Source: Pseudoxanthomonas sp. CF125 (GTDB lineage Bacteria > Pseudomonadota > Gammaproteobacteria > Xanthomonadales > Xanthomonadaceae). Taken from it: a stretch of DNA of 64,000 bases. Shown here in pieces: positions 1 through 64,000 of the stretch. The stretch's first letter is position 1, and each line of letters begins with the position of its first letter. Under the pieces are notes generated by a model. That model did no database searches, was not told where the DNA came from, and saw only the letters and a list, made by a program, of their open reading frames with translations. A program made the translations under genes and the position numbers. The stretch is from contig NZ_FNLD01000001.1 in NCBI RefSeq assembly GCF_900104085.1, positions 413,048-477,047 on the forward strand, given 5' to 3'.

Positions 1-272
1 ACGTAGCCCTGGGCCGGCATCCAGTTCAAATCGCGCAGGCTGTCGGAAAGCGCATCCCAGTTGCGGCTGGAAGTGGTGGGAAAATCCATGGCGACCGCGA
101 TCCGCAACAACAGGGTGGCCTTGTTGCCGCAGCCCATCAGATCGATGAGGCAGGGCAGCAGACCCGCATCATGCGCGGCGGCCGCAAGCACGTTGAGATC
201 GTCGGCGGTGACGAAGAAAACTCCGGCGCGCGTCGGGTCGCTCAGCCCCAGATCGAAGCCTGTTTCAGTCAT
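1..272 (-). CDS. barstar family protein (partial, C-terminus beyond window)
   Basis: Barstar-family proteins are small cytosolic inhibitors that plug the active site of barnase-type ribonucleases. The 90 residues visible start MTETGFDLGL and include the family signature around residues 70-83 (FPTTSSRNWDALSD), which resembles the N-x-DAL-x-D helix of barstar. The reading frame is open to the window edge, so the C-terminal end is missing. The ATG at 270-272 overlaps the TGA of the upstream ribonuclease gene (ATGA, 269-272), so the two are translationally coupled. That coupling strongly supports an enzyme-inhibitor pair. The stretch CGNKATLLLRIAVAMDFP is typical of long proteobacterial barstar homologues. 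Recognition was by eye. Confidence 0.85.
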   Translation of the reverse strand, partial: MTETGFDLGLSDPTRAGVFFVTADDLNVLAAAAHDAGLLPCLIDLMGCGNKATLLLRIAVAMDFPTTSSRNWDALSDSLRDLNWMPAQGY

Positions 273-820
273 CGCGCGACCTGGAAGCTGCGGAATGAAT
301 CGTAATGGTCATCGGTGTAGTAATAGACATCCGGTGGTTGGCCGCCGGTGATGATGCGGCGAGCGCCGCGATGGCCGAGGCCTGGCGTCTCGACGGTGTA
401 TTCATGGTAATAGCCGCGCGGCTTGGACGGCAGGCGTCTCTCGCGGTTGCCGAAAACGCTGCCGTCCTGGCTATGAGGGAACGGCCCGCCCTGTGCGATC
501 AGGCGCAACGTTGCGTGCGCCTCCGGCGGCAGGAACGCGGCAAGCGCCGGGCCGGCCTGCGCTGAAGCCGCTGGTGCTGGCGCTGGCGCAGTGTCCGTCT
601 GCGAGCCAATGCGTGTGGTTTCCAGGGGCGGCAAGGGCAGCGGCTGGCTGTTGCCGGCATTGGCGGCGGGTGTGGCGGCCGGTGCGGGATCGTCCCCGGC
701 GGCATGGCGCGTACGATTCTGCTGCCAGAACCACCCCGACAGCAGGACCACCAGCACCAGCACGATCAGTGCAGGCTTGCGTATGCCGGACTTTCTACGT
801 GAGCGGGAACGAAGCGGCAT
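269..820 (-). CDS. Guanyl-specific ribonuclease (barnase / RNase Sa type), membrane-anchored or secreted
   Basis: The 183-residue product has a basic N-terminus (RSRSRRK), one hydrophobic segment at about residues 17-32 and a long Ala/Pro-rich linker (about 40-95). A C-terminal microbial ribonuclease domain spans about 96-183. The domain carries the RNase Sa/barnase motifs FGNRERRLP, GYYHEYTVETPG, RGARRI and DDHYDSF. By alignment from memory with RNase Sa, the catalytic set is E140, R151, R155 and H172, all present, so the enzyme should be active and cleave after guanosine. The hydrophobic segment could be an uncleaved anchor or a signal peptide; the start at 820 gives a normal n-region. The barstar-like inhibitor follows with a 4-bp overlap, as expected if the enzyme is dangerous before export. 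Confidence 0.88.
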   Translation of the reverse strand: MPLRSRSRRKSGIRKPALIVLVLVVLLSGWFWQQNRTRHAAGDDPAPAATPAANAGNSQPLPLPPLETTRIGSQTDTAPAPAPAASAQAGPALAAFLPPEAHATLRLIAQGGPFPHSQDGSVFGNRERRLPSKPRGYYHEYTVETPGLGHRGARRIITGGQPPDVYYYTDDHYDSFRSFQVAR

Positions 821-907
821 GCGGTTTCCAATCGAACGGGACGTGCGCGCAACGGCTGGGAACCCTGGCCCGTGTTGCCCGGAGGCGCAGCATAGCCGCA
901 GAAAACT

Positions 908-1813
908 TTAGCGACCGTGACGGAAAGCGGTCTGGTGATCGGACCGCAACCGCTGATCCAGGGCCGGCTTCGCCTTGGTTTCAAATGCGGCCGGGCGCAA
1001 TTCGACGAGCATGCCGAAGTGGTCCGAGGCCCATACGCCTTGGGCATCGGGCTGGCTGAAGAGGATCGCGGCGCCGAGGGGGGCGAACGCGCCGCGCTGG
1101 AAGAACACGTGATCGATGCGTTTGGGCGCGACGAAATACTTCGGGTTCAACGTGCTGCTGGAGACTGCGTCGGCCCGTGGGTGCCGGTTGCCGTAGGTGT
1201 CCACGAATCCTTCGCGCAGCGCGGCCAGTTCCGGCGAATCCGCGGTTGAATTGAAATCGCCGGCCACCAGGCTGGGGATATTCTCCGAAGTAGCGGCGAT
1301 GTACTGCATCAGGTCGGCGATCTGCCGGGCGCGGATAGCTCCGCCTTGGTCGGTCCAATGCAGGTGGGTGACGTAGAGGTTGAGCGGCCGCCCGTCCAGA
1401 TCGATGCGCAGGAACCCTGCGCTGCGACTGTCGTCCAGCGGCTGCAGGAGCTTCTGGCTGCGCTTGAGGATCGGGTGGCGGGTCAGCAGGGCGTTGCCGT
1501 AGCGCCGCGGCTGGCCGGCCGGATCGGTGCTGACGAAATGCCACTGGTAGCCCAGTTGCGTTGCCAGCCACTCGGCCTGGTTGGTCAGGCCTTCATCCTG
1601 CAGCACTTCCTGCAGGGCTATCGCATCGGGCTGCAGCCGCTTCAATTCTTCCGCGATCTGCACGCGGCGCTTCGGCCAGTCGTCCTTGTCGTGGTAAAGG
1701 TTGAGAGTGACGACCTTCAAGGTTTTCTCCGACGGCGCGGGCGACGAATCGGCCGCGCCTGCAGGCAGCGAGAAAGCGATCAGCGATAGCAAGGCCAGAA
1801 CGAGCGTCTTCAT
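908..1813 (-). CDS. Secreted endonuclease/exonuclease/phosphatase family protein
   Basis: The 301-residue protein begins with a clear signal peptide (MKTLVLALLSLIAFSLPAGAA), so it acts outside the cytoplasm. The rest is an EEP-fold phosphodiesterase domain with its motifs in order: TLNLYHD (N-terminal Asn), ALQEV (metal-binding Glu), YVTHLHW, AGDFNS (catalytic Asp and Asn) and ASDHFGMLVEL (C-terminal Asp-His). These motifs are shared by DNase I-like nucleases, sphingomyelinases and inositol phosphatases, so the substrate cannot be told from sequence. It ends with a short basic tail (LDQRLRSDHQTAFRHGR). It lies 20 bp downstream of the M14 peptidase gene on the same strand, so the two may be cotranscribed. 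Confidence 0.85.
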   Translation of the reverse strand: MKTLVLALLSLIAFSLPAGAADSSPAPSEKTLKVVTLNLYHDKDDWPKRRVQIAEELKRLQPDAIALQEVLQDEGLTNQAEWLATQLGYQWHFVSTDPAGQPRRYGNALLTRHPILKRSQKLLQPLDDSRSAGFLRIDLDGRPLNLYVTHLHWTDQGGAIRARQIADLMQYIAATSENIPSLVAGDFNSTADSPELAALREGFVDTYGNRHPRADAVSSSTLNPKYFVAPKRIDHVFFQRGAFAPLGAAILFSQPDAQGVWASDHFGMLVELRPAAFETKAKPALDQRLRSDHQTAFRHGR

Positions 1814-1833
1814 TCCATGAACTCATCGAAGGG

Positions 1834-3606
1834 TCAGCGGGGAACCGTATCGATGCGCATTACCGGATACAGGTTGTTGCGTTCGTCCCATGAGGAATGC
1901 AGCCGGTAGAAGAACTCCAGGCGCGCCTGCGGGTCTTTGGCGAAACCAGCGTCTTCGCGGACGCGCTTTTCGAACCGCGCCTTCAGCGCCGGATCTTTGG
2001 CCAGCATTTCGCGCGCCACTTCCTCGGCCACATAGTCCTCCATGTATTCCTTGCGCTCGAAAGCGTTGTTGAACTCGCCCCAGCCCACCAGCGAGTCCGG
2101 CGCCAGCGGTTCCAAGATCGACATGACCAGGCGCGATTTGGGTTGCGCTATCGGCACGAACAGCGCGCCGGCGTCGATATCGCGCTTGTCGGCTTTCCAT
2201 TCGCCTTTGACCGCCATGCGCTGATGGCCTTCGGAGGATTGCGCGGCAGGCGTCGCCTCGCTGGCGCGGAAGCTTTCGACCGCCAGTCCCGGGTGCGCGC
2301 CGAGCGTGCGGAATTCGATTCCGTGCTGTTTCAGCTTCGCTCCCACCCAGTCGGCATGCGCGGCTGGAATGAGATAGCCGCCGGCCGGTGCGGCCACGCT
2401 CAGGCTGGGCTGCACATTGTCGCGCAGCGGAATCCGCCAGATCTGCGGCTTGCTCTCGTCGTAGCGCGTCATCAGCGCGCCGGAAATCTCCGAAGGCGTG
2501 CGCGCGTATTCGTAGCCGCGGAAATCGACCAGGTGCGATTCCTTGCCGGCCGCATAGGCCAGCGGTACCGGACTTCCCTTCAATTCGCGGGCGCGCGCAT
2601 CGGCCTGGTGCGCGAGCTGCAGCCATTGCCGGCCGTTTTTCGCCACCTGTTCCAGCACCGAGACTACGGTATTGCGGGTGATGCGCACGCGCACCGGGTA
2701 GGTCTTCCAGGAATGGGTTTCCACCAGCATGCCCAGGCGGTTGCGCAGCCAGAAGTAGCCATGGGAGAACCGCGGCGGCGGTACGCCATCGTCGAAACCC
2801 GAGGTCGGATCGTCGGACACCGCGAAGGAAGGGTAATAGGGCAGGGGCAGCGAGCCTTGCGCAGCCAGGTCGGCGATCACTCCATCGCGCCACGCGCGGC
2901 CGGCCTTGCGCAATTCACCGTCGCCGGCGTGGATGGGTTCGACCTGGATGGAGACATCGTGTTCGAACTTGGCGCCGTCGGTGACGTGCAGGTCCACTTC
3001 GATCAGCGGATCCCATTCGTCGATCAGCGCCAGCATGGCCTGCATTTCGGGCGCATCGGCCTTCACGTAGTCGCGATTGAGGTTGTAGCCCTGCGCGGTG
3101 GTACGCCAGCCCATTTCCTCCGGGCCGCGCTGGTTGGGGCGGTTCCAGGCGCCGAAGCGTTCATGGCCATCGACGCTGAACACCGGTACGAACACCCACA
3201 CCAGCTTGTCCAGGGCGCCTTTGGCCGCCTTGCCTTCCAGGATTTCGCGCAGAGCCAGGAAGCCGGCGTCCTTGCCGTCGATCTCGCCGGCGTGTATGCC
3301 GCCCTGGATCAGCACCACCGGCAGGTCGCGTTTGTGCGCGGTTGCGGCATCCAGCGCGCCGCTGGTGGAAGCGACCAGCGCTTTCATCGGCCGGCCCTCG
3401 GGAGACTTGCCGAAGTCGATGCAGCGCACGGCATCCGGATAGGCTTTGGCGAAGGCGTCGCACAAGGCCACGACTTCCTCGTAGCGTCCGGTCTTGAGGA
3501 AGCCGGAGCGTTCGGAAACCGTGGTCAGGGGCGCGTTGGCGGCGGAGGCGGGCATGACGGGTGCGGTGAACAAAAGCACCGCGAGAAGCAGGAGCAATGA
3601 GCGCAT
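1834..3606 (-). CDS. Secreted M14 family metallocarboxypeptidase
   Basis: The chosen start at 3606 gives 590 residues beginning MRSLLLLLAVLLFTAPVMPASA, a good signal peptide. A longer open frame to 3762 would place 52 residues before that peptide and run into the divergent promoter. The M14 zinc site is visible as GGIHAGEIDGK (H105 and E108) and EVDLHVTDG (H207), with the typical VFVPVFSVDGHERF and GYNLNRDYVK stretches between them. A Glu in LVETHSW may be the catalytic base. M14 enzymes remove C-terminal residues from peptides or act on peptidoglycan stem peptides. The C-terminal 230 residues are less conserved. The gene is divergent from a POT-family peptide transporter, which fits a role in peptide scavenging. 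Confidence 0.9.
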   Translation of the reverse strand: MRSLLLLLAVLLFTAPVMPASAANAPLTTVSERSGFLKTGRYEEVVALCDAFAKAYPDAVRCIDFGKSPEGRPMKALVASTSGALDAATAHKRDLPVVLIQGGIHAGEIDGKDAGFLALREILEGKAAKGALDKLVWVFVPVFSVDGHERFGAWNRPNQRGPEEMGWRTTAQGYNLNRDYVKADAPEMQAMLALIDEWDPLIEVDLHVTDGAKFEHDVSIQVEPIHAGDGELRKAGRAWRDGVIADLAAQGSLPLPYYPSFAVSDDPTSGFDDGVPPPRFSHGYFWLRNRLGMLVETHSWKTYPVRVRITRNTVVSVLEQVAKNGRQWLQLAHQADARARELKGSPVPLAYAAGKESHLVDFRGYEYARTPSEISGALMTRYDESKPQIWRIPLRDNVQPSLSVAAPAGGYLIPAAHADWVGAKLKQHGIEFRTLGAHPGLAVESFRASEATPAAQSSEGHQRMAVKGEWKADKRDIDAGALFVPIAQPKSRLVMSILEPLAPDSLVGWGEFNNAFERKEYMEDYVAEEVAREMLAKDPALKARFEKRVREDAGFAKDPQARLEFFYRLHSSWDERNNLYPVMRIDTVPR

Positions 3607-3731
3607 AGGGTGGATTCTCGCCTTCAAAAGCCAATGATGCACGTTGCGGGCCGGCATCGCATTAGCCGGGAGCGTCGATTCGCGCACACTCCATGGGTTA
3701 CCCTTCCCGCAACTATTCGCTGGAATACCGG

Positions 3732-5351
3732 ATGAGCACGACAGCCAGGGCGCAATCGGCACGCCTGCCGCGGCAGGTTCCCTACATTATCGGGAACGAG
3801 GCTTGCGAACGCTTCAGTTTCTACGGGATGCGCAACATCCTGGTCCAGTTCCTGGTGAGCAGCGTGATTTTGGCCTACATCCCGGAAGCCAATCGCGAGG
3901 GCGCAGCCAAGGACGTCTTCCACAGCTTCGTGATCGGCGTGTACTTTTTCCCGTTGCTCGGCGGGTGGCTGTCCGACCGTTATTTCGGCAAGTACAACAC
4001 GGTGTTGTGGTTCTCGCTGATCTACTGTGCGGGCCATGCCTGTCTGGCCGCATTCGACGACAACCGTAATGGGTTCTATGCCGGGCTGTTCCTGATAGCA
4101 CTGGGTTCCGGCGGCATCAAACCGTTGGTGGTGTCGTTCGTCGGCGACCAGTTCGACGCGTCGAACAAGAGCCTCGCCAAGATCGTGTTCGATTTCTTCT
4201 ACTGGACGATCAACTTCGGCAGCTTCTTCGCCTCGCTGCTGATGCCGCTGTTCCTGCGCAATTACGGGCCCGCCATCGCTTTCGGCATCCCGGGCATCCT
4301 GATGTTCATCGCCACCCTGATCTTCTGGCTGGGGCGCAAGCAGTACGTACGAGTGCCGCCGACCCATGGCGACGACCCGAACTCGTTCTACAACGTCGCC
4401 CGTACCGCGCTGACCCGGCACGAGGACGGGCAGGGCCGGCCCGGTCTGTCGGTGGCATTGGCCGGTGCCGCGCTGGCGGTAGCGATGCTGCTGTGCTGGG
4501 CGGTCAAGCCCGGTTTTTGGCCGGAAGGTTTCGGTTTCGTCATCACCGCCTGCCTGGCGCTGGGCGCGTTGATCGCATTCGGCGGCATCGGCGTGTCGAT
4601 GCAGCTCGAACGCGCCCGCGGCCTGCATCCGGATTCTGCGGTGGACAGCGTTCGCGCCGTGCTGCGCGTGATCATCGTGTTCGCGCTGATCACGCCCTTC
4701 TGGTCCTTGTTCGACCAGAAGGCTTCCACCTGGGTGCTGCAGGGCAAGACCATGATGGTGCCGCACGATCTGTGGTGGTGGCCCAGCTGGCTGGTCAAGG
4801 AGGCGGGGCAGATGCAGGCGCTCAATCCGTTGCTGGTGATGCTGATCATCCCGTTCAACAATATCGTGCTGTATCCGCTGCTGCGGCGCATGGGCTTCGA
4901 GCCCACCGCACTCAGGCGCATGGGATGGGGCATTGCGTTCTCCGGCGTGGCATGGATCGCCGCCGGCGCGATCCAATTGTGGATCGATGGCGGCGATCCG
5001 GTGTCGCTGGCCTGGCAGACCCTGCCATATGTGTTGCTGACCTTCGGCGAGGTGCTGGTATCGGCCACGGCGCTGGAATTCGCCTATAGCCAGGCTACGC
5101 AGGCCATGAAGGGAGTGATCATGGCGCTTTGGTACCTTTCGGTTACTTTCGGCAATGTGTGGGTGCTGCTGACCAATGTCAGCGTGCGCAATGAGGCGGT
5201 GATTTCACGCATCGCCAGTACAGGACTGAGCGAGAATGCATTTCTGATGTTCTTCTTCGCCGTGTTCGCCTTCATCGCGGCCTTGGCATTCGCACTGTAT
5301 GCGTGGCGCTACCCGATGCAGGACAACTACCGCGCCGCCGGAGCCGTTTGA
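3732..5351 (+). CDS. POT/PTR2 family proton-dependent oligopeptide transporter
   Basis: This 539-residue inner-membrane protein has about 12-14 hydrophobic segments and carries the POT signature EACERFSFYGMRNIL near the N-terminus, the ExxER motif that couples protons to di/tripeptide uptake. A second family block is IALGSGGIKPLVVSFVGDQF, followed by FDFFYWTINFGSF. The start at 3732 (MSTTARAQSARL) puts the ExxER motif at the usual distance from the N-terminus. An in-frame ATG at 3693 would add 13 residues without a ribosome-binding site. The stop codon overlaps the start of the rhomboid gene by one base (TGATG). It is divergent from the M14 peptidase gene, so liberated peptides are a plausible substrate. 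Confidence 0.92.
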   Translation: MSTTARAQSARLPRQVPYIIGNEACERFSFYGMRNILVQFLVSSVILAYIPEANREGAAKDVFHSFVIGVYFFPLLGGWLSDRYFGKYNTVLWFSLIYCAGHACLAAFDDNRNGFYAGLFLIALGSGGIKPLVVSFVGDQFDASNKSLAKIVFDFFYWTINFGSFFASLLMPLFLRNYGPAIAFGIPGILMFIATLIFWLGRKQYVRVPPTHGDDPNSFYNVARTALTRHEDGQGRPGLSVALAGAALAVAMLLCWAVKPGFWPEGFGFVITACLALGALIAFGGIGVSMQLERARGLHPDSAVDSVRAVLRVIIVFALITPFWSLFDQKASTWVLQGKTMMVPHDLWWWPSWLVKEAGQMQALNPLLVMLIIPFNNIVLYPLLRRMGFEPTALRRMGWGIAFSGVAWIAAGAIQLWIDGGDPVSLAWQTLPYVLLTFGEVLVSATALEFAYSQATQAMKGVIMALWYLSVTFGNVWVLLTNVSVRNEAVISRIASTGLSENAFLMFFFAVFAFIAALAFALYAWRYPMQDNYRAAGAV

Positions 5352-5962
5352 TGGAAACCCCAATTACCTATGCGTTGATCGCCATCACCTGCGTGGTGTC
5401 GTGGATCGCGTTCAACAACCGCAAGCTGGCCGACCGGCTGATCCTGTGGCCGCCGGCGATCGACAAGCAGAAGCAGTACGACCGACTGGTGACTTACGGC
5501 TTCATCCACGCCGATCTGATGCACTTGATCTTCAACATGGTCACCCTGTACTTCTTCGGTCGGCAGATCGAGGCGCTGATGACCGGGCTTGCGGGCGTCT
5601 GGGTCTACCCGGTGTTCTATCTTTCGGCGCTGGTGGTTTCCATTCTGCCGACCTATCTGAAGAACCAGCACAACCCCAACTACCTCAGCCTGGGCGCTTC
5701 GGGAGCGGTGTCGGCGGTGTTGTTCGCCTTCATTCTGGTGGCGCCGTGGCAGCGGATCTTCGTGCTGTTCATTCCTTTGCCCGCGATCATTTTCGCCGTC
5801 CTTTACGTGGCTTACAGCATCTGGATGGACCGGCGCGGCGGCGACCGCATCAACCATAGCGCGCATCTTGCGGGCGCCGCCTACGGCGTCATGTTCCTGA
5901 TCATCATGCGGCCGCAGGTGCTGCAGCATTTTCTGCAAGAACTGCAAAGTCCTTCCTTCTGA
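5351..5962 (+). CDS. Rhomboid family intramembrane serine protease
   Basis: This 203-residue integral membrane protein has about six hydrophobic segments. The rhomboid catalytic dyad is visible: Ser in LSLGASGAVSAVLFA (GxSG motif, fourth segment) and His in INHSAHLAGAAYGV (sixth segment). The N-terminal part has the usual FIHADLMHLIFNMVTLYFFG block, with the HxxxxHxxxN oxyanion residues. Rhomboids cleave transmembrane substrates within the bilayer; the substrate here is unknown. The ATG at 5351 overlaps the stop of the POT transporter, so translation is coupled. This choice is far better than a longer open frame from 5303 that lies inside the transporter gene. Confidence 0.9.
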   Translation: METPITYALIAITCVVSWIAFNNRKLADRLILWPPAIDKQKQYDRLVTYGFIHADLMHLIFNMVTLYFFGRQIEALMTGLAGVWVYPVFYLSALVVSILPTYLKNQHNPNYLSLGASGAVSAVLFAFILVAPWQRIFVLFIPLPAIIFAVLYVAYSIWMDRRGGDRINHSAHLAGAAYGVMFLIIMRPQVLQHFLQELQSPSF

Positions 5963-6049
5963 CCTGAACTGTTCCGCACGGCGATCACCGTATCTGAATG
6001 TTTTGCGTGCTATCGAATAGCCACAAGACACCAACGGAGATCGTAAGCG

Positions 6050-6694
6050 ATGGTCACCCGCAAACCCGCCAAGACATCCAAGGCCGTCAAAAAGGCGCCC
6101 GCAAAAAAGAAAGTGCAAGGCAAGGCTGCGAAGAAGGTCGCCAAGAAAGCTGTGAAGCCGGCAAGCAAGCCGCGAAAGGCCGTCAAGGCGGCGGTGAAGA
6201 AGACTTCAGCGAAGAAGGCTCCAGCCAAGCAAGCAACCAAGGGCGTAACCAAGAAGGCCGTCGCAAAAAAGACAGTCGTCAAGAAAGCCGTTAAAAAGGC
6301 GGTGGCCAGCAAGCCGGCGACAAAGAAAGTTGCGGTGAAGAAGGCGACGGCTACGGCCAGGAAGACGCCGGTCAAGCCGGTCCCATCAAAGCCCGCTGCG
6401 AGATCGGCGCCCGCCAAGCGCGCGAGCAAGGCCGCTACGCGCAAAGTCACCCCGCGCCAGGCCCTGGCCAGTACCCGCAAGCTGCTGGAACAGAAGCAGG
6501 CGCACGATCGGGAAACGCAGCCCTGGCAATTGCTGGATCCGCATCACACGCCAGCGGCCGACCCCGGCTTCCAGTCGAACGAAGCGGCGGACAAGGCGGT
6601 GGAGCTGCATGCGGCCGAAAGCAGGATGAAAGCGATACAGGGCAGCTCGGGCACGCAGGACAGGCGCAACCAGGGCAAGCGGGACAATCGCTGA
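6050..6694 (+). CDS. Lysine/alanine-rich histone H1-like protein
   Basis: The first 140 or so of 214 residues are almost entirely Lys, Ala, Val, Pro and Thr in KKA/AKK/KPA repeats. They resemble the eukaryotic H1 tail and the bacterial AlgP and Hc1-type nucleoid proteins. Such tails bind DNA without base specificity and are intrinsically disordered. The last 70 residues differ: a small mixed-charge segment (TPRQALASTRKLLEQKQ and onward) ending in NQGKRDNR. This suggests a short conserved C-terminal module attached to a disordered basic tail. A good ribosome-binding site (ACGGAGA, 6034-6040) precedes the ATG. A role in chromosome compaction or regulation is inferred from composition only. Confidence 0.75.
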   Translation: MVTRKPAKTSKAVKKAPAKKKVQGKAAKKVAKKAVKPASKPRKAVKAAVKKTSAKKAPAKQATKGVTKKAVAKKTVVKKAVKKAVASKPATKKVAVKKATATARKTPVKPVPSKPAARSAPAKRASKAATRKVTPRQALASTRKLLEQKQAHDRETQPWQLLDPHHTPAADPGFQSNEAADKAVELHAAESRMKAIQGSSGTQDRRNQGKRDNR

Positions 6695-6717
6695 GGCGGA
6701 TCTGGCCCAAAAAAAAT

Positions 6718-6745
6718 GACGCAGGCGACCCCCGTCACCTGCGTC
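6718..6745 (-). terminator. Rho-independent terminator for the 72-residue minus-strand gene (possibly bidirectional)
   Basis: A 12-bp stem (6718-6729 with 6734-6745, one G-T pair) closes a CCCC loop. On the minus strand it is followed by a run of eight T (6709-6716 on the plus strand reads A). That is a textbook terminator downstream of the minus-strand gene at 6832-7050. A second small palindrome (GACCTGTGTACAGGTC, 6748-6763) lies beside it and could help stop plus-strand transcription from the histone-like gene. Confidence 0.75.
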
Positions 6746-6831
6746 CGGACCTGTGTACAGGTCGTCTTATTGTTCTGGTTATTGCGTTGTAGCGATATCG
6801 TCGAACCGGTGTTGCGGATAACGAAGGAGTT

Positions 6832-7050
6832 TCAGCCCGCCAGGTTCATCGGATTGGCGGTTTCGTGCATGCCCATATCGACGCCGCTGTTGTAGGAAGA
6901 GAGCAGGCGCTCGTATACGGCATTGTTGAGGCGCTCGAATTCCCAGTCGTCGGTGTGGCCAGTGACGGCCAGCTGGTAAAGACCTTCCAGCAGGGTGAAG
7001 TCGCTGGACGAATTGTCGTTGTTGTTGATGGTTGCGTCGTCGAAGTTCAT
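6832..7050 (-). CDS. Small acidic protein of unknown function
   Basis: A 72-residue open frame beginning MNFDDATINNNDNSSSDF. The start at 7050 has GGGGA about seven bases upstream; an in-frame ATG at 7119 would add 23 residues reaching into the divergent promoter region. No signal peptide, membrane segment or known domain was recognised. The first 17 residues are Asn/Asp/Ser-rich and probably disordered. The middle (LLEGLYQLAVTGHTDDWEFERLNNAVYERLLSSY) looks helical and amphipathic. It is a single-gene unit with its own strong terminator (6718-6745), which argues that it is really expressed. Confidence 0.6.
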   Translation of the reverse strand: MNFDDATINNNDNSSSDFTLLEGLYQLAVTGHTDDWEFERLNNAVYERLLSSYNSGVDMGMHETANPMNLAG

Positions 7051-7248
7051 TGCCGTTCCCCGTGTGTTTGCTCTTGAGAGGGATAAAGCAGTTATCGTGC
7101 CAACTGTGAGTCGTTGCACTGAAAGCGTTGAAAGACGGGGGCTAGCGGCATTGGCCGGCCCGAATGTGACGCGCCACGTCCAGTTTTGCCGCCCCTGAAC
7201 CGCCTACGGCACAATCCAGCCGTGACGCATTCCCCACTGGAGAGCCCC

Positions 7249-7524
7249 ATGTCCCTGGACATCGCCCACGACCCCGCCTCTCACCGCTTCGCTGTCCGGG
7301 TCGAAGGACACGAAGCGGAGCTGCTTTACCGCCGGGACGGCAGACGCCTGACCATCGACCACACCGGCGTGCCCGAAGCCATCGGCGGGCGCGGGATTGC
7401 CGGGGAGCTGGTCAAGGCCGCGCTGGAGTACGCGCGCGCCGAAGGGTTGCGGGTGGTGCCGGCCTGCTCCTATTCGGCCGCCTACGTCCAGCACCATCCC
7501 GAGTACGCCGATCTGGTCGACTGA
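7249..7524 (+). CDS. Small GNAT-like N-acetyltransferase (YjdJ/GCN5-related type)
   Basis: The 91-residue protein has the short acetyltransferase fold in which the acetyl-CoA loop is GGRGIAGELVKAALEYARAEGLRVVP, followed by a CSYSAAYVQHHPEYADLV C-terminus. This layout (HTGVPEAIGGRGIAGELV, then a conserved Cys and HPEY) is characteristic of the stand-alone mini-GNAT family related to YidJ/YjdJ and human NATD1. The start at 7249 follows GGAGAG; the open frame extends upstream to 7186 without a ribosome-binding site. The substrate is unknown. Confidence 0.82.
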   Translation: MSLDIAHDPASHRFAVRVEGHEAELLYRRDGRRLTIDHTGVPEAIGGRGIAGELVKAALEYARAEGLRVVPACSYSAAYVQHHPEYADLVD

Positions 7525-7531
7525 AGGGCCG

Positions 7532-7563
7532 CGCCGACGAAGAGCAGCGCCGACGAAGAGCAG
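7532..7563 (+). repeat. Two-copy 16-bp tandem repeat
   Basis: The unit CGCCGACGAAGAGCAG occurs twice in perfect tandem (7532-7547 and 7548-7563), directly after the acetyltransferase stop and before the lipoprotein gene. No function is evident; it looks like a recent slippage duplication. Confidence 0.8.
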
Positions 7564-7639
7564 CGCCGCCCGGAATTGCGGCTGTCGCGCTGCTGCGTCG
7601 CGGCATAAACTGTATGCATTCCCTGGAAGGAGTCTGGTC

Positions 7640-8470
7640 GTGCGATCCGTGTCGAAATTCCCCCTGTTTTTCCTGTTGGTACTGGCACTCGGCGCCTGCA
7701 GGCGCGAAGCCGACACGCCCGCCCCCCCGGCGCAACCCGACACCGCGCCAGCGCAGGCACCGGTTGCGGGCGCGCCCGCCGTGCCCGAGCTCAAGGACGT
7801 CATCGAAACCAACGATGCCTACATAGTGGGCATCAGCTATCCGCCGACGCTCAACAAGTATCCGGGTCTGGCGCAGGCCGTCGCCGCCTATTCCGACGCG
7901 GCGCGGGCGGAGCTGATGCAGGCGGTGGCCGGATTCGGCAACGACAAGCCATCGGCGCCGTACGAACTGTCGCTCAGCTTCGAACAAGTCGCCGAAACGC
8001 CGGAGCTGGTGGCGGTCGCCGCCGATGGCAGCCGCTACACCGGGGGCGCGCATGGCGAACCGCTGGTGGCGCGTTTCGTTTGGCTGCCTCCGCAGAACAA
8101 GCTGCTGACGGCCAAGGAACTGGTGCCCAAGGTGGAAGGTTGGGCCTCCATCGGCGCCTTCATCCGGGAACAACTGCACACCAGCGTCTCCGTGCGCGCC
8201 GATGCCGACGAAATGCCGCCCGAGGAACGGCTGCAGTTCGTGCGCAGCGCCGACAAGATGATCGACGAAGGCACCGAGCCGGACGTGGATAACTTCAGCC
8301 AGTTCCAGCCGATAGTCGGCGCCGAAGGCAAGGTGATCGCGTTGCGCTTCGTATTCCCGCCCTACCAGGTGGGCCCGTACGCGGACGGGACGCAGACAGT
8401 GGACGTGCCGGCGGCGGTACTGCTGCCCTACGTCGCCCCCGAGTACGCCGGCCTGTTCGCCAAATCCTGA
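7640..8470 (+). CDS. DUF3298/DUF4163-type (RsiV-like) periplasmic lipoprotein
   Basis: The GTG start at 7640 follows a strong ribosome-binding site (GGAAGGAG, 7625-7632) and yields 276 residues. An open frame from 7397 runs through the previous gene and is not used. The N-terminus VRSVSKFPLFFLLVLALGACRRE is a lipoprotein signal with lipobox ALGAC, so the mature protein starts at Cys20. A Pro/Ala-rich linker follows to about residue 48. The rest matches the DUF4163 plus DUF3298 arrangement seen in RsiV-like proteins, with SYPPTLNKYPG, the YTGGAHGEP block and a C-terminal FPPYQVGPYADG...VDVP motif. The family binds lysozyme in RsiV, but here only an envelope role can be inferred. Confidence 0.82.
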   Translation: MRSVSKFPLFFLLVLALGACRREADTPAPPAQPDTAPAQAPVAGAPAVPELKDVIETNDAYIVGISYPPTLNKYPGLAQAVAAYSDAARAELMQAVAGFGNDKPSAPYELSLSFEQVAETPELVAVAADGSRYTGGAHGEPLVARFVWLPPQNKLLTAKELVPKVEGWASIGAFIREQLHTSVSVRADADEMPPEERLQFVRSADKMIDEGTEPDVDNFSQFQPIVGAEGKVIALRFVFPPYQVGPYADGTQTVDVPAAVLLPYVAPEYAGLFAKS

Positions 8471-8485
8471 CATCCGGCCTGGGCC

Positions 8486-9616
8486 ATGTCGCAGCAACGC
8501 TTCCAACGACGGGTCACCGATCTGCTCGCGGATGCGGATGTGCGGATCGACGGCGATCGCCCGTGGGATCTGCAAGTGCACGATCCCCATTTCTATGCGC
8601 GGGTGCTGGGGCAGGGATCGCTGGGCCTGGGCGAAAGCTATATGGACGGCTGGTGGGATGCGGAATCGCTGGACGGATTGCTGTTCCATCTATTGCAGGC
8701 GCGGCTGGAGCAGCGTGTGCACGGTGCCGGCGAACTCTGGGACGCGTTGCGCGCGCGCCTGTTGAACCTGCAGAACCGCAACCGCAGCCGGGAAGTGGGG
8801 GAGCGCCACTACGATCTGGGCAACGATCTGTATGCGGCCATGCTGGGTCGGCGCCTGGTCTACAGCTGCGGGTACTGGACACAGGCCGACGGGCGCGTGC
8901 TGGAAGGGCTGGACGCGGCGCAGGAGGCGAAGCTGGATTTGACCTGCCGCAAACTTCGCCTGCAGCCGGGCATGCGCGTGTTGGACATCGGTTGCGGCTG
9001 GGGCGAGGCGCTGAAATTCGCCGCCGAGCGTTACGGGGTCAGCGGGGTGGGCATCACCATTTCGAAGGAGCAGGCCGACTACGCGCGCGAACTGTGCGCC
9101 GGACTGCCGGTGGAAATCCGGCTGCAGGATTACCGCGAGCTGCATGAGCCGTTCGATGCGGCGCTGTCCATCGGCATGTTCGAGCATGTGGGCGTCAAGA
9201 ACTACCGCGGCTATTTCGAAGTGGCGCACCGCTGCCTGCCGCCGGGGGCGTTGTTTCTGCTGCATACCATAGGCACCAACCGTTCGGTCAACCATACCGA
9301 TCCCTGGATCGCGCGCTACATCTTCCCCAACTCCATGCTGCCCTCCACGGCGCAGATCGCGCAGGCGGTGGAGGGCCTGTTCGTCATCGAGGACTGGCAC
9401 AACTTCGGCACCGACTACGACCGCACGCTGCAGGCCTGGCGCGACAACGTGGAACACGCCTGGCCGCCGGATCCACGCTACGACGAACGCTTCCGTCGCA
9501 TGTGGCGATTTTATCTGTCCGCGTCCATGGCCACTTTCCGTACGCGCAATTCACAACTGTGGCAGGTGGTGCTGTCCAACGGCGGGGTGAAGGGCGGTTA
9601 TCTGGCCCCACGCTGA
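8486..9616 (+). CDS. cfa: Cyclopropane-fatty-acyl-phospholipid synthase
   Basis: This 376-residue enzyme transfers a methylene group from S-adenosylmethionine to cis double bonds of membrane phospholipid acyl chains, usually at entry to stationary phase or under acid stress. The N-terminal lipid-binding part (LGLGESYMDGWW) is followed by the HYDLGNDLY block, the SAM-binding loop VLDIGCGWG (165-173), VGITISKEQ and SIGMFEHVGVKNY, all diagnostic of Cfa. The C-terminus carries WHNFGTDYDRTLQAW and the WRFYLSASMATFRTRNSQLWQ ending. It is 15 bp downstream of the lipoprotein gene and may be cotranscribed with it. Confidence 0.95.
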   Translation: MSQQRFQRRVTDLLADADVRIDGDRPWDLQVHDPHFYARVLGQGSLGLGESYMDGWWDAESLDGLLFHLLQARLEQRVHGAGELWDALRARLLNLQNRNRSREVGERHYDLGNDLYAAMLGRRLVYSCGYWTQADGRVLEGLDAAQEAKLDLTCRKLRLQPGMRVLDIGCGWGEALKFAAERYGVSGVGITISKEQADYARELCAGLPVEIRLQDYRELHEPFDAALSIGMFEHVGVKNYRGYFEVAHRCLPPGALFLLHTIGTNRSVNHTDPWIARYIFPNSMLPSTAQIAQAVEGLFVIEDWHNFGTDYDRTLQAWRDNVEHAWPPDPRYDERFRRMWRFYLSASMATFRTRNSQLWQVVLSNGGVKGGYLAPR

Positions 9617-9688
9617 AACCGGCTTTTTCATGGTGCGTGAAGGTAGAGGGGATTACGGTCGGGCTATTCCTTCCAACGGAGCCACCTC

Positions 9689-10096
9689 ATGAAACCCATT
9701 CCCCTGGTTTTCGCCGCGCTGATCGGGCTGGCCGCGCTGCCGGCCTTGTCGCAGCAACTGCAGCAGCCCACCGTGCCCACCGCCAAGCCGGTCACGCCGC
9801 CCAGCAATAGCGGTATCGGCCCCAAGCTCGATCAGGCGCAATCCGTGCAGACGCCCAAGGTGGCCAGCGATCCCAACCAGCGCCCGCAGGCGCCTGCTGC
9901 GATTCCCAGCAAAGGGCCGGCACGTGAAGTGCCGACCGAATCCGGGTCACGGAAGCAGCCGGCCAATCTGTTGGACGCGAACGGCAAGCCGGTCAATGGC
10001 ATGATCCAGATCGCGCCCAATCGCGTGTACGACCCGGCTACCGGCCGCTACCACTGGACGGAGACTTCGGGTCAGCAACAAAAGCTGCTGGATTAG
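9689..10096 (+). CDS. Small secreted Pro/Gln-rich protein of unknown function
   Basis: A 135-residue protein with a signal peptide (MKPIPLVFAALIGLAALPALSQQ) and a good ribosome-binding site (ACGGAG). The mature part is Pro/Gln/Ser-rich and probably disordered to about residue 90. It ends with a more ordered motif, NGMIQIAPNRVYDPATGRYHWTET. No known domain was recognised. It lies between cfa and a glycerophosphodiesterase gene; a periplasmic location is the only inference offered. Confidence 0.65.
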   Translation: MKPIPLVFAALIGLAALPALSQQLQQPTVPTAKPVTPPSNSGIGPKLDQAQSVQTPKVASDPNQRPQAPAAIPSKGPAREVPTESGSRKQPANLLDANGKPVNGMIQIAPNRVYDPATGRYHWTETSGQQQKLLD

Positions 10097-10321
10097 GCGC
10101 GGATTGCGCGGCGCTCAGCGGAATGGGGCGCCGCAACGTCGGCGGCACGGTTCGGAACAAGTTCCTGTCTTCATTGGAGATAGTGGGCCGGCATCACACG
10201 TCGCATGCGGGTCATGCGATGTAAGCCATTCGGTAAAGCGGCTGCAATCTGCGTGTTCGAGGCTGGCCGCGTCGGCTTGAGGGGGAAGCCCGGCATCCCG
10301 ATCTCCCAAAAGGACGAACCG

Positions 10322-11626
10322 ATGAACAAGAGACCGAACCGCGTAGCGCTGGTGCGTGCATTATCCTTATGCGCCCTGTTCTCATTGGCCGCCATTGCCT
10401 TCGCGAAAGAAGCCGTGAACTCCTATAAACCCGACCAGCACGTGCACGACAAGCAGGGGCTTATCGTCATCGCGCACCGTGGCGCCAGTGGATACCGCCC
10501 CGAGCACACGCTGGCGGCCTATCGTCTGGCCATCCAGCAGGGCGCCGATTTCATCGAACCGGATCTGGTCGCCACCAAGGACGGCGTGTTGATCGCCCGC
10601 CACGAAAACGAAATCTCCGGCACTACCGACGTCGCCGCCCACCCCGAGTTCGTCGGCCGCAAGACCACGAAACTGATCGACGGCGTGGCGATGACCGGCT
10701 GGTTCACCGAAGATTTCACCCTGGCAGAGATCAAGACGCTGCGCGCCAAGGAACGCATTCCGCAGCTCCGTCCTGGCAATACCCGCTTCGACGGTCAGTA
10801 CGCCATTCCGACCTTCGCTGAAGTGGTGCAGCTGGCCAAGCAGGAGAGCCGCGGCGGGCGCCGCATCGGTGTGTATCCGGAAACCAAGCACCCGACTTAT
10901 TTCGCCAAAGAGGGCCGCCGCATCGATGGCAGTCCCATCGCGGTCTCGCTGGGCGCCAAGCTGATCGAAACCCTGGTGGCGGAAGGTTTCACCAATCCGG
11001 CGCAGGTCTATATCCAGAGCTTCGAGTTCGAGAACCTGATCGAACTGGAGAAGCGTTGGATGCCTGCGGCTGGCGTCGATCTGCCGCTGGTGCAGCTGTA
11101 CGACGATTTCTACGCGGCCAAGCCCTATGACGTGGTCTACAACGCCAGCCATGGCGCCAATCTCACTGCGCTATATGGTGGTCTGATCGGGCAGGTCGAG
11201 GGCGGCATCAACGCCAATACGCTGTACGGTGCGTTCGCCACCGAACAGGTGCTGCAGTGGATGAAAGCGAATTACGCCAGCGGCGTCGGCCCCTGGAAGG
11301 GCAACCTGCTGCCGCGCCAACCGTTGTCGGTGAAGGTCGATGTCAATCGCGACGGCAAGGCCGAGTTGGCAAGCCAGGGAACAGGCCTGGTCCATCCGAT
11401 GCTCGGCTGGGCCTTGAAGGCAGGACTGCAGGTGCATCCCTACACCTTGCGCGCGGAAGAGTCTTTCCTCGCGCAGACGCCAGAGGGGATTCCGCAGTCG
11501 GTGATCGCCGAGGCCGTACAGCTGTACGGCCTGGGCGTGCAGGGTTTCTTCATCGATCAACCGGACCAAGGCGTGGCCGCGCGCGAAATCTTCCTGGATT
11601 TGAGCCGGCCTTTACGCGAACGGTGA
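10322..11626 (+). CDS. glpQ: Periplasmic glycerophosphodiester phosphodiesterase
   Basis: The 434-residue product has a signal peptide (MNKRPNRVALVRALSLCALFSLAAIAFA) and then the GDPD signature HRGASGYRPEHT (H52 onward), IEPDLVATKDGVLIARHENEI and YPETKHPTYF. These hold the metal-binding and catalytic residues of a TIM-barrel phosphodiesterase. GlpQ hydrolyses deacylated phospholipids to glycerol 3-phosphate and an alcohol in the periplasm. The segment from about 325 to 375 includes KGNLLPRQPLSVKVDVNRDGKAELASQGTGLV in pieces and is typical of the long GlpQ type. The start at 10322 is chosen because it gives the signal peptide; the open frame continues upstream to 10205 without one. Confidence 0.92.
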   Translation: MNKRPNRVALVRALSLCALFSLAAIAFAKEAVNSYKPDQHVHDKQGLIVIAHRGASGYRPEHTLAAYRLAIQQGADFIEPDLVATKDGVLIARHENEISGTTDVAAHPEFVGRKTTKLIDGVAMTGWFTEDFTLAEIKTLRAKERIPQLRPGNTRFDGQYAIPTFAEVVQLAKQESRGGRRIGVYPETKHPTYFAKEGRRIDGSPIAVSLGAKLIETLVAEGFTNPAQVYIQSFEFENLIELEKRWMPAAGVDLPLVQLYDDFYAAKPYDVVYNASHGANLTALYGGLIGQVEGGINANTLYGAFATEQVLQWMKANYASGVGPWKGNLLPRQPLSVKVDVNRDGKAELASQGTGLVHPMLGWALKAGLQVHPYTLRAEESFLAQTPEGIPQSVIAEAVQLYGLGVQGFFIDQPDQGVAAREIFLDLSRPLRER

Positions 11627-11651
11627 GGGCCGCCGCGGCCGGATCCCAAAA

Positions 11652-11681
11652 CAGGCACGCCACCCGAAGGTGGCGTGCCTG
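11652..11681 (-). terminator. Hairpin terminator between convergent glpQ and M3 peptidase genes
   Basis: A perfect 13-bp stem (11652-11664 with 11669-11681) with a CGAA tetraloop lies between the two convergent stops. On the minus strand it is followed by TTTTG, on the plus strand by no T-run. It probably ends the M3 peptidase transcript and may work in both directions. Confidence 0.65.
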
Positions 11682-11701
11682 CACAACGAGGATGGTAGGA
11701 A

Positions 11702-13894
11702 TTACTTTTTGGGTGCTTCGGGGGTGGGCGTCGGGTTGGCGCCGTCGGCGGCATCGGCCACCAATCCGCGCTTCTTCAGCAACGGCTCGATTTTCGGCGC
11801 ATGGCCGGCGAAATCCTGGAACAGCTGCAGCGCGTCCTTGCTGCCGCCGCGCGAGAGCAGGGTCTTGCGGAAATGGTCGCCGTTGGCGCGGGTCAGACCG
11901 CCATGCTGCTCGAACCATTCCACGCTGTTGGCGTCCAGCACTTCGGACCAGATGTAGGCGTAGTAGCCGGCCGAATAGCCGCCCATGATGTGGCTGAAGT
12001 AGGGCGTACGGTAGCGCGGCGGCACCGGCGCGTAGTCGGTGCCGTCGGCTTTCTGCGCGGCGGCTTCGAAAGCCATCACGCCGGACGCGTCGGGCACCTG
12101 GTCGGCGGTGATCTGGTGCCAGCGCTGGTCCAGCATCGCCGAGCCCAGGTATTCGGTGGTGCGGAAGCCCTGGTTGAACTTGGATGCGGCGATCACCTTG
12201 TCCAGCAGTTCCTGCGGCATCGGCGCGCCGGTTTCGTGGTGCTTGGCGTAGTTCTTCAGGATCGCCGGCCAGTCGGCCCACATCTCGTTGACCTGCGAGG
12301 GATACTCGACGAAGTCGCGCGGCACGCTGGTACCGGTGAAGTAGGGGTACTCCACGTTGGAGAACATGCCGTGCAGCGCATGCCCGAATTCGTGGAACGC
12401 GGTGGTCACTTCATCCCAGGTCAGCAGCGTGGGCTTGCCGGCCGGCGGCTTGGGGATGTTGAGGTGGTTGGCGACCACCGGCTTGTAACCGGTCAGGCCC
12501 GACTGCGACACGTACGAGTTCATCCACGCGCCGCCGCGCTTGGACGGGCGCGCGTACATGTCGGCGATGAAGATGGCCAGCTGCTTGCCGTCGGCATCGA
12601 ACACGTCGTAGGTGGTCACGTCCGGGTTGTACACCGGCAGATCGGTGCGCTTCTTGAAGGTCAGCCCGTACAACTGGTTGGCGGCGAAGAACACGCCGTT
12701 TTCCAGCACGTTGCTGAGTTCGAAATACGGCTTGAGCTGCGACTCGTCGAAGTTGAATTTGTCCTTGCGCACTTTTTCCGAATAGAACGCCCAGTCCCAT
12801 GGCGCCAGTTCGAAAGTGCCGCCTTCCTTCTTGATCATGGCCTGCAGGTCGGCCGCTTCGCGCCGTGCATTGGCCACGGCCGGCGGAGCCAGCTTGCCCA
12901 GCATATCGTTGACCGCCTGCGGGGTCTTGGCGGTTTCGTCTTCCAGCACGTAAGCCGCATGGTTGGGGTAGCCCAGCAGCTTGGCGCGGTCGGCGCGCAG
13001 CTTCATGATCTTGCTGATGATCTGGCGGTTGTCGAATTCGCCGCCGTGGCTGCCGCGCGCGATGGAGGCCTCGTGCAGCTTCTGGCGGGTGGCGCGGTCG
13101 GTCAGTTCGGACTCGGGCGGCTGGCCAGTGGTGTTGAGCAGGGCGATGACGTACTTGCCTTCCAGCTTGCGTTCCTTGGCGGCTGCGGCGGCGGTGGCGA
13201 TCTGTTCTTCGGTGAAGCCGTCCAGCTGCTTGGCGCTGTCGATGACTACGGCCGAGGCGTTGACTTCCTTCAGCACGTTGTCGCTGAACTTGCTGCCCAG
13301 TTCGGCCAGCTGCGAGTTCATGCCCTTCAGCGTGGCCTTGTCGACCTCGGACAGGTTGGCGCCGCTGCGCACGAAATCGGTGTGGTAGCGCTCGATCAGG
13401 CGCACGCCTTCGGCATCCAGGCCCAGCGTATCGCGCGCCTTGTACAGCGTATCGATACGGGCGAACAGCTTAGGATTCAAGGCGATGGCGTCGCCGTGGG
13501 CGGCGAACTTGGCCGCATAGTCTGCACGCAGCTTGTTGCGCGCGTCGTTGGTGTCGGCGCCGACCAGGCTGAAGAACACGGTCTGCGCGCGGTTCAGCAC
13601 CTGGCCGCTTTTCTCCATCGCCAGGATGGTGTTGTCGAAGGTCGGCGCGGCAGGGTTGTTGGCGATCGCGTCCACTTCCTTCAACTGCTCGGCCATGCCG
13701 GCGTCGAAGGCGGGCGCGAAATCGGAATCCTTGATCTTGTCGAACTGCGGATAGTGCAGCGGCAGGGGGCTTTCGGAAAAGAAGGGGTTTGAAGCCTTGG
13801 CGGCTTCGGCGGCGGCCGGTGTTGCGGCCTGGGAATAAGCGGGCATGGCAAGTCCAAGGGAGGCGGCAAGCGCCAGGGCAAGACGGGTGGTCAT
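11702..13894 (-). CDS. dcp: M3 family metallopeptidase (peptidyl-dipeptidase Dcp type), secreted
   Basis: The 730-residue enzyme starts with a signal peptide (MTTRLALALAASLGLAMPAYSQA) and ends in a short Lys-rich tail. The M3 zinc motif is visible as TAFHEFGHALHGMFSN with HEFGH at about 501-505 and the third ligand Glu further on. FVEYPSQVNEMWADWP and YSAGYYAYIWSEVLDAN are also family hallmarks. Dcp enzymes release dipeptides from the C-termini of oligopeptides; with a signal peptide this one should act in the periplasm. The ATG at 13894 is preceded by AAGGAAG. It is divergent from a secreted amidohydrolase. Confidence 0.92.
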   Translation of the reverse strand: MTTRLALALAASLGLAMPAYSQAATPAAAEAAKASNPFFSESPLPLHYPQFDKIKDSDFAPAFDAGMAEQLKEVDAIANNPAAPTFDNTILAMEKSGQVLNRAQTVFFSLVGADTNDARNKLRADYAAKFAAHGDAIALNPKLFARIDTLYKARDTLGLDAEGVRLIERYHTDFVRSGANLSEVDKATLKGMNSQLAELGSKFSDNVLKEVNASAVVIDSAKQLDGFTEEQIATAAAAAKERKLEGKYVIALLNTTGQPPESELTDRATRQKLHEASIARGSHGGEFDNRQIISKIMKLRADRAKLLGYPNHAAYVLEDETAKTPQAVNDMLGKLAPPAVANARREAADLQAMIKKEGGTFELAPWDWAFYSEKVRKDKFNFDESQLKPYFELSNVLENGVFFAANQLYGLTFKKRTDLPVYNPDVTTYDVFDADGKQLAIFIADMYARPSKRGGAWMNSYVSQSGLTGYKPVVANHLNIPKPPAGKPTLLTWDEVTTAFHEFGHALHGMFSNVEYPYFTGTSVPRDFVEYPSQVNEMWADWPAILKNYAKHHETGAPMPQELLDKVIAASKFNQGFRTTEYLGSAMLDQRWHQITADQVPDASGVMAFEAAAQKADGTDYAPVPPRYRTPYFSHIMGGYSAGYYAYIWSEVLDANSVEWFEQHGGLTRANGDHFRKTLLSRGGSKDALQLFQDFAGHAPKIEPLLKKRGLVADAADGANPTPTPEAPKK

Positions 13895-14048
13895 TCTGCA
13901 GCTTCCTTACAGAGTTGGACTTTACAGGCTAACCGATGGCCCCCATGCCGCACCTGTGACGAAAGACAGGGGTGGCCGGTGCGGGGCTGGGATAAGCTCG
14001 AGGGCAGCCGTTCTGGCCCACTCTTTACTTCCCCTTGGAGATCTCCGG

Positions 14049-16082
14049 ATGAAGCATGTCCTGTGCCTGTCCCTTGCGCTGTTCCTTGCCGGCCCGGCGG
14101 CGGCGGCCGAAACCCTCCGTTACGTGGCCTTGGTCGATGGCGGCACCAAGGCAGGCGAACAGGTCGTGCGCAAGGACGACGACGGCACCACCCACGTCGA
14201 TTTCATCTTCAAGGACAACGGCCGTGGTCCGGAACTGAAAGAGGAATACAAACTGGCCGCCGACGGCACCTACAGCCAGTACAAGGTCACCGGCACCTCT
14301 ACGTTCGGGGCCAAGGTGGACGAAACGTTCTCTCGTGTGGGCAACAACGCGCAGTGGAAGTCGACCTCCGATCAAGGCAAACAGTCGGTGTCCGGTACGG
14401 CCTTGTACTCTGCCCTGGGCGGTACGCCGGCCGGTTTCTCGGTGGCGATGTCGGCGCTGGCCAAGCGCGGCGACGGCAAGCTGCCGCTGATTCCCAGCGG
14501 CACGCTGACAGTGCGCAAGATCGCCGAGGCCGAAGTCGCGCACGGCAACGATAAGCGCACGGTGCAGCTGGTGGCGATGACCGGCGTGGGCCTGACCCCG
14601 ACCTTCGCCTGGGCCACCACAGACGCCGATCCGCGCCTGTTCGCCTTCATCTATCCCGGTTTCCTGCAGCTGATAGAAGAGGGCTGGGAATCCAACGCCA
14701 TGGCGCTGGAAACGCGCCAGAAGCAGGCCGAGGGCGAAGTGCTGATAGGCATGGAACAACGCCTGGCCCATTCTCTTGCGGGTACCACGCTGATCCGCAA
14801 TGCGCGCATATTCGACAGCGAGAAAGCGACGTTGGGCACGGCTTCGGACGTGCTTATCCGCGATGGGAAGATAGTGTCGCTTTCCAACAGTGGCGATGAG
14901 AAAGCCAAGGCCGACAACGTCATCGATGCGAACGGCAAAGTGCTGCTGCCAGGTTTGTTCGACATGCATGCGCATTTCGGTCCCTGGGATGGCGGCCTGC
15001 ACCTGGCGGCCGGCATCACCACCATCCGCGACATGGGCAACGACAACACCACTCTGCAACAGCTGATGGCCCAGTTGAGCGAGGGCAAGCTGCTGGGCCC
15101 CAGCGTGGTGCCGGCCGGTTTCATCGAAGGCGAAAGCAAGATGTCGGCGCGCAACGGCTTCGTCATCAAGAACCTGGACGAAGCCAAGAAAGCGGTCGAC
15201 TGGTACGCCGACCACGGTTACCCGCAGGTCAAGATCTACAACTCTTTCCCCAAGGACATCCTGCGCGACACCGCCGCCTACGCGCACCAGCGCGGCCTGC
15301 GGGTCAGCGGCCACATTCCCGCCTTCATGCGCGCGCAGGACGCGGTGGATCAGGGTTACGACGAGATCCAGCACATCAACCAGGTGATGCTGAACTTCTT
15401 CGTTACCCCGGAGACCGACACCCGCACGCTGGAGCGTTTCTACTTGGTGGCTAAGAAGACCGCGGGACTGGATTTCGACTCCAAGCCCGTACAGGACTTC
15501 ATTGCCCTGCTGGCGAAGAAGCAGATCGTGATCGATCCCACGCTGGCCACCTTCGAATTCATCCATCAGCGCGAAGGCGAGCTGTCGCCGATCGTGGCCG
15601 ATGTGGCCGACCATCTGCCGCCTGACATCCAGCGCAGCCGCCGGGTCGGCGAGATGGATATTCCCGACGACGCCACCGAGGCGCTGTACGGGAAGTCGTT
15701 CGACAAGCTGGTCGAGTTCGTCGGCCGCCTATACAAGGCTGGCGTGCCCATCGTGGCCGGCACCGACGAGATCTCCGGCTTCACTCTGCAGCGCGAGCTT
15801 GAGCTTTACGTGAAGGCCGGCATTACCCCCGCACAAGTGCTGCAGATCGCCACTTGGAACGGCGCCAAGTACACGCGCACCACGGCCGATCGCGGTTCGG
15901 TGACGGTGGGCAAGCGCGCCGACCTGGTGCTGGTGGACGGCGATCCGACCGTCGATATCGCCGATATCCGCAAGGTGGCCCTGGTCATCCACCAGGGCAA
16001 AGCCTATTACCCCAGCGAGATCGATGAAGCGCTGGGCATCAAGCCCTTCGCCGAACCGGTGCGGGCGCAGACGGCGCGTTGA
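14049..16082 (+). CDS. Secreted amidohydrolase family protein with extra N-terminal domain
   Basis: The start at 14049 gives 677 residues with signal peptide MKHVLCLSLALFLAGPAAAAE. Residues about 22-235 form a domain I do not recognise (RYVALVDGGTKAGEQVV and onward). From about 238 a metal-dependent amidohydrolase begins: LIRNARIFD, IDANGKVLLPGLFDMHAHFG (HxH metal pair), VKIYNS (likely carboxylated Lys), VSGHIPA and EIQHINQ (metal His), and IVAGTDEISG (catalytic Asp). The C-terminus RADLVLVDGDPTVDIADIR closes the small beta domain. Imidazolonepropionase-like and prolidase-like secreted amidohydrolases have this pattern; the substrate is not predictable. Confidence 0.87.
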   Translation: MKHVLCLSLALFLAGPAAAAETLRYVALVDGGTKAGEQVVRKDDDGTTHVDFIFKDNGRGPELKEEYKLAADGTYSQYKVTGTSTFGAKVDETFSRVGNNAQWKSTSDQGKQSVSGTALYSALGGTPAGFSVAMSALAKRGDGKLPLIPSGTLTVRKIAEAEVAHGNDKRTVQLVAMTGVGLTPTFAWATTDADPRLFAFIYPGFLQLIEEGWESNAMALETRQKQAEGEVLIGMEQRLAHSLAGTTLIRNARIFDSEKATLGTASDVLIRDGKIVSLSNSGDEKAKADNVIDANGKVLLPGLFDMHAHFGPWDGGLHLAAGITTIRDMGNDNTTLQQLMAQLSEGKLLGPSVVPAGFIEGESKMSARNGFVIKNLDEAKKAVDWYADHGYPQVKIYNSFPKDILRDTAAYAHQRGLRVSGHIPAFMRAQDAVDQGYDEIQHINQVMLNFFVTPETDTRTLERFYLVAKKTAGLDFDSKPVQDFIALLAKKQIVIDPTLATFEFIHQREGELSPIVADVADHLPPDIQRSRRVGEMDIPDDATEALYGKSFDKLVEFVGRLYKAGVPIVAGTDEISGFTLQRELELYVKAGITPAQVLQIATWNGAKYTRTTADRGSVTVGKRADLVLVDGDPTVDIADIRKVALVIHQGKAYYPSEIDEALGIKPFAEPVRAQTAR

Positions 16083-16097
16083 TCGCGCCGGACGCGC

Positions 16098-16700
16098 TCA
16101 GAACTGCAGGGCTTCGTAGCGGCGCAGGATCCAGGACAATTCGTAGAGCAGGGCCACCACGGCGAAAGCGCCGTGGTAATACCGGTTGCGGGTCTTCATG
16201 GCGACCAGGCTGGCAAGGATGTAGCCGGTGTTGCGCATGAGGTATTCAGGACCGAAGTGGCGGAAGTAGTCGGCGCCTTTGATGGCGGTATCGACCACAT
16301 CCACCGCGAACATCACCGCCAGCAACCCGAAGAACCAATGCCCGCGGGAATAGAAATAATCGCGGTAGTCCTGGTAGTCGTCCACGCTTTCCGGAAAGAT
16401 CAGCGCGCAGAGCAGATACAGCAGCAGCGCATAGACGGTGACGAAGAGATAGAGATTGAAATTCCAGCGCGTCTGGTGCGACAGGTAGAACTCCCACCAC
16501 CAGAAATGCAGCAGGTAGATGAACATGAAGAGCGCCCACACCAGGTGCACCCAGTAGATCCGCCGCACCTGGGGGCGTTCGACGATGCGCGCCAGGTGCC
16601 GCAGCAGGTGGGTCAGTCCCAGGCCCACGATCATGCCCAGCAATATCCGCACGTGGATATACAGGGTGGCCAGGGAGTTAGGGTCGGAAGCTGCCTGCAT
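16098..16700 (-). CDS. Integral membrane protein of unknown function
   Basis: A 200-residue protein, predicted start MQAASDPNSLATLYIHV at 16700, with about five or six hydrophobic segments (including ILLGMIVGLGLTHLL, LVWALFMFIYLLHFWWW, LFVTVYALLLYLLCALIF and HWFFGLLAVMFAVDVVDT). It has many aromatic residues. No family was recognised with certainty. The reading frame stays open to 16760, but those residues look untranslated; neither start has a clear ribosome-binding site. It is convergent with the amidohydrolase gene and divergent from the glutathione peroxidase gene. Confidence 0.75.
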   Translation of the reverse strand: MQAASDPNSLATLYIHVRILLGMIVGLGLTHLLRHLARIVERPQVRRIYWVHLVWALFMFIYLLHFWWWEFYLSHQTRWNFNLYLFVTVYALLLYLLCALIFPESVDDYQDYRDYFYSRGHWFFGLLAVMFAVDVVDTAIKGADYFRHFGPEYLMRNTGYILASLVAMKTRNRYYHGAFAVVALLYELSWILRRYEALQF

Positions 16701-16832
16701 GGGCGGGGACCGTTCTGCGCTCGTACGGCATAGGCTATTCGATCCTCGCACCGGACGCACAGGGCCGCACTTGCGCGGACTTGCCCATTGCCCGTATCGG
16801 GTGTCTCATAGGCTATTGTCCGGAGCGCAATC

Positions 16833-17315
16833 ATGACTACCGCCTATGAATTCGAAGCCATCGACATCGATGGCAACAACGTGTCTCTGGCCGACTATCG
16901 CGGCAAGGCGCTGCTGATCGTCAACGTGGCCTCCAAGTGCGGTTTCACCCCGCAATACACCGGTCTAGAAAAGCTCTGGCAGGATTATCGCGAGCGCGGA
17001 CTGGTGGTGCTGGGCTTCCCCTGCGACCAGTTCGGCAACCAGGAGCCAGGCAACGAAGAAGAGATCAAGAACTTCTGCTCGCTGACCTATGACGTGGATT
17101 TCCCCATGTTCGCCAAGATCGAAGTCAACGGCGCCAACACCCACCCGCTATGGAAATGGCTTAAAAAGGAAAAGGGCGGACTGCTCGGTATCGACGCGAT
17201 CAAGTGGAACTTCACCAAGTTCCTGGTCGGCCGCGACGGCAAGCCGGTCAAACGCTATGCGCCGACCGACAAGCCGGAATCCATCGCGGGCGACATCGAA
17301 TCCGCATTGAACTGA
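16833..17315 (+). CDS. Glutathione peroxidase family protein (thiol peroxidase)
   Basis: The 160-residue protein has the full peroxidase set: peroxidatic Cys36 in NVASKCGFTPQYTGLEKLW, Gln70 in FPCDQFGNQEPG, and Trp126-Asn127 in IKWNFTKFLVGRDG. It is a Cys, not a selenocysteine, enzyme. Cys83 in the NFCSLTYDVDFPMF loop could be the resolving Cys used by thioredoxin-dependent members. Such enzymes reduce H2O2 and lipid hydroperoxides in the cytosol. Length and motifs match BtuE/Gpx-type proteins of Gammaproteobacteria. A long inverted repeat begins right after its stop. Confidence 0.94.
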   Translation: MTTAYEFEAIDIDGNNVSLADYRGKALLIVNVASKCGFTPQYTGLEKLWQDYRERGLVVLGFPCDQFGNQEPGNEEEIKNFCSLTYDVDFPMFAKIEVNGANTHPLWKWLKKEKGGLLGIDAIKWNFTKFLVGRDGKPVKRYAPTDKPESIAGDIESALN

Positions 17316-17388
17316 GTAGGTCGGGGCTACGCCCCCGACGTACGGATACTCCGCCTCTACGTGCGTCGGGGGCGTAGCCCCGACCTAC
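17316..17388. repeat. REP-like element, perfect 24-bp inverted repeat (GTAGGTCGGGGC type)
   Basis: Arms 17316-17339 and 17365-17388 are perfect inverted copies beginning GTAGGTCGGGGC, separated by 25 bases. The element starts one base after the glutathione peroxidase stop and ends 12 bases before the stop of the convergent fpr gene. That position between two convergent genes is typical for REP/BIME elements and may serve as a transcript end. Confidence 0.85.
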
Positions 17389-17400
17389 GGCGGGCCGCGC

Positions 17401-18186
17401 TTACTTTTCGACGAAGGCGCGCTCGAAGACGTACTGGCCAGCGGTGCCGATGCGGGGTGCGGGAACGAAGCCGCGCGCATCCAGGATGCCGCGCAGGTCT
17501 GCCAGCATCTGCGGGCTGCCGCAGATCATGGCGCGGTCGTGTTCCGGGTCCAGCGGTGGGAGTCCCAGCGACTCGGCCATGCGGCCGCTTTCCAGCAGTT
17601 CGGTCAGCCGTCCCTTGTTGACGAACTCCTCGCGGGTGACGGCCGGGTAGTAGAGCAGCTTCTCGCGGATTTGTTCGCCCAGGAACTCGTGGTGCGGCAG
17701 TTCCTTTTCGAAGTAGTCGCGATAGGCGAGGTCATGCACGTGGCGCACGCCGTGGGTCAGGACCACGCGCTCGAAACGTTCGTAGGTTTCCGGATCCTTG
17801 ATGATCGACAACCAGGGCGCAAGCCCGGTACCGGTGCCCAGCAGATAGAGGTTGCGTCCGGGGTGCAGGTCGCTGATCAGCAGCGTGCCGGTGGGTTTCT
17901 TGCCGACCAGTATCGTGTCGCCGGGCTTGATGTGCTGCAGGCGCGAGGTCAACGGACCGTTGGGCACTTTGATGCTGAAGAATTCCAGTTGCTCTTCCCA
18001 GTTGGCGCTGGCGATGGAATAGGCGCGCATGAGCGGCTTCGACCCATCGGCGCCCTGCAGGCCGATCATCACGAACTGGCCGTTGTCGAAACGGAAACCA
18101 TCGTCGCGCGTGGTGGTGAAGCTGAAGTAGTCGTCGGTCCAGTGACGGACGTCGAGCACCGTCTCGGTGCCGAAAGCGGAAGACAT
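17401..18186 (-). CDS. fpr: Ferredoxin--NADP+ reductase
   Basis: The 261-residue flavoprotein moves electrons between NADPH and ferredoxin or flavodoxin. FAD-binding motifs are RAYSIASANW (RxYS) and the following VPNGPLTSRLQ; NADP-binding motifs are LLGTGTGLAPWLSI and MICGSPQMLADL, with the C-terminal YVFERAFVEK ending typical of the bacterial Fpr subclass. The start at 18186 (MSSAFGTETVLDV) fits family length; the open frame extends to 18255 with residues that do not look like the family. In many bacteria fpr belongs to the oxidative stress response, and here it neighbours a glutathione peroxidase. Confidence 0.94.
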   Translation of the reverse strand: MSSAFGTETVLDVRHWTDDYFSFTTTRDDGFRFDNGQFVMIGLQGADGSKPLMRAYSIASANWEEQLEFFSIKVPNGPLTSRLQHIKPGDTILVGKKPTGTLLISDLHPGRNLYLLGTGTGLAPWLSIIKDPETYERFERVVLTHGVRHVHDLAYRDYFEKELPHHEFLGEQIREKLLYYPAVTREEFVNKGRLTELLESGRMAESLGLPPLDPEHDRAMICGSPQMLADLRGILDARGFVPAPRIGTAGQYVFERAFVEK

Positions 18187-18281
18187 GGGGAACGTCGGAG
18201 GTGAAGAGAGTTTTCGGTGGCGTATTGTAACCGAGGGAATGAGAGCGGTTCTCATCGTGCCGCGCCGGCAGGTACCGGCTT

Positions 18282-19406
18282 TCAGGCCGCGTTGCTTTCA
18301 GACTGCTTTGTCCCGGCCGTACCGCGCTTGTGGAAGTAGATCCGTTCGGCGGCCCAACGCAGCGGCGCGGTCCTCAACAGCAGGTCGAAGGGCCAATCCA
18401 TCTGCGCGTGATCGAAGGCCCAGCGCAACAGCCGTTTGCTGCGGAACCGCGGCGCCTGACCGATCGCGATTTCCTCGGCAGCGCCGTCTCCGGCAGCGCC
18501 CGCCAGTGCGCGACCGACCAGCCAGCCGTGGCGCCAGGCCGAATGGATTCCGCCAGCGGTGACCGGGGAAACGATGCCCGCGGCGTCTCCCGTCAGGATG
18601 ACTCCATCGCACGCCAAGGGCGCCACCGGACCTCCGCAGGGAATGAGTCCTGCGCGTACCGCGTCGGCTCGGCGCCGTGCCGGCAGACCTACCAGACCGC
18701 CGACGCGATCCAGGAAGCCGACGATGTCCGGCGCGCGCGCGGCCGCCGGATCGTAGCGCATCGCCAGACCGGCCTGCACACCCGTCGGAGTCTGCGCGAC
18801 CCAGCCGATATAGCCGGGCGCAAACTGGCGGGTGATGAAGCAATGCAGGGTGTCGGGCTCGTGCAACGCGATCCCGTCGAACTCGTACTCGATGCCGTAA
18901 AGAAAACGTCTGGGCCTGCCCAGGCCGAAGCGTTCGGCCACGCGCGAACGCGCGCCGTCCGCGCCGATCAGATAGCGCGCCGTGCCCACGCCATCCACAT
19001 GCCATCCGGCATCGGTACGTTGCGCGGCCTGGAAGGAATGACCCAATCGCAGTTCCACCCCTGCGTCGCGCTGTCGCTGGGCCAGCCAGCGCATGACGTT
19101 GGGCGTGTCGGTGGTCAGGAAGAAATAGCCGGGCGCCGACAGCAGCGCGCTGCGAAGATTGGGCGAGTACAGCCGCACCTTGTCGATCCTGCGGACCAGG
19201 TTGGCGGGCAGGTCTTTGAGCGCGGTGTCCTCGGCGGCCTCCTTGACGATGATGCCGGTGGTGTGGAGGCGTTCGCCCGGGTCGTGCTTGCGTTCCAGCA
19301 CGCACACGCGCAGGCCGGCTTCGCGCGCCGCCAGCGCACAGGCGGCGCCACCGAAACTGCTGCCCACGATTATCGCGTCGTAATGCGGAGTACTGTTGTT
19401 TGCCAT
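18282..19406 (-). CDS. FAD-dependent oxidoreductase (geranylgeranyl reductase-like family)
   Basis: A 374-residue flavoprotein with start MANNSTPHYDAIIVG at 19406. The dinucleotide loop is AIIVGSSFGGAACALAA (GxSFGG variant), then CVLERKHDPGERLHTTGI. The second FAD motif YLIGADGARSRVAERFG and the third GVILTGDAAGIVSPVTAGGIHSAWRHGWLVG identify the p-hydroxybenzoate hydroxylase/geranylgeranyl reductase superfamily. These enzymes reduce isoprenoid chains or hydroxylate aromatic rings; the substrate is not evident. An in-frame ATG at 19466 would place 20 non-conserved residues in front. Confidence 0.82.
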   Translation of the reverse strand: MANNSTPHYDAIIVGSSFGGAACALAAREAGLRVCVLERKHDPGERLHTTGIIVKEAAEDTALKDLPANLVRRIDKVRLYSPNLRSALLSAPGYFFLTTDTPNVMRWLAQRQRDAGVELRLGHSFQAAQRTDAGWHVDGVGTARYLIGADGARSRVAERFGLGRPRRFLYGIEYEFDGIALHEPDTLHCFITRQFAPGYIGWVAQTPTGVQAGLAMRYDPAAARAPDIVGFLDRVGGLVGLPARRRADAVRAGLIPCGGPVAPLACDGVILTGDAAGIVSPVTAGGIHSAWRHGWLVGRALAGAAGDGAAEEIAIGQAPRFRSKRLLRWAFDHAQMDWPFDLLLRTAPLRWAAERIYFHKRGTAGTKQSESNAA

Positions 19407-19485
19407 CGATGCGCCGTGCCGGTTGTCGGATAGGCGCACACTGCCGGCGCAATGTGAGGCGGGCATGAAGTGAAGTAAAGAAAAA

Positions 19486-19501
19486 GGGCGCCTGAGCGCC
19501 C
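19486..19501. terminator. Short GC-rich hairpin terminator after rluB
   Basis: GGGCGC-CTGA-GCGCCC (19486-19501) is followed by TTTATT on the plus strand and by TTTTTCTTT on the minus strand. It lies 29 bases downstream of the rluB stop and most likely ends the scpA-scpB-rluB transcript. Confidence 0.75.
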
Positions 19502-19530
19502 TTTATTCATTTAGCGATGACCCTCGCGAT

Positions 19531-21177
19531 TCAGGCGTGGCCGCCGCCGCGCGGACCGCGATTGCCGCCCGGCGGGCGTCCGGCGCCGCGCGGGCCACCG
19601 GGACGTGGACCGTTCGGACGCGGCCCCGCGTTGTTGTGCGGCCGGTTGCCGCCCGGACGCGCGCCCTGCGGACGCGGAGCGCGCGGCTGTTGGCCATACG
19701 GGTTGTAAGCACCGGGATTGGCGTGATCGGAAGGAAAGCTCGGCGCATTGCCCGGGTGTCCGTAAGGACGCGGTGCGCGCTGCTGCCCTTCGCCCTGGCC
19801 GGCAGGACGCGGACCCTTGGGGCCGGCGCCGCGCGGACCGCGCGATTCGTTGCCGAAGTTGCCTTCGCTGCGCGCCGCATAGGGACGGCCGCCACCCGGG
19901 CCCGGGCGACCGGCGCCCGCAGGACGCGGACCACCTGGCTTCTTGCCATAAGGCTTCGGCGGACCCGCGTTGCGGTGACCGGTCGGACCGGTGTCTACGC
20001 CTTCAGGCACGTACCAGCTACGGAACGCGGCGGGATTGCCGTCGGGCAGGGGCTTCGGGCCTTTGGTAGGGCGCGACTTGAACGGTTTCTGCGATTGCTT
20101 GGCCGCCGCTTCGCCACTGACGGTCAGGCCGCCGTGCGGTTTCTTGCTGCCGAAACGGCCACGGCCGCGGTCTTCGCGCACATGGTCGAAGCGGCGCAAC
20201 TCGCGCCCTTCATCGGCGGTGTTGTGGCCGTTGACGTAAGCCTGGCCGGTGCTGCGGCCGGCGCCGATGTGCACGGTGGACTTGGCCGCCTTGCGCTGGC
20301 CGATCACCGGCTGCAGCGTGAGTGCGGGCGGGGCGCCGGTTTCCAGGCCCAGCTCGGCGCGGAGCTTTTCCACCTGCACGTCGGGCAGTTCCTGCGACTG
20401 GCCGCGCAGCAGCGGTTGCGGCAGGGAAATCTTGCCGTAGCGCGTGCGCTTGAGGCGACTGACCTGGCAGCCCTGCGATTCCCACAGGCGGCGGACTTCG
20501 CGATTGCGGCCCTCCTTCACCACCACGCGGAACCAGTCGTGCGAGTCGGTGCCGCCGATGCGTTCGATCACATCGAACTTGGCCGGGCCGTCTTCCAGTG
20601 CGACGCCGCGGGCGAGCCGATCGACCAGGTTGTCGGGAACGGTCTCCATGCCTTCCGGCGCGCGCACGCGGCAGACATATTCGCGTTCCACTTCGTAGGA
20701 GGGGTGCATCATCGCGTTGGCCAGCTCGCCGTCGGTGGTGAGCAGCAGCAGGCCGGTGGTGTTGATGTCCAGGCGGCCGATGGCGATCCAGCGCGCGCCC
20801 TTCAAGGCGGGCAACGCTTCGAAGATGGTGGGGCGGCCTTCGGGGTCTTCGCGCGTGGTCACTTCGCCTTCGGGCTTGTTGTACAGCAGCACGCGGGCCG
20901 GTTCGGTCAGGGCGCTGGCGACGAAGGTCTTGCCGTCCAGTTCGATGCGGTCGCCGCCCTTGACCGACATGCCGGTCTGGGCGACTTCGCCGTTGACCTT
21001 GACCAGGCCGTCGGCGATGCGCTGCTCCAGCGCACGGCGCGAGCCCAGGCCGGCCTGGGCCAGCACCTTGTGCAGGCGCTCGGAAAGTTTGGTGGTTTCG
21101 CCGGTTTCGGCAGCGGCGTCGCCGCGCTTCAGCGAAAGCTTGCCCAGGGAGGGCTTGTTGCGGGGGGTGTCGCTCAT
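19531..21177 (-). CDS. rluB: 23S rRNA pseudouridine synthase (RluB type) with long Gly/Pro/Arg-rich tail
   Basis: The 548-residue protein has an S4 RNA-binding domain at about 32-80 (LSERLHKVLAQAGLGSRRALEQ in pieces) and a RsuA/RluB catalytic domain with Asp137 in IGRLDINTTGLLLLTTDG. Later comes the GRNREVRRLWESQG motif. RluB converts U2605 of 23S rRNA to pseudouridine. From about residue 285 the sequence becomes a 260-residue low-complexity tail rich in Gly, Pro, Arg and Asn, with many RPGG/GPRP/PRGAG units. E. coli RluB is about 290 residues, so the tail is a large addition, presumably an RNA-binding disordered region. The start overlaps the scpB stop by 4 bp. Confidence 0.93.
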   Translation of the reverse strand: MSDTPRNKPSLGKLSLKRGDAAAETGETTKLSERLHKVLAQAGLGSRRALEQRIADGLVKVNGEVAQTGMSVKGGDRIELDGKTFVASALTEPARVLLYNKPEGEVTTREDPEGRPTIFEALPALKGARWIAIGRLDINTTGLLLLTTDGELANAMMHPSYEVEREYVCRVRAPEGMETVPDNLVDRLARGVALEDGPAKFDVIERIGGTDSHDWFRVVVKEGRNREVRRLWESQGCQVSRLKRTRYGKISLPQPLLRGQSQELPDVQVEKLRAELGLETGAPPALTLQPVIGQRKAAKSTVHIGAGRSTGQAYVNGHNTADEGRELRRFDHVREDRGRGRFGSKKPHGGLTVSGEAAAKQSQKPFKSRPTKGPKPLPDGNPAAFRSWYVPEGVDTGPTGHRNAGPPKPYGKKPGGPRPAGAGRPGPGGGRPYAARSEGNFGNESRGPRGAGPKGPRPAGQGEGQQRAPRPYGHPGNAPSFPSDHANPGAYNPYGQQPRAPRPQGARPGGNRPHNNAGPRPNGPRPGGPRGAGRPPGGNRGPRGGGHA

Positions 21178-22001
21178 TGTTTCTGCTCCGACGAATCCTG
21201 GCTGACCGCATCGGCGCCTTCGGTTTCGTCCTGGTTCTCTAAGGAATGTTCTTCATCGGCGATCGCTTCGGAAGAAACTTCTTCGAAAGCATCGTCTTCG
21301 GAAGGGATGTCTTGTTCGTCATCGTCCGTCGCGTAGTCCGCGCCGGACGGTTCATCGTTGGCGGCCTGCAATTCTTCGCCGTCCTCGGCCGTGTCGTTTT
21401 CCTGCGCTGCTTCGGGGCTGGGGAGGCCGGCCGGCACCGGCGCGTCATCCATGAACAGCTGGGGCTCCAGTTCGCCGATGTCCTTCAGCTCCGACAGCGG
21501 CGGCAATTCGTCCAGCCGCTTCAGGCCGAAATAATCCAGGAAGATCTTGGTGGTGCCGAACAGCGCCGGCTTGCCGGGCACGTCGCGGTGGCCGACCACG
21601 CGGATCCATTCGCGCTCTTCCAGCGCCTGGATGGTGTTGCTGCTGACCGCGACGCCGCGCACCTGTTCGATCTCGCCGCGGGTGATCGGCTGGCGATAGG
21701 CGATCAGGGCCAGGGTTTCCAGGGTGGCGCGGGTGTACTTGGTCTTGCGCTCGGTCCACATGCGCGACACCCAGCCGTGCACTTCTTCCTTCACCTGGTA
21801 GCGGAAGCCGGAAGCGACTTCCACCAGTTCCACGCCGCGCTCGGCGCAGGCTTCGCGCAGTTGTTCCAGCGCCTGTTCGACGCTGCCGGGCGGGGCCGGT
21901 TGTTCTTCGGGGAACAGGCCGTGCAGCTGCGCCAGCGTCAGCGGCTGATTGGCGGCCAGCAGGGCGGCTTCTACGATACGGGTGATGAGCGCTTGATCCA
22001 T
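21174..22001 (-). CDS. scpB: SMC-Scp complex subunit ScpB
   Basis: The 275-residue protein is the winged-helix partner of the SMC chromosome condensation complex. Visible motifs: IVEAALLAANQPLTLAQL, ELVEVASGFRYQVKEEV, then the core YTRATLETLALIAYRQPITRGEIEQVRGVAVSSNTIQALEEREWIRVVG (read in pieces) and LFGTTKIFLDYFGLKRLDELPPL. The last 80 residues are strongly acidic (Glu/Asp/Ser) and disordered. The start at 22001 (MDQALITRIVEAA) fits the family; the frame stays open to 22055 inside the end of scpA. The stop overlaps the rluB start (ATGA). scpA lies immediately upstream in one operon. Confidence 0.95.
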   Translation of the reverse strand: MDQALITRIVEAALLAANQPLTLAQLHGLFPEEQPAPPGSVEQALEQLREACAERGVELVEVASGFRYQVKEEVHGWVSRMWTERKTKYTRATLETLALIAYRQPITRGEIEQVRGVAVSSNTIQALEEREWIRVVGHRDVPGKPALFGTTKIFLDYFGLKRLDELPPLSELKDIGELEPQLFMDDAPVPAGLPSPEAAQENDTAEDGEELQAANDEPSGADYATDDDEQDIPSEDDAFEEVSSEAIADEEHSLENQDETEGADAVSQDSSEQKQ

Positions 22002-22026
22002 GCGGTGCTTGGCTTCTGGGTGTCGG

Positions 22027-22944
22027 TCAGTTGTCGTTGGCGGCGTCGCCGTCATCGAATTCGCTGGAGAACGCCAGCGGTTCGTTGGTGTTGTTCAGGG
22101 CCAGCGACTTCAGGTAGATCGGCGCCAGCGGCGCTTCCTGCACGAAGTCGAGCAGCTGTTCCTTGGCCAGTTCCAGCATGGCCAGGAACGTGACCAGCAC
22201 GCCCTGCCGGCCTTCTTCGGGCGTGAACATGGATTCGAAGCGGTGGAACTTGCCGTCCTCCAGCCGCGTCAGCACATCGCCCATGCGCTGGCGCACGCTG
22301 AGCGCGTCGCGCTTGATGGCGTGTCCGGTGAACAGATCCGCGCGCTTGAGCACGTCATGCAGGGCCAGCAGCATCTCGCGCAGGTCCACCGGCGGCGGCA
22401 GGCGGACCGCGGCGCGTTCCGGCACATGCGCCTGCACCGGGGTGGTGTCGCGGTCCTGGCGGGGCAGGGCGTCGAGGTCTTCGGCGGCTTGCTTGAAGCG
22501 TTCGTATTCCTGCAGGCGGCGCACCAGGTCGGCGCGCGGATCGCCTTCTTCGCCTTCCTCGCTGACCGGGCGCGGCAGCAGCATGCGCGACTTGATCTCG
22601 GCCAGGATCGCGGCCATGACCAGGTACTCGGCGGCCAGCTCGAAGCGCAGGTCCTGCATCACGCCGATGTACTGGACGTACTGGCGGGTGATCTCGGCCA
22701 CCGGGATGTCCAGGATGTCCAGGTTCTGCCGGCGGATCAGGTACAGCAGCAAGTCCAGCGGGCCTTCGAACGCATCCAGGATCACTTCCAGCGCGTCGGG
22801 CGGAATGTAGAGGTCCTGCGGAATCTGCAGCACGGCCTGCCCATGCACCATCGCCAGCGGCATCTCATGTTGCTGAGGGGCCGGCTGCTGTTGCTTGTGC
22901 GTATCGATTTGCGGATTCGCGTCTTGCGCGAGGTCGGAAGTCAT
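22027..22944 (-). CDS. scpA: SMC-Scp complex subunit ScpA (segregation and condensation protein A)
   Basis: The 305-residue kleisin bridges the two heads of the SMC dimer. The family core is seen from about residue 60: DAFEGPLDLLLYLIRRQNLDI followed by the PVAEITRQYVQYI block and LAAEYLVMAAILAEIKSRMLLP. The C-terminus with LVTFLAMLELAKEQLLDFVQ is the winged-helix part that touches the SMC head. An N-terminal extension of about 40 residues is Gln/Pro-rich. It is the first gene of the scpA-scpB-rluB operon; smc itself is 33 kb away at 56281. Confidence 0.95.
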   Translation of the reverse strand: MTSDLAQDANPQIDTHKQQQPAPQQHEMPLAMVHGQAVLQIPQDLYIPPDALEVILDAFEGPLDLLLYLIRRQNLDILDIPVAEITRQYVQYIGVMQDLRFELAAEYLVMAAILAEIKSRMLLPRPVSEEGEEGDPRADLVRRLQEYERFKQAAEDLDALPRQDRDTTPVQAHVPERAAVRLPPPVDLREMLLALHDVLKRADLFTGHAIKRDALSVRQRMGDVLTRLEDGKFHRFESMFTPEEGRQGVLVTFLAMLELAKEQLLDFVQEAPLAPIYLKSLALNNTNEPLAFSSEFDDGDAANDN

Positions 22945-23296
22945 CTAATAAGCCATGAATTGCAGGCATCGCGCGGCTGGGGCCGACACGCTTGGGTATT
23001 ACGGCTGAACATTGCGTCGCAGTGCGATCGCATTCCCACACATCAAGCAGGCAATGCACGCCAAGGCACGTGGCGGCAGACAGCGAGAGGTCGTTGGGCC
23101 CGGGCGGGTGGGGGCAGCGAATCGGTCGACGGGACTGCTGGCAAATGAGCCTGAAGGCGAATGAGCCGGGTCCGGGCGGGCCGCTGCTTCCGGCCGTGCA
23201 ATGGATCAAGAGTAAGCGGTGACGGGGCGGGTGTCCAGCGTCTGGCTTGCCGCGCCACCGTACAATTCAGGCTGGAACGGATCCTGGAGAGATCGG
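22945..23296. other. Intergenic region without a recognisable gene
   Basis: These 352 bases separate the divergent scpA and yciI genes. Open frames here have no homology that I recognise, no ribosome-binding sites and unusual composition for this genome. The region should hold the two divergent promoters; I could not assign their boxes. No repeat or hairpin stands out. Confidence 0.5.
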
Positions 23297-23596
23297 ATGT
23301 GGTACGCCATTGAAGGATACGACGCGGTCGATGCCCTGCCCAAGCGGATGGCTGCACGCCCCGCGCATCTGGCGCGGCTGACCGCGTTGCGCGATGAAGG
23401 CCGGCTCTTGCTGGCAGGGCCGTGCCCGGCGATCGATGCGGAGGATCCGGGCCCGGCCGGCTTCAGCGGCAGCATCGTGATCGCCGAATTCGACTCGCTG
23501 GAGGCCGCGCGCGCCTGGGCCGATGCCGACCCTTATGTGGAAGCGGGCGCCTATGCGCGGACCGAAGTGCGTCCGTTCCGCAAGGTACTCCCTTGA
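23297..23596 (+). CDS. yciI: YciI family protein
   Basis: The 99-residue protein has the ferredoxin-like YCII fold: [28 protein letters not shown], then [11 protein letters not shown] and the [27 protein letters not shown] block (in pieces), ending with VRPFRKVLP. The conserved His in RPAHL and Asp in ADADPY are the putative active-site residues of the family. Its cellular role is uncertain. The start at 23297 gives the canonical YciI N-terminus; the frame runs open upstream to 23219. The stop overlaps the next gene's TTG start by 4 bp. Confidence 0.92.
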
Positions 23597-23880
23597 GCAG
23601 CCAGGCGCCGAACAGCCGGCTTGCCCGCATCCGCGAAGCGCTGGAGGCTGCTTTCGTGCCTACCCATCTGGTAGTCAACGACGACAGCCATCTGCATGCC
23701 GGCCATGCCGGTGCGCGGGATGGCAGGGGCCATTACAGCGTTGAAATAGTCAGCGAAGCCTTCGCCGGCAAGAGTTCTCTGTCCCGGCACAGGTCCGTGT
23801 ACGCGGCACTGGGGGAAATGATGACCACAGACATCCACGCGCTGCAGATCCACGCGCGGGCGCCGGGCGAGTCAGGCTGA
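23593..23880 (+). CDS. BolA family protein (TTG start)
   Basis: The 95-residue product shows the BolA fold: [32 protein letters not shown], then [28 protein letters not shown] and [10 protein letters not shown] (in pieces). The HxGH-like DDSHLHAGH motif and the SRHRSVY helix are diagnostic, with His in both able to bind a shared [2Fe-2S] cluster with a monothiol glutaredoxin. The TTG at 23593 overlaps the yciI stop (TTGA), so translation is coupled; the yciI-bolA pairing is common in Xanthomonadaceae and Pseudomonas. No ATG is available in frame at the right place. Confidence 0.88.
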
Positions 23881-23918
23881 CTTTCCAAAACTGCTGCGGT
23901 GCGACTTACACCCTTCCC

Positions 23919-23932
23919 TGAAAACGTTTACA
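23919..23932. promoter_or_regulatory. LacI-family operator upstream of the GH3 gene
   Basis: TGAAAACGTTTACA is a near-perfect palindrome around a central CG, the typical LacI/GalR half-site arrangement. It lies 38 bases before the bglX start. The same sequence occurs before the GH144 gene, and one-base variants before lacI and the GH1 gene, which makes the LacI-type protein at 26452-27492 the likely binder. Confidence 0.75.
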
Positions 23933-23969
23933 TTTGCCCGCCTGAAAATCTGGAAGGAGGAGCCGGGAA

Positions 23970-26240
23970 ATGAAAGCGACGCATCGGAAGAGGAATCGTG
24001 GAGGACGTGCCCGGAGTTCCCTGGCACTGTGGATGATGGCCTTGGCGCCCTTGGGAGTGCTGGCCGCCGAAGCGGCAAAACCCTCCGATGGCGCGGAAAA
24101 GGCTTTCATCGACTCCCTGCTCGCGCGGATGACCCTGGAGGAAAAGCTGGGCCAGTTGAACCAGCCGCCCGGCATCGGCAACGACACCGGACCCAAGGCC
24201 AAGGCCGCCGGTACCGACCAGGTGCGCAAAGGCCAGGTGGGTTCGTTCCTGGGCATGCAGGGCGTAAAGCTGACCTGCGATATGCAGCGCATCGCGGTCA
24301 AGGAATCCAGGTTAGGCATCCCCCTCCTGTTCGGCTTCGACGTGATCCACGGCTATCGCACCGTATTCCCGGTGCCGTTGGGCGAAGCGGCCAGCTTCAA
24401 CCCGGTCGCCGTGGAGAAGGCTGCCCGGGTGGGTGCGGTAGAGGCCACCGCGCACGGTATCAACTGGACCTATGCGCCGATGGTGGACGTAGCGCGCGAT
24501 CCGCGCTGGGGTAGGGTGGTCGAGGGATCGGGCGAAGACACTTATCTGGGCCAAGTGATGGCGGTAGCGCGAGTGCGCGGCTTCCAGGGCAACGACTTGC
24601 GCGCTGCCGACAGCGTCCTGGCCACCGCCAAGCATTTCGTCGCCTATGGCGGCGCCGAAGCCGGCCGCGACTACAACACGGTGGATATTTCCGAACGCAC
24701 CCTGCGCGAGGTCTATCTGCCCCCCTTCCACGCAGCGGTCGATGCGGGCGTGGGATCGATAATGGCCTCCTTCAACGAGATCGCCGGCGTCCCGATGCAC
24801 GCCAATGGCCCGTTGATCAACGGCGTGCTGCGCGGCGAATGGGGCTTCGATGGCGTGCTGGTCAGCGACTACACCGGCGTGATGGAACTGATGAACCATC
24901 GCATCGCCGCCGATCCCGCCGAGGCAGGTAGGCGCGCGCTGGAGGCCGGCGTGGATATAGACATGGTCAGCGACATCTACCGCAAGGACATGCCCAAGGC
25001 GGTGCGCGCCGGGAAACTTCCCGTAGCTACGGTTGATGACGCGGTGCGCCGTGTGTTGCGCGCCAAGTACCGGCTGGGTTTGTTCGATAATCCGTACCGG
25101 AACTGCGACGAGTCGCTGGAAAAAAGCCAGACGCTTACCGCCGACCATCGCGACGCTGCGCGCACCATGGCGCGCGAATCCATGGTGTTGCTGAAGAACA
25201 AAGGCGCCGTGCTGCCGCTGTCCAAGCAAGTACGCACGCTAGCGGTGATCGGTCCGCTGGCCGACAACCCGCGCGCCATGCTGGGCAGCTGGGCGGGCAT
25301 GGGCCGTCCCGAAGATGTGGTGACGCCGCTTGCCGGCATCCGCGCCGCGGTCGGCCCGGAAACCAAAATCCTCTATGCGCGCGGCGCCGAAATCAACACT
25401 GCCGATACCACTGGCATCGCCGAAGCGGTGCGCATTGCCGGGCAGGCCGATGCGGTACTGCTGATGCTGGGCGAAGCCGAGGACATGAGCGGCGAAGCCA
25501 ACAACAGGACTTCGCTCGATCTGCCGGGCGTGCAGGAACAACTGGCGCTGGCCGTGCAGAAGACCGGCAAGCCGGTGGCCGCGGTGCTGTTCAACGGCCG
25601 ACCCTTGTCGGTCAATAGCCTGCAGGAACAGGTGCCGTCGATCCTGGAGGCGTGGTTCCCCGGCGTCGAAGCGGGCCATGCGCTGGCCGATGTCCTGTTC
25701 GGCGACTACAACCCGGCCGGGCGCCTGCCCATCACCTTCCCGCGCAATGTCGGGCAGGTGCCTATCTACTACGCGCACAAGAACACCGGCCGTCCGCCGC
25801 GCGAGGAGGAGAGATATTCCTCCAAGTACCTGGACGTCTCGTGGAAGCCGCTGTACGCCTTCGGACACGGACTCAGCTACACCAGCTTCCGTTACGACGC
25901 ACTGCGCTTGAGCCAGGAAAAGATCGCGGCCGACGGCACGCTGCAGGCGGAAGTCACCGTCACCAATACCGGCGACCGCGCGGGCGACGAAGTGGTGCAG
26001 CTCTACCTGCGCGACGATGTAGCCAGCATCACGCGCCCGGTAAAACAGCTGCGCGGGTTCCGCCGTGTCCACTTGCAGGCCGGGCAGTCGCAAACGTTGA
26101 CCTTCACCCTGACCGCAAATGACCTGGCCTTCTATGGAGCGGACATGAAACCGGTCGTGGAGCCAGGCAGTTTCACGGTGTTCGCTGGGGGCAATTCGGT
26201 CGACAATCTTGAAGCCAAGTTCGAAGTGACCGCGCAATAA
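23970..26240 (+). CDS. bglX: Periplasmic GH3 beta-glucosidase (BglX)
   Basis: The 756-residue enzyme has a long signal peptide (charged MKATHRKRNRGGRARSS, then LALWMMALAPLGVLAAEA). The GH3 N-terminal TIM barrel carries FGFDVIHGYRT, KHFVAYGGAEAGRDYN and the nucleophile D300 in FDGVLVSDYTGVM. The alpha/beta sandwich has the candidate acid/base Glu in LGEAEDMSGEANNRTSLDLPG. A fibronectin III-like domain ends the chain (EVTVTNTGDRAGDEVVQLYLRD). BglX-type enzymes release glucose from beta-linked oligoglucosides in the periplasm; GH3 members of beta-1,2-glucan loci cut sophoro-oligosaccharides. A strong ribosome-binding site (GGAAGGAGGAG) and a LacI operator precede it. First gene of the glucan locus. 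Confidence 0.94.
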   Translation: MKATHRKRNRGGRARSSLALWMMALAPLGVLAAEAAKPSDGAEKAFIDSLLARMTLEEKLGQLNQPPGIGNDTGPKAKAAGTDQVRKGQVGSFLGMQGVKLTCDMQRIAVKESRLGIPLLFGFDVIHGYRTVFPVPLGEAASFNPVAVEKAARVGAVEATAHGINWTYAPMVDVARDPRWGRVVEGSGEDTYLGQVMAVARVRGFQGNDLRAADSVLATAKHFVAYGGAEAGRDYNTVDISERTLREVYLPPFHAAVDAGVGSIMASFNEIAGVPMHANGPLINGVLRGEWGFDGVLVSDYTGVMELMNHRIAADPAEAGRRALEAGVDIDMVSDIYRKDMPKAVRAGKLPVATVDDAVRRVLRAKYRLGLFDNPYRNCDESLEKSQTLTADHRDAARTMARESMVLLKNKGAVLPLSKQVRTLAVIGPLADNPRAMLGSWAGMGRPEDVVTPLAGIRAAVGPETKILYARGAEINTADTTGIAEAVRIAGQADAVLLMLGEAEDMSGEANNRTSLDLPGVQEQLALAVQKTGKPVAAVLFNGRPLSVNSLQEQVPSILEAWFPGVEAGHALADVLFGDYNPAGRLPITFPRNVGQVPIYYAHKNTGRPPREEERYSSKYLDVSWKPLYAFGHGLSYTSFRYDALRLSQEKIAADGTLQAEVTVTNTGDRAGDEVVQLYLRDDVASITRPVKQLRGFRRVHLQAGQSQTLTFTLTANDLAFYGADMKPVVEPGSFTVFAGGNSVDNLEAKFEVTAQ

Positions 26241-26261
26241 GCGGCGATGACAGGCGCAATC

Positions 26262-26292
26262 GGCCGGCCGGCGATAATCCGCCAGGCCGGCC
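26262..26292 (+). terminator. Hairpin after bglX
   Basis: GGCCGGCCGGCG (26262-26273) pairs with CGCC-A-GGCCGGCC (26280-26292) with a single bulged A and a 6-base loop. It begins 21 bases after the bglX stop. The T-run is missing (AAATATGTT follows), so termination is likely but not certain. Confidence 0.5.
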
Positions 26293-26395
26293 AAATATGT
26301 TGCGCTGCGGCACTAATTCGACCGGATTATGCTCTGCAAGTAACTGAAAAATAACGGATTGCGAGCACGACTTATGAAAGCTTTACATACGCTCG

Positions 26396-26409
26396 TGGAA
26401 ACGTTTACA
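26396..26409. promoter_or_regulatory. LacI-family operator upstream of the lacI gene
   Basis: TGGAAACGTTTACA differs from the bglX and GH144 operators at one base. It lies 43 bases before the regulator's start, suggesting autoregulation. A related A/T-rich half-palindrome (TGAAAGCTTTACA, from 26375) sits 8 bases upstream and could be an auxiliary site or part of the promoter. Confidence 0.75.
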
Positions 26410-26451
26410 GTCGCCGCCACTTAGAGCAGTCGTAACCGCGGAGGGGCGGGA

Positions 26452-27492
26452 ATGGCGCGAACCAATGTCACCATCAAGGATGTTGCACGTGAAGCGTCGG
26501 TCTCCGTCGCCACCGTGTCGCGCGCGCTGAACGGGCATGAGAATGTCGCAGAAGGCGTACGCAAGCATGTGACGGAGATCGCAAATCGGCTTCGCTATCA
26601 GCCGCATGCCGCTGCCCGCAGCCTCAGCAGCCGCCGTACCCAGACCATCGGCGTCGTGTTGCCGGATTTATACGGCGAATTCTTTTCCGAGCTGATCCGC
26701 GGTATCGATGCGGTCGCCCGCGCGCGTCGCCAGCATCTGTTGGTTTCCAGTTATCACGGTCATCCGGAAGAGCAGGGCGAGGCGCTGCGCGCGATGCGCG
26801 GCCGCGTCGACGGCCTGCTGGTGTTGTCGCCTTACGCGGACCGTCCCGGCTTCCTCACCGACAATCTGCCGACGGCGCTGCCGGCGGTGCTGATCAATAC
26901 GCATCTGCCCGACGCCACCTATCCGGTGTTGAGCATCGACAACTTCGGCGGCGCATCGGCCATGGTCAAGCATCTGGCCGAAGCCGGGCACAAGCGCATC
27001 GCTTTCATTTGCGGTCCCGAAGACAACTTCGACGCCAGCGAGCGCCTGCGTGGCTATCGCACCGCACTGGCGCAGCATCTGCCCGATGCGCAGCCTATCG
27101 AGTTGCCGGGCGATTTCGACGAATCCTCCGGTTACGAAGCCGGCAAGCGGATCCTGGCTTCCAAGCAGCGTCCTGATGCGGTGTTCGCTGCGAACGACAT
27201 GATGGCGCTGGGTTGCCTCTACGCCTTCAACGAAGCGGGAGTGAAAGTCCCCGCGGACATAGCGCTGGCCGGATTCGACGACATTCCGCTGGCGCGCTTC
27301 GTTCACCCTACTTTGACCACGATGCGGGTCAGTATCGCGGAGCTGGGCGGGTTGGCGCTCACCCGCTTGCTGCAGTCGATCGAGTCCGAGGAATCGCAAC
27401 CGTCCACGCTGCAGACCCTGGTGCCCGAACTCATCGTGCGCGAATCCAGTATCCACGCAACACGCCGGAATACCCAATCCGGAAGTTCCTGA
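26452..27492 (+). CDS. LacI family transcriptional regulator
   Basis: The 346-residue protein has the LacI helix-turn-helix and hinge at the N-terminus (VTIKDVAREASVSVATVSRAL, read in pieces, then VTEIANRLRYQPHAAARSL) and a periplasmic-binding-protein-like sensor domain (TIGVVLPDLYGEFFSELIRG, FDDIPLARFVHPTLTTMRVS). It should bind a 14-bp palindrome and release it on binding a sugar. Five copies of such a site occur in this window in front of glucan genes, including its own. It is flanked by bglX and the TonB-dependent receptor, so it is the local regulator of the locus. The ATG is preceded by GGAGGGG. Confidence 0.93.
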   Translation: MARTNVTIKDVAREASVSVATVSRALNGHENVAEGVRKHVTEIANRLRYQPHAAARSLSSRRTQTIGVVLPDLYGEFFSELIRGIDAVARARRQHLLVSSYHGHPEEQGEALRAMRGRVDGLLVLSPYADRPGFLTDNLPTALPAVLINTHLPDATYPVLSIDNFGGASAMVKHLAEAGHKRIAFICGPEDNFDASERLRGYRTALAQHLPDAQPIELPGDFDESSGYEAGKRILASKQRPDAVFAANDMMALGCLYAFNEAGVKVPADIALAGFDDIPLARFVHPTLTTMRVSIAELGGLALTRLLQSIESEESQPSTLQTLVPELIVRESSIHATRRNTQSGSS

Positions 27493-27514
27493 GCCGAATA
27501 TTTTTTCCTGTCGA

Positions 27515-27528
27515 TGTAACCGATTCCA
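27515..27528. promoter_or_regulatory. Degenerate LacI-type operator upstream of the TonB-dependent receptor
   Basis: TGTAACCGATTCCA matches the reverse-complement form of the local operator (TGTAAACGTTTCCA) at 12 of 14 positions and lies 46 bases before the receptor start. It is weaker than the other four copies and is assigned mainly by position. Confidence 0.45.
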
Positions 27529-27574
27529 TAGCTGTTTCCAATTTTAGTTTGCATACCCTGGGAGGGGAGAGGTC

Positions 27575-30562
27575 ATGAAGAACCGCAAGCCGCGCAACAT
27601 CCGTCCCACACGCAAGTTGCTTACCTGTGCTTTGGCCAGTTGCCTGACGCTGAGCATGGCCCCCGCCTTCGCCCAGTCTTCCAATGCGACTCTGCGCGGC
27701 AAGGCGCCTATCGGAGCCCAGGTGACGGCGAAGAACACCGCCACTGGCTCGGTCCGTAGGGTCATGCCTAATGCCGATGGCTCCTACTCGCTGGTAGGCC
27801 TGCCGCCAGGTACTTATCAAGTCGATGCCGGTCCTGGCACCGAGCAAACAGTCACCCTGAGCGTGGCTACTTCGGTCAGCCTCGATTTGGGCGGCACTGC
27901 CGCCGCTCCGGCCACAGGCGACGCGACCACGTTGGATACGGTGACGGTGGTTGCGCCGCCGTTGACGGAAGTGAAGACTTCGGAAGTCGGCAACAATGTA
28001 TCGCTTAAGCAGATCAACACGGTGCCGCAGCTCACGCGTAACTTCCTGGAATTTGCGGACACCGTGCCGGGCATGCAGTTCTCCACCGACAGTTCCGGCC
28101 ATAGCGATATCCGTGGCGGTGCGCAGACCACCAGTGCGGTCAACGTCTATATCGACGGCGTCGGTCAGAAGAGCTATCTGTTCGGTGGTGTGTCGGGCCA
28201 GCAGCAAAGCGCGGGTAATCCGTTCCCGCAGCTGGCGATCGGCGAGTACAAAGTGATCACCTCGAACTACAAGGCCGAATTCGACCAAGTGGGTTCGGCT
28301 GCGATCGTCGCGGCGACGAAGTCCGGTACCAACGAGTTCCACGGCGAAGTATTCGGTCGGCATACAGATTCGAGCTGGCGCACTGAATACGCGAGCGAGA
28401 AGGCTCCAGGTAAAGAGAAGCAGAAAACCCACCAGAATGAGTATGGTTTTGCTCTTGGCGGTCCGATCATCCAGGACAAGATGCATTTCTTCGTCAGCTA
28501 CGAAGGGAAGGGCTTCATCCTGACCGCCGATCCGGTCGCCGTACCGGATCGATTCCGTACGTATGCGGATTTCCTGCCTGAAGATGTGCAGAGTCAATTC
28601 GGCCCGATCACTCGGCCATTCAAGGAGGATTTGTACTTCGGGAAAATTGACTGGGAGATCGGTGAAAACGACAAGCTCGAGTTTTCAGCAAAAATACGCG
28701 ACGAGGAAAGTCGCGACAGCGTAGGCGGCTTGACCACTGCGTCGGCCGCTAAGCTCAACGACAATACGGAAGAACGCTACGATCTGAATTGGGAACATTA
28801 CGGTGAGGGCTACCTCAACGAGTTCCGAATCACGTACGAAGACGTGCTGTTCAATCCGACGGCTTACACCATCGGCAATCAGTCTATCTACACGGCCCAG
28901 CAGAACCAGAACGACGTTCTGATCTTCAGCGACGCCACCAGCGGGTTGGCGATTCAACGCAAGGGGCAGAAAGGGCCGTCGGTCCAGAACGACATCACCT
29001 TCAATGGCTTCGAATGGAATGGCGACCACGTCATCAAGGCGGGCATCAAGTACAAGGAAGTCGATCTGACCCAGAGCGAGAACTCTACCGCCAACCCATC
29101 GTTCTATTACGAAGTCAATGACGGATCGCAGCCCGGGCCCGCCGGCACCAGCGCTATTCCTTATCAGGTCAGATTCAACCTGCCTTTTGCTGGCGCGACG
29201 CCCTCGGTGACCACCAAGTCCAAGCAGCTCGGCCTGTATATCCAGGACGACTGGAACGTCACCGACAAACTGCAGTTGAATCTGGGTATACGTTGGGACT
29301 ACGAGGAAATTCCTTCATACGTAGACCACGTAACGCCGCCTGAAGTAGTGGCTGCATTGACCGGTCCGGGCACCAACCCAGCGATAACGCCCACTTATGC
29401 AGAGCAACTTGCGCTGGGTGGTGTCGATCTTGCCGACTACATCAGCACGGGAAACAACCGCAAGGCCGACAAGGACAACTGGGCGCCGCGTCTTGGTTTC
29501 TCCTACGACCTGGGCGACGATGAGCGGCACGTGATCTTCGGTGGTGCGGGCCGTAGCTATGACCGGAATCTGTACGACTACATGGGCCTTGAACAGGTCA
29601 AGTCCGCATTGTCCGGATACACGATTCAGTTCTCGGATACGACCGGCTGCACGCCGACTCCGGGTAGCTGCGTTGCCTGGGACCCGAGCTTCCTCAATGG
29701 AACCGATGTGCTGGCTGGCCTGGTGACCTCGAATGTCCGCAATGGCGAAATAGATCTGCTGAATAATGACCTAGTCACGCCGTACTCGGACCAGTTCTCT
29801 TTGGGTATGCGTAACAAGATCGGCGAATGGAACACTTCGGCCACGATCGCTTACATCCATAGCAAAGAAGGTTTCGTCTTCACGCTGGGAAATCGCTATC
29901 CGAATGGGGATTTCTTCCAGGGCGGTTCGCAACCTTGGGGCCATTCGCCGCCCGGGTTCGGTGCATTGATCATCGGTAACAACGGCATTGAGACGAAAAC
30001 CAAGCAGTTGCTGCTGTCCGCCGACAAGCCCTATACCAAGGAATCCGGCTGGGGCGTCTCGGCTGCCTACACGTTCTCGGATGCGACCGGCAACCGTGGC
30101 GGTGATGAACATTACGCTTTCGATGCGGCGACGATCGAACAGTATCCGTTTATCGACCTCAAGGCAGTGCCCAAGCATCGCCTGGTGTTGACTGGTATCT
30201 ATGATCTGCCCTGGAACATCACGGCTTCAGCCAAGCTAACTCTGGCTACGCCGCCGCCGATTAACGAGATTGTGGGCGGGCCCTACTTTTCGCCGCCGCG
30301 TGCGGTGGCGATAGATGCGCCGGGTACGTTGGGGACCAAGCAGCTGGATCTGTCACTGTCGAAGGATTTCCTGGTGACAGAAGACGTGACGGTTCAAGTG
30401 CGAGGCGATCTGATCAATGCCACCGATGCGGATAATTTCAGCGGCTACACAACTGTCTTTGGCGACGGCGTAACCTACAACCCACAGGCGAGTGTCAACC
30501 GATACGGCACCCAGTACACGCCACCACGCACCTTGTTCATGAGCGTCCGGGTGATCTGGTAA
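27575..30562 (+). CDS. TonB-dependent outer-membrane receptor (Oar-like, with carboxypeptidase-regulatory domain)
   Basis: The 995-residue protein has a signal peptide (MKNRKPRNIRPTRKLLTCAL..., cleaved near PAFAQ). A carboxypeptidase-regulatory-like beta-sandwich follows at about 38-105 (GAQVTAKNTATGSVRRV, DGSYSLVGLPPGTYQVDA), then a plug domain at about 120-260 (VPQLTRNFLEFADTVPGM, SDIRGGAQTTSAVNVYIDG) and a beta-barrel ending in RTLFMSVRVIW with the terminal aromatic residue expected for outer-membrane insertion. It takes up a bulky substrate using TonB energy. Its place between lacI and glycosidase genes suggests an oligo- or polysaccharide. A strong ribosome-binding site (GGGAGGGGAGAGG) precedes the ATG. 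Confidence 0.93.
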   Translation: MKNRKPRNIRPTRKLLTCALASCLTLSMAPAFAQSSNATLRGKAPIGAQVTAKNTATGSVRRVMPNADGSYSLVGLPPGTYQVDAGPGTEQTVTLSVATSVSLDLGGTAAAPATGDATTLDTVTVVAPPLTEVKTSEVGNNVSLKQINTVPQLTRNFLEFADTVPGMQFSTDSSGHSDIRGGAQTTSAVNVYIDGVGQKSYLFGGVSGQQQSAGNPFPQLAIGEYKVITSNYKAEFDQVGSAAIVAATKSGTNEFHGEVFGRHTDSSWRTEYASEKAPGKEKQKTHQNEYGFALGGPIIQDKMHFFVSYEGKGFILTADPVAVPDRFRTYADFLPEDVQSQFGPITRPFKEDLYFGKIDWEIGENDKLEFSAKIRDEESRDSVGGLTTASAAKLNDNTEERYDLNWEHYGEGYLNEFRITYEDVLFNPTAYTIGNQSIYTAQQNQNDVLIFSDATSGLAIQRKGQKGPSVQNDITFNGFEWNGDHVIKAGIKYKEVDLTQSENSTANPSFYYEVNDGSQPGPAGTSAIPYQVRFNLPFAGATPSVTTKSKQLGLYIQDDWNVTDKLQLNLGIRWDYEEIPSYVDHVTPPEVVAALTGPGTNPAITPTYAEQLALGGVDLADYISTGNNRKADKDNWAPRLGFSYDLGDDERHVIFGGAGRSYDRNLYDYMGLEQVKSALSGYTIQFSDTTGCTPTPGSCVAWDPSFLNGTDVLAGLVTSNVRNGEIDLLNNDLVTPYSDQFSLGMRNKIGEWNTSATIAYIHSKEGFVFTLGNRYPNGDFFQGGSQPWGHSPPGFGALIIGNNGIETKTKQLLLSADKPYTKESGWGVSAAYTFSDATGNRGGDEHYAFDAATIEQYPFIDLKAVPKHRLVLTGIYDLPWNITASAKLTLATPPPINEIVGGPYFSPPRAVAIDAPGTLGTKQLDLSLSKDFLVTEDVTVQVRGDLINATDADNFSGYTTVFGDGVTYNPQASVNRYGTQYTPPRTLFMSVRVIW

Positions 30563-30585
30563 TCGCAGCTGGCGTAGCAGGAGAA

Positions 30586-30617
30586 AAGACGAGGCCCGCG
30601 AATGCGGGTCTTGTCTT
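30586..30617 (+). terminator. Hairpin downstream of the receptor gene
   Basis: A 14-bp stem with two G-T pairs (30586-30599 with 30604-30617) and a GAAT loop lies 24 bases after the receptor stop. There is no T-run, so it may attenuate rather than end transcription into the halogenase gene. Confidence 0.5.
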
Positions 30618-30696
30618 GCGATAGGACGAAAGTGCCGGAAATGGCTGGAACGAAGTTGACGAATTTGGGTCGTACCTGCATGAAGAGCGTCATGCG

Positions 30697-32223
30697 ATGA
30701 GCGAAAACGCGATCAAGAGCATCGTCATCGTCGGAGGCGGCACTGCCGGCTGGATGGCGGCTGCTGCGCTGTCGAAGGTGCTCGGCGACAAGTGCGCGAT
30801 ACGGCTGATCGAATCCGAGGCCATCGGCACGGTCGGCGTGGGCGAGGGCACCATTCCCCATATCAGGCTGTTCAACAGTCTGCTGCAGATCGACGAAGCC
30901 GATTTCGTCCGCAACACCCAGGGCACGTTCAAGCTCGGCATCCAGTTCAACGACTGGAACCGGTTGGGCGATTCCTACATGCACGGTTTCGGCAACGAGA
31001 TCGGTCGCGGGTTGGGCCTGCTTCCGTTCCATCAGTACTGGATCAAAGCGGCGAAGACGGGAAAAGCAGCCGGTATCGATGCCTACCTGCTGAGCGCGCT
31101 GGCCGCGCCGCGCGGCAAGTTCATGGTCTCCGCTTCCGATGTGCCCGCGGGATCTCCGCTGGCCAGCATCGCCTACGCCTACCACTTCGATGCCGGGCTC
31201 TATGCGCGCTACTTGCGCGGTTATTCGGAGAGGCGGGGAGTACAGCGTACCGAGGGCATCGTCGCCCGGGTGCTGCTCGATGCCGAAAGCGGTTTCGTGG
31301 ACGCGGTGGAGATGGAGAATGGGGAAGTCGTCCATGGCGACCTGTTCATAGACTGCTCCGGCTTCCGCGGCTTGCTGATCGAAGAGACGCTGAAAACCGG
31401 CTACATCGATTTCACCCACTGGCTGCCTTGCGACCGTGCGATGGCCGTGCCCAGCGAGAACGCAGGGCCGGCCGCGCCTTACACGCGGGCCACCGCGCGC
31501 GAAGCGGGATGGCAATGGCGTATCCCGCTGCAGCACCGCACCGGCAACGGTTATGTCTATTCCAGCGCGCACATCAGCGACGACGAAGCGACGGCGACGC
31601 TGTTGAAGAACCTGGATGGACGCGCGTTGGACGATCCACGACCGTTGCGCTTCACCACCGGTCGGCGCAAGAAATTCTGGAACAGGAATGTGGTCGCGCT
31701 CGGGCTTTCCAGCGGCTTCATGGAACCGCTGGAGGCGACCAGCATCCATCTCATCCAGGTGGGAATCATGCGATTGCTCAGCCTGCTCCCCCGGGAGGGA
31801 GTCAACGACGTTCTGGTGGATCGCTACAACGCGCAACTGAGCTTCGAGTTCGAGCGCATCCGCGACTTCCTTATCCTGCATTACCACGCCACCCAGCGCG
31901 ACGACACCGCTTTCTGGCGGCAATGCGCGGCTATGTCGATACCGGCCGAACTTCAAGCCAGCATCGACCTGTTCCGCGACAGCGGCCGTTTCTTCCGCAA
32001 TGCCGACGAGATGTTCGCGGAGATGAGCTGGGTGCAGATCATGATCGGGCAGGGCATCCTGCCGCAGAGTTACCATCCGCTCGTCGACCAGCTGCCCGAT
32101 GAAGAGCTGGCACGATTCATGGCCAGCATCGGTGGCACGATCTCCGACTGCGTCGACGTCATGCCGATGCAGCAAGCCTTCATTGACCGCTACTGCGCGG
32201 CTACTCCTCCAACAGCAATGTAG
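30697..32223 (+). CDS. Flavin-dependent tryptophan halogenase family protein
   Basis: The 508-residue protein belongs to the family that uses FADH2, O2 and chloride or bromide to halogenate an electron-rich ring. Catalytic features all sit at the numbering of PrnA/RebH as I recall it: dinucleotide loop IVGGGTAGWMAAAAL (about 11-25), Lys79 in GTFKLGIQFNDW that carries the hypohalous acid, the WxWxIP motif W272QWRIP277, and Glu346 in GFMEPLEATSIH. Residue 347 is Ala where PrnA has Ser. The substrate is unknown; genes of this family are often found beside TonB-dependent receptors in Caulobacter and xanthomonads. No flavin reductase gene is adjacent. No clear ribosome-binding site was seen. Confidence 0.9.
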   Translation: MSENAIKSIVIVGGGTAGWMAAAALSKVLGDKCAIRLIESEAIGTVGVGEGTIPHIRLFNSLLQIDEADFVRNTQGTFKLGIQFNDWNRLGDSYMHGFGNEIGRGLGLLPFHQYWIKAAKTGKAAGIDAYLLSALAAPRGKFMVSASDVPAGSPLASIAYAYHFDAGLYARYLRGYSERRGVQRTEGIVARVLLDAESGFVDAVEMENGEVVHGDLFIDCSGFRGLLIEETLKTGYIDFTHWLPCDRAMAVPSENAGPAAPYTRATAREAGWQWRIPLQHRTGNGYVYSSAHISDDEATATLLKNLDGRALDDPRPLRFTTGRRKKFWNRNVVALGLSSGFMEPLEATSIHLIQVGIMRLLSLLPREGVNDVLVDRYNAQLSFEFERIRDFLILHYHATQRDDTAFWRQCAAMSIPAELQASIDLFRDSGRFFRNADEMFAEMSWVQIMIGQGILPQSYHPLVDQLPDEELARFMASIGGTISDCVDVMPMQQAFIDRYCAATPPTAM

Positions 32224-32274
32224 AAATGCCTGGATGGATTGCCCAATACGTGCGATCCGATCCTCGATTCAAGT

Positions 32275-32288
32275 TGAAAACGTTTACA
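32275..32288. promoter_or_regulatory. LacI-family operator upstream of the GH144-like gene
   Basis: TGAAAACGTTTACA, identical to the copy upstream of bglX, lies 12 bases before the chosen ATG at 32301. The site overlaps the 5' end of the longest open frame (from 32226), which shows that the upstream start is not the real one. Its closeness to the start suggests repression by blocking the promoter. Confidence 0.78.
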
Positions 32289-32300
32289 ACGGATCGCAAG

Positions 32301-33917
32301 ATGAATTCAGAAAATTCGAAACTTGTTCGCACGATCGCATTGGGCGCGCTGATCGGCCTCGCGGCCGCGTGCAACAAGGCGCCACCGCCCGCCGCAGCGC
32401 CAAAACCAGCGGACAAACCAGTGGCGGTCGTGCCCGCCCAGAACGTCAAGCCGGAACTCCCGCCGCTTTTCCGCGACATCGAGCGCCGCACGTTCCAGTT
32501 CTTCTGGGACACCACCAACGAAGTCAACGGGCTGACGCCCGACCGGTTTCCGTCGCGTCCGTTCGCCAGTGTCGCCTCGGTCGGCTTTTCGCTGACCGCC
32601 TACCCCATCGGCATCGAAAACAACTGGGTCAGCCGCAATCAGGCGGTGGATCGGACTCTGCTGACGCTCAAATTCTTCCGCGACATGCCGCAAGGGCCGC
32701 AGCGCACGGGCAAGGGCGGCTACAAGGGGTTCTACTACCACTTCGTGGACATGCAGAAAGGCCAGCGCTACGACAGCTGGGTGGAGCTGTCCAGCGTCGA
32801 CACCGCCTTGCTGATGATGGGAGTGCTGTTCGCGCAGTCGTATTACGACCGCGACGATCCGCGCGAGAAGGAGATCCGCGATGTCGCCGAAGAACTTTAC
32901 CGGCGCGTGGACTGGCCCTGGATGCAGCAGAACAAGCCGCTGATCTCGATGGGCTGGTACCCGGAGAGCGGTTTCATCAAGCACGACTGGGCCGGCTACA
33001 ACGAGGCCATGATGGTCTATGTACTGGCGCTGGGTTCGCCTACCCATCCGGTCAGCCCGGACGCATGGGAAGTGTGGACGCGTACCTACAACGAAGTCTG
33101 GGGCGTGTACCAGGACCAGGAGTTCCTGGCGTTCGGCCCGACGCTCGGCCATCAGTACAGCCATGTCTGGATCGACTTCAAGGGTATCCAGGACGACTAC
33201 ATGCGCGAACGCGGCCTCGATTACTTCGAGAACAGCCGCCGCGCCACGCTGGCGCAACGCTCGTACGCGATTTCCAACCCGATGAAGTGGAAGGATTATG
33301 GTGAGAACGTGTGGGGCCTGACCGCCAGCGACGGTCCGCAGCAGACGCTGCAGGACTATCGCGGCGAGCAGCGCGAATTCCGCCACTATTCTTCGCGGGG
33401 CGCGGGCCTGCGCGAGAATTTCGATGACGGCACCATCGCCCCGACCGCCGCCGTGGCCTCGCTGCCCTTCGCTCCGGAGATAGTCATACCCGCCACCATG
33501 GAGATGCATAGCCGCTACGGCGAATACATCTATTCCAGCTACGGTTTCCTGGATTCGTTCAACCGCAGCTTCGAATACGACATCCCGCTCAAGACCGGGC
33601 GGCTGGTGCCGGGCGAGGGCTGGGTGTCCAGCGACTACATCGGTATCGACCAGGGGCCGATCCTGGCCATGATCGCCAACTACCGCAACGGATTCGTCTG
33701 GAACGTGATGAAGAAGAATGCGCACATCAGGCAGGGTCTGGAGCGCGCCGGATTCAAGGGCGGATGGCTCACGCCGGAAGGCGAGCCCGTGCCCGCCCAG
33801 GCTCCTGCCGATCCCAAGGCCGCTACGGCGCGCGCACTGGGCACCGCCGAATCCCGCGGCAGCAATCCGGACGGCCAGCAAGAGGAAGCTGCGCAAAGGC
33901 CGCAGCAGCCGAAGTAA
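32301..33917 (+). CDS. Glycoamylase-like lipoprotein, GH144 family candidate (endo-beta-1,2-glucanase?)
   Basis: The start at 32301 gives 538 residues beginning MNSENSKLVRTIALGALIGLAAACNK, a lipoprotein-type signal with the modified Cys in LAAAC, so it is envelope-anchored. A Pro/Ala linker follows to about residue 48. The rest matches the glycoamylase-like (PF10091) (alpha/alpha)6 barrel: RRTFQFFWDTTNEVNGLTPDRF (in pieces), SVASVGFSLTAYPIG, GYKGFYYHFVD, ELSSVDTALLMMGVLF and WIDFKGIQDDYMRERGLDYFENSRRAT (in pieces). Characterised family members (GH144) are endo-beta-1,2-glucanases, hence the suggested substrate. I could not confirm the catalytic acids. It heads an apparent operon with the ABC importer. 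Confidence 0.85.
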   Translation: MNSENSKLVRTIALGALIGLAAACNKAPPPAAAPKPADKPVAVVPAQNVKPELPPLFRDIERRTFQFFWDTTNEVNGLTPDRFPSRPFASVASVGFSLTAYPIGIENNWVSRNQAVDRTLLTLKFFRDMPQGPQRTGKGGYKGFYYHFVDMQKGQRYDSWVELSSVDTALLMMGVLFAQSYYDRDDPREKEIRDVAEELYRRVDWPWMQQNKPLISMGWYPESGFIKHDWAGYNEAMMVYVLALGSPTHPVSPDAWEVWTRTYNEVWGVYQDQEFLAFGPTLGHQYSHVWIDFKGIQDDYMRERGLDYFENSRRATLAQRSYAISNPMKWKDYGENVWGLTASDGPQQTLQDYRGEQREFRHYSSRGAGLRENFDDGTIAPTAAVASLPFAPEIVIPATMEMHSRYGEYIYSSYGFLDSFNRSFEYDIPLKTGRLVPGEGWVSSDYIGIDQGPILAMIANYRNGFVWNVMKKNAHIRQGLERAGFKGGWLTPEGEPVPAQAPADPKAATARALGTAESRGSNPDGQQEEAAQRPQQPK

Positions 33918-33991
33918 GCTGTGCGGATGCCGAGTCAAGACAAATTGGATGGAACCACGGCCCGTCTTCAGGCCGTGTCATGTATTTCGCC

Positions 33992-34105
33992 GCCGTCATC
34001 CCAGCGAACGCTGGGATCCATTTTGACTTTGCATTTCCCTTTGCATGAATCGAACGACTTTGAAGTAAGAGCAAAATGGATCCCAGCGTTCGCTGGGATG
34101 ACGGC
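33992..34105. repeat. REP-like element with perfect 34-bp inverted arms
   Basis: Arms 33992-34025 and 34072-34105 are exact inverted copies; each arm is itself a palindrome around ATCCCAGC-GAAC-GCTGGGAT. The 46-base centre holds no gene. The element lies between the GH144-like gene and the binding-protein gene of the importer, where its stable double hairpin could reduce readthrough. It differs in sequence from the other REP elements in the window. Confidence 0.85.
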
Positions 34106-34129
34106 AAGAGTGTGAGGCTGCGGACGACC

Positions 34130-35410
34130 ATGGCCTTGCGCACGCTCCTTGTAATCGCTGCCTTGCTCGCTCTCTGCGTGGCCTGCAGCCGCAAGACCGA
34201 CGACCGCGAAGTGGTCACGTTCTGGGCGATGGGCTACGAAGGGGAAGTGGTCGCCCAGTTGATACCGGAATTCGAGCGGCAGAATCCCGGCATCCGTGTC
34301 GACCTGCAGCAGTTGCCGTGGCTGTCGGCGCACGAGAAGTTGCTGACCGCCTTCGCGGGCGAGTCGCTGCCGGACGTATCGCCGATAGGCAACACCTGGA
34401 TCCCGGAATTCGCCGCGCTCGATGCGCTGGAGCCGCTCGACGACGAAATCGCGGCGACGCCGGATTTCGACGTGCCCGATTATTTCCCCGGAGTATGGGA
34501 CAGCGGCCTGGTCGACGGGAAAATCTATGCGGTGCCCTGGTACGTGGAGACGCGCCTGCCTTTCTACCGCACCGATCTGCTGGCCAAAGCCGGTATCGCC
34601 ACGCCGCCGCGCAGCTGGGAAGAGTGGCGCAAGGCCATGCAGGCGGTGAAGCGCGAAGTGGGGCCCGAGCGTTATGCGATCCTGCTGCCGTTGAACGAAT
34701 TCGAGCCGCTGTTGAGCCTGGCCATACAGGAACCGGACCCGCTGCTGCGCGATGGCGGCCGCTACGGCAATTTCCGCAGCGCCGGCTTCAAGCACGCGTT
34801 GGGCTTCTACAAGGAACTATTCGACCAGAAGCTCGCGCCGGTGGTCACCAACAACCAGATCTCCAATGTCTGGGACGAATTCGGCAAGGGCTTCTATTCG
34901 TATTACATCTCCGGGCCCTGGAACATCGCCAAGTTCAAGGAGCGTTTGCCCGCCGCACAGCAGGACGACTGGATGACCATGCCGCTGCCCGGTCCGAACG
35001 GCCCGGGCGCATCGCTGGCCAACGGCACCAGCTTCGTGGTGTTCCGCCAGTCCAGGCACAAAGCGGCGGCGTGGAAGCTGATCCACTATCTTTCCCTGCC
35101 GCAGACGCAGGCCCGCTTCCATGAGCTCACCGGCGACCTGCCGCCGCGGCGTTCGCCCTGGCAGACGCCGGCGCTGGCCAACGATCCGCACGCCAAAGCC
35201 TTCCGCGAGCAACTCGAGCGTGCCGTGCCGACGCCCAAGGTGCCCGAATGGGAGCGCATCGCGCAGGAGATGCGGATCATCGGCGAGGAGGTCGCCAACG
35301 GACGCATGACCATCGACCAGGCCGCCGAGGAAATGGACCGCCGCGCCGATCGCTTCCTGGAGAAGCGCCGTTGGATGCTGGACCATCCAGCCAAGGCGGG
35401 TGCGCCATGA
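34130..35410 (+). CDS. ABC transporter sugar-binding lipoprotein (family 1)
   Basis: The start at 34130 gives 426 residues with a lipoprotein signal (MALRTLLVIAALLALCVACSRK, modified Cys19). The protein is a periplasmic sugar-binding protein of the MalE/UgpB class: VTFWAMGYEGEVVAQLIPEFERQNPGI (in pieces), ESLPDVSPIGNTWIPEFAALDAL, KIYAVPWYVETRLPFYRTDLL and SNVWDEFGKGFYSYYISGPWNI are family blocks. It delivers an oligosaccharide to the two permeases encoded next. The stop overlaps the first permease start (ATGA). An in-frame ATG at 34076 lies inside the REP element and is rejected. Confidence 0.93.
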   Translation: MALRTLLVIAALLALCVACSRKTDDREVVTFWAMGYEGEVVAQLIPEFERQNPGIRVDLQQLPWLSAHEKLLTAFAGESLPDVSPIGNTWIPEFAALDALEPLDDEIAATPDFDVPDYFPGVWDSGLVDGKIYAVPWYVETRLPFYRTDLLAKAGIATPPRSWEEWRKAMQAVKREVGPERYAILLPLNEFEPLLSLAIQEPDPLLRDGGRYGNFRSAGFKHALGFYKELFDQKLAPVVTNNQISNVWDEFGKGFYSYYISGPWNIAKFKERLPAAQQDDWMTMPLPGPNGPGASLANGTSFVVFRQSRHKAAAWKLIHYLSLPQTQARFHELTGDLPPRRSPWQTPALANDPHAKAFREQLERAVPTPKVPEWERIAQEMRIIGEEVANGRMTIDQAAEEMDRRADRFLEKRRWMLDHPAKAGAP

Positions 35411-36285
35411 AGGCCTCTACCGCGGGTTGGTTGTTCGCGGCGCCGGCGCTGACCGTGATCGGTCTATTCTTCGGGTTGCCGGTGGTCGCCGCGCTGGCGC
35501 TGAGCCTGACCGACTTCGACATCTATGCGCTGGCCGATCCGGGCAATCTGCGCTTCGTCGGCCTTGGCAACTACGTGGGCTTGTTGCAGAACCCGTTGTT
35601 CTGGAAATCGCTCGGCAACACCTTGTACTTCGTGATCGTGGGCGTACCGTTATCAGTGGCGATGTCGCTGGGTGCAGCGCTGCTGCTGCATTCCAAAGTC
35701 GGACGTCTCAAGCCTTTCTTCCGCACTGCCTATTTCGCGCCGGTAGTGACTACGGTGGTGGCCGTGGCGGTGATCTGGCGTTATCTGTTCCACACCAGAT
35801 ACGGTCTGGTGAACTGGGGTCTGTCGGCGTTGGGCATCGACGCCATCGACTGGCTGGGCGACCCGCGCTGGGCCATGCCCACCATCATTCTGTTCGCGGT
35901 GTGGAAGAACTTCGGCTACAACATGATCATCTTCCTGGCCGGTCTGCAGAGCATCCCGGAAGACCTTTACGAAGCGGCGCGCATCGACGGCGCCAATACC
36001 TGGAAGCAGTTTCGCCACGTGACCCTGCCGATGCTGGGGCCGGTGCTGCTTCTGGTGAGCATCCTGACCATGGCCGGTTATTTCCAGTTGTTCGCTGAGC
36101 CCTACGTGATGACCCAGGGCGGGCCGCTGGAAAGCACCAAGAGCGTGCTGTACCTGATGTACGAGGAAGGCTTCAAATGGTGGAACCTGGGCAACGCTTC
36201 GGCGGTCGCGTTCCTGTTGTTCCTGCTGATGGTGGCGACCACCAGCGGGCTGCTGTGGTTCGCGCGCCGCAAGGGGGTGGAATGA
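35407..36285 (+). CDS. ABC sugar transporter permease (MalF/UgpA type)
   Basis: The 292-residue protein has six membrane segments and the EAA loop that docks the ATPase (EAARIDGANTWKQFRHVTLPML). N-terminal GWLFAAPALTVIGLFFGLPVVAAL and the LFAEPYVMTQGGPLESTKSV motif are typical of the MalF/UgpA side of family-1 carbohydrate importers. Start and stop overlap the neighbouring genes by 4 bp each (ATGA), so all three importer genes are translated as one unit. A longer open frame from 35248 lies inside the binding-protein gene. Confidence 0.94.
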   Translation: MKASTAGWLFAAPALTVIGLFFGLPVVAALALSLTDFDIYALADPGNLRFVGLGNYVGLLQNPLFWKSLGNTLYFVIVGVPLSVAMSLGAALLLHSKVGRLKPFFRTAYFAPVVTTVVAVAVIWRYLFHTRYGLVNWGLSALGIDAIDWLGDPRWAMPTIILFAVWKNFGYNMIIFLAGLQSIPEDLYEAARIDGANTWKQFRHVTLPMLGPVLLLVSILTMAGYFQLFAEPYVMTQGGPLESTKSVLYLMYEEGFKWWNLGNASAVAFLLFLLMVATTSGLLWFARRKGVE

Positions 36286-37106
36286 AGCGTCGTCCGCTCT
36301 GGTCGCTGGCCGTGAACGCGATGCTGATCGTGGTCGCAGTGATCAGCCTGGCGCCGTTGTTGTGGATGCTGTCGGTGTCCTTCATGCAGACCGGCGAAGC
36401 GGGGCATTTCCCGCCGCCGCTGCTGCCCTCGCACGCCACCTTGGACAACTATCGCGAATTGTTCATGCGCGCGGGCATGGGCCGCTTTCTGTTCAACAGC
36501 TTCCTCATCTCCAGCTGCGTGATGCTGCTGTCGGTATTGTTCAACACGCTGGCCGGCTACGCCTTCGCCAAGCTGCGCTTCAAGGGCCGCGACCGCACCT
36601 TCCGGGCCTTGCTGGCCGCACTGGTGATCCCGGCGCAGGTGGCGATGATGCCGTTGTTCCTGCTGCTCAAGCAGATGGGCCTGGTCAACACCTACATGGG
36701 CGCCATCGTGCCGGGCATGGCCGCGATCTTCGGGATTTTCCTGGTGCGGCAGTACGCGCGCACGATTCCCGACGAACTGCTGGAAGCCGCGCGTATCGAC
36801 GGCGCCGGCGAATGGCGGATCTTTTTCCAGATCGTGCTGCCGGCACTCAAGCCGATCCTGGTGACGCTGGCCATCTTCAGTTTTCTCGGTGCCTGGAACG
36901 ATTTCATGTGGCCGTTGATCGTACTGAGCGACGACCGGCTGCAGACGCTGCCGGTGGCGCTGGCCTCGTTGTCGCGCGAACACGTGATGGACTACGAGCT
37001 GATGATGGCCGGTTCGGTGGTGACGATCCTGCCGGTGCTGTTGTTGTTCCTGGTGCTGCAGCGGTACTACATCCAGGGCTTGTTGCTGGGAAGCGTAAAA
37101 GGATAA
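36282..37106 (+). CDS. ABC sugar transporter permease (MalG/UgpE type)
   Basis: The 274-residue partner permease has six membrane segments, an EAA loop (LLEAARIDGAGEWRIFFQIVLPALKP, in pieces) and the MalG-type FSFLGAWNDFMWPLIVLSD motif. N-terminal LAPLLWMLSVSFM fits the class. It starts at 36282 overlapping the previous gene by 4 bp and ends in GLLLGSVKG. The matching ATPase gene is not adjacent; the only candidate in the window is at 46301-47398. The next gene follows after 2 bases. Confidence 0.94.
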   Translation: MKRRPLWSLAVNAMLIVVAVISLAPLLWMLSVSFMQTGEAGHFPPPLLPSHATLDNYRELFMRAGMGRFLFNSFLISSCVMLLSVLFNTLAGYAFAKLRFKGRDRTFRALLAALVIPAQVAMMPLFLLLKQMGLVNTYMGAIVPGMAAIFGIFLVRQYARTIPDELLEAARIDGAGEWRIFFQIVLPALKPILVTLAIFSFLGAWNDFMWPLIVLSDDRLQTLPVALASLSREHVMDYELMMAGSVVTILPVLLLFLVLQRYYIQGLLLGSVKG

Positions 37107-37108
37107 CG

Positions 37109-40100
37109 ATGATTGTTCTGTGCGAAATAATCGAATCGTCATTCCCGCGAAGGCGGGAACCCAGTGACTTTTCTTTGCCGCGCATGGCCGCGAGCAAAAG
37201 TCACTGGGTTGACCGGCTTACGCCGTTGAAAAGCGCTTCCGCCTTCGCGGGAATGACGGGATCAATCTTTTTCAATGGTTTGTTTGCACTGCTCGGGTTG
37301 GGTTCGTTCGCGGCAACAGCACAAGAAAAACCCCGCATCCTCGACGACTTCAGCAACCCAACCACCTGGCGCGTGGTCACCTCCAACCAGGTCAGCGGCA
37401 GCCTGCGCACGGTCGAGGGAACGAAGGGCAAGGCTCTGTGCCTGGATTACGATTACAACGGCGTCTCCGGCTATGTCGGCATCCAGCGCGACCAGCCGCT
37501 GGAATACCCGCAGAACTACCGCTTCGATTTCCAGTTGCGCGGCGACTCGCCGAAGAACGATCTGCAGTTCAAAGTGACCGACGCCAGCGGCGACAACGTG
37601 TGGTGGGTGAACAAGCCCAGGTACGAGTACCCGCACCAATGGACCGGCGTGCGTTACCAGAAGCGGCATATCGACAAGGCCTGGGGTCCCGATCCCGACC
37701 GTGTCCTGCGCAAGAGCGCCAAACTCGAATTCACCATTTACAACAACGAAGGCGGCAAGGGCTCGGTCTGCTTCGACGAGTTGACCTTCACTGTACTGGC
37801 GCCGGAAGACCGTTCGCCGCTCACCGCCACGGCCAGCGTATCGGTCGCCAATGGCAGCGGCGTGGGCGGCAATGCAGTAGATGGGGATCCGGAGACGGCC
37901 TGGTATGCGGACTTCGCCGCCGCGACGCAGCCGCGGCTGACCCTGGACCTGGGCAAGCAACGCGAGTTCGGCGGCCTGAAGCTGGTGTGGAAACAAGGCG
38001 AATCCGCCTCGGATTATCTATTGCAGCTCTCAGACGACGGTACGCGTTGGCGCGACGTGCGCACCGTCGTGGGCGGCGACGGCGGCAGCGACTATCTGGC
38101 GCTTCCCGAATCCGAAGCGCGTTATTTGCGTTTGAGTATGGCGGCCGGACCTGGGAAATCGTTCGGGCTTGCCGAGGCGGTAATAGAGCCGTTGCAGTTC
38201 GCTGCGACGCCCAACGATTTCATCAAGTCGGTCGCTGGCGATAATCCGCGCGGCTGGTTTCCGCGCGGCTTCGTCGGCGAGCAGCCGTACTGGACCATCG
38301 TCGGTATCGATGGCGGCCACGAGCAGGGTCTGATCGGCGAAGACGGTGCGATCGAACTGGGCAAGGGCGCGCCCAGCATCGCGCCCATGATCCTGGTCGA
38401 TGGCAAGCTGGTCACCTGGGCCGACGTAGAGTTGAGCCAATCCTTGCAGGACGGCTATCTGCCGATTCCCAGCGTCGACTGGAAGCATGCCGATTTCGGC
38501 TTGCGCGTGACCGCGTTCGCTGAAGGCAAGCCCGGCGATGCGAGACTGGTGGGACGCTACCGGCTGACGAACACCGGCAAGCGCACGCGCGACTACGTGC
38601 TCGCCTTGGCAGTGCAGCCTTGGCAGGTCAATCCGCCCAGCCAATTCCTCAATACTCCCGGTGGCATCAGTACGATCACCGAGCTGCAGCTGACCCCGAC
38701 CCATCTCTGGATCAACGGCGATACCGACAGGCCCGATACGCTCCAGCATAAGATCGTGGAAGCCGTCGAGCCAGCGGATGCGATGCTGGCGACGCCCTTC
38801 GACGCGGGCATGATCGCCCGGCGATTGCAAGCGGGTGGCGATCTTTGGAGCAGCACGGACGCCAAGCTGGCAAGAGTGGAAGATGACTCGACAGGACTGG
38901 CTTCCGGTGCGTTGCTGTACCGGATCAAGCTGGCGCCTGGGGAAAGCCGCGAAGTAGCGTGGCTGCTGCCGCTGGAAGGCGGCATCGCCTATGACCACGT
39001 CGCCACCACCGGTTTCAATGCCCGCACTGCCCAGGAACAGGCCGCCGCGCAGTGGCGCGAAAAACTGGATCAGGTGCGGATCAAGGTTCCGTCGCAAGGC
39101 CAGGCACTGGTCGATACGTTGCGTACCGCCACCGCGCACATGCTGATCTCGCGTATCGGTCCGCGCCTGCAACCGGGCACGCGCTCGTACGCGCGCAGCT
39201 GGATACGCGACGGGGCGATGATCTCCGAAGGCCTGCTGCGCATGGGCCGCGAGGAAGTAGTGCGCGACTACGTCGAATTCTATGCGCCGTACCAGTTCAA
39301 GGACGGCATGGTGCCGTGCTGCGTGGACGACCGCGGCAGCGACCCGGTGCCGGAGAACGACAGCCATGGCGAACTGATCTACAACATCGCCGAGCTGTAC
39401 CGCTACGACGGCGACAAGGCGTTCCTGGAACAGATGTGGCCGCACGTGCTGGGCGCGTACCGATACATGGAGAAATTGCGCCTGAGCGAGCGCACCGAGG
39501 CCAATCGCGCGCTCAACCCGGCCTTCTACGGAATGATGCCGGTGTCGATCAGCCACGAAGGCTATTCGGCCAAACCGGTGCATTCGTACTGGGACAATTT
39601 CTGGGCGCTGCGCGGCTACAAGGATGCGGTGGACGTGGCCCTTTGGCTGGGCAAGGACGAAGACGCCAAGCGCTTCGCCGCTTCGCGCGACCAGTTCCAT
39701 GAAGACCTGTACCTGTCTTTCCAGGCCGCGGTGCGGCAGCACGGCATCGACTTCCTGCCGGGGTCGGCGGAACTGGGCGATTTCGACGCCACCTCGACCA
39801 CCATCGGTCTGGCCCCTGGCGGCGAGCAGGACAGGATGCCGAAGCAATTGCTGGATGCGACCTTCGAGCGCTATTGGAAAGAGTTCGAGAAACGCAGCAA
39901 CGGTACGCGCGAATGGAAGGATTACACGCCTTACGAATGGCGGAACGTGTCGGCCTTCGTACGCCTGGGCTGGCGCGAACGCGCGTGGGATGCGGTGCAG
40001 TTCTTCTTCAAGGACCGTGCGCCGCAGCCCTGGAACCAGTGGGCCGAAGTGGTCTCGCACACGCCGCGCAAACCGTTCTTCGTCGGCGATCTGCCGCATG

Positions 40101-40465
40101 CGTGGGTAGCGTCGGATTTTGTGCGCTCGGCGCTGGATATGTTCGCTTATGCGCGCGAGTCGGACGACAGTATTGTGCTGGCGGCAGGGGTTCCGACGGA
40201 CTGGCTGGAAGGGAAGGGCATCGCCATCCGCGACCTGCGCACGCCGGGGGGCAAGCTGAGCTATTCGCTGCGCCATGAGCGCGGCAAACTGGAACTGGAG
40301 ATCGATGCGGGCCTGAAGAAGCTACCCACCGGCGGCCTGATCCTGCAATGGCCGTATCCGAACGCCCCTGGGCGAACGACCATCAACGGGCAGCTCGCGG
40401 AGTGGAAGGACGGTGAGTTGCGCGTGTTGAAGTTGCCCGCGCGCGCGATAGCCGAGACGCCCTAG
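37109..40465 (+). CDS. Large secreted multidomain protein: jelly-roll, F5/8 type C and (alpha/alpha)-barrel glycosidase-like domains
   Basis: The frame from 37109 encodes 1118 residues. The signal-peptide core (SIFFNGLFALLGLGSFAATAQ) lies only at residues 52-72; the preceding stretch is a REP element read in frame. The ATG at 37109 has a ribosome-binding site (AAAAGGA) 2 bases after the permease stop; an alternative ATG at 37253 has none. Domains: carbohydrate-binding-like jelly-roll (about 75-230, ILDDFSNPTTWRV), F5/8 type C sugar-binding domain (about 235-350, AVDGDPETAWYADFA, LTLDLGK) and a C-terminal helical barrel (about 640-1020, SYARSWIRDGAMISEGLLRMG, ENDSHGELIYNIAELYRYDGD, GDLPHAWVASDFVRS). 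I do not recognise the family; an exo-acting glucan hydrolase is inferred from neighbours. Confidence 0.82.
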   Translation: MIVLCEIIESSFPRRREPSDFSLPRMAASKSHWVDRLTPLKSASAFAGMTGSIFFNGLFALLGLGSFAATAQEKPRILDDFSNPTTWRVVTSNQVSGSLRTVEGTKGKALCLDYDYNGVSGYVGIQRDQPLEYPQNYRFDFQLRGDSPKNDLQFKVTDASGDNVWWVNKPRYEYPHQWTGVRYQKRHIDKAWGPDPDRVLRKSAKLEFTIYNNEGGKGSVCFDELTFTVLAPEDRSPLTATASVSVANGSGVGGNAVDGDPETAWYADFAAATQPRLTLDLGKQREFGGLKLVWKQGESASDYLLQLSDDGTRWRDVRTVVGGDGGSDYLALPESEARYLRLSMAAGPGKSFGLAEAVIEPLQFAATPNDFIKSVAGDNPRGWFPRGFVGEQPYWTIVGIDGGHEQGLIGEDGAIELGKGAPSIAPMILVDGKLVTWADVELSQSLQDGYLPIPSVDWKHADFGLRVTAFAEGKPGDARLVGRYRLTNTGKRTRDYVLALAVQPWQVNPPSQFLNTPGGISTITELQLTPTHLWINGDTDRPDTLQHKIVEAVEPADAMLATPFDAGMIARRLQAGGDLWSSTDAKLARVEDDSTGLASGALLYRIKLAPGESREVAWLLPLEGGIAYDHVATTGFNARTAQEQAAAQWREKLDQVRIKVPSQGQALVDTLRTATAHMLISRIGPRLQPGTRSYARSWIRDGAMISEGLLRMGREEVVRDYVEFYAPYQFKDGMVPCCVDDRGSDPVPENDSHGELIYNIAELYRYDGDKAFLEQMWPHVLGAYRYMEKLRLSERTEANRALNPAFYGMMPVSISHEGYSAKPVHSYWDNFWALRGYKDAVDVALWLGKDEDAKRFAASRDQFHEDLYLSFQAAVRQHGIDFLPGSAELGDFDATSTTIGLAPGGEQDRMPKQLLDATFERYWKEFEKRSNGTREWKDYTPYEWRNVSAFVRLGWRERAWDAVQFFFKDRAPQPWNQWAEVVSHTPRKPFFVGDLPHAWVASDFVRSALDMFAYARESDDSIVLAAGVPTDWLEGKGIAIRDLRTPGGKLSYSLRHERGKLELEIDAGLKKLPTGGLILQWPYPNAPGRTTINGQLAEWKDGELRVLKLPARAIAETP
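37138..37257. repeat. REP-like element inside the 5' end of the 1118-residue gene
   Basis: Outer arms 37138-37156 and 37239-37257 are exact 19-bp inverted copies (GTCATTCCCGCGAAGGCGG type); inner arms 37158-37172 and 37196-37210 are 15-bp inverted copies (AACCCAGTGACTTTT). The element contains no stop in the frame used by the gene, and the ATG at 37253 is part of its right arm. It appears to have inserted between the ribosome-binding site and the signal peptide coding sequence. Confidence 0.85.
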
Positions 40466-40478
40466 AAGAATGTCGATT

Positions 40479-40551
40479 GCCGTAGGAGCGACGTAAGTCG
40501 CGAAGGATTGCCGGAAGAAGATGTATTCGCGACTTACGTCGCTCCTACGGC
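40479..40551. repeat. REP-like element, perfect 26-bp inverted repeat (GTAGGAGCGACGTAAGTCGC type)
   Basis: Arms 40479-40504 and 40526-40551 are exact inverted copies separated by 21 bases, located between the convergent 1118-residue gene and eda. A short direct duplication (CCTACGGCGTT twice) follows the right arm at about 40544-40565. This is a common repeat type in Pseudomonas and xanthomonads; it probably marks the transcript end of both genes. Confidence 0.85.
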
Positions 40552-40638
40552 GTTCCTACGGCGTTCCCGACTTGCCGGTATTCCGGATGGAACGTTGGTC
40601 GGCACGGCATGCCACTACAAGAAGCTCTGAATAGCGGA

Positions 40639-41298
40639 CTACGCCCCACGCACCTTGGCGACGATGGCAGCGGCCTTCGCCGAACTGGCAGTAACCTTGT
40701 CCCATTCGCCGGCCTCGATCCAGTTCTTCGGCACCATCCACGAACCGCCGATGCAGACCACGTTGGGTTGCGACAGATAATCGGCTGCATTGTCTTCGGT
40801 AATGCCGCCGGTGGGGCAGATCTTCAGGTCAGAGAGCGGGCCAGCCAGGCCTTTCAACATCGCCAGTCCGCCCACGGCACTGGCTGGGAACAGCTTGCAC
40901 ACGCGGAAACCGCGCGCCATCAGCGACAGCAATTCGGTCGGCGTCGCCGCGCCGGGCACGACCGGAATAGGTGCCTTGGCCAGCGCGTCCGCCATTTCCG
41001 CAGGCGTGCCGGGCGTGACCAGGAAGTCGGCGCCAGCGGCGATGGATTGCTCCATCTGTTCGACCGTCAGCACGGTGCCCGCGCCGATCACGATATCGGG
41101 CAGTTCTTTTTTCAGCATCGCCAGCGCTTCCATCGCTACCGGCGTGCGCAAGGTCAATTCGATCGCCGGCAGGCCGCCCTTGAGCAGCGCTGCGGATACT
41201 TTGCGGGCTTCGTCCAACGTGTGCACGGTGACCACGGGCAGGATGCCGGCGGCGCGGAGGAGTTGTTCGGCTTTTTGCTGGTGTTTTTCGATGGTCAT
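40639..41298 (-). CDS. eda: 2-dehydro-3-deoxy-6-phosphogluconate (KDPG) aldolase
   Basis: The 219-residue enzyme splits KDPG into pyruvate and glyceraldehyde 3-phosphate, the last specific step of the Entner-Doudoroff pathway. Schiff-base Lys135 is in FRVCKLFPAS and the catalytic Glu47 in GLPAIELTLRTP; IGAGTVLTVEQ and TPGTPAEMADAL are further family blocks. The start at 41298 gives the normal N-terminus MTIEKHQQKAEQLL; the frame extends to 41406 through a repeat region without coding value. It is the last of four genes (GH1, glk, edd, eda) that run on the minus strand. Confidence 0.96.
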   Translation of the reverse strand: MTIEKHQQKAEQLLRAAGILPVVTVHTLDEARKVSAALLKGGLPAIELTLRTPVAMEALAMLKKELPDIVIGAGTVLTVEQMEQSIAAGADFLVTPGTPAEMADALAKAPIPVVPGAATPTELLSLMARGFRVCKLFPASAVGGLAMLKGLAGPLSDLKICPTGGITEDNAADYLSQPNVVCIGGSWMVPKNWIEAGEWDKVTASSAKAAAIVAKVRGA

Positions 41299-41321
41299 CG
41301 TGATTGGTTCCGGAGATCGAG

Positions 41322-41404
41322 CCCCTCTCCCGACGGGAGAGGGGTTGGGGTGAGGGTACGGCGGAGTCCAAATGGCGCAGGCATCATGACTTCGCCGTAC
41401 CCTC
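41322..41404. repeat. Composite inverted repeats between edd and eda
   Basis: A perfect 10-bp hairpin (CCCCTCTCCC, 41322-41331, with 41335-41344) is followed by a 12-bp inverted pair (GAGGGTACGGCG 41352-41363 with 41393-41404). The CCCTCTCCC/GGTTGGGGTGAGGG sequence is a widespread proteobacterial intergenic repeat. It lies in the 175-base gap between edd and eda and could adjust the relative expression of the two genes. Confidence 0.7.
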
Positions 41405-41473
41405 ATGCGGCGCTTCGCGCCACCTTCTCAGCCTTGCACACCCTTCGGGCGCCAATGGGAGAAGGGAAAAGCT

Positions 41474-43387
41474 TCAAGCGTCCTTGTCTTCATGCGGCGC
41501 CGCAGCCGCAGCATGATCGTGTCCCAGCTCATACTCCGCATCGTATTCCCAGCCGCCCTCTGGCGAAGGCGGCCCACAGGAAATCGACAACGCCCCCTGG
41601 TCGGCAGGCGTCACCAGATTGCGGCTCCAGGCGAACAGGTTACGGCCAAGATCCTGAGCGGCCGGTGCAGTGTTGGGCGCATGACTGCGTGCGTTCCATT
41701 CGTCCGCATCGACCAATACTTCCAGCGTGCCGGCCACCGCATCGAGCCGGATCATGTCGCCTTCGCGCAGCTTGCCGATCGGACCACCGCGCGCCGCTTC
41801 AGGGGTGAGATGGATGGCGGCGGGAATCTTGCCCGAAGCGCCGGAAAGGCGGCCGTCGGTGACCAGCGCCACGCGCCGGCCCTGGTTCTGCAACAGACCC
41901 AGCAGCGGAGCCAGCGAATGCAGTTCTGGCATGCCGTTTGCGCGCGGACCCTGGTAGCGGACCACGGCGATGAAATCCTGCGGCAACACGCCAGCGGCAT
42001 GCAGTTTGTTGAGCGCACGCGGATCGTCCAGCACTACCGCAGGCGCTTCGATGCGGTGGTATTCGGACTTCACCGCCGAGATCTTCATCAGTGAACGGCC
42101 CAGATTGCCGCGCAACAGGCGCAGCCCGCCGTGCGGGTCGAAAGCATCGCTTACCGGGCGTACTACCGCTTCGTCCGCGCTCTTGGCAACGCCCGGCGTG
42201 TAGTCCAGCTTGCCGTCGGTCAAGCGGGGCTCGTCGCAGAAGGCACGCATGCCGCCGGCAACGACGGTGGCGATATCGCCATGCATCAGGCCGGCGTCGA
42301 TCAGTTCGCGGAACACGAACTGGGTGCCGCCCGCTGCTGCGAAACGGTTAACGTCGGCATCGCCGTTCGGATACACGCGCGCCAGCAGCGGCACGATCTG
42401 GGAAAGCTCGTCCATGTCGTCCCAGGTCAGCATGACGCCGGCAGCGCGCGCGACGGCGATCCAGTGGATGGTGTGGTTGGTGGAGCCGCCGGTGGCCATC
42501 AGCGCGACCATGGCGTTGACGATGGCACGCTCGTCGATCAGATGGCCGATGGGGCGGTAGTCGTTGCCCAATGCGGTGATGCGCAACGCACGCTCGGTGG
42601 AAGCGCGGGTCAGCGCATCGCGCAGCGGCGTGCCGGGATTGACGAAGGACGTGCCCGGAAGCTGCAGGCCCATCGCTTCCAGCAATACCTGGTTGGAATT
42701 GGCGGTGCCGTAGAAAGTGCAGGTGCCAGCGGCGTGGTACGAGGCCGCTTCCACCTCCAGCAGTTCTTCGCGGGTCGCTTCGCCGGCGGCGTAGCGCTCG
42801 CGCACTTCGGCTTTCTTCTTGTTCGCAATACCCGGTGTCATGGGACCGGCGGGTACGAACATCGCCGGCAGATGACCGAAGGCGAGGGCGCCGATCAGCA
42901 GGCCTGGCACGATCTTGTCGCACACGCCCAGATACAGCGCGGCGTCGAACATGTCGTGGCTCAGCGAAATGGCGGTGGCCTGGGCGATGTTGTCGCGCGA
43001 GAACAGCGACAGTTCCATGCCCGGCCGGCCCTGGGTGACGCCGTCGCACATCGCCGGCACGCCGCCAGCGACCTGCGCGGTGGCGCCTAGTTCGCGGGCG
43101 ACCTGGCGCACGATCTCCGGGTAATGCTCGAACGGCTGATGTGCCGACAGCATGTCGTTGTAGGCGTTGATGATGCCCAGGTTGGGAGTGATGTCGGCGC
43201 GCAGCCGGCCCTTGTCGGTGGTGCCCGAAGCGGCGAAGGCGTGGGCCAGGTTGCCGCAGCTCAGGCGCGTGCGGTTGGGGCCTTCGCGGTGGGCGGCGTC
43301 GATGCCGGCCAGATAGGCGCGCCGCGAATCGGCGCTGCGCTTGCGGATGCGTTCGGTGATTTGGTGGAGTCGTGGATGCAGGGTCAT
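41474..43387 (-). CDS. edd: Phosphogluconate dehydratase
   Basis: The 637-residue enzyme dehydrates 6-phosphogluconate to KDPG using an iron-sulfur cluster. Motifs of the IlvD/Edd family are [37 protein letters not shown] (in pieces; cluster Cys), [11 protein letters not shown] (second Cys) and [14 protein letters not shown] (third Cys), then [19 protein letters not shown]. The length and the N-terminal extension compared with dihydroxyacid dehydratase point to Edd. The C-terminus ends in a His/Glu/Asp-rich tail. Upstream is glk, downstream eda. No zwf or pgl gene is present in this window, so 6-phosphogluconate must be made by genes elsewhere. Confidence 0.96.
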
Positions 43388-43621
43388 GGCGAAGGCTGGG
43401 TCTGCAGAAAAGGGCAGGGAACAAGCGGATCCGGGGCCGTTGAAGGCACGCGGAGGCGGAGTGGGATTTTCCGCTAGCAGACCACAGCAATACCAATTAT
43501 CAAAATAGGTCTGCGGGAGTGCTCCGCTCTACTGAGTTTAGCCGTTCCGGCGTTTCATTTCCTGGCTATTTTAAATGCCAGTGAAATACCACTTCGTCAG
43601 TCCTCGATGTCCCGGCGAGTG

Positions 43622-44671
43622 TTACTTCGCGCCGAAGCTTTCCACTGCGAAGGCGGCCGCACCCAGCAAGCCGGGGCGTGGATGCACCACGGCCAGGGTA
43701 GGCACGCGGGCCATGGCCGGCGAGAAACGGCCCTTGTGTTCGAAACGTTGGCGGAACCCGGAATGCTGCAGCGAAGACAGCAGCTTGGGCACCAGTCCAC
43801 CGGTGAGGAATACGCCGTCCCAGGCGCCGGCGCTGAGCACCAGATCGCCGGCGATGGCGCCGAACACGGCGCAGAACACATCCAGCGTGCGCATGCAGCG
43901 CGGATCGCCGGCCGCGGCGCGCGCGGTGATGTCGGCCGGTTGCATGGGGCCAGGGTCTTCGCCGGCGATTTCGCTCAGGGCGCGGTGCAGGTTGACCAGG
44001 CCGGGGCCGCAGATCAGGCGTTCATTGGAAACGCGGCCGAACTGCGCCGAGAGTTTCTGGAGTATCTCGATCTCTTCCGGCGTGCCTGGCGGGAAACTGA
44101 CATGGCCGCCTTCGGTCTCCAGCGGATAACGGCGGCCGTCGCGCACGATCAGACCTCCCACGCCCAGTCCGGTGCCCGGGCCGATGACGGCGTAGGTCTT
44201 GTTCACCGACGCCGGCGCAGGCGACCAGCGCGCGCCGCCGATCGGCACCACGTCGGCCGGAGTGAGCAGCGACACCGCCATCGCCTGCGCGGCGAAATCG
44301 TTGACCAGCTTGATGTCGTCGAAGCGCAGCGCGGCGCGCGTACGCGAAAGCGAGATGACCCAGGGATGGTTGGTGATGCGGGCTTCGTCGCCATCGACGC
44401 GGCCGGCGACGGCGAACACTCCGTTTTGCGCGGTCGCCCCGGTCTTGTCCAGGTAATGCTGCGCGGCATCGGCAAGCGAAGGGAAATCGGCGACAGCGAA
44501 TTCCCCGACGCTATCGACGATCAGCGGCGTTTCCAGCGAGGTATCGGCCAGCGCGAAGCGCGCATTGGTGCCGCCGATGTCGGCGAGCAACACACGTTCC
44601 ATAGAAGCACGTTCCGTAGAAGCACGTTCCGTAGAAGCACGTTCTGCCGAAGCAGCAGGCGCGGCGGTCAT
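43622..44671 (-). CDS. glk: Glucokinase
   Basis: The enzyme phosphorylates free glucose to glucose 6-phosphate in the cytosol. The ATP-binding phosphate loop is LLADIGGTNARFALAD and the glucose-binding part includes NDFAAQAMAVS, AVIGPGTGLGVGGL and ETEGGHVSFPP, all typical of bacterial Glk. The frame from 44671 gives 349 residues; the first 23 are made largely of repeated ASTER/ASMER units encoded by 15-bp tandem repeats. An in-frame ATG at 44602 (MERVLLADIGG) gives a 326-residue protein that fits the family better and may be the real start; neither has a strong ribosome-binding site. It supplies the step between the GH1 enzyme and the Entner-Doudoroff genes. Confidence 0.94.
   Translation of the reverse strand: MTAAPAASAERASTERASTERASMERVLLADIGGTNARFALADTSLETPLIVDSVGEFAVADFPSLADAAQHYLDKTGATAQNGVFAVAGRVDGDEARITNHPWVISLSRTRAALRFDDIKLVNDFAAQAMAVSLLTPADVVPIGGARWSPAPASVNKTYAVIGPGTGLGVGGLIVRDGRRYPLETEGGHVSFPPGTPEEIEILQKLSAQFGRVSNERLICGPGLVNLHRALSEIAGEDPGPMQPADITARAAAGDPRCMRTLDVFCAVFGAIAGDLVLSAGAWDGVFLTGGLVPKLLSSLQHSGFRQRFEHKGRFSPAMARVPTLAVVHPRPGLLGAAAFAVESFGAK
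44593..44652 (-). repeat. Four-unit 15-bp tandem repeat at the 5' end of glk
   Basis: Units 44593-44607, 44608-44622, 44623-44637 and 44638-44652 differ at a few positions from CACGTTCCGTAGAAG. Read on the minus strand they encode repeated A-S-T-E-R; the copy nearest the gene has ATG (Met) where the two next ones have ACG. The start codon region of glk thus seems to have been amplified in frame. Confidence 0.85.
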
Positions 44672-44720
44672 GCGGAGTACTTCAAGCGATGGTTACAAAG
44701 AGTATTCCGCAGCATCCGAC

Positions 44721-46082
44721 TCAGTCGTCCTCGTTGGCCAAGGCTGCGCCGTGACTGGCGACAACTTTCGCATAATAGCGTGCGCTGTCCTTCGGTGTGC
44801 GGGTCTGGGTCTCGAAGTCCACGTGGACGATACCGAACCGTTTGGAGTAGCCCAGCGACCATTCCAGGTTGTCCAGCAGCGACCACACGAAGTAGCCACC
44901 GATGTCGCAACCGGCTTCGATCGCCGCGTGCACTGCGCGCAGATGCTGGCGCAAGTAGCTGAGCCGCAAGGGATCGCGGACGCGCCCGTTCTCGGATTTG
45001 GGCGGATCGAAGAAGGCCGCGCCGTTCTCGGTGATGAACACTTTGGGATTGCCGTAGCGTTCCTTCACCCACACCAGCGTGTCGGTCAGTCCCTGCGGGA
45101 ATACCTCCCAACCGGTTTCCGTATACGTATGCTGGTTCTGCCGGACCGGCGCGACCTTCAGCGGCCAGTTCGATTCGTCGTGCTTGGACACGTTGCGGGT
45201 GTAGTAGTTGACGCCGATGAAATCCAGCGGCTGCTTGATCAGGTCCATGTCGTCCTGCGACCACTCCGGCCAGGCCTCGCCGAAGATCTCGCGCAGCTCT
45301 TCGGGGTAGGTGCCGAAGAACGCCGGATCCAGGTACTGGCGATTCATGTAAGCCTCGGCGCGGCGGGTCGCGGCCAGGTCTTCGGCGCTGTCGCTGGCCG
45401 AATACTTGGGTTCGATATTCACCACCAGGCCGATCTCGTGCTTGCCGACTTCGCGGTACGCCTTCACCGCGGCGCCGTGCGCGCGCATCAGGTTGTGCGA
45501 GGCGATGGGCGCTTCGAAACGGTTGCGGTGGCCCGGCGCCAGCGCGCCGTGCAGGTAGCCGCCATCGGTGACCACCCACGGTTCGTTGAGCGTGGCCCAG
45601 CGCTTGATGCGGCCGTCCAGGCGCTCGAACATCAGGCGGCCGTAATCGGCGAACCAGCCGGCGATGTCGCGGTTCAGCCAGCCGCCCTGGTCGTCCAGCG
45701 CGGCGGGCAGGTCCCAGTGGAAGAGGGTGGCGACGGGCTGGATGTCGTTCTCCAGCAGGGTGTCGACCAGGCGTTCGTAGAAGTCCACGCCTTTCTGGTT
45801 CACCCGGCCACGGCCCTCGGGCAGCACCCGGCTCCAGGAAATGCTGAAGCGGTAGGCCTGCATGCCCAGTTCTTTCATGATCGCGATGTCTTGGCGCCAG
45901 CGGTTGTAGTGGTCGCAGGCCACATCGCCGGTATCGTTGTTGAGCATGCGGCCCGGGGTATGGGCGAAACGCTGCCAGATGCTGGGGCCGGCGCCGTCGG
46001 CGAGCGGGGAGCCTTCGATCTGGTAGGCGGCGGTGGCGCTTCCCCAGACGAAATCGTCCGGGAACTGGTAAATATTCGACAT
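44721..46082 (-). CDS. GH1 family beta-glucosidase
   Basis: The 453-residue cytosolic enzyme (no signal peptide, start MSNIYQFPDDFVWGSATAAY at 46082 with GGAGGGG upstream) retains both catalytic Glu residues of clan GH-A family 1: acid/base E167 in RWATLNEPWV and nucleophile E352 in VFITENGAAF. GSATAAYQIEG and YFVWSLLDNLEW (glucose-binding) are family hallmarks. It should release glucose from imported beta-gluco-oligosaccharides. A longer frame to 46214 covers the operator and is rejected. It is divergent from the importer ATPase, and a LacI-type operator lies between them. Downstream genes glk, edd and eda complete glucose catabolism. Confidence 0.95.
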   Translation of the reverse strand: MSNIYQFPDDFVWGSATAAYQIEGSPLADGAGPSIWQRFAHTPGRMLNNDTGDVACDHYNRWRQDIAIMKELGMQAYRFSISWSRVLPEGRGRVNQKGVDFYERLVDTLLENDIQPVATLFHWDLPAALDDQGGWLNRDIAGWFADYGRLMFERLDGRIKRWATLNEPWVVTDGGYLHGALAPGHRNRFEAPIASHNLMRAHGAAVKAYREVGKHEIGLVVNIEPKYSASDSAEDLAATRRAEAYMNRQYLDPAFFGTYPEELREIFGEAWPEWSQDDMDLIKQPLDFIGVNYYTRNVSKHDESNWPLKVAPVRQNQHTYTETGWEVFPQGLTDTLVWVKERYGNPKVFITENGAAFFDPPKSENGRVRDPLRLSYLRQHLRAVHAAIEAGCDIGGYFVWSLLDNLEWSLGYSKRFGIVHVDFETQTRTPKDSARYYAKVVASHGAALANEDD

Positions 46083-46135
46083 GGCCCCTCCGGCGGTGTC
46101 GGTGGATGTATCGGCAGGAATCAGAGTTTGCGTTG

Positions 46136-46149
46136 TGAAAACGGTTACA
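46136..46149. promoter_or_regulatory. LacI-family operator between the GH1 and ATPase genes
   Basis: TGAAAACGGTTACA differs from the bglX and GH144 operators at one base. It lies 53 bases before the GH1 start and 151 bases before the divergent ATPase start, so it may control one or both. This links the cytosolic enzyme set to the regulator 19 kb away. Confidence 0.72.
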
Positions 46150-46300
46150 TGGCAGAATACCGCAAGCCTTCCATCAGCGGAACCGGTCGAAGGCAGAAAT
46201 AAAGCCGATTGCATCCCGATTGCCGCAGCCGGCGATCGCGAGCATGCCAGCAGTCACCGGGAGGGCCGGCGACCGTGAGTACTTCATCGCCGGAGAGATG

Positions 46301-47398
46301 ATGGCCAGCGTTCAACTAGATAACGTCCGCAAGGTATACGAGAAAGGCCAGGTAGCCGTGCACGGGGCCAGTTTCGAAGTCGCCGATGGCGAACTGATGG
46401 TGCTGGTGGGGCCATCGGGCTGCGGCAAATCCACTTTGCTGCGGATGATCGCCGGGCTTGAGGAAATCACCGGCGGCACCCTTTCCATCGGCGGTCGCGT
46501 GGTCAACGAAGTGGCCCCGAAGGACCGGGATATCGCCATGGTGTTCCAGAGCTATGCGCTTTATCCGCACATGACCGTGGCCGAAAACCTCGCCTTCGGC
46601 CTGAAGTTGCGCAAGCACGACAAGGCCACCATCGAGAAACGGGTCGCCGCGGCGGCCGAGACGCTGGGGCTCACGCCCATGATGGACAAGCTACCGGGGC
46701 AGATGTCGGGTGGCCAGCGCCAGCGCGTGGCGCTGGGCAGGGCGCTGGTGCGCGAGCCTTCGGTCTTCCTGCTGGACGAGCCGCTCTCCAACCTGGACGC
46801 CAAGCTGCGCCACTCGGTACGCACCGAGATCGCCCGCCTGCACCGGCAACTGGGCACCACCATGATCTACGTCACCCACGACCAGGTCGAAGCCATGACC
46901 CTGGGGCAGCGCATCGTGGTGATGAAGGACGGCGAGGTGCAGCAGATCGATACGCCGATGGCGCTGTATCTGAAACCGGCCAACCTGTTCGTGGCCACCT
47001 TCATCGGCAGCCCGAAAATGAACCTGCTGTGGGGCGAGCTTCAGCAGCGCGACGATGGCCTGCGCCTGGTCGTCGGCGAGGGCGTCGAACTGCCGTTGCG
47101 GCAGGCGGCCATGCAATCTGCGTTGCAGGCCTATGTAGGCAGGCAGTTGACCATCGGCTTGCGACCGGAAGACATGCACCTGGGGCCGGCAAGCCCGGAC
47201 AGTTTGCCGGCCAAGATCGAGGTAGTGGAGCCGGTGGGCAACGAGGCCTTCCTCAATCTGGGTTGCGGTGGTTGCGACCTGGTGATCCGCCTGCCTCCCT
47301 ATCACTTGCCGGCGGTGGGCGACCAGGTCCACCTGGGCTATGCGGCCGAACGCATGCATTTCTTCGATAGCGAGACCGGGCAGGCGTTGTTGCCCTAG
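46301..47398 (+). CDS. ABC transporter ATP-binding protein (MalK/UgpC/MsmK type)
   Basis: The 365-residue ATPase powers family-1 sugar importers. Walker A is GPSGCGKST, signature MSGGQRQRVALGRALV, Walker B VFLLDEPLSNLDAKLR and switch His in MIYVTHDQVEAM. The C-terminal OB-fold regulatory domain includes GSPKMNLLWGEL and LTIGLRPEDMHLGP, as in MalK and UgpC. It is the likely engine for the permeases at 35407-37106, although it lies 9 kb away and next to the GH1 gene. It may serve several importers, as MsmK does. The start at 46301 follows CGGAGAG; ATG at 46298 is equally possible. The stop shares a CTAG with the stop of the convergent gene. Confidence 0.94.
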   Translation: MASVQLDNVRKVYEKGQVAVHGASFEVADGELMVLVGPSGCGKSTLLRMIAGLEEITGGTLSIGGRVVNEVAPKDRDIAMVFQSYALYPHMTVAENLAFGLKLRKHDKATIEKRVAAAAETLGLTPMMDKLPGQMSGGQRQRVALGRALVREPSVFLLDEPLSNLDAKLRHSVRTEIARLHRQLGTTMIYVTHDQVEAMTLGQRIVVMKDGEVQQIDTPMALYLKPANLFVATFIGSPKMNLLWGELQQRDDGLRLVVGEGVELPLRQAAMQSALQAYVGRQLTIGLRPEDMHLGPASPDSLPAKIEVVEPVGNEAFLNLGCGGCDLVIRLPPYHLPAVGDQVHLGYAAERMHFFDSETGQALLP

Positions 47399-49506
47399 AG
47401 GCCGGACAGATCGCTGCCTTTCACCTGCAGGTTGCGCCGCAGGTGTTCGCGCAACGGCTTGCCGGGCGGTTTCGGCGCCGCGCCGCCCAGGCGACGGTGC
47501 AGGAACTCCTCCATCAGGTAGAAATAGGCCTCGCGCGTGCGCGGATCCTCCAGTTGGTGACGGCCTTCGGTATCGATGAACAAGCTGAAATCTTTGCCTA
47601 GCGATTTCAGCTGGGCGGCGTAGTGGGTCACGCTGCGGATCGGCACGCGCTCATCGTCGGCGCCGGCCAGCAACAGCAGCGGACGCGACAGCTTGCCCGC
47701 GTTGGCGATAGGCGATTGCATCCGCAAGCGCTCGGCTATGCCGGGGTCGGCGGGATCGAGCGACAACAGCCGCATCGTGGTGGACATCGGAATGCCGTCG
47801 GTGAACTGATCGGCCGAATGCGAATACCAGCGCAGCACCCAGCCGAAATCGGCGGGCGGCACGGCGGCGATGGCCACCTTGAACAATTCCGGCTGGAAGG
47901 TGACGCCCTGCAAAGCGGAATAGCCGCCGAACGAGGCGCCATCGATACCCACGCGCGAAGGGTCGCCTATGCCCTGGGCCAGCAGGAAGCGCACGCCTTC
48001 TACGATGTCCTGCTGCACGCGGCCATTGCCGAAATCGCCGCGCGCCGAAAAAAGATAGTCGCGGCCCAAGCCGGTAGATCCTCGGAAGTTGGGTTCGAAG
48101 ACGATGTAGCCGCGGTTGGCCAGCAACTGGCCGGTCGAACTGAACTCCGGGCGCGCCAGGTTGAACGGCCCGCCGTGCACGTGAGCCATCAACGGCGCGC
48201 GCGCGACGTCGATCCCCGGGGGCACCATCAGGAAACCATGCAGGCGCATGCCGTCGGAGGCGCGGTAAGTGAAGGCGATCCTGCGCGCCATCGCCGATTC
48301 CGGCGGCCGCGCGACGATCTTCCCTGCGTGCCGGAAAGCGATGTCGTCCAGGATGTCGCGGAAACCGCCGGTGGCCGGATCGTAAAGGTGGAACAGCGCG
48401 CCTTTCAGCGATCCCGAGCGCTCGCGCACCAGCCACCGCGCGTTGCCGCCGTCGCCCGCTTCGATGCTCAGGTTGCGCGCCGGATAACGCCGCTCTATCG
48501 CTTCGACATGGCGGCGGGCCTCGGGCGTCAGGCCGTAGTTCGCGGCCACGGTGCTGCGATAGCTGGCGATGAGAGGCTGCCCAGTACGCAGGTCCGGCAC
48601 GACTTCGTCCAGATCAGCCTCACCGCGCGGATCCGTATGCAGAGTCGTCAGTTTTCCTTGATGGTCCAGCAACGCCAGGCGCCGGAAACCGCTGCCCGTA
48701 TTGGTGGACAGCAGGAGTTCTTGGCCGGCATGGGGGGTGGAGACGATACGGCAGCGATCCAAGCCTTCGCAGCGCATCGCCGGCCGTAACCGGTTGTCCT
48801 GCTTGCGGTAGATGACGTACTTGTCTTTCTCGGCCAGGGTTACGAACGTAAGTCGGCCGTTCGGACCGAAAGCGAAATCTACGATGGGTTTGGCGTCTTC
48901 GTGCAGTAGGACCGGTTTGCCATCAAGGCCGATGCGCAGCAATCGCCACTTGCGCGGCAGGCGCGACACCTTGGGTGGAATCTCGACGACCAGGGCTGCC
49001 GCGGGAAGCGCCGGATCGGCGCCCTTAAAGTCGCGTCGCCAGCTTCCGTCCAGTTTGGCGATAACGCCCGACCCGGGTTGTCCGGCTGCCGCAAGCACGG
49101 ACAATTGCCGTGGCGAGGACAGGAACAGCCAACGGCTGTCGCTCGACCAGCTCAACTGCGCCGATTCGGTGTCCGGCAACAGCTGTTTCGCCGCACCGCC
49201 CGCGGTCGGCAGCAACCACACTCCGCGATTGCTGCCTTCTTCCCGCAAATAGGCGACATGCCGGCCATCGGGCGAAAGCCAGGCGCCCGCGACGCTGGCC
49301 TTGGCGAGGAACTGGGTACGGTCCAGTTGCGGCGCGCGTGGCCGCACGCGTTCGGCGGAAACAGCGGCGCGCAGAGCGGCCGTTTCATCCGCGAATGCGG
49401 ACGATGCGGGCGATAGCGTGAGAACCGCGGCCGCGAGCGTGCACTGGATACCCTGCATCGAGGCAACGGCCGCCCGCCCCCCGAAACTCTTCGGGAACTT
49501 CAACAT
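47395..49506 (-). CDS. Secreted S9 family serine peptidase (prolyl oligopeptidase family)
   Basis: The 703-residue enzyme has a signal peptide (MLKFPKSFGGRAAVASMQGI..., cleaved near SSAFADE). Residues about 60-420 are a beta-propeller with WLSPDGRHVAYLREE-type repeats. The C-terminal alpha/beta hydrolase has Ser525 in GIDGASFGGYSAL, Asp in LLLAGADDERVPIRS and His in DTEGRHQLEDPRTREAY. Such enzymes cut short peptides, often after Pro or Ala. The ATG is preceded by AGGAGAAG. It lies 54 bases downstream of the membrane-protein gene on the same strand and may belong to that operon. Confidence 0.92.
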   Translation of the reverse strand: MLKFPKSFGGRAAVASMQGIQCTLAAAVLTLSPASSAFADETAALRAAVSAERVRPRAPQLDRTQFLAKASVAGAWLSPDGRHVAYLREEGSNRGVWLLPTAGGAAKQLLPDTESAQLSWSSDSRWLFLSSPRQLSVLAAAGQPGSGVIAKLDGSWRRDFKGADPALPAAALVVEIPPKVSRLPRKWRLLRIGLDGKPVLLHEDAKPIVDFAFGPNGRLTFVTLAEKDKYVIYRKQDNRLRPAMRCEGLDRCRIVSTPHAGQELLLSTNTGSGFRRLALLDHQGKLTTLHTDPRGEADLDEVVPDLRTGQPLIASYRSTVAANYGLTPEARRHVEAIERRYPARNLSIEAGDGGNARWLVRERSGSLKGALFHLYDPATGGFRDILDDIAFRHAGKIVARPPESAMARRIAFTYRASDGMRLHGFLMVPPGIDVARAPLMAHVHGGPFNLARPEFSSTGQLLANRGYIVFEPNFRGSTGLGRDYLFSARGDFGNGRVQQDIVEGVRFLLAQGIGDPSRVGIDGASFGGYSALQGVTFQPELFKVAIAAVPPADFGWVLRWYSHSADQFTDGIPMSTTMRLLSLDPADPGIAERLRMQSPIANAGKLSRPLLLLAGADDERVPIRSVTHYAAQLKSLGKDFSLFIDTEGRHQLEDPRTREAYFYLMEEFLHRRLGGAAPKPPGKPLREHLRRNLQVKGSDLSGL

Positions 49507-49560
49507 GTTCTTCTCCTGCGGACCCGTGCAAGGACGGGCCGGAATTGGATCAGCAGTGGG

Positions 49561-51378
49561 TCATGCCGTAGCGGCCTGCGCCAGCGGCAGGTCCTCCAGC
49601 GCTTCGCGTTTGGGATGGATCAACCAGAGGCTCATCAAGGCGGGCAGGCCGACCGCTCCGCAAACCACGATCCAGGCGATGCGCGCCGGCATAGCAAGCG
49701 CGGTCTGGCGCGTTCGCCAGACTGCGCCCAGCAGCGAAAGCAGCATCAGCACGGCGGCGATCGTCCGGGCGCTGCGGGGCACTGCGGGGCGGTCGGTTTC
49801 CTCGTCCGGCAGGTAGCCCGAGAACAGGCGGGCGATGGCCCTTTGCGCGGAATACAGTGCAGGCGAGGTGTACCAGTTCTGGTAACGCCAGGCGACCGGA
49901 TAATCCAGGATCAGATCGCGTCGCGCGACGTGGGCGACGTGGCCCTGGGAGTCCACCCTGATCAATTGCTGGAATGGCAATGCGCCCTCGGCGTTGTACG
50001 AACGGCGTGTGTAGGTGAAGGAACCCAGCCATCCATCCAGTAATTCCATCAGTTCGATGCGTATCAGGTCGCCCGGCTTGCCCGGCAGCGGAACGCGCTG
50101 GCGCGGCGTCAGCACGCCATCGTCGTTCTTGAATTCCTCCACGTCGTAGAAATACAGGCCGCGGTTGCTGAGCAGCGCCAGATCGTCGCCGACTTTTCCG
50201 TAACCGGTGACGACTTCGCCCGACGGCAGATGCGCGCGCGGCAGCATCGACTCGTCGTCTTCGTAGTACTGGTACACGGTGTCGCCGGTGAAAAAGACGC
50301 TGTCGGGGCCGGGTAGCGGAGGCGAGGGGAACGGCTGCTGCCCAGCGACGCCCAGCGTGCCCACCGGGCGCTTGTCCACCAGGCTGTAGCCGTGGAAACG
50401 CATGTCGTCGTGGCTGAACACCCAGCGTATGCGGCGGGTCGTGTCGTCGAATTCCATCGGCGCCAGGTTGGTCAGTTCGTTGCGCACCGGCACCGCACGC
50501 AGGTAGGACTCTATCCCGAACATCTCGGAAATGCCGGCCTGTTCGCGCCATAGCGGCGCCTGCGGATCGGCGCTGTTTCTCAGCCCGGCGATCATCAGAT
50601 CCTTGGCCTCGGCGTTTTCCGCTTCTTTCTCGCCACCCGGCAGCGGCACCGCCATGTTGTTGGGATGCGAACCCTGCGCTATCCAGACGAATTCCACTCC
50701 GAAGCCCACCATCACCAGTGCGAACCACATCGCCATCTGCAGCGGCAGCGCGGTGACCACGATGCCCGCAAGATTGCGTGGCGCCGCGTCCAGATCCGGT
50801 TTGAACGCGGTCAGGTTCATGGCCGCCAGGAACGCGAGCGCCATGCATTGCACCGCGATAGCGCCCATGCCCACAGCCTTGTAGAACACCAGCAACAGCA
50901 CGAACACCAGTGCGCAGAAGCTGTAGCGCTTGTTGGCCAGCATGGCGTAACTGCCGGCCAGATAAGCGCACAGCGCCACCAGCCAGCCCGACAGCGCCAA
51001 CAGCAAATGGCGCGTATCGACCACGCGCGCGGTCATCGATTCCTGCCAACCGGCCAGCACCAGCAACGGCAGCAGCACGGCGATCGCCAGCAACAGCGCG
51101 CCGGCGCCGTACAGAGCGGCGGCGATTCGCCAGGACGGCATGGGCCGATGCAGCAGGTTCAACCAGGTGTTGGGGCGCCGGTAGCCGCCCATCTGGTAGA
51201 GCCCAAGCAGCAAGCCGCTCAATCCGTACAGACCGCCTATGACTTCGTAGACCAGCAGCGGTTGTTGCGCCATGTCGACCACGCGGCTCATGAAGCCGAG
51301 CAGGACCAGCTGCAGCGCGGCGTAGGCGATGGCCCAGCTGCGGAAACGCAGTATTTCGGCCTTGAACAAATCCCACAT
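49561..51378 (-). CDS. Large ABC-2-type membrane protein of a YtrA-controlled transporter
   Basis: The 605-residue protein starts MWDLFKAEILRFRSWAIAY and has about six membrane segments in its first 230 residues (LLVYEVIGGLYGLSGLLLGLY, ALLLAIAVLLPLLVLAG, YSFCALVFVLLLVFYKAVG and others). A soluble region of about 280 residues follows, with beta-rich sequence, then two C-terminal membrane segments. This looks like an ABC-2-type export permease with an extracytoplasmic domain. It follows the ATPase gene after 28 bases and has a ribosome-binding site (GGAGA). The transported substrate is unknown; related operons are often linked to antibiotic or envelope stress. Confidence 0.82.
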   Translation of the reverse strand: MWDLFKAEILRFRSWAIAYAALQLVLLGFMSRVVDMAQQPLLVYEVIGGLYGLSGLLLGLYQMGGYRRPNTWLNLLHRPMPSWRIAAALYGAGALLLAIAVLLPLLVLAGWQESMTARVVDTRHLLLALSGWLVALCAYLAGSYAMLANKRYSFCALVFVLLLVFYKAVGMGAIAVQCMALAFLAAMNLTAFKPDLDAAPRNLAGIVVTALPLQMAMWFALVMVGFGVEFVWIAQGSHPNNMAVPLPGGEKEAENAEAKDLMIAGLRNSADPQAPLWREQAGISEMFGIESYLRAVPVRNELTNLAPMEFDDTTRRIRWVFSHDDMRFHGYSLVDKRPVGTLGVAGQQPFPSPPLPGPDSVFFTGDTVYQYYEDDESMLPRAHLPSGEVVTGYGKVGDDLALLSNRGLYFYDVEEFKNDDGVLTPRQRVPLPGKPGDLIRIELMELLDGWLGSFTYTRRSYNAEGALPFQQLIRVDSQGHVAHVARRDLILDYPVAWRYQNWYTSPALYSAQRAIARLFSGYLPDEETDRPAVPRSARTIAAVLMLLSLLGAVWRTRQTALAMPARIAWIVVCGAVGLPALMSLWLIHPKREALEDLPLAQAATA

Positions 51379-51406
51379 GTTCCGATTCTCCGGGGTTGGC
51401 GCCGCG

Positions 51407-52339
51407 TCAGGCGGACGCGCTTGCGAGCGCTTGCGGCGCGGCGTGGTTCTTGGCCAGGAAGCTGTTGACAGCGCGATCCAGGCTCACTTGCATGCTCTGC
51501 ACCGAGCGTGCGCCGTGGGTGCGCAGGAAATCGCCGAAACGCTCGTCCTGGTCCAGCACCAGATAGTGGTGCAGGCCGTCCAGGCGCTGCGCCTCCAGCA
51601 AGCCGGGCACGGAGGAGGGCTCCGGGCCCTTGAACGGAATGTCGGCGACCCAGTGCGTCACCCGCGCGCAGAAGTCGTCGGGTGCGGACATGTTCTTCAA
51701 CTGTCCGCGCTCCAGGATGATCAGGTTGTCGGCGACGCGCTCGATCTCTTCCATCTGGTGCGAGCAATAGATCACCGTGCATTCGTCGGCGGCATTGCTG
51801 TACATCAGCGATTCCAGGAACGCGCGCTTGGCGACCACGTCCAGGCCCAGGGTCGGTTCGTCCAGCACCAGCAGCTCGGGGCGTTGCGCCAGCGCCAGGG
51901 CCAAGTTGAAACCGGCGCGCTCGCCGCGCGAGAGCTGGCCGACTTTCTGTTCCGGCAGTACGTGGTAGTGGTCCAGCACGCCGCGGAAAGCGGCCTCGTT
52001 CCAGCGCGGATACAGGCGACGGTGCATCCTGGTGACCGCCGACACTTTCATCCAGCCGGGAAGCGTGTGTTCTTCGTTGACGAAGCCGACGCGTTCGCGG
52101 TCGCCGGGCGTCAGCTTGCGGCTGTCGCGCCCCAGGATCCACGCCTGGCCCGCCGTCTGCGGAAGGAAGCCGAGCAGGACGCGGAACAACGTGGATTTGC
52201 CGGCGCCGTTGGCGCCGACAATGGCGTGGATGCGTCCACGCGGAATACGCAGGTCTAGGCGGTCGAGCGCCAACTTGCGTCCGTAACGCTTGCTCAGCGC
52301 CTGGGTTTCGATCACGTATTCGTTTTGCGGAACGGACAT
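51407..52339 (-). CDS. ABC transporter ATP-binding protein (YtrB-like)
   Basis: A 310-residue export-type ATPase. Walker A is GANGAGKSTLFRVLLG, signature LSRGERAGFNLALALAQ, Walker B LLVLDEPTLGLD and switch His in VIYCSHQMEEIERV. The C-terminal 80 residues are the extra domain often seen in drug/lantibiotic-type exporters. The adjacent genes are a GntR regulator upstream and a membrane protein downstream, the order of the Bacillus ytr and related operons. It should power the large membrane protein encoded at 49561-51378. Confidence 0.92.
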   Translation of the reverse strand: MSVPQNEYVIETQALSKRYGRKLALDRLDLRIPRGRIHAIVGANGAGKSTLFRVLLGFLPQTAGQAWILGRDSRKLTPGDRERVGFVNEEHTLPGWMKVSAVTRMHRRLYPRWNEAAFRGVLDHYHVLPEQKVGQLSRGERAGFNLALALAQRPELLVLDEPTLGLDVVAKRAFLESLMYSNAADECTVIYCSHQMEEIERVADNLIILERGQLKNMSAPDDFCARVTHWVADIPFKGPEPSSVPGLLEAQRLDGLHHYLVLDQDERFGDFLRTHGARSVQSMQVSLDRAVNSFLAKNHAAPQALASASA

Positions 52340-52392
52340 GGCGGTCTCGTGCGTAGCGGGAACGGGCGAAAGGAAGGGATCAGGTGGCGGAG

Positions 52393-52803
52393 TCAGGCGG
52401 TCTTGCGGGGCGCCAACGCACGAAACTCGGCTTCCAGGCGGGCCTGCACCTCGCCAGGCGGGTAGTCGAGCGCGATCACGTCGTTGAGGAAGCGCCCGAT
52501 CGCCTCGTCCAGTCGCCGTTCGCGCTCGGCGTCGTTCAAACGCTGGCGTGGGGTGGCCACATACAGGCCCAGTCCCTGGCGCGATTCCAGCCAGCCCTCG
52601 GTAGTGAGTTCGGCATAGGCCTTGGCCACGGTATTGGGGTTGATGGTCAGCTGCTGCGCCAACCCGCGCACGCTGGGCAGCTGGTCGCCGGTGGCCAGTT
52701 CGGCCGTGGCGATCTTCATGCGGATCGCATCCACGATCTGCTTGCTGATGGGGCGGGGATCGCCAGTGGCGATCTGGATCATCAATGCCTGGGTGCGCGC
52801 CAT
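52393..52803 (-). CDS. GntR family transcriptional regulator (YtrA subfamily)
   Basis: The 136-residue protein consists of a winged helix (PISKQIVDAIRMKIATAELATGDQLPSVRGLAQQL in pieces, then INPNTVAKAYAELTTEGWLES) followed by a short helical region of about 50 residues. The missing large sensor domain defines the YtrA subgroup, which represses neighbouring ABC transporter genes. It is the first gene of the ABC operon. A 7-bp inverted repeat (GTACTGT-N10-ACAGTAC) lies 24 bases upstream of its start. Confidence 0.93.
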   Translation of the reverse strand: MARTQALMIQIATGDPRPISKQIVDAIRMKIATAELATGDQLPSVRGLAQQLTINPNTVAKAYAELTTEGWLESRQGLGLYVATPRQRLNDAERERRLDEAIGRFLNDVIALDYPPGEVQARLEAEFRALAPRKTA

Positions 52804-52827
52804 TAGTTCGTCTCTACTGTGTCTTCT

Positions 52828-52851
52828 GTACTGTGACTATTAGTACAGTAC
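52828..52851. promoter_or_regulatory. Candidate operator of the YtrA-type regulator
   Basis: Exact inverted arms GTACTGT (52828-52834) and ACAGTAC (52845-52851) are separated by 10 A/T-rich bases in the promoter of the regulator gene. A further TACTGT half-site lies at about 52815. This arrangement is typical of autoregulation by YtrA-type repressors. Confidence 0.65.
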
Positions 52852-53068
52852 GAACATTACCCGCTGTCAACCCCCTGAAAGTCATGCGAAACGAGGGGGA
52901 AGCCCGCTTCGATCCGGATCGACGGTGCGGAATGCCGCACCAAGCGAAGCGCATTCATGGGCACGATTCGAGGAACTCGATCTGCGACCCATGCCGCTTA
53001 GCCGGCCTGTCCGCTATAACGAAAACTACTGCATGATGATCGCCCCCAAGCGGGCATGCGGTGGCGTC

Positions 53069-55984
53069 ATGACGTTCTGGAAAAAATCCAGGCTGCTTTT
53101 CTTCGCCCCCCTCGCACTGGCGCTGCTGGTCGGTCTGTACGCCTTGCTGGGTTTCTGGGCATTGCCCAAGTACATGCGCTCCCAAGCCGTCGAATACGTG
53201 GCCACGGAACTGGGCAAGGATCTGGCCCTGGGTGAGATCAGGTTCAATCCTTTTACCTTCCAACTGGAGATCCGCGACATCGCCATCCGCGATCGCGGCG
53301 TCGCGCGCGGCAAACCGCTGGTGGCGCTGAAGCGTTTGTCCGCCGATTTCCAGGTTTCCTCGTTGTGGGAAAGCGGCTACGTATTCCGCCAGGTCGCGTT
53401 GGACGAGCCGTTCGCGCGTGCCATCATCCGTGCGGACGGTTCGCTGAACCTGGCGGAGTTGATACCGAAGGAAAAGGAAGAAACGCCTACGCCGGAAGTG
53501 CTGATAGAGCAATTCCAAGTCAATCGCGGCCGTGTCGATTTCGCCGACCAGAGCCGTCGCCTGAAGCCGGAAAAAACCCTGACACCCATCGATTTCAGCC
53601 TGCGCGACTTCCGCACCACTGCCGAGAGCGGCGGTTTCACCTTGGCCGCAGCAAGCGAGCGGGGCGAGCGCTTCGATTGGCAGGGCAAGTTGAACCTGCA
53701 GCCGTTGGCTTCCACCGGCCAGTTCCGCGTCGCTGCGCTGCAGGCGCGCAGCGTGTACGAATTCCTGAGCGACGAATTGCCGATGGAACTCAGTGCCGGC
53801 AGTTTCGATGTGGACGGGCGTTATGTGTTCTCCGCCGGCAAACAGGCCGGTACGCAGCTGGATGCGACCCTGTCCAAGGCCATGGCCACCGGGCTGGCCC
53901 TGCGTGCGCGCGGCGTGGACCGGAACTGGGTGACGCTGCCGAAAGTAGCACTGGACAATACCCGTCTGTCGCTGGCGCGGCGAACGGTGGACATCGATGC
54001 CCTGCGTCTGGAAGGCATGCAGGCTACGCTGTGGCGGGAGCGCGACGGCTCGTTGAATCTGGACCGCCTGTTGGCTCCGTCGCCGCAAACCGTTACGGTC
54101 GCACCGGCCTCCAAACCGGCGGCCGCGTCGTCGGATTGGAAGGTCGCGCTGGGCCAGCTTGCGCTGCAGCAGGGGCGGCTGGATTTCGAAGATCGAAGCG
54201 TGAGCCCGGCGGCGAAATTCCAGCTCTCGCCGTTGGCGTTGAATGTCGATGGCGTCAGTCTCGACCTGGCCAAGCCGCTGTCGCTCACTTTGCAGACCAC
54301 GCTCAACGGCAAGGCGCCGTTGTCGCTGAGCGGCAGCGTGGTGCCGGAAACGGCAGCGGCGGATCTGCAAGTGGAATTGTCCGGCTTGCCGCTGCGTGAG
54401 GTGATGGCCTACCTGCCGCAGTACCCCACCTTGACTCTGAAGTCCGGGGTTGTGGGCGCGAAAGGCCAGCTGCGTCTGCAGCCCGAACAGGCGCCGGGCC
54501 CGTCGCTTAGTTTCGATGGGGACGCTTCGGTATCGGCCTTCGACTTGCTGGAAACCGCCGGCGCCCGCGAATTCATTTCCTGGGACCGCCTGGATGCGCA
54601 GGGCATCGCCTTCGCACAGGCGCCGGATTCGGTTTCCATCAAACAGATAAAGGCGCGCAAGCCATTCGCCCGGGTGATCGTGGCGCCGGACCGGACCATC
54701 AACCTAGTCAGCATCCTGTCCGCGCCGTCGGGCACCGCGCCTGCCGCATCCAGCGGAAAAGAAACGGCGGAGATGCCCATCAAAATAGGACGCCTGTCGC
54801 TGGAGAACGGCGTGATGGGCTTCGCTGACTATTCCATCGAGCCCAACTTCCAGGCGCGCATCGACGCGCTCAGCGGCAGTATCGCTGGCCTGTCCACCGC
54901 CACCGACTCGGTGGCCGACATCGACCTCAAGGGCCAGATCATCAACAAGTATTCGCCGGTGACCATCCAGGGCGGCACCAACCTGTTCGCCTACGACAAG
55001 CACACCGACATCAAGATGACCTTCCGCAACATCGACTTGCCCATCTTCAATCCGTATTCGGGACGCTTCGCCGGCTACGCCATCGCCAAGGGCAAGCTGA
55101 CCACCGAGCTGCACTACCAGATCGACGACCGCAAACTGCAGGCCGCCCACCATGTGATTCTGGATCAGCTGGAATGGGGTCAGGCCACCGAGAGCAAGGA
55201 CAAGGTTTCGCTGCCGGTGCGATTGGCGACCTCGCTGCTGAAGGACCGCCACGGCGTCATCGACCTTAATCTGCCGGTGAACGGCACCCTGGACGACCCC
55301 AAATTCCGCGTCGGTCCGGTGGTCTGGCAGATCGTCAAGAACATCCTGACCAAAGTGGTGACCGCGCCGTTCTCCTTTCTCGGTTCGCTGTTCGCCGGAG
55401 CAGAGGATGCGCAGTACGTGAGCTTCGCGCCGGGCTCGGCCGAGCTTTCCGAAAGCGCCAAGACCCAGCTCGCCGCACTGGCCAAGGGCCTGGTGGACAG
55501 ACCTGCGCTGAAGCTGGACATTCCTTCCGGCGTGGTCGCTGAACTGGACCCGGGCGCACTGGCCGAGTCGCGGCTGCAACAAGCGCTGGCGGGTCAGGAG
55601 AAAGCAGGGGAGTCCGGAATAGCTTTGGCGACGATGGAGCCGGAGCGGCAGGTGGAATTGCTCAGCAAGCTCTACAAGCAGGTGATCGGCAGCAAGCCGG
55701 AATTGCCCGATCCGGAACCCCCGGCGGCTGAAGAAGAAGCCAGCCGCAAGGAAAAGCGGGCATTGCGCGAACAGGCGCAGGCCGCCTGGCTCAAGACCGA
55801 GCTGCTGACCCGCTACCAGGCAACGCCCGCCGAATTGCAGGAGCTGGGCCGTACCCGCGCCAGCGCCATCCAGGACGCCTTGCTGGCGGGCGGCGAACTG
55901 GACCCGGTCCGGGTCTTCATCACGGCCAACAAGGCGCCGGCCGCGCACGAGGGCCAGGTGCGGCTGGAGCTGGGGCTGGAGTGA
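53069..55984 (+). CDS. DUF748 family (AsmA-like) envelope protein
   Basis: The predicted start MTFWKKSRLLFFAPLALALLVGLYALLGFWALPKYM at 53069 (in pieces) gives 971 residues with one N-terminal membrane anchor. The rest is periplasmic and made of repeated beta-rich modules like AsmA/YhdP/YicH proteins, which are thought to form lipid-conducting grooves between the two membranes. Recurrent motifs include GEIRFNPFTFQLEIRDIAI and FNPYSGRFAGYAIAKGKLTTELHY (in pieces), followed by the LKDRHGVIDLNLPVNGTLDDPKFRVGPVVWQIV block typical of DUF748. A C-terminal part resembles an OmpA-like segment (SFAPGSAELSESAKTQLAAL). ATG at 53033 and 53036 are alternatives. Confidence 0.85.
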   Translation: MTFWKKSRLLFFAPLALALLVGLYALLGFWALPKYMRSQAVEYVATELGKDLALGEIRFNPFTFQLEIRDIAIRDRGVARGKPLVALKRLSADFQVSSLWESGYVFRQVALDEPFARAIIRADGSLNLAELIPKEKEETPTPEVLIEQFQVNRGRVDFADQSRRLKPEKTLTPIDFSLRDFRTTAESGGFTLAAASERGERFDWQGKLNLQPLASTGQFRVAALQARSVYEFLSDELPMELSAGSFDVDGRYVFSAGKQAGTQLDATLSKAMATGLALRARGVDRNWVTLPKVALDNTRLSLARRTVDIDALRLEGMQATLWRERDGSLNLDRLLAPSPQTVTVAPASKPAAASSDWKVALGQLALQQGRLDFEDRSVSPAAKFQLSPLALNVDGVSLDLAKPLSLTLQTTLNGKAPLSLSGSVVPETAAADLQVELSGLPLREVMAYLPQYPTLTLKSGVVGAKGQLRLQPEQAPGPSLSFDGDASVSAFDLLETAGAREFISWDRLDAQGIAFAQAPDSVSIKQIKARKPFARVIVAPDRTINLVSILSAPSGTAPAASSGKETAEMPIKIGRLSLENGVMGFADYSIEPNFQARIDALSGSIAGLSTATDSVADIDLKGQIINKYSPVTIQGGTNLFAYDKHTDIKMTFRNIDLPIFNPYSGRFAGYAIAKGKLTTELHYQIDDRKLQAAHHVILDQLEWGQATESKDKVSLPVRLATSLLKDRHGVIDLNLPVNGTLDDPKFRVGPVVWQIVKNILTKVVTAPFSFLGSLFAGAEDAQYVSFAPGSAELSESAKTQLAALAKGLVDRPALKLDIPSGVVAELDPGALAESRLQQALAGQEKAGESGIALATMEPERQVELLSKLYKQVIGSKPELPDPEPPAAEEEASRKEKRALREQAQAAWLKTELLTRYQATPAELQELGRTRASAIQDALLAGGELDPVRVFITANKAPAAHEGQVRLELGLE

Positions 55985-56026
55985 CGGATCGGCAGGTCGC
56001 CGGGAGTGGCTGGTGGCCGTGCGCTT

Positions 56027-56095
56027 TGTAGAGCCGAGCTTACTCGGCTGCTTTCCCTCCCGGACCAGGAGCAGCCGAGCAAGCCCGGCTCTACA
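56027..56095. repeat. REP-like element (GTAGAGCCGAGC type)
   Basis: Arms 56027-56052 and 56070-56095 are inverted 26-bp copies with two mismatches. The sequence TGTAGAGCCGAGCTTACTCGG is close to the repeat family abundant in Stenotrophomonas and Xanthomonas. It lies between the DUF748 gene and smc and may end the former transcript. Confidence 0.82.
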
Positions 56096-56280
56096 TAAGG
56101 TCCAGGCTTGCAGCGACAGCCGTTCCATCCCTGTGGCCCGTTATACTCCTTGGTTGATACTCTGTTTGCGGAGTGTCTTCGTCATTTGAATCAATCATTT
56201 GGCGTTGAAACCTAATCCCGATTAACAAATGTGGCAGCGCGCCGGCCAATCCGGCCGCGAGGCCCGGAAGCAACCGCCGC

Positions 56281-59200
56281 ATGCGCCTTTCCACCATCAA
56301 GCTGTCCGGTTTCAAATCCTTCGTCGATCCGACCACCTTGCATCTGCCCACCAACATGACCGGCGTGGTCGGCCCGAATGGTTGCGGCAAATCCAACATC
56401 ATCGATGCCGTGCGCTGGGTAATGGGCGAGAGTTCGGCCAGCCGTTTGCGCGGCGACTCGCTGACCGACGTGATCTTTTCCGGTTCGGCCGCGCGCAAGC
56501 CCGTTTCGCAGGCCACGGTCGAGCTGATCTTCGACAACAGCGACCACACCATCGCCGGCGAATTCGCCGCCTTCAACGAAATCTCGGTCAAGCGCCTGGT
56601 CAGCCGCGACGGCACCAGCAGCTATTACTTGAACGGCACCAAGTGCCGGCGCCGCGACATTACCGATCTGTTCCTGGGCACCGGCCTGGGTCCGCGCAGC
56701 TACTCGATCATTGAGCAGGGCATGATCAGCCAGATCATCGAGGCGCGCCCGGAAGACCTGCGCATCTATCTGGAAGAAGCCGCAGGCATCTCCAAGTACA
56801 AGGAGCGCCGCAAGGAAACCGAAACCCGCATTCGCCACACCCGCGAAAACCTCGACCGTCTGGGCGACCTGCGCGAGGAGATCACCAAGCAGCTGGAGCA
56901 CCTGAAACGCCAGGCCAAGCAGGCCGAGCAGTACCAGGCGCTGCAGGAAGAGCGAAAGATCAAGGACGCCGAGTGGAAGGCGCTGGAATACCGCGGCCTG
57001 GACGGCGAATTGCAGAAACTGCGCGAAGGCCTGTCGCAGGAAGAGACCAAACTGCAGCAGCTGATCGCCGAACAACGCGAAGCCGAACGCCAGCTGGAAA
57101 CCGGCCGCGCCGGCCGCGAATCGGCCAGCGATGCCCTCAATAAAGCGCAGGGCGAGGTCTATCAGGTCGGCAGCGCGCTGGCTCGCATCGAACAGCAGAT
57201 CCAGCACCAGCGCGAGCTCGCCGAACGCTTGCAGAAAGCCCGCGACGAAGCGCAGAACGCGCTCTCCGAACTCGGCCAGCACATCAGCGGCGACGAAACC
57301 AAGCTGGCGGTGTTGCGCGAATCGGTGGCCGAAGCCGAGCCGCAATTGGCGCAGCTGCAGGAAGACGACCAGTACAAGCAGGAAGCGTTGCGCGAAGCGG
57401 AGACCCGGCTCTCCGACTGGCAGCAGCGCTGGGAAGGCCATAGCCGCGAATCCTCCGAAGCTGCGCGCGCCGGCGAAGTCGAGCGCACCCGCGTCGATTA
57501 CCTGGACAAGCAGTCGCTGGAAGCCGACCGCCGCCGCGAGATCCTGACCAGCGAACGCAGCGGCCTGGACCTGGACGCGCTGGCCGTGGCCTTCGAGCAG
57601 GCGCAACAACAGCACGAAACCCAGAAGGCGTCGCTGGATGGGCTCAATACCGATCTGGAAACCCGCAAGCAGGCCGTCGGCGCGTTGCAGGAGCAGCAGC
57701 GCGGCGCGCAGTCGGAGCTGGCGGAGGTCCGCAAGAACACCCAGGCCGCGCGCGGCCGCCTGTCCTCGCTGGAAACCCTGCAGCATGCCGCGCTGGGTCA
57801 GGAGCAGGGCGCGGCGGTGGCATGGCTGAAAGCGCGGGGCCTGGATTCGGCCAGCCGCGTCGGCGAAAAGTTGACCGTCGAATCGGGCTGGGAGAACGCC
57901 GTCGAAGGCGCGCTCGGCCAATTGATCGAAGGCGTGCTGGTCGATGCTCCGGAATCGTTGGTCGAAGCGCTGGGCGAACTCGGCGAAGGCCGCATCGCGC
58001 TGGTGTCCTCCGACGACGACGGCTCTTCCTTCGCGCCCACCTCGCTCGCAGCCAAAGTACAGGGCCCGCTGGCGATCCGTCGCCTGCTGGCACGCTTGCA
58101 CGTGGCCGAAGACCTGGCCGAAGCGCGCCGCCTGCTGCCGCAGCTGGGCGAGGGCGATTCGGTCATCACCCGCGGCGGCGAACGCATGGGCGCCGGCTGG
58201 GTGCGCGTGCTGCGCTCGGGCGCGGCCAAGCAGGGCGCGCTCCTGCGCGAGCGCGAGATCCAATCCTTGCGCATCGACATAGAAGCGCTGCAGAAACGCG
58301 AGGCCGAACTCGACCAGCTGCTGACCAGCTTCCGCGACCAGCTGCTGGCCGCCGAACAGCATCGCGAAGACGCACAGCGCGCTTTGTACATGGCTCACCG
58401 CGGCGTTTCCGAACTGGCCGGGCAGCTGCAGAGCCAGCAGGGCAAAGTGGAATCGGCGCGCAACCGCATCGACCGCATCGACGGCGAACTGCTGCAGTTG
58501 CACGAGACCCTGGACAACAGCCGCGAACAGGCCCGCGAGGCGCGTTCGAAGCTGGAAGACGCCATCAGCCGCATGGGCGAGCTGGAAACCACGCGCCAGG
58601 CGCTGGAAGCCGAGCGCCGCCGGTTGGCCGAAGCGCGCGACGCCGCGCGCGACGCGGCCCGCAATTCACGCGACGCCGCCCATGCGCTGGCGCTGACTCT
58701 GGAATCCCAGCGTACCCAGATCGTCGCCCTGAGCCAGGCCCTGGAGCGCATGAGCGGCCAGCGCGGCCAGCTGGATTCGCGCCTGGGCGAACTGTCCTCG
58801 CAATTGAGCGCCGGCGACTCTCCGGTCGAATCCCTGGAAAACGAGCGCCAGGCCGCGCTGGAACAGCGCGTGCTGGCCGATCGCCAGCTGGGCGAAGCGC
58901 GCGCGGCGCTGGAAGGGATAGACAACGACCTGCGCAACTTCGAGCAGATCCGCCACCAGCGCGACGAACAATCGCTGACCCAGCGAGAAGTGATTTCGCA
59001 GCGCAAGCTGGACCAGCAGGCGCTGAGCCTGAAGGCCGAGCAGCTGTCGTCGGCCGTGGTCAATGCGGGTTTCACGCTGGAAGACGTCATCAACAGCCTG
59101 CCCGAAGTCGCTGCCGTGGCCGATTGGGAACAAGCGGTCAACAGCATCGACGGCAAGATGCGCCGGTTGGAGCCGGTCAACCTGGCGGCCATCCACGAGT

Positions 59201-59784
59201 ACGGCGAAGCCTCGCAGCGCTCCGAATATCTGGAAGCGCAGAACGCCGACCTGACTTCGGCGCTGGAGACGCTGGAAGAAGCCATCCGCAAGATCGACCG
59301 TGAGACCCGCGGCCGCTTCAAGGACACTTTCGACCGCGTCAATTCGGGCGTACAGGAACTGTATCCGCGCCTGTTCGGTGGCGGCCATGCCTACCTGGAA
59401 CTGACCGGCGAAGACCTGCTGGATACCGGTGTGGCGATCATGGCCCGTCCGCCCGGCAAGCGCGTCTCCAACATCTCGCTGCTGTCCGGCGGCGAGAAGG
59501 CGATGACCGCGGTGGCGCTGGTGTTCGCCATCTTCCAGCTCAATCCCGCGCCGTTCTGCCTGCTGGACGAGGTGGACGCACCGCTGGACGAGGCCAACGT
59601 CGGCCGCTTCACGGCGATGGTCAAGGAAATGAGCGAGAAGGTGCAGTTCCTGTTCGTCAGCCACAACAAGTCGACCATGGAGGCCGCACACCAGCTCAGC
59701 GGCGTTACCATGCGGGAGCCTGGCGTCAGCCGTCTGGTCTCGGTGGACCTGGAAGAGGCAGCGCGCCTGGCCGGAGCCGCCTGA
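56281..59784 (+). CDS. smc: Chromosome segregation protein SMC
   Basis: The 1167-residue ATPase has all SMC parts. The N-terminal head has Walker A GPNGCGKS (31-38) in VVGPNGCGKSNIIDAVRW. A long coiled coil follows (about 170-500), then a hinge (about 505-650, with ENAVEGALGQLIEGVLVDAPE) and the returning coil (about 660-1010). The C-terminal head carries signature LLSGGEKAMTAVAL and Walker B FCLLDEVDAPLDEAN (about 1065-1105). With ScpA and ScpB (genes at 21-23 kb) it condenses and separates the chromosomes. The smc-zipA-ligA order is typical for Xanthomonadaceae. Confidence 0.97.
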   Translation: MRLSTIKLSGFKSFVDPTTLHLPTNMTGVVGPNGCGKSNIIDAVRWVMGESSASRLRGDSLTDVIFSGSAARKPVSQATVELIFDNSDHTIAGEFAAFNEISVKRLVSRDGTSSYYLNGTKCRRRDITDLFLGTGLGPRSYSIIEQGMISQIIEARPEDLRIYLEEAAGISKYKERRKETETRIRHTRENLDRLGDLREEITKQLEHLKRQAKQAEQYQALQEERKIKDAEWKALEYRGLDGELQKLREGLSQEETKLQQLIAEQREAERQLETGRAGRESASDALNKAQGEVYQVGSALARIEQQIQHQRELAERLQKARDEAQNALSELGQHISGDETKLAVLRESVAEAEPQLAQLQEDDQYKQEALREAETRLSDWQQRWEGHSRESSEAARAGEVERTRVDYLDKQSLEADRRREILTSERSGLDLDALAVAFEQAQQQHETQKASLDGLNTDLETRKQAVGALQEQQRGAQSELAEVRKNTQAARGRLSSLETLQHAALGQEQGAAVAWLKARGLDSASRVGEKLTVESGWENAVEGALGQLIEGVLVDAPESLVEALGELGEGRIALVSSDDDGSSFAPTSLAAKVQGPLAIRRLLARLHVAEDLAEARRLLPQLGEGDSVITRGGERMGAGWVRVLRSGAAKQGALLREREIQSLRIDIEALQKREAELDQLLTSFRDQLLAAEQHREDAQRALYMAHRGVSELAGQLQSQQGKVESARNRIDRIDGELLQLHETLDNSREQAREARSKLEDAISRMGELETTRQALEAERRRLAEARDAARDAARNSRDAAHALALTLESQRTQIVALSQALERMSGQRGQLDSRLGELSSQLSAGDSPVESLENERQAALEQRVLADRQLGEARAALEGIDNDLRNFEQIRHQRDEQSLTQREVISQRKLDQQALSLKAEQLSSAVVNAGFTLEDVINSLPEVAAVADWEQAVNSIDGKMRRLEPVNLAAIHEYGEASQRSEYLEAQNADLTSALETLEEAIRKIDRETRGRFKDTFDRVNSGVQELYPRLFGGGHAYLELTGEDLLDTGVAIMARPPGKRVSNISLLSGGEKAMTAVALVFAIFQLNPAPFCLLDEVDAPLDEANVGRFTAMVKEMSEKVQFLFVSHNKSTMEAAHQLSGVTMREPGVSRLVSVDLEEAARLAGAA

Positions 59785-59887
59785 TTTTGGAGGACATCGA
59801 CCTTGTGCAGCATGGCCGTTGCGTTACCCTGAAAGCACGACCTTCAGCATGATTCCCTCAGCGACCCCCACGCGGAGAAACAGATAA

Positions 59888-60613
59888 ATGTCCGACATGG
59901 CCTTGCTTAGAATCGGCATCCTGATCGCAGGCGTACTGCTGATCGCAGCGATCGTCTTCTTCGGCCGCCCCAAGAAGTCCAAACAGGGCAAGCGCATCGA
60001 ACCCGGCGAGCGGGACGCGGCGCGTACCGAGCCCAGCCTGGCCGGCGACCTTTCCGCGGACGGCTCGGGCCTGGACTACAGCAGCGACGCCGTTTCCCAA
60101 CCCGAGCTGGGCCTGCCCGGCGGCGCCACCGAGACCGACCTGGGCAAGCGCCCCAGCCAGGATTTCGACAAGATCGTCTCGCTCTACGTCGCCGCGCGCG
60201 CAGGCCACACCCTGCGCGGCGAGGACATCGTGGTGGCCGCCGAAAAGACCGGCCTGACCTTCGGCCACATGAACGTGTTCCACCGTCTGGTGGAAAACCA
60301 TCCCGAGCGCGGCCCCATCTTCAGCATGGCCAACATCCTGCAGCCCGGCAGTTTCGACATGGCCAACATCCGCGAACTGGAAACGCCGGCGATCGCCTTC
60401 TTCCTCACCCTGCCGGCACCGCTGACCGCGCTGGACGCCTGGGAGAAACTGCTGCCCAACGTGCAGCGCATGGCCGAACTGCTGGACGGCGTGGTGCTGG
60501 ACGACAGCCGCAACGCGCTGGGCCGCCAGCGCATCATGCATATCCGCGAGGAACTGCGCGCCTACGATCGCCAGCACGAAGCGCCGCCGCTGACCAAGTC
60601 GCCGCGCTGGTGA
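59888..60613 (+). CDS. zipA: Cell division protein ZipA
   Basis: The 241-residue protein has one N-terminal membrane segment (LLRIGILIAGVLLIAAIVFFG), a short basic stretch (RPKKSKQGKR) and a linker to about residue 85. The C-terminal FtsZ-binding domain spans about 90-235 (IVSLYVAARAGHTLRGEDIV, FGHMNVFHRLVENHPE, PGSFDMANIRELETPAIAFFLTLPAP, in pieces). ZipA tethers FtsZ to the inner membrane at the division site. It follows smc after 103 bases and has a GGAGAAA ribosome-binding site. Confidence 0.95.
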   Translation: MSDMALLRIGILIAGVLLIAAIVFFGRPKKSKQGKRIEPGERDAARTEPSLAGDLSADGSGLDYSSDAVSQPELGLPGGATETDLGKRPSQDFDKIVSLYVAARAGHTLRGEDIVVAAEKTGLTFGHMNVFHRLVENHPERGPIFSMANILQPGSFDMANIRELETPAIAFFLTLPAPLTALDAWEKLLPNVQRMAELLDGVVLDDSRNALGRQRIMHIREELRAYDRQHEAPPLTKSPRW

Positions 60614-60626
60614 GTTTGACGCGCCT

Positions 60627-61208
60627 TTAGCGGGATGGGCTTGCGGTCTGGGCTGCAGCGGCCGACATGCTGGCCAGAGTTGCCTTGGAAGCATCCTGTA
60701 GAGCTGAAGCCAGTTCTGTGGAAGTGCAGGCGGATTCGCCGGCCAGCCAGGCGATGATCGGGGAGAACATGCCATCCGCCAGCGCGTGAGCGACCAGGCG
60801 GTGGGGAATCCTCAGTCGCTTCCCGCCGCGCCGTCCTAGATGAGCTTCGATTCGTTGCACCAAGGCATTGCGGATCACGCGTGACGAGGCCCCTTGGAGA
60901 ATGCCTCGCGCCAGGGTCCGCTTTTCCCAGAAGTGATCGAGAAGCGCCTCGACCTGGCGGGGATTGGATTGGTCCGAAAGCATGCCGACGAGAAGCGAAA
61001 TAGCGTCCTCCATGCTGGAGGCGAGCAGGGCGTCCTTGCTCGCGAAGTGTTCGTAAAACGCCGACCGGCTGACACCTGAGGCCTGCAGGATGTCGTTGAT
61101 GCGGATCTCGTGGTAGCGCCGGCTGGTGGCTAGCAGCATGAACGCGGATTGCAACGCTTCGCGAGTCCGGCGTTGGCGGGGATCGAGAGCAGGAATAGGG
61201 CGGTTCAT
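60627..61208 (-). CDS. TetR/AcrR family transcriptional regulator
   Basis: The 193-residue protein starts MNRPIPALDPRQRRTREAL at 61208 and has the TetR DNA-binding region at about 12-60 (RTREALQSAFMLLATSRRYHEIRINDILQASGVSRSAFYEHFASKDALL in pieces). The rest is a helical ligand domain without known match. The frame extends upstream to 61364 over the divergent gene. It is convergent with zipA (14 bases between stops) and divergent from a VOC protein, which is the likely target. Confidence 0.9.
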   Translation of the reverse strand: MNRPIPALDPRQRRTREALQSAFMLLATSRRYHEIRINDILQASGVSRSAFYEHFASKDALLASSMEDAISLLVGMLSDQSNPRQVEALLDHFWEKRTLARGILQGASSRVIRNALVQRIEAHLGRRGGKRLRIPHRLVAHALADGMFSPIIAWLAGESACTSTELASALQDASKATLASMSAAAAQTASPSR

Positions 61209-61281
61209 GGCAGCGGCATCTTCGCATGCACCGACCCCTCGGATGGCGGACATATGCCGCTGATTGTCCGGGAACGGCCGG

Positions 61282-61303
61282 GGACGATCTGGTAACGTCG
61301 TCC
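61282..61303. promoter_or_regulatory. Candidate TetR-type operator between the regulator and VOC genes
   Basis: GGACGA (61282-61287) and TCGTCC (61298-61303) form an inverted pair with 10 bases between, 24 bases before the VOC gene start. A second imperfect palindrome (GCGGACATATGCCGC, 61246-61260) lies nearer the regulator. Assignment is by position and symmetry only. Confidence 0.35.
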
Positions 61304-61326
61304 GCAACAGGATTGCCGGATCGATT

Positions 61327-61698
61327 ATGTCCAGTCTGAAGGTTTCTGATCTTCGTCCTTTCATCCCGGCAAGGGATTTCGCCTTGTCGAAAGAGTTCTA
61401 CTCCAGTCTGGGCTGGGAAACGAAAGATGTTGCGGATGGATTGGCATTGGTGCGGCTTGCCGATCAGCAACACTTCTACATTCAAGCTTATTACATGAAG
61501 GAAGTCGCAGAGAATTGCATGCTGCACGTGACCGTGGACGATGCCCAGGCCTGGCACAGGCACGTGGCATCCGTTCTCCGGGGCAGGAAATTCGCCGATG
61601 CGCGCGTGCAGCCGCCAAAGTTCCAGCCGTATGGGGCCGTGGTCACTTTTGTCCACGATCCGTCGGGGGTCCTGCTGCACCTATGCCAATGGCAATAG
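61327..61698 (+). CDS. VOC (glyoxalase/bleomycin resistance-like) family protein
   Basis: The 123-residue protein has the paired beta-alpha-beta modules of the vicinal oxygen chelate fold: VSDLRPFIPARDFALSKEFYSSLGW (in pieces) at the N-terminus and VVTFVHDPSGVLLHLCQW at the C-terminus, where the last ligand region HDPSGVLLHL is typical. Members act as dioxygenases, glyoxalases or drug-binding proteins. The start at 61327 is chosen because the upstream frame (61264) covers the operator. It is divergent from the TetR gene. Confidence 0.82.
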   Translation: MSSLKVSDLRPFIPARDFALSKEFYSSLGWETKDVADGLALVRLADQQHFYIQAYYMKEVAENCMLHVTVDDAQAWHRHVASVLRGRKFADARVQPPKFQPYGAVVTFVHDPSGVLLHLCQWQ

Positions 61699-61810
61699 CG
61701 CCATAGCCCAGATGCGGCGAGGCTGTAGGTCGGCCTCGTGAACGACGTATGTAATGCAGTGCGTGCGTCGGGGAGGTAGCACCGTTCTACAGCGACCGTG
61801 GCGACGGTAG

Positions 61811-64000
<2,190 letters not shown>

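Follow-up and report, generated by a model that had tools for sequence, protein, structure and literature searches.

An intact, probably active flavin-dependent halogenase beside the TonB-dependent receptor of a predicted beta-1,2-glucan utilization locus in Pseudoxanthomonas

What does a flavin-dependent halogenase (FDH) do in a locus for sugar utilization? We asked this of a gene in a 64,000-nucleotide stretch of the Pseudoxanthomonas sp. CF125 genome (here called the window; Table 1), in which a first-pass annotation had described a halogenase among carbohydrate-handling genes. Those neighbors indeed handle carbohydrate, and by gene content (GH144, GH3, ABC importer, and LacI) they are a predicted beta-1,2-glucan utilization cluster. 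The GH144 product matches XcSGL (XCC2207) at an E value of 2e-284 over residues 40 to 558, and XcSGL is reported to hydrolyze beta-1,2-glucan (PMC12102758). Its open reading frame is listed from 32226, upstream of a putative operator, but a start at Met26 (32301), which precedes a lipobox-like LAAAC, appears likelier. Downstream, a GH1 gene accompanies the genes for glucokinase, a MalK-type ATPase, and an ILVD/EDD-family dehydratase that is possibly the Entner-Doudoroff 6-phosphogluconate dehydratase. The gene set of a carbohydrate utilization locus with a TonB-dependent receptor (CUT) is present: a TonB-dependent receptor (TBDR, for which "Oar-like" is a label of this analysis), a regulator, an inner-membrane transporter, and CAZymes. 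As the first-pass annotation had stated, neither a secondary-metabolite gene nor a flavin reductase was found among the neighbors scanned with Pfam, which make up part of the genes in the window; two PF01613 flavin reductases are encoded elsewhere in the genome.

Table 1. Features of the locus, with positions in the window
Feature	Position	Strand	Details
Operator copy upstream of GH3	23920..23932	+	exact RAAACGTTTACA
GH3 beta-glucosidase, BglX-like	23970..26240	+	
Operator copy upstream of LacI-TBDR-FDH	26397..26409	+	exact RAAACGTTTACA
LacI-family regulator	26452..27492	+	
TBDR, CarboxypepD_reg + OMP_b-brl_4 barrel	27575..30562	+	995 aa, directly upstream of FDH
FDH, BrvH/Xcc4156 clade (predicted)	30697..32223	+	508 aa; K79, H96, F98, W272-x-W274-x-I-P277, E346
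Operator copy between FDH stop and likely GH144 start	32276..32288	+	exact RAAACGTTTACA
GH144 beta-1,2-glucanase, probable lipoprotein	32301..33917	+	close to XcSGL/XCC2207
Sugar ABC transporter solute-binding protein (SBP), SBP_bac_1	34076..35410	+	
ABC permease	35248..36285	+	start codon probably later than listed
ABC permease, UgpE/MalG type	36177..37106	+	
Large probable glycoside hydrolase, F5/8 type C domain	37145..40465	+	start approximate
ILVD/EDD-family dehydratase	41474..43387	-	
Glucokinase	43622..44671	-	
MalK-type ABC ATPase	46220..47398	+	one-mismatch operator-like site at 46137-46149

The halogenase gene is intact. Its product matches the Trp_halogenase profile (PF04820; E = 5.4e-198) over residues 9 to 467 and carries each of the hallmarks of the PF04820 flavin-dependent halogenases: the GxGxxG FAD motif (GGGTAG, residues 13 to 18), the catalytic Lys (K79, in FKLGI, 78 to 82), WxWxIP (WQWRIP, 272 to 277), and the catalytic Glu (E346, in LEAT, 345 to 348). 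The collected loci gave 155 FDH-like gene calls. Full-length calls numbered 150, with 146 distinct sequences among them, and do not include the very divergent copy L084:7027-8469. K79, H96, F98, W272, W274, and E346 were invariant in all 150, and H96 and F98 are what we take to be the counterparts of PrnA H101 and F103; P277 (139), S347 (140), F440 (148), and W445 (147) were less strictly kept. These unchanged catalytic residues rule out a degenerate enzyme, in agreement with the first-pass annotation, and a dN/dS of 0.09 against the nearest collected relative (locus L006) points to purifying selection. The FDH is thus probably an active enzyme. The WxWxIP motif is likewise found in the tryptophan 7-halogenases PrnA and RebH. 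The annotation had put Lys79, this motif, and Glu346 at exactly the PrnA/RebH positions, which is right for K79 in both enzymes and for E346 in PrnA (PDB 2jkc is titled PrnA E346D), but the glutamate of RebH is E357 (PMC5945002).

In sequence and structure, the closest neighbors of the FDH are PDB entries 6Y1W, 9LUQ, and 6FRL, ahead of the true tryptophan halogenases. Its AlphaFold model (mean pLDDT of 92.1, from a 44-row alignment) resembles Xcc4156 of Xanthomonas campestris (6Y1W; 50% identity over 493 residues, rmsd 1.1, Z 54.3), with like catalytic residues. BrvH of Brevundimonas BAL3 (6FRL) is 46% identical (Z 50.5), and the Pseudoalteromonas sp. L11 tryptophan halogenase (9LUQ, released 2026-02-11), for which our literature search found no paper, is 49% identical (Z 52.1). 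PrnA and RebH share the fold at 31 to 34% identity (Z 48.8 for the best entries). The BrvH indole-contact residues M442, F443, and S447 (PMC5945002) align with M439, F440, and S444. Sequence and model therefore place the FDH, as a predicted additional member, in the already known BrvH/Xcc4156 clade of orphan indole brominases. One difference lies in gene context: the BrvH gene adjoins a second FDH gene (PMC5945002), whereas the FDH of the window is single and stands behind a TBDR.

What is reported of these relatives bears on the likely substrate. Xcc4156 and BrvH halogenate indoles but not free tryptophan, lack the loops that close over tryptophan, and might accept peptides (PMC7336383); bromination is preferred (PMC7336383, PMC5945002), and as of 2020 the native substrates of BrvH and three Xanthomonas halogenases were described as still unknown (PMC7336383). 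The long loop with which PrnA and RebH bind the tryptophan backbone (PMC7336383, PMC5945002) appears to be missing from the FDH as well: residues 410 to 507 align without gaps to Xcc4156 across its short loop, the second of the two, and region 1 (about residues 142 to 158) is 8 residues longer than in Xcc4156 and nearer in length to BrvH. On clade membership and this loop comparison, a free-tryptophan halogenase of the PrnA/RebH kind was rejected (PMC7336383). The lanthipeptide tryptophan halogenase MibH (PDB 5UAO; 28% identity, Z 39.9), which shares the fold and whose open site the BrvH authors cite (PMC5945002), works on Trp within a peptide as part of a lanthipeptide pathway. MibH-type precursor peptide or maturation genes were absent from the scanned neighbors of the FDH gene, and inspection by eye of the gap between TBDR and FDH revealed no obvious precursor peptide.

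The recurrent pairing of halogenase-like genes with TBDR genes, which the first-pass annotation had pointed out in Caulobacter and xanthomonads, is real. The 93 match rows in the window's family gave 47 loci, in which we scored 51 FDH genes. Eighteen follow a TBDR gene with no other marked gene between, 15 follow one via SapC and Cupin_8 genes, 3 via FDH, SapC, and Cupin_8, and 1 via GH3, such that 36 of the 51 lie behind a TBDR with nothing marked, or SapC-Cupin_8 with or without another FDH, between. Ten others are divergent to a pullulanase or GH97 gene, 2 follow a pullulanase gene, and 2 have no marked neighbor; 12 therefore have a pullulanase or GH97 gene as neighbor and no TBDR immediately upstream. 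In 80 loci found by the FDH itself, a set enriched for window-like loci, 92 FDH genes were scored, and 67 of them lie behind a TBDR with no other marked gene intervening. Beta-1,2-glucan, GH2 (mannosidase-like), and pullulanase/GH97 loci alike contain FDHs in which the catalytic and indole-contact residues are the same. SapC, Cupin_8, and DUF6445 proteins, other possible modifiers, recur in several FDH loci. The second FDH of the window's genome stands in a five-gene run, TBDR-SapC-Cupin_8-FDH-DUF6445 (L129:7907-15347). In Sphingopyxis, Maricaulis, and Maricaulaceae (L079, L084, and L085), four FDH-like genes lie in a row beside a divergent TBDR gene, and the divergent copy set aside above still belongs to PF04820. 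No paper explaining a pairing of halogenase with TonB, SapC, cupin, or CUT/PUL genes was among the matches listed from open-license PMC text.

Presence and absence within one operon separate action in the sugar pathway from action with the receptor. In 79 genomes of the window's family, with Lysobacteraceae as the nearest named relatives, FDH homologs (E ≤ 1e-30) were detected in 43 and receptor homologs in 56, and the beta-1,2-glucan cluster exists both with and without FDH. Among 40 receptor-centered loci, covering 43 of 52 strong receptor rows, FDH adjoins the receptor in 7 (L089 to L092, L097, L098, and L100), the TBDR is followed directly by GH144 in 29, and neither gene is beside the receptor in 4 (L094, L095, L096, and L127). 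The GH144 and TBDR-FDH loci are separate in two genomes (G006, loci L108 and L098; G017, loci L120 and L090). The sample is not unbiased, since most FDH-bearing loci were reached via FDH and the FDH-less ones via the receptor.

We compared the trees of the cluster's genes over an identical set of 32 loci (8 with FDH), counting the fewest changes of FDH state on each tree against 500 shuffles. The TBDR tree required 2 changes (shuffled mean, 7.2 to 7.3), a count that none of the 500 shuffles reached; the LacI tree required 5 (11 to 14 shuffles as low), and the GH144 tree required 7 (262 to 263 shuffles as low). In the 26 loci that also have SBP, the counts were 2 for TBDR, 4 for LacI, 5 for GH144, and 4 for SBP, and in 38 loci with TBDR and GH144 they were 2 and 7, the former rising to 3 when the other receptor of L100 was used. 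In unmatched sets, the receptor required 4 changes in 67 rows (shuffled mean, 22.6), GH144 9 in 56, LacI 8 in 49, and SBP 8 in 44, each count lying below the shuffled mean for its set. Mirror-tree partial correlations over 22 loci (FDH-TBDR, 0.34; FDH-GH144, 0.27; FDH-SBP, 0.21; FDH-LacI, 0.04) were too close to decide. Two loci of the same genus illustrate the pattern. L113, which has no FDH, is 86.9% identical to the window in LacI, 84.7% in GH144, and 88.0% in SBP, versus 49.9% in TBDR. L100 carries, in order, a receptor of the FDH-less clade, a receptor of the FDH clade, FDH, and GH144. Four receptors of the FDH clade stand without FDH (L096, L093, L094, and L099), most simply through loss.

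An element between the genes points the same way. In the 4.2-Mb genome, the near-palindromic site RAAACGTTTACA, a putative LacI-type operator, is found in three exact copies, each within the beta-1,2-glucan locus, and its reversed control has none. Because one copy stands between FDH and GH144, LacI-TBDR-FDH and GH144-SBP-permeases look like separate transcription units. The exact core occurs at the GH144 start in 3 of 7 inspected FDH-bearing GH144 loci (the window, L006, and L100), between TBDR and GH144 in 0 of 7 inspected FDH-less loci (L113, L104, L114, L118, L112, L120, and L108), before LacI in 3 of 7 inspected FDH-less loci, and in none of the 3 inspected Xanthomonas FDH loci. Taking the tree counts together with this operator position, these data suggest that in the beta-1,2-glucan locus the FDH goes with the receptor and not with sugar breakdown. 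The MalK-type ATPase may join the regulon, with a one-mismatch operator-like copy ahead of its gene. Between TBDR and FDH (30590 to 30625), a GC-rich hairpin is followed by T-rich sequence, although the hairpin scan listed it on the minus strand only; since T-rich stretches recur there in several relatives, an attenuator that lowers FDH expression is possible.

It is only for the beta-1,2-glucan locus that linkage of this strength is shown. In a second locus family (TBDR-FDH, with GH2 behind in 4 of 5 cases; 5 receptors with FDH and 10 without), TBDR and FDH were adjacent, but receptors with and without FDH were mixed on the tree, and clade linkage was not convincing (3 changes of FDH state versus 4.3 to 4.4 when shuffled; 43 to 59 of 500 shuffles as low). 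In one of its loci (L176) the TBDR is followed directly by GH2. Across loci, the FDH accompanies receptor genes as an accessory and has been gained or lost repeatedly.

The receptor and FDH genes probably also share a history of exchange in part. Between the window and Pseudoxanthomonas sacheonensis (L006), dS is 1.13 for TBDR and 0.77 for FDH, compared with 0.28 for GH3, 0.17 for LacI, 0.16 for GH144, and 0.14 for SBP. The drop in identity begins at about 27.7 kb and is over by about 31.85 kb, within FDH, with shorter dips elsewhere in the locus (e.g., near 37.0 and 40.5 kb). The TBDR-FDH block was probably exchanged together, and because it ends inside FDH, hitch-hiking could account for this case. 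Across 74 close pairs, receptor dS was in excess sometimes with and sometimes without an FDH excess; in L016 and L017 the TBDR has a dS of 1.14 and FDH one of 0.12, the receptor having recombined without FDH. In several pairs, including L016/L017 and Xanthomonas loci, receptors diverge out of step with their neighbors, with or without FDH, a pattern that recombination driven by phages or bacteriocins might produce. An exchange between TBDR plug and barrel was considered and rejected, the plug being merely more conserved.

Is the receptor itself the substrate? We compared Trp positions in 34 FDH-clade receptors of FDH loci (three of which either lead a tandem pair of receptors or stand further off) with 29 receptors of the other clade (one of which, L100_10011, stands in an FDH locus). 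None was specific to the FDH clade: Trp residues fixed in all 34 are also present in 14 to 29 of the 29, as with W406 (34/34 versus 14/29), and W788 is found in 97% versus 13/29. The four FDH-clade receptors without FDH retain the fixed Trp residues, W406 included, and also W788. D366 and H408 occur in 34/34 versus 0/29; they were rejected as FDH-linked residues and mark the clade only, because the same four receptors keep both.

The reading that we favor, tentatively and with somewhat less than half of our confidence, is that the FDH is a catalytically competent BrvH/Xcc4156-type halogenase acting as an accessory of the receptor arm of the beta-1,2-glucan locus. We infer that the enzyme is active, that it is made from one LacI-TBDR-FDH transcript, and that its substrate is linked to the receptor, since FDH tracks the receptor lineage and shares the LacI-TBDR unit. 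The surface or signaling molecule suggested in the first-pass annotation may still apply, with receptor-linked substrates favored. FADH2 would reach the FDH in trans, and the hypohalous acid formed would be passed by K79 and E346 to an indole ring in a BrvH-like pocket (M439, F440, and S444; H96 and F98). By analogy with published relatives, which brominate indoles but not tryptophan and have an open active site, an indole group on something larger than free Trp would be halogenated, probably brominated. The probable substrate would then be the TBDR chain, modified before it is exported, or else a molecule handled by that receptor alone, and its halogenation may affect uptake or recognition.

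Modification of the receptor proper is a narrower claim, and we consider it improbable, at about one chance in several, although linkage, tracking, the open site of relatives, and recurrence beside a Cupin_8 protein argue for it indirectly. Cupin_8-type folds include protein hydroxylases. On a broader and similarly doubtful view, FDH would, together with SapC, Cupin_8, and DUF6445 of sister operons, form tailoring cassettes that modify TBDRs before export, a halogenated receptor Trp tuning ligand binding or hiding the receptor from phages or bacteriocins. Such cassettes would explain why genes of this kind stand behind receptors across sugar loci and beside receptors that often recombine. A halogenase role in virus-host receptor interactions has been guessed at in another setting (PMC11337851).

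The linkage to the receptor would also be accounted for if an indolic or phenolic small molecule, such as an aromatic substituent or contaminant of the glycan, came in through the receptor and the FDH modified it, detoxifying or tagging it in the cytoplasm. We rate this as unlikely, though a real contender. The relatives take free indole and its derivatives (PMC5945002, PMC7336383), and D366 and H408 could mean a different receptor ligand. However, an unusual ligand should also affect SBP, LacI, and GH144, which track FDH less well or not at all, and the same FDH residues recur in loci for beta-1,2-glucan, GH2, and pullulanase/GH97 sugars.

Two further alternatives are each quite improbable. 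A diffusible halogenated indole, made as a signal or antibiotic and merely sugar-induced, would fit the 3-bromoindole that BrvH yields in vitro, but turnover of indole by BrvH is low and its authors doubt indole as the true substrate (PMC5945002). Biosynthetic genes were absent from the scanned neighbors, the locus has import-type ABC genes (leaving aside the role of a further ABC ATPase at 51407 to 52339), and the tracking of the receptor would go unexplained. The other is that the FDH no longer halogenates and is an FAD-dependent oxidase or redox protein, as the first-pass annotation had allowed, or else a neutral hitch-hiker of receptor recombination. In its favor, the FDH is dispensable, being absent from 33 of the 40 receptor-centered loci and scattered in the second locus family, and the block exchanged with L006 could be hitch-hiking. 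Lost halogenation is nevertheless disfavored because the residues are invariant in all 150 full-length FDHs, K79 and E346 included, and because BrvH and Xcc4156 halogenate indoles (PMC5945002, PMC7336383); the low dN/dS and the retention of FDH over wide divergence argue for selected, halogenating chemistry. Least probable, and very unlikely, is that the target is not the receptor but some other protein that the locus encodes for the envelope or for secretion, such as the lipoprotein glucanase. The FDH genes beside pullulanase or GH97 and the other possible modifiers in several loci would suit this, but GH144 occurs with and without FDH as if at random.

The within-operon test of presence and absence and the operator layout are seemingly new. 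They provide natural pairs from a single genus, whose shared operon carries FDH in one member and lacks it in the other, and a small set of candidate targets. Receptor halogenation, if real, would add a new class to the known surface modifications of bacteria and would open a source of peptide halogenases. Elsewhere in the cluster, the large protein encoded behind the permeases has only weak matches to catalytic families (six-hairpin glycosidase) and may be an enzyme of beta-1,2-glucan use that has been little described.
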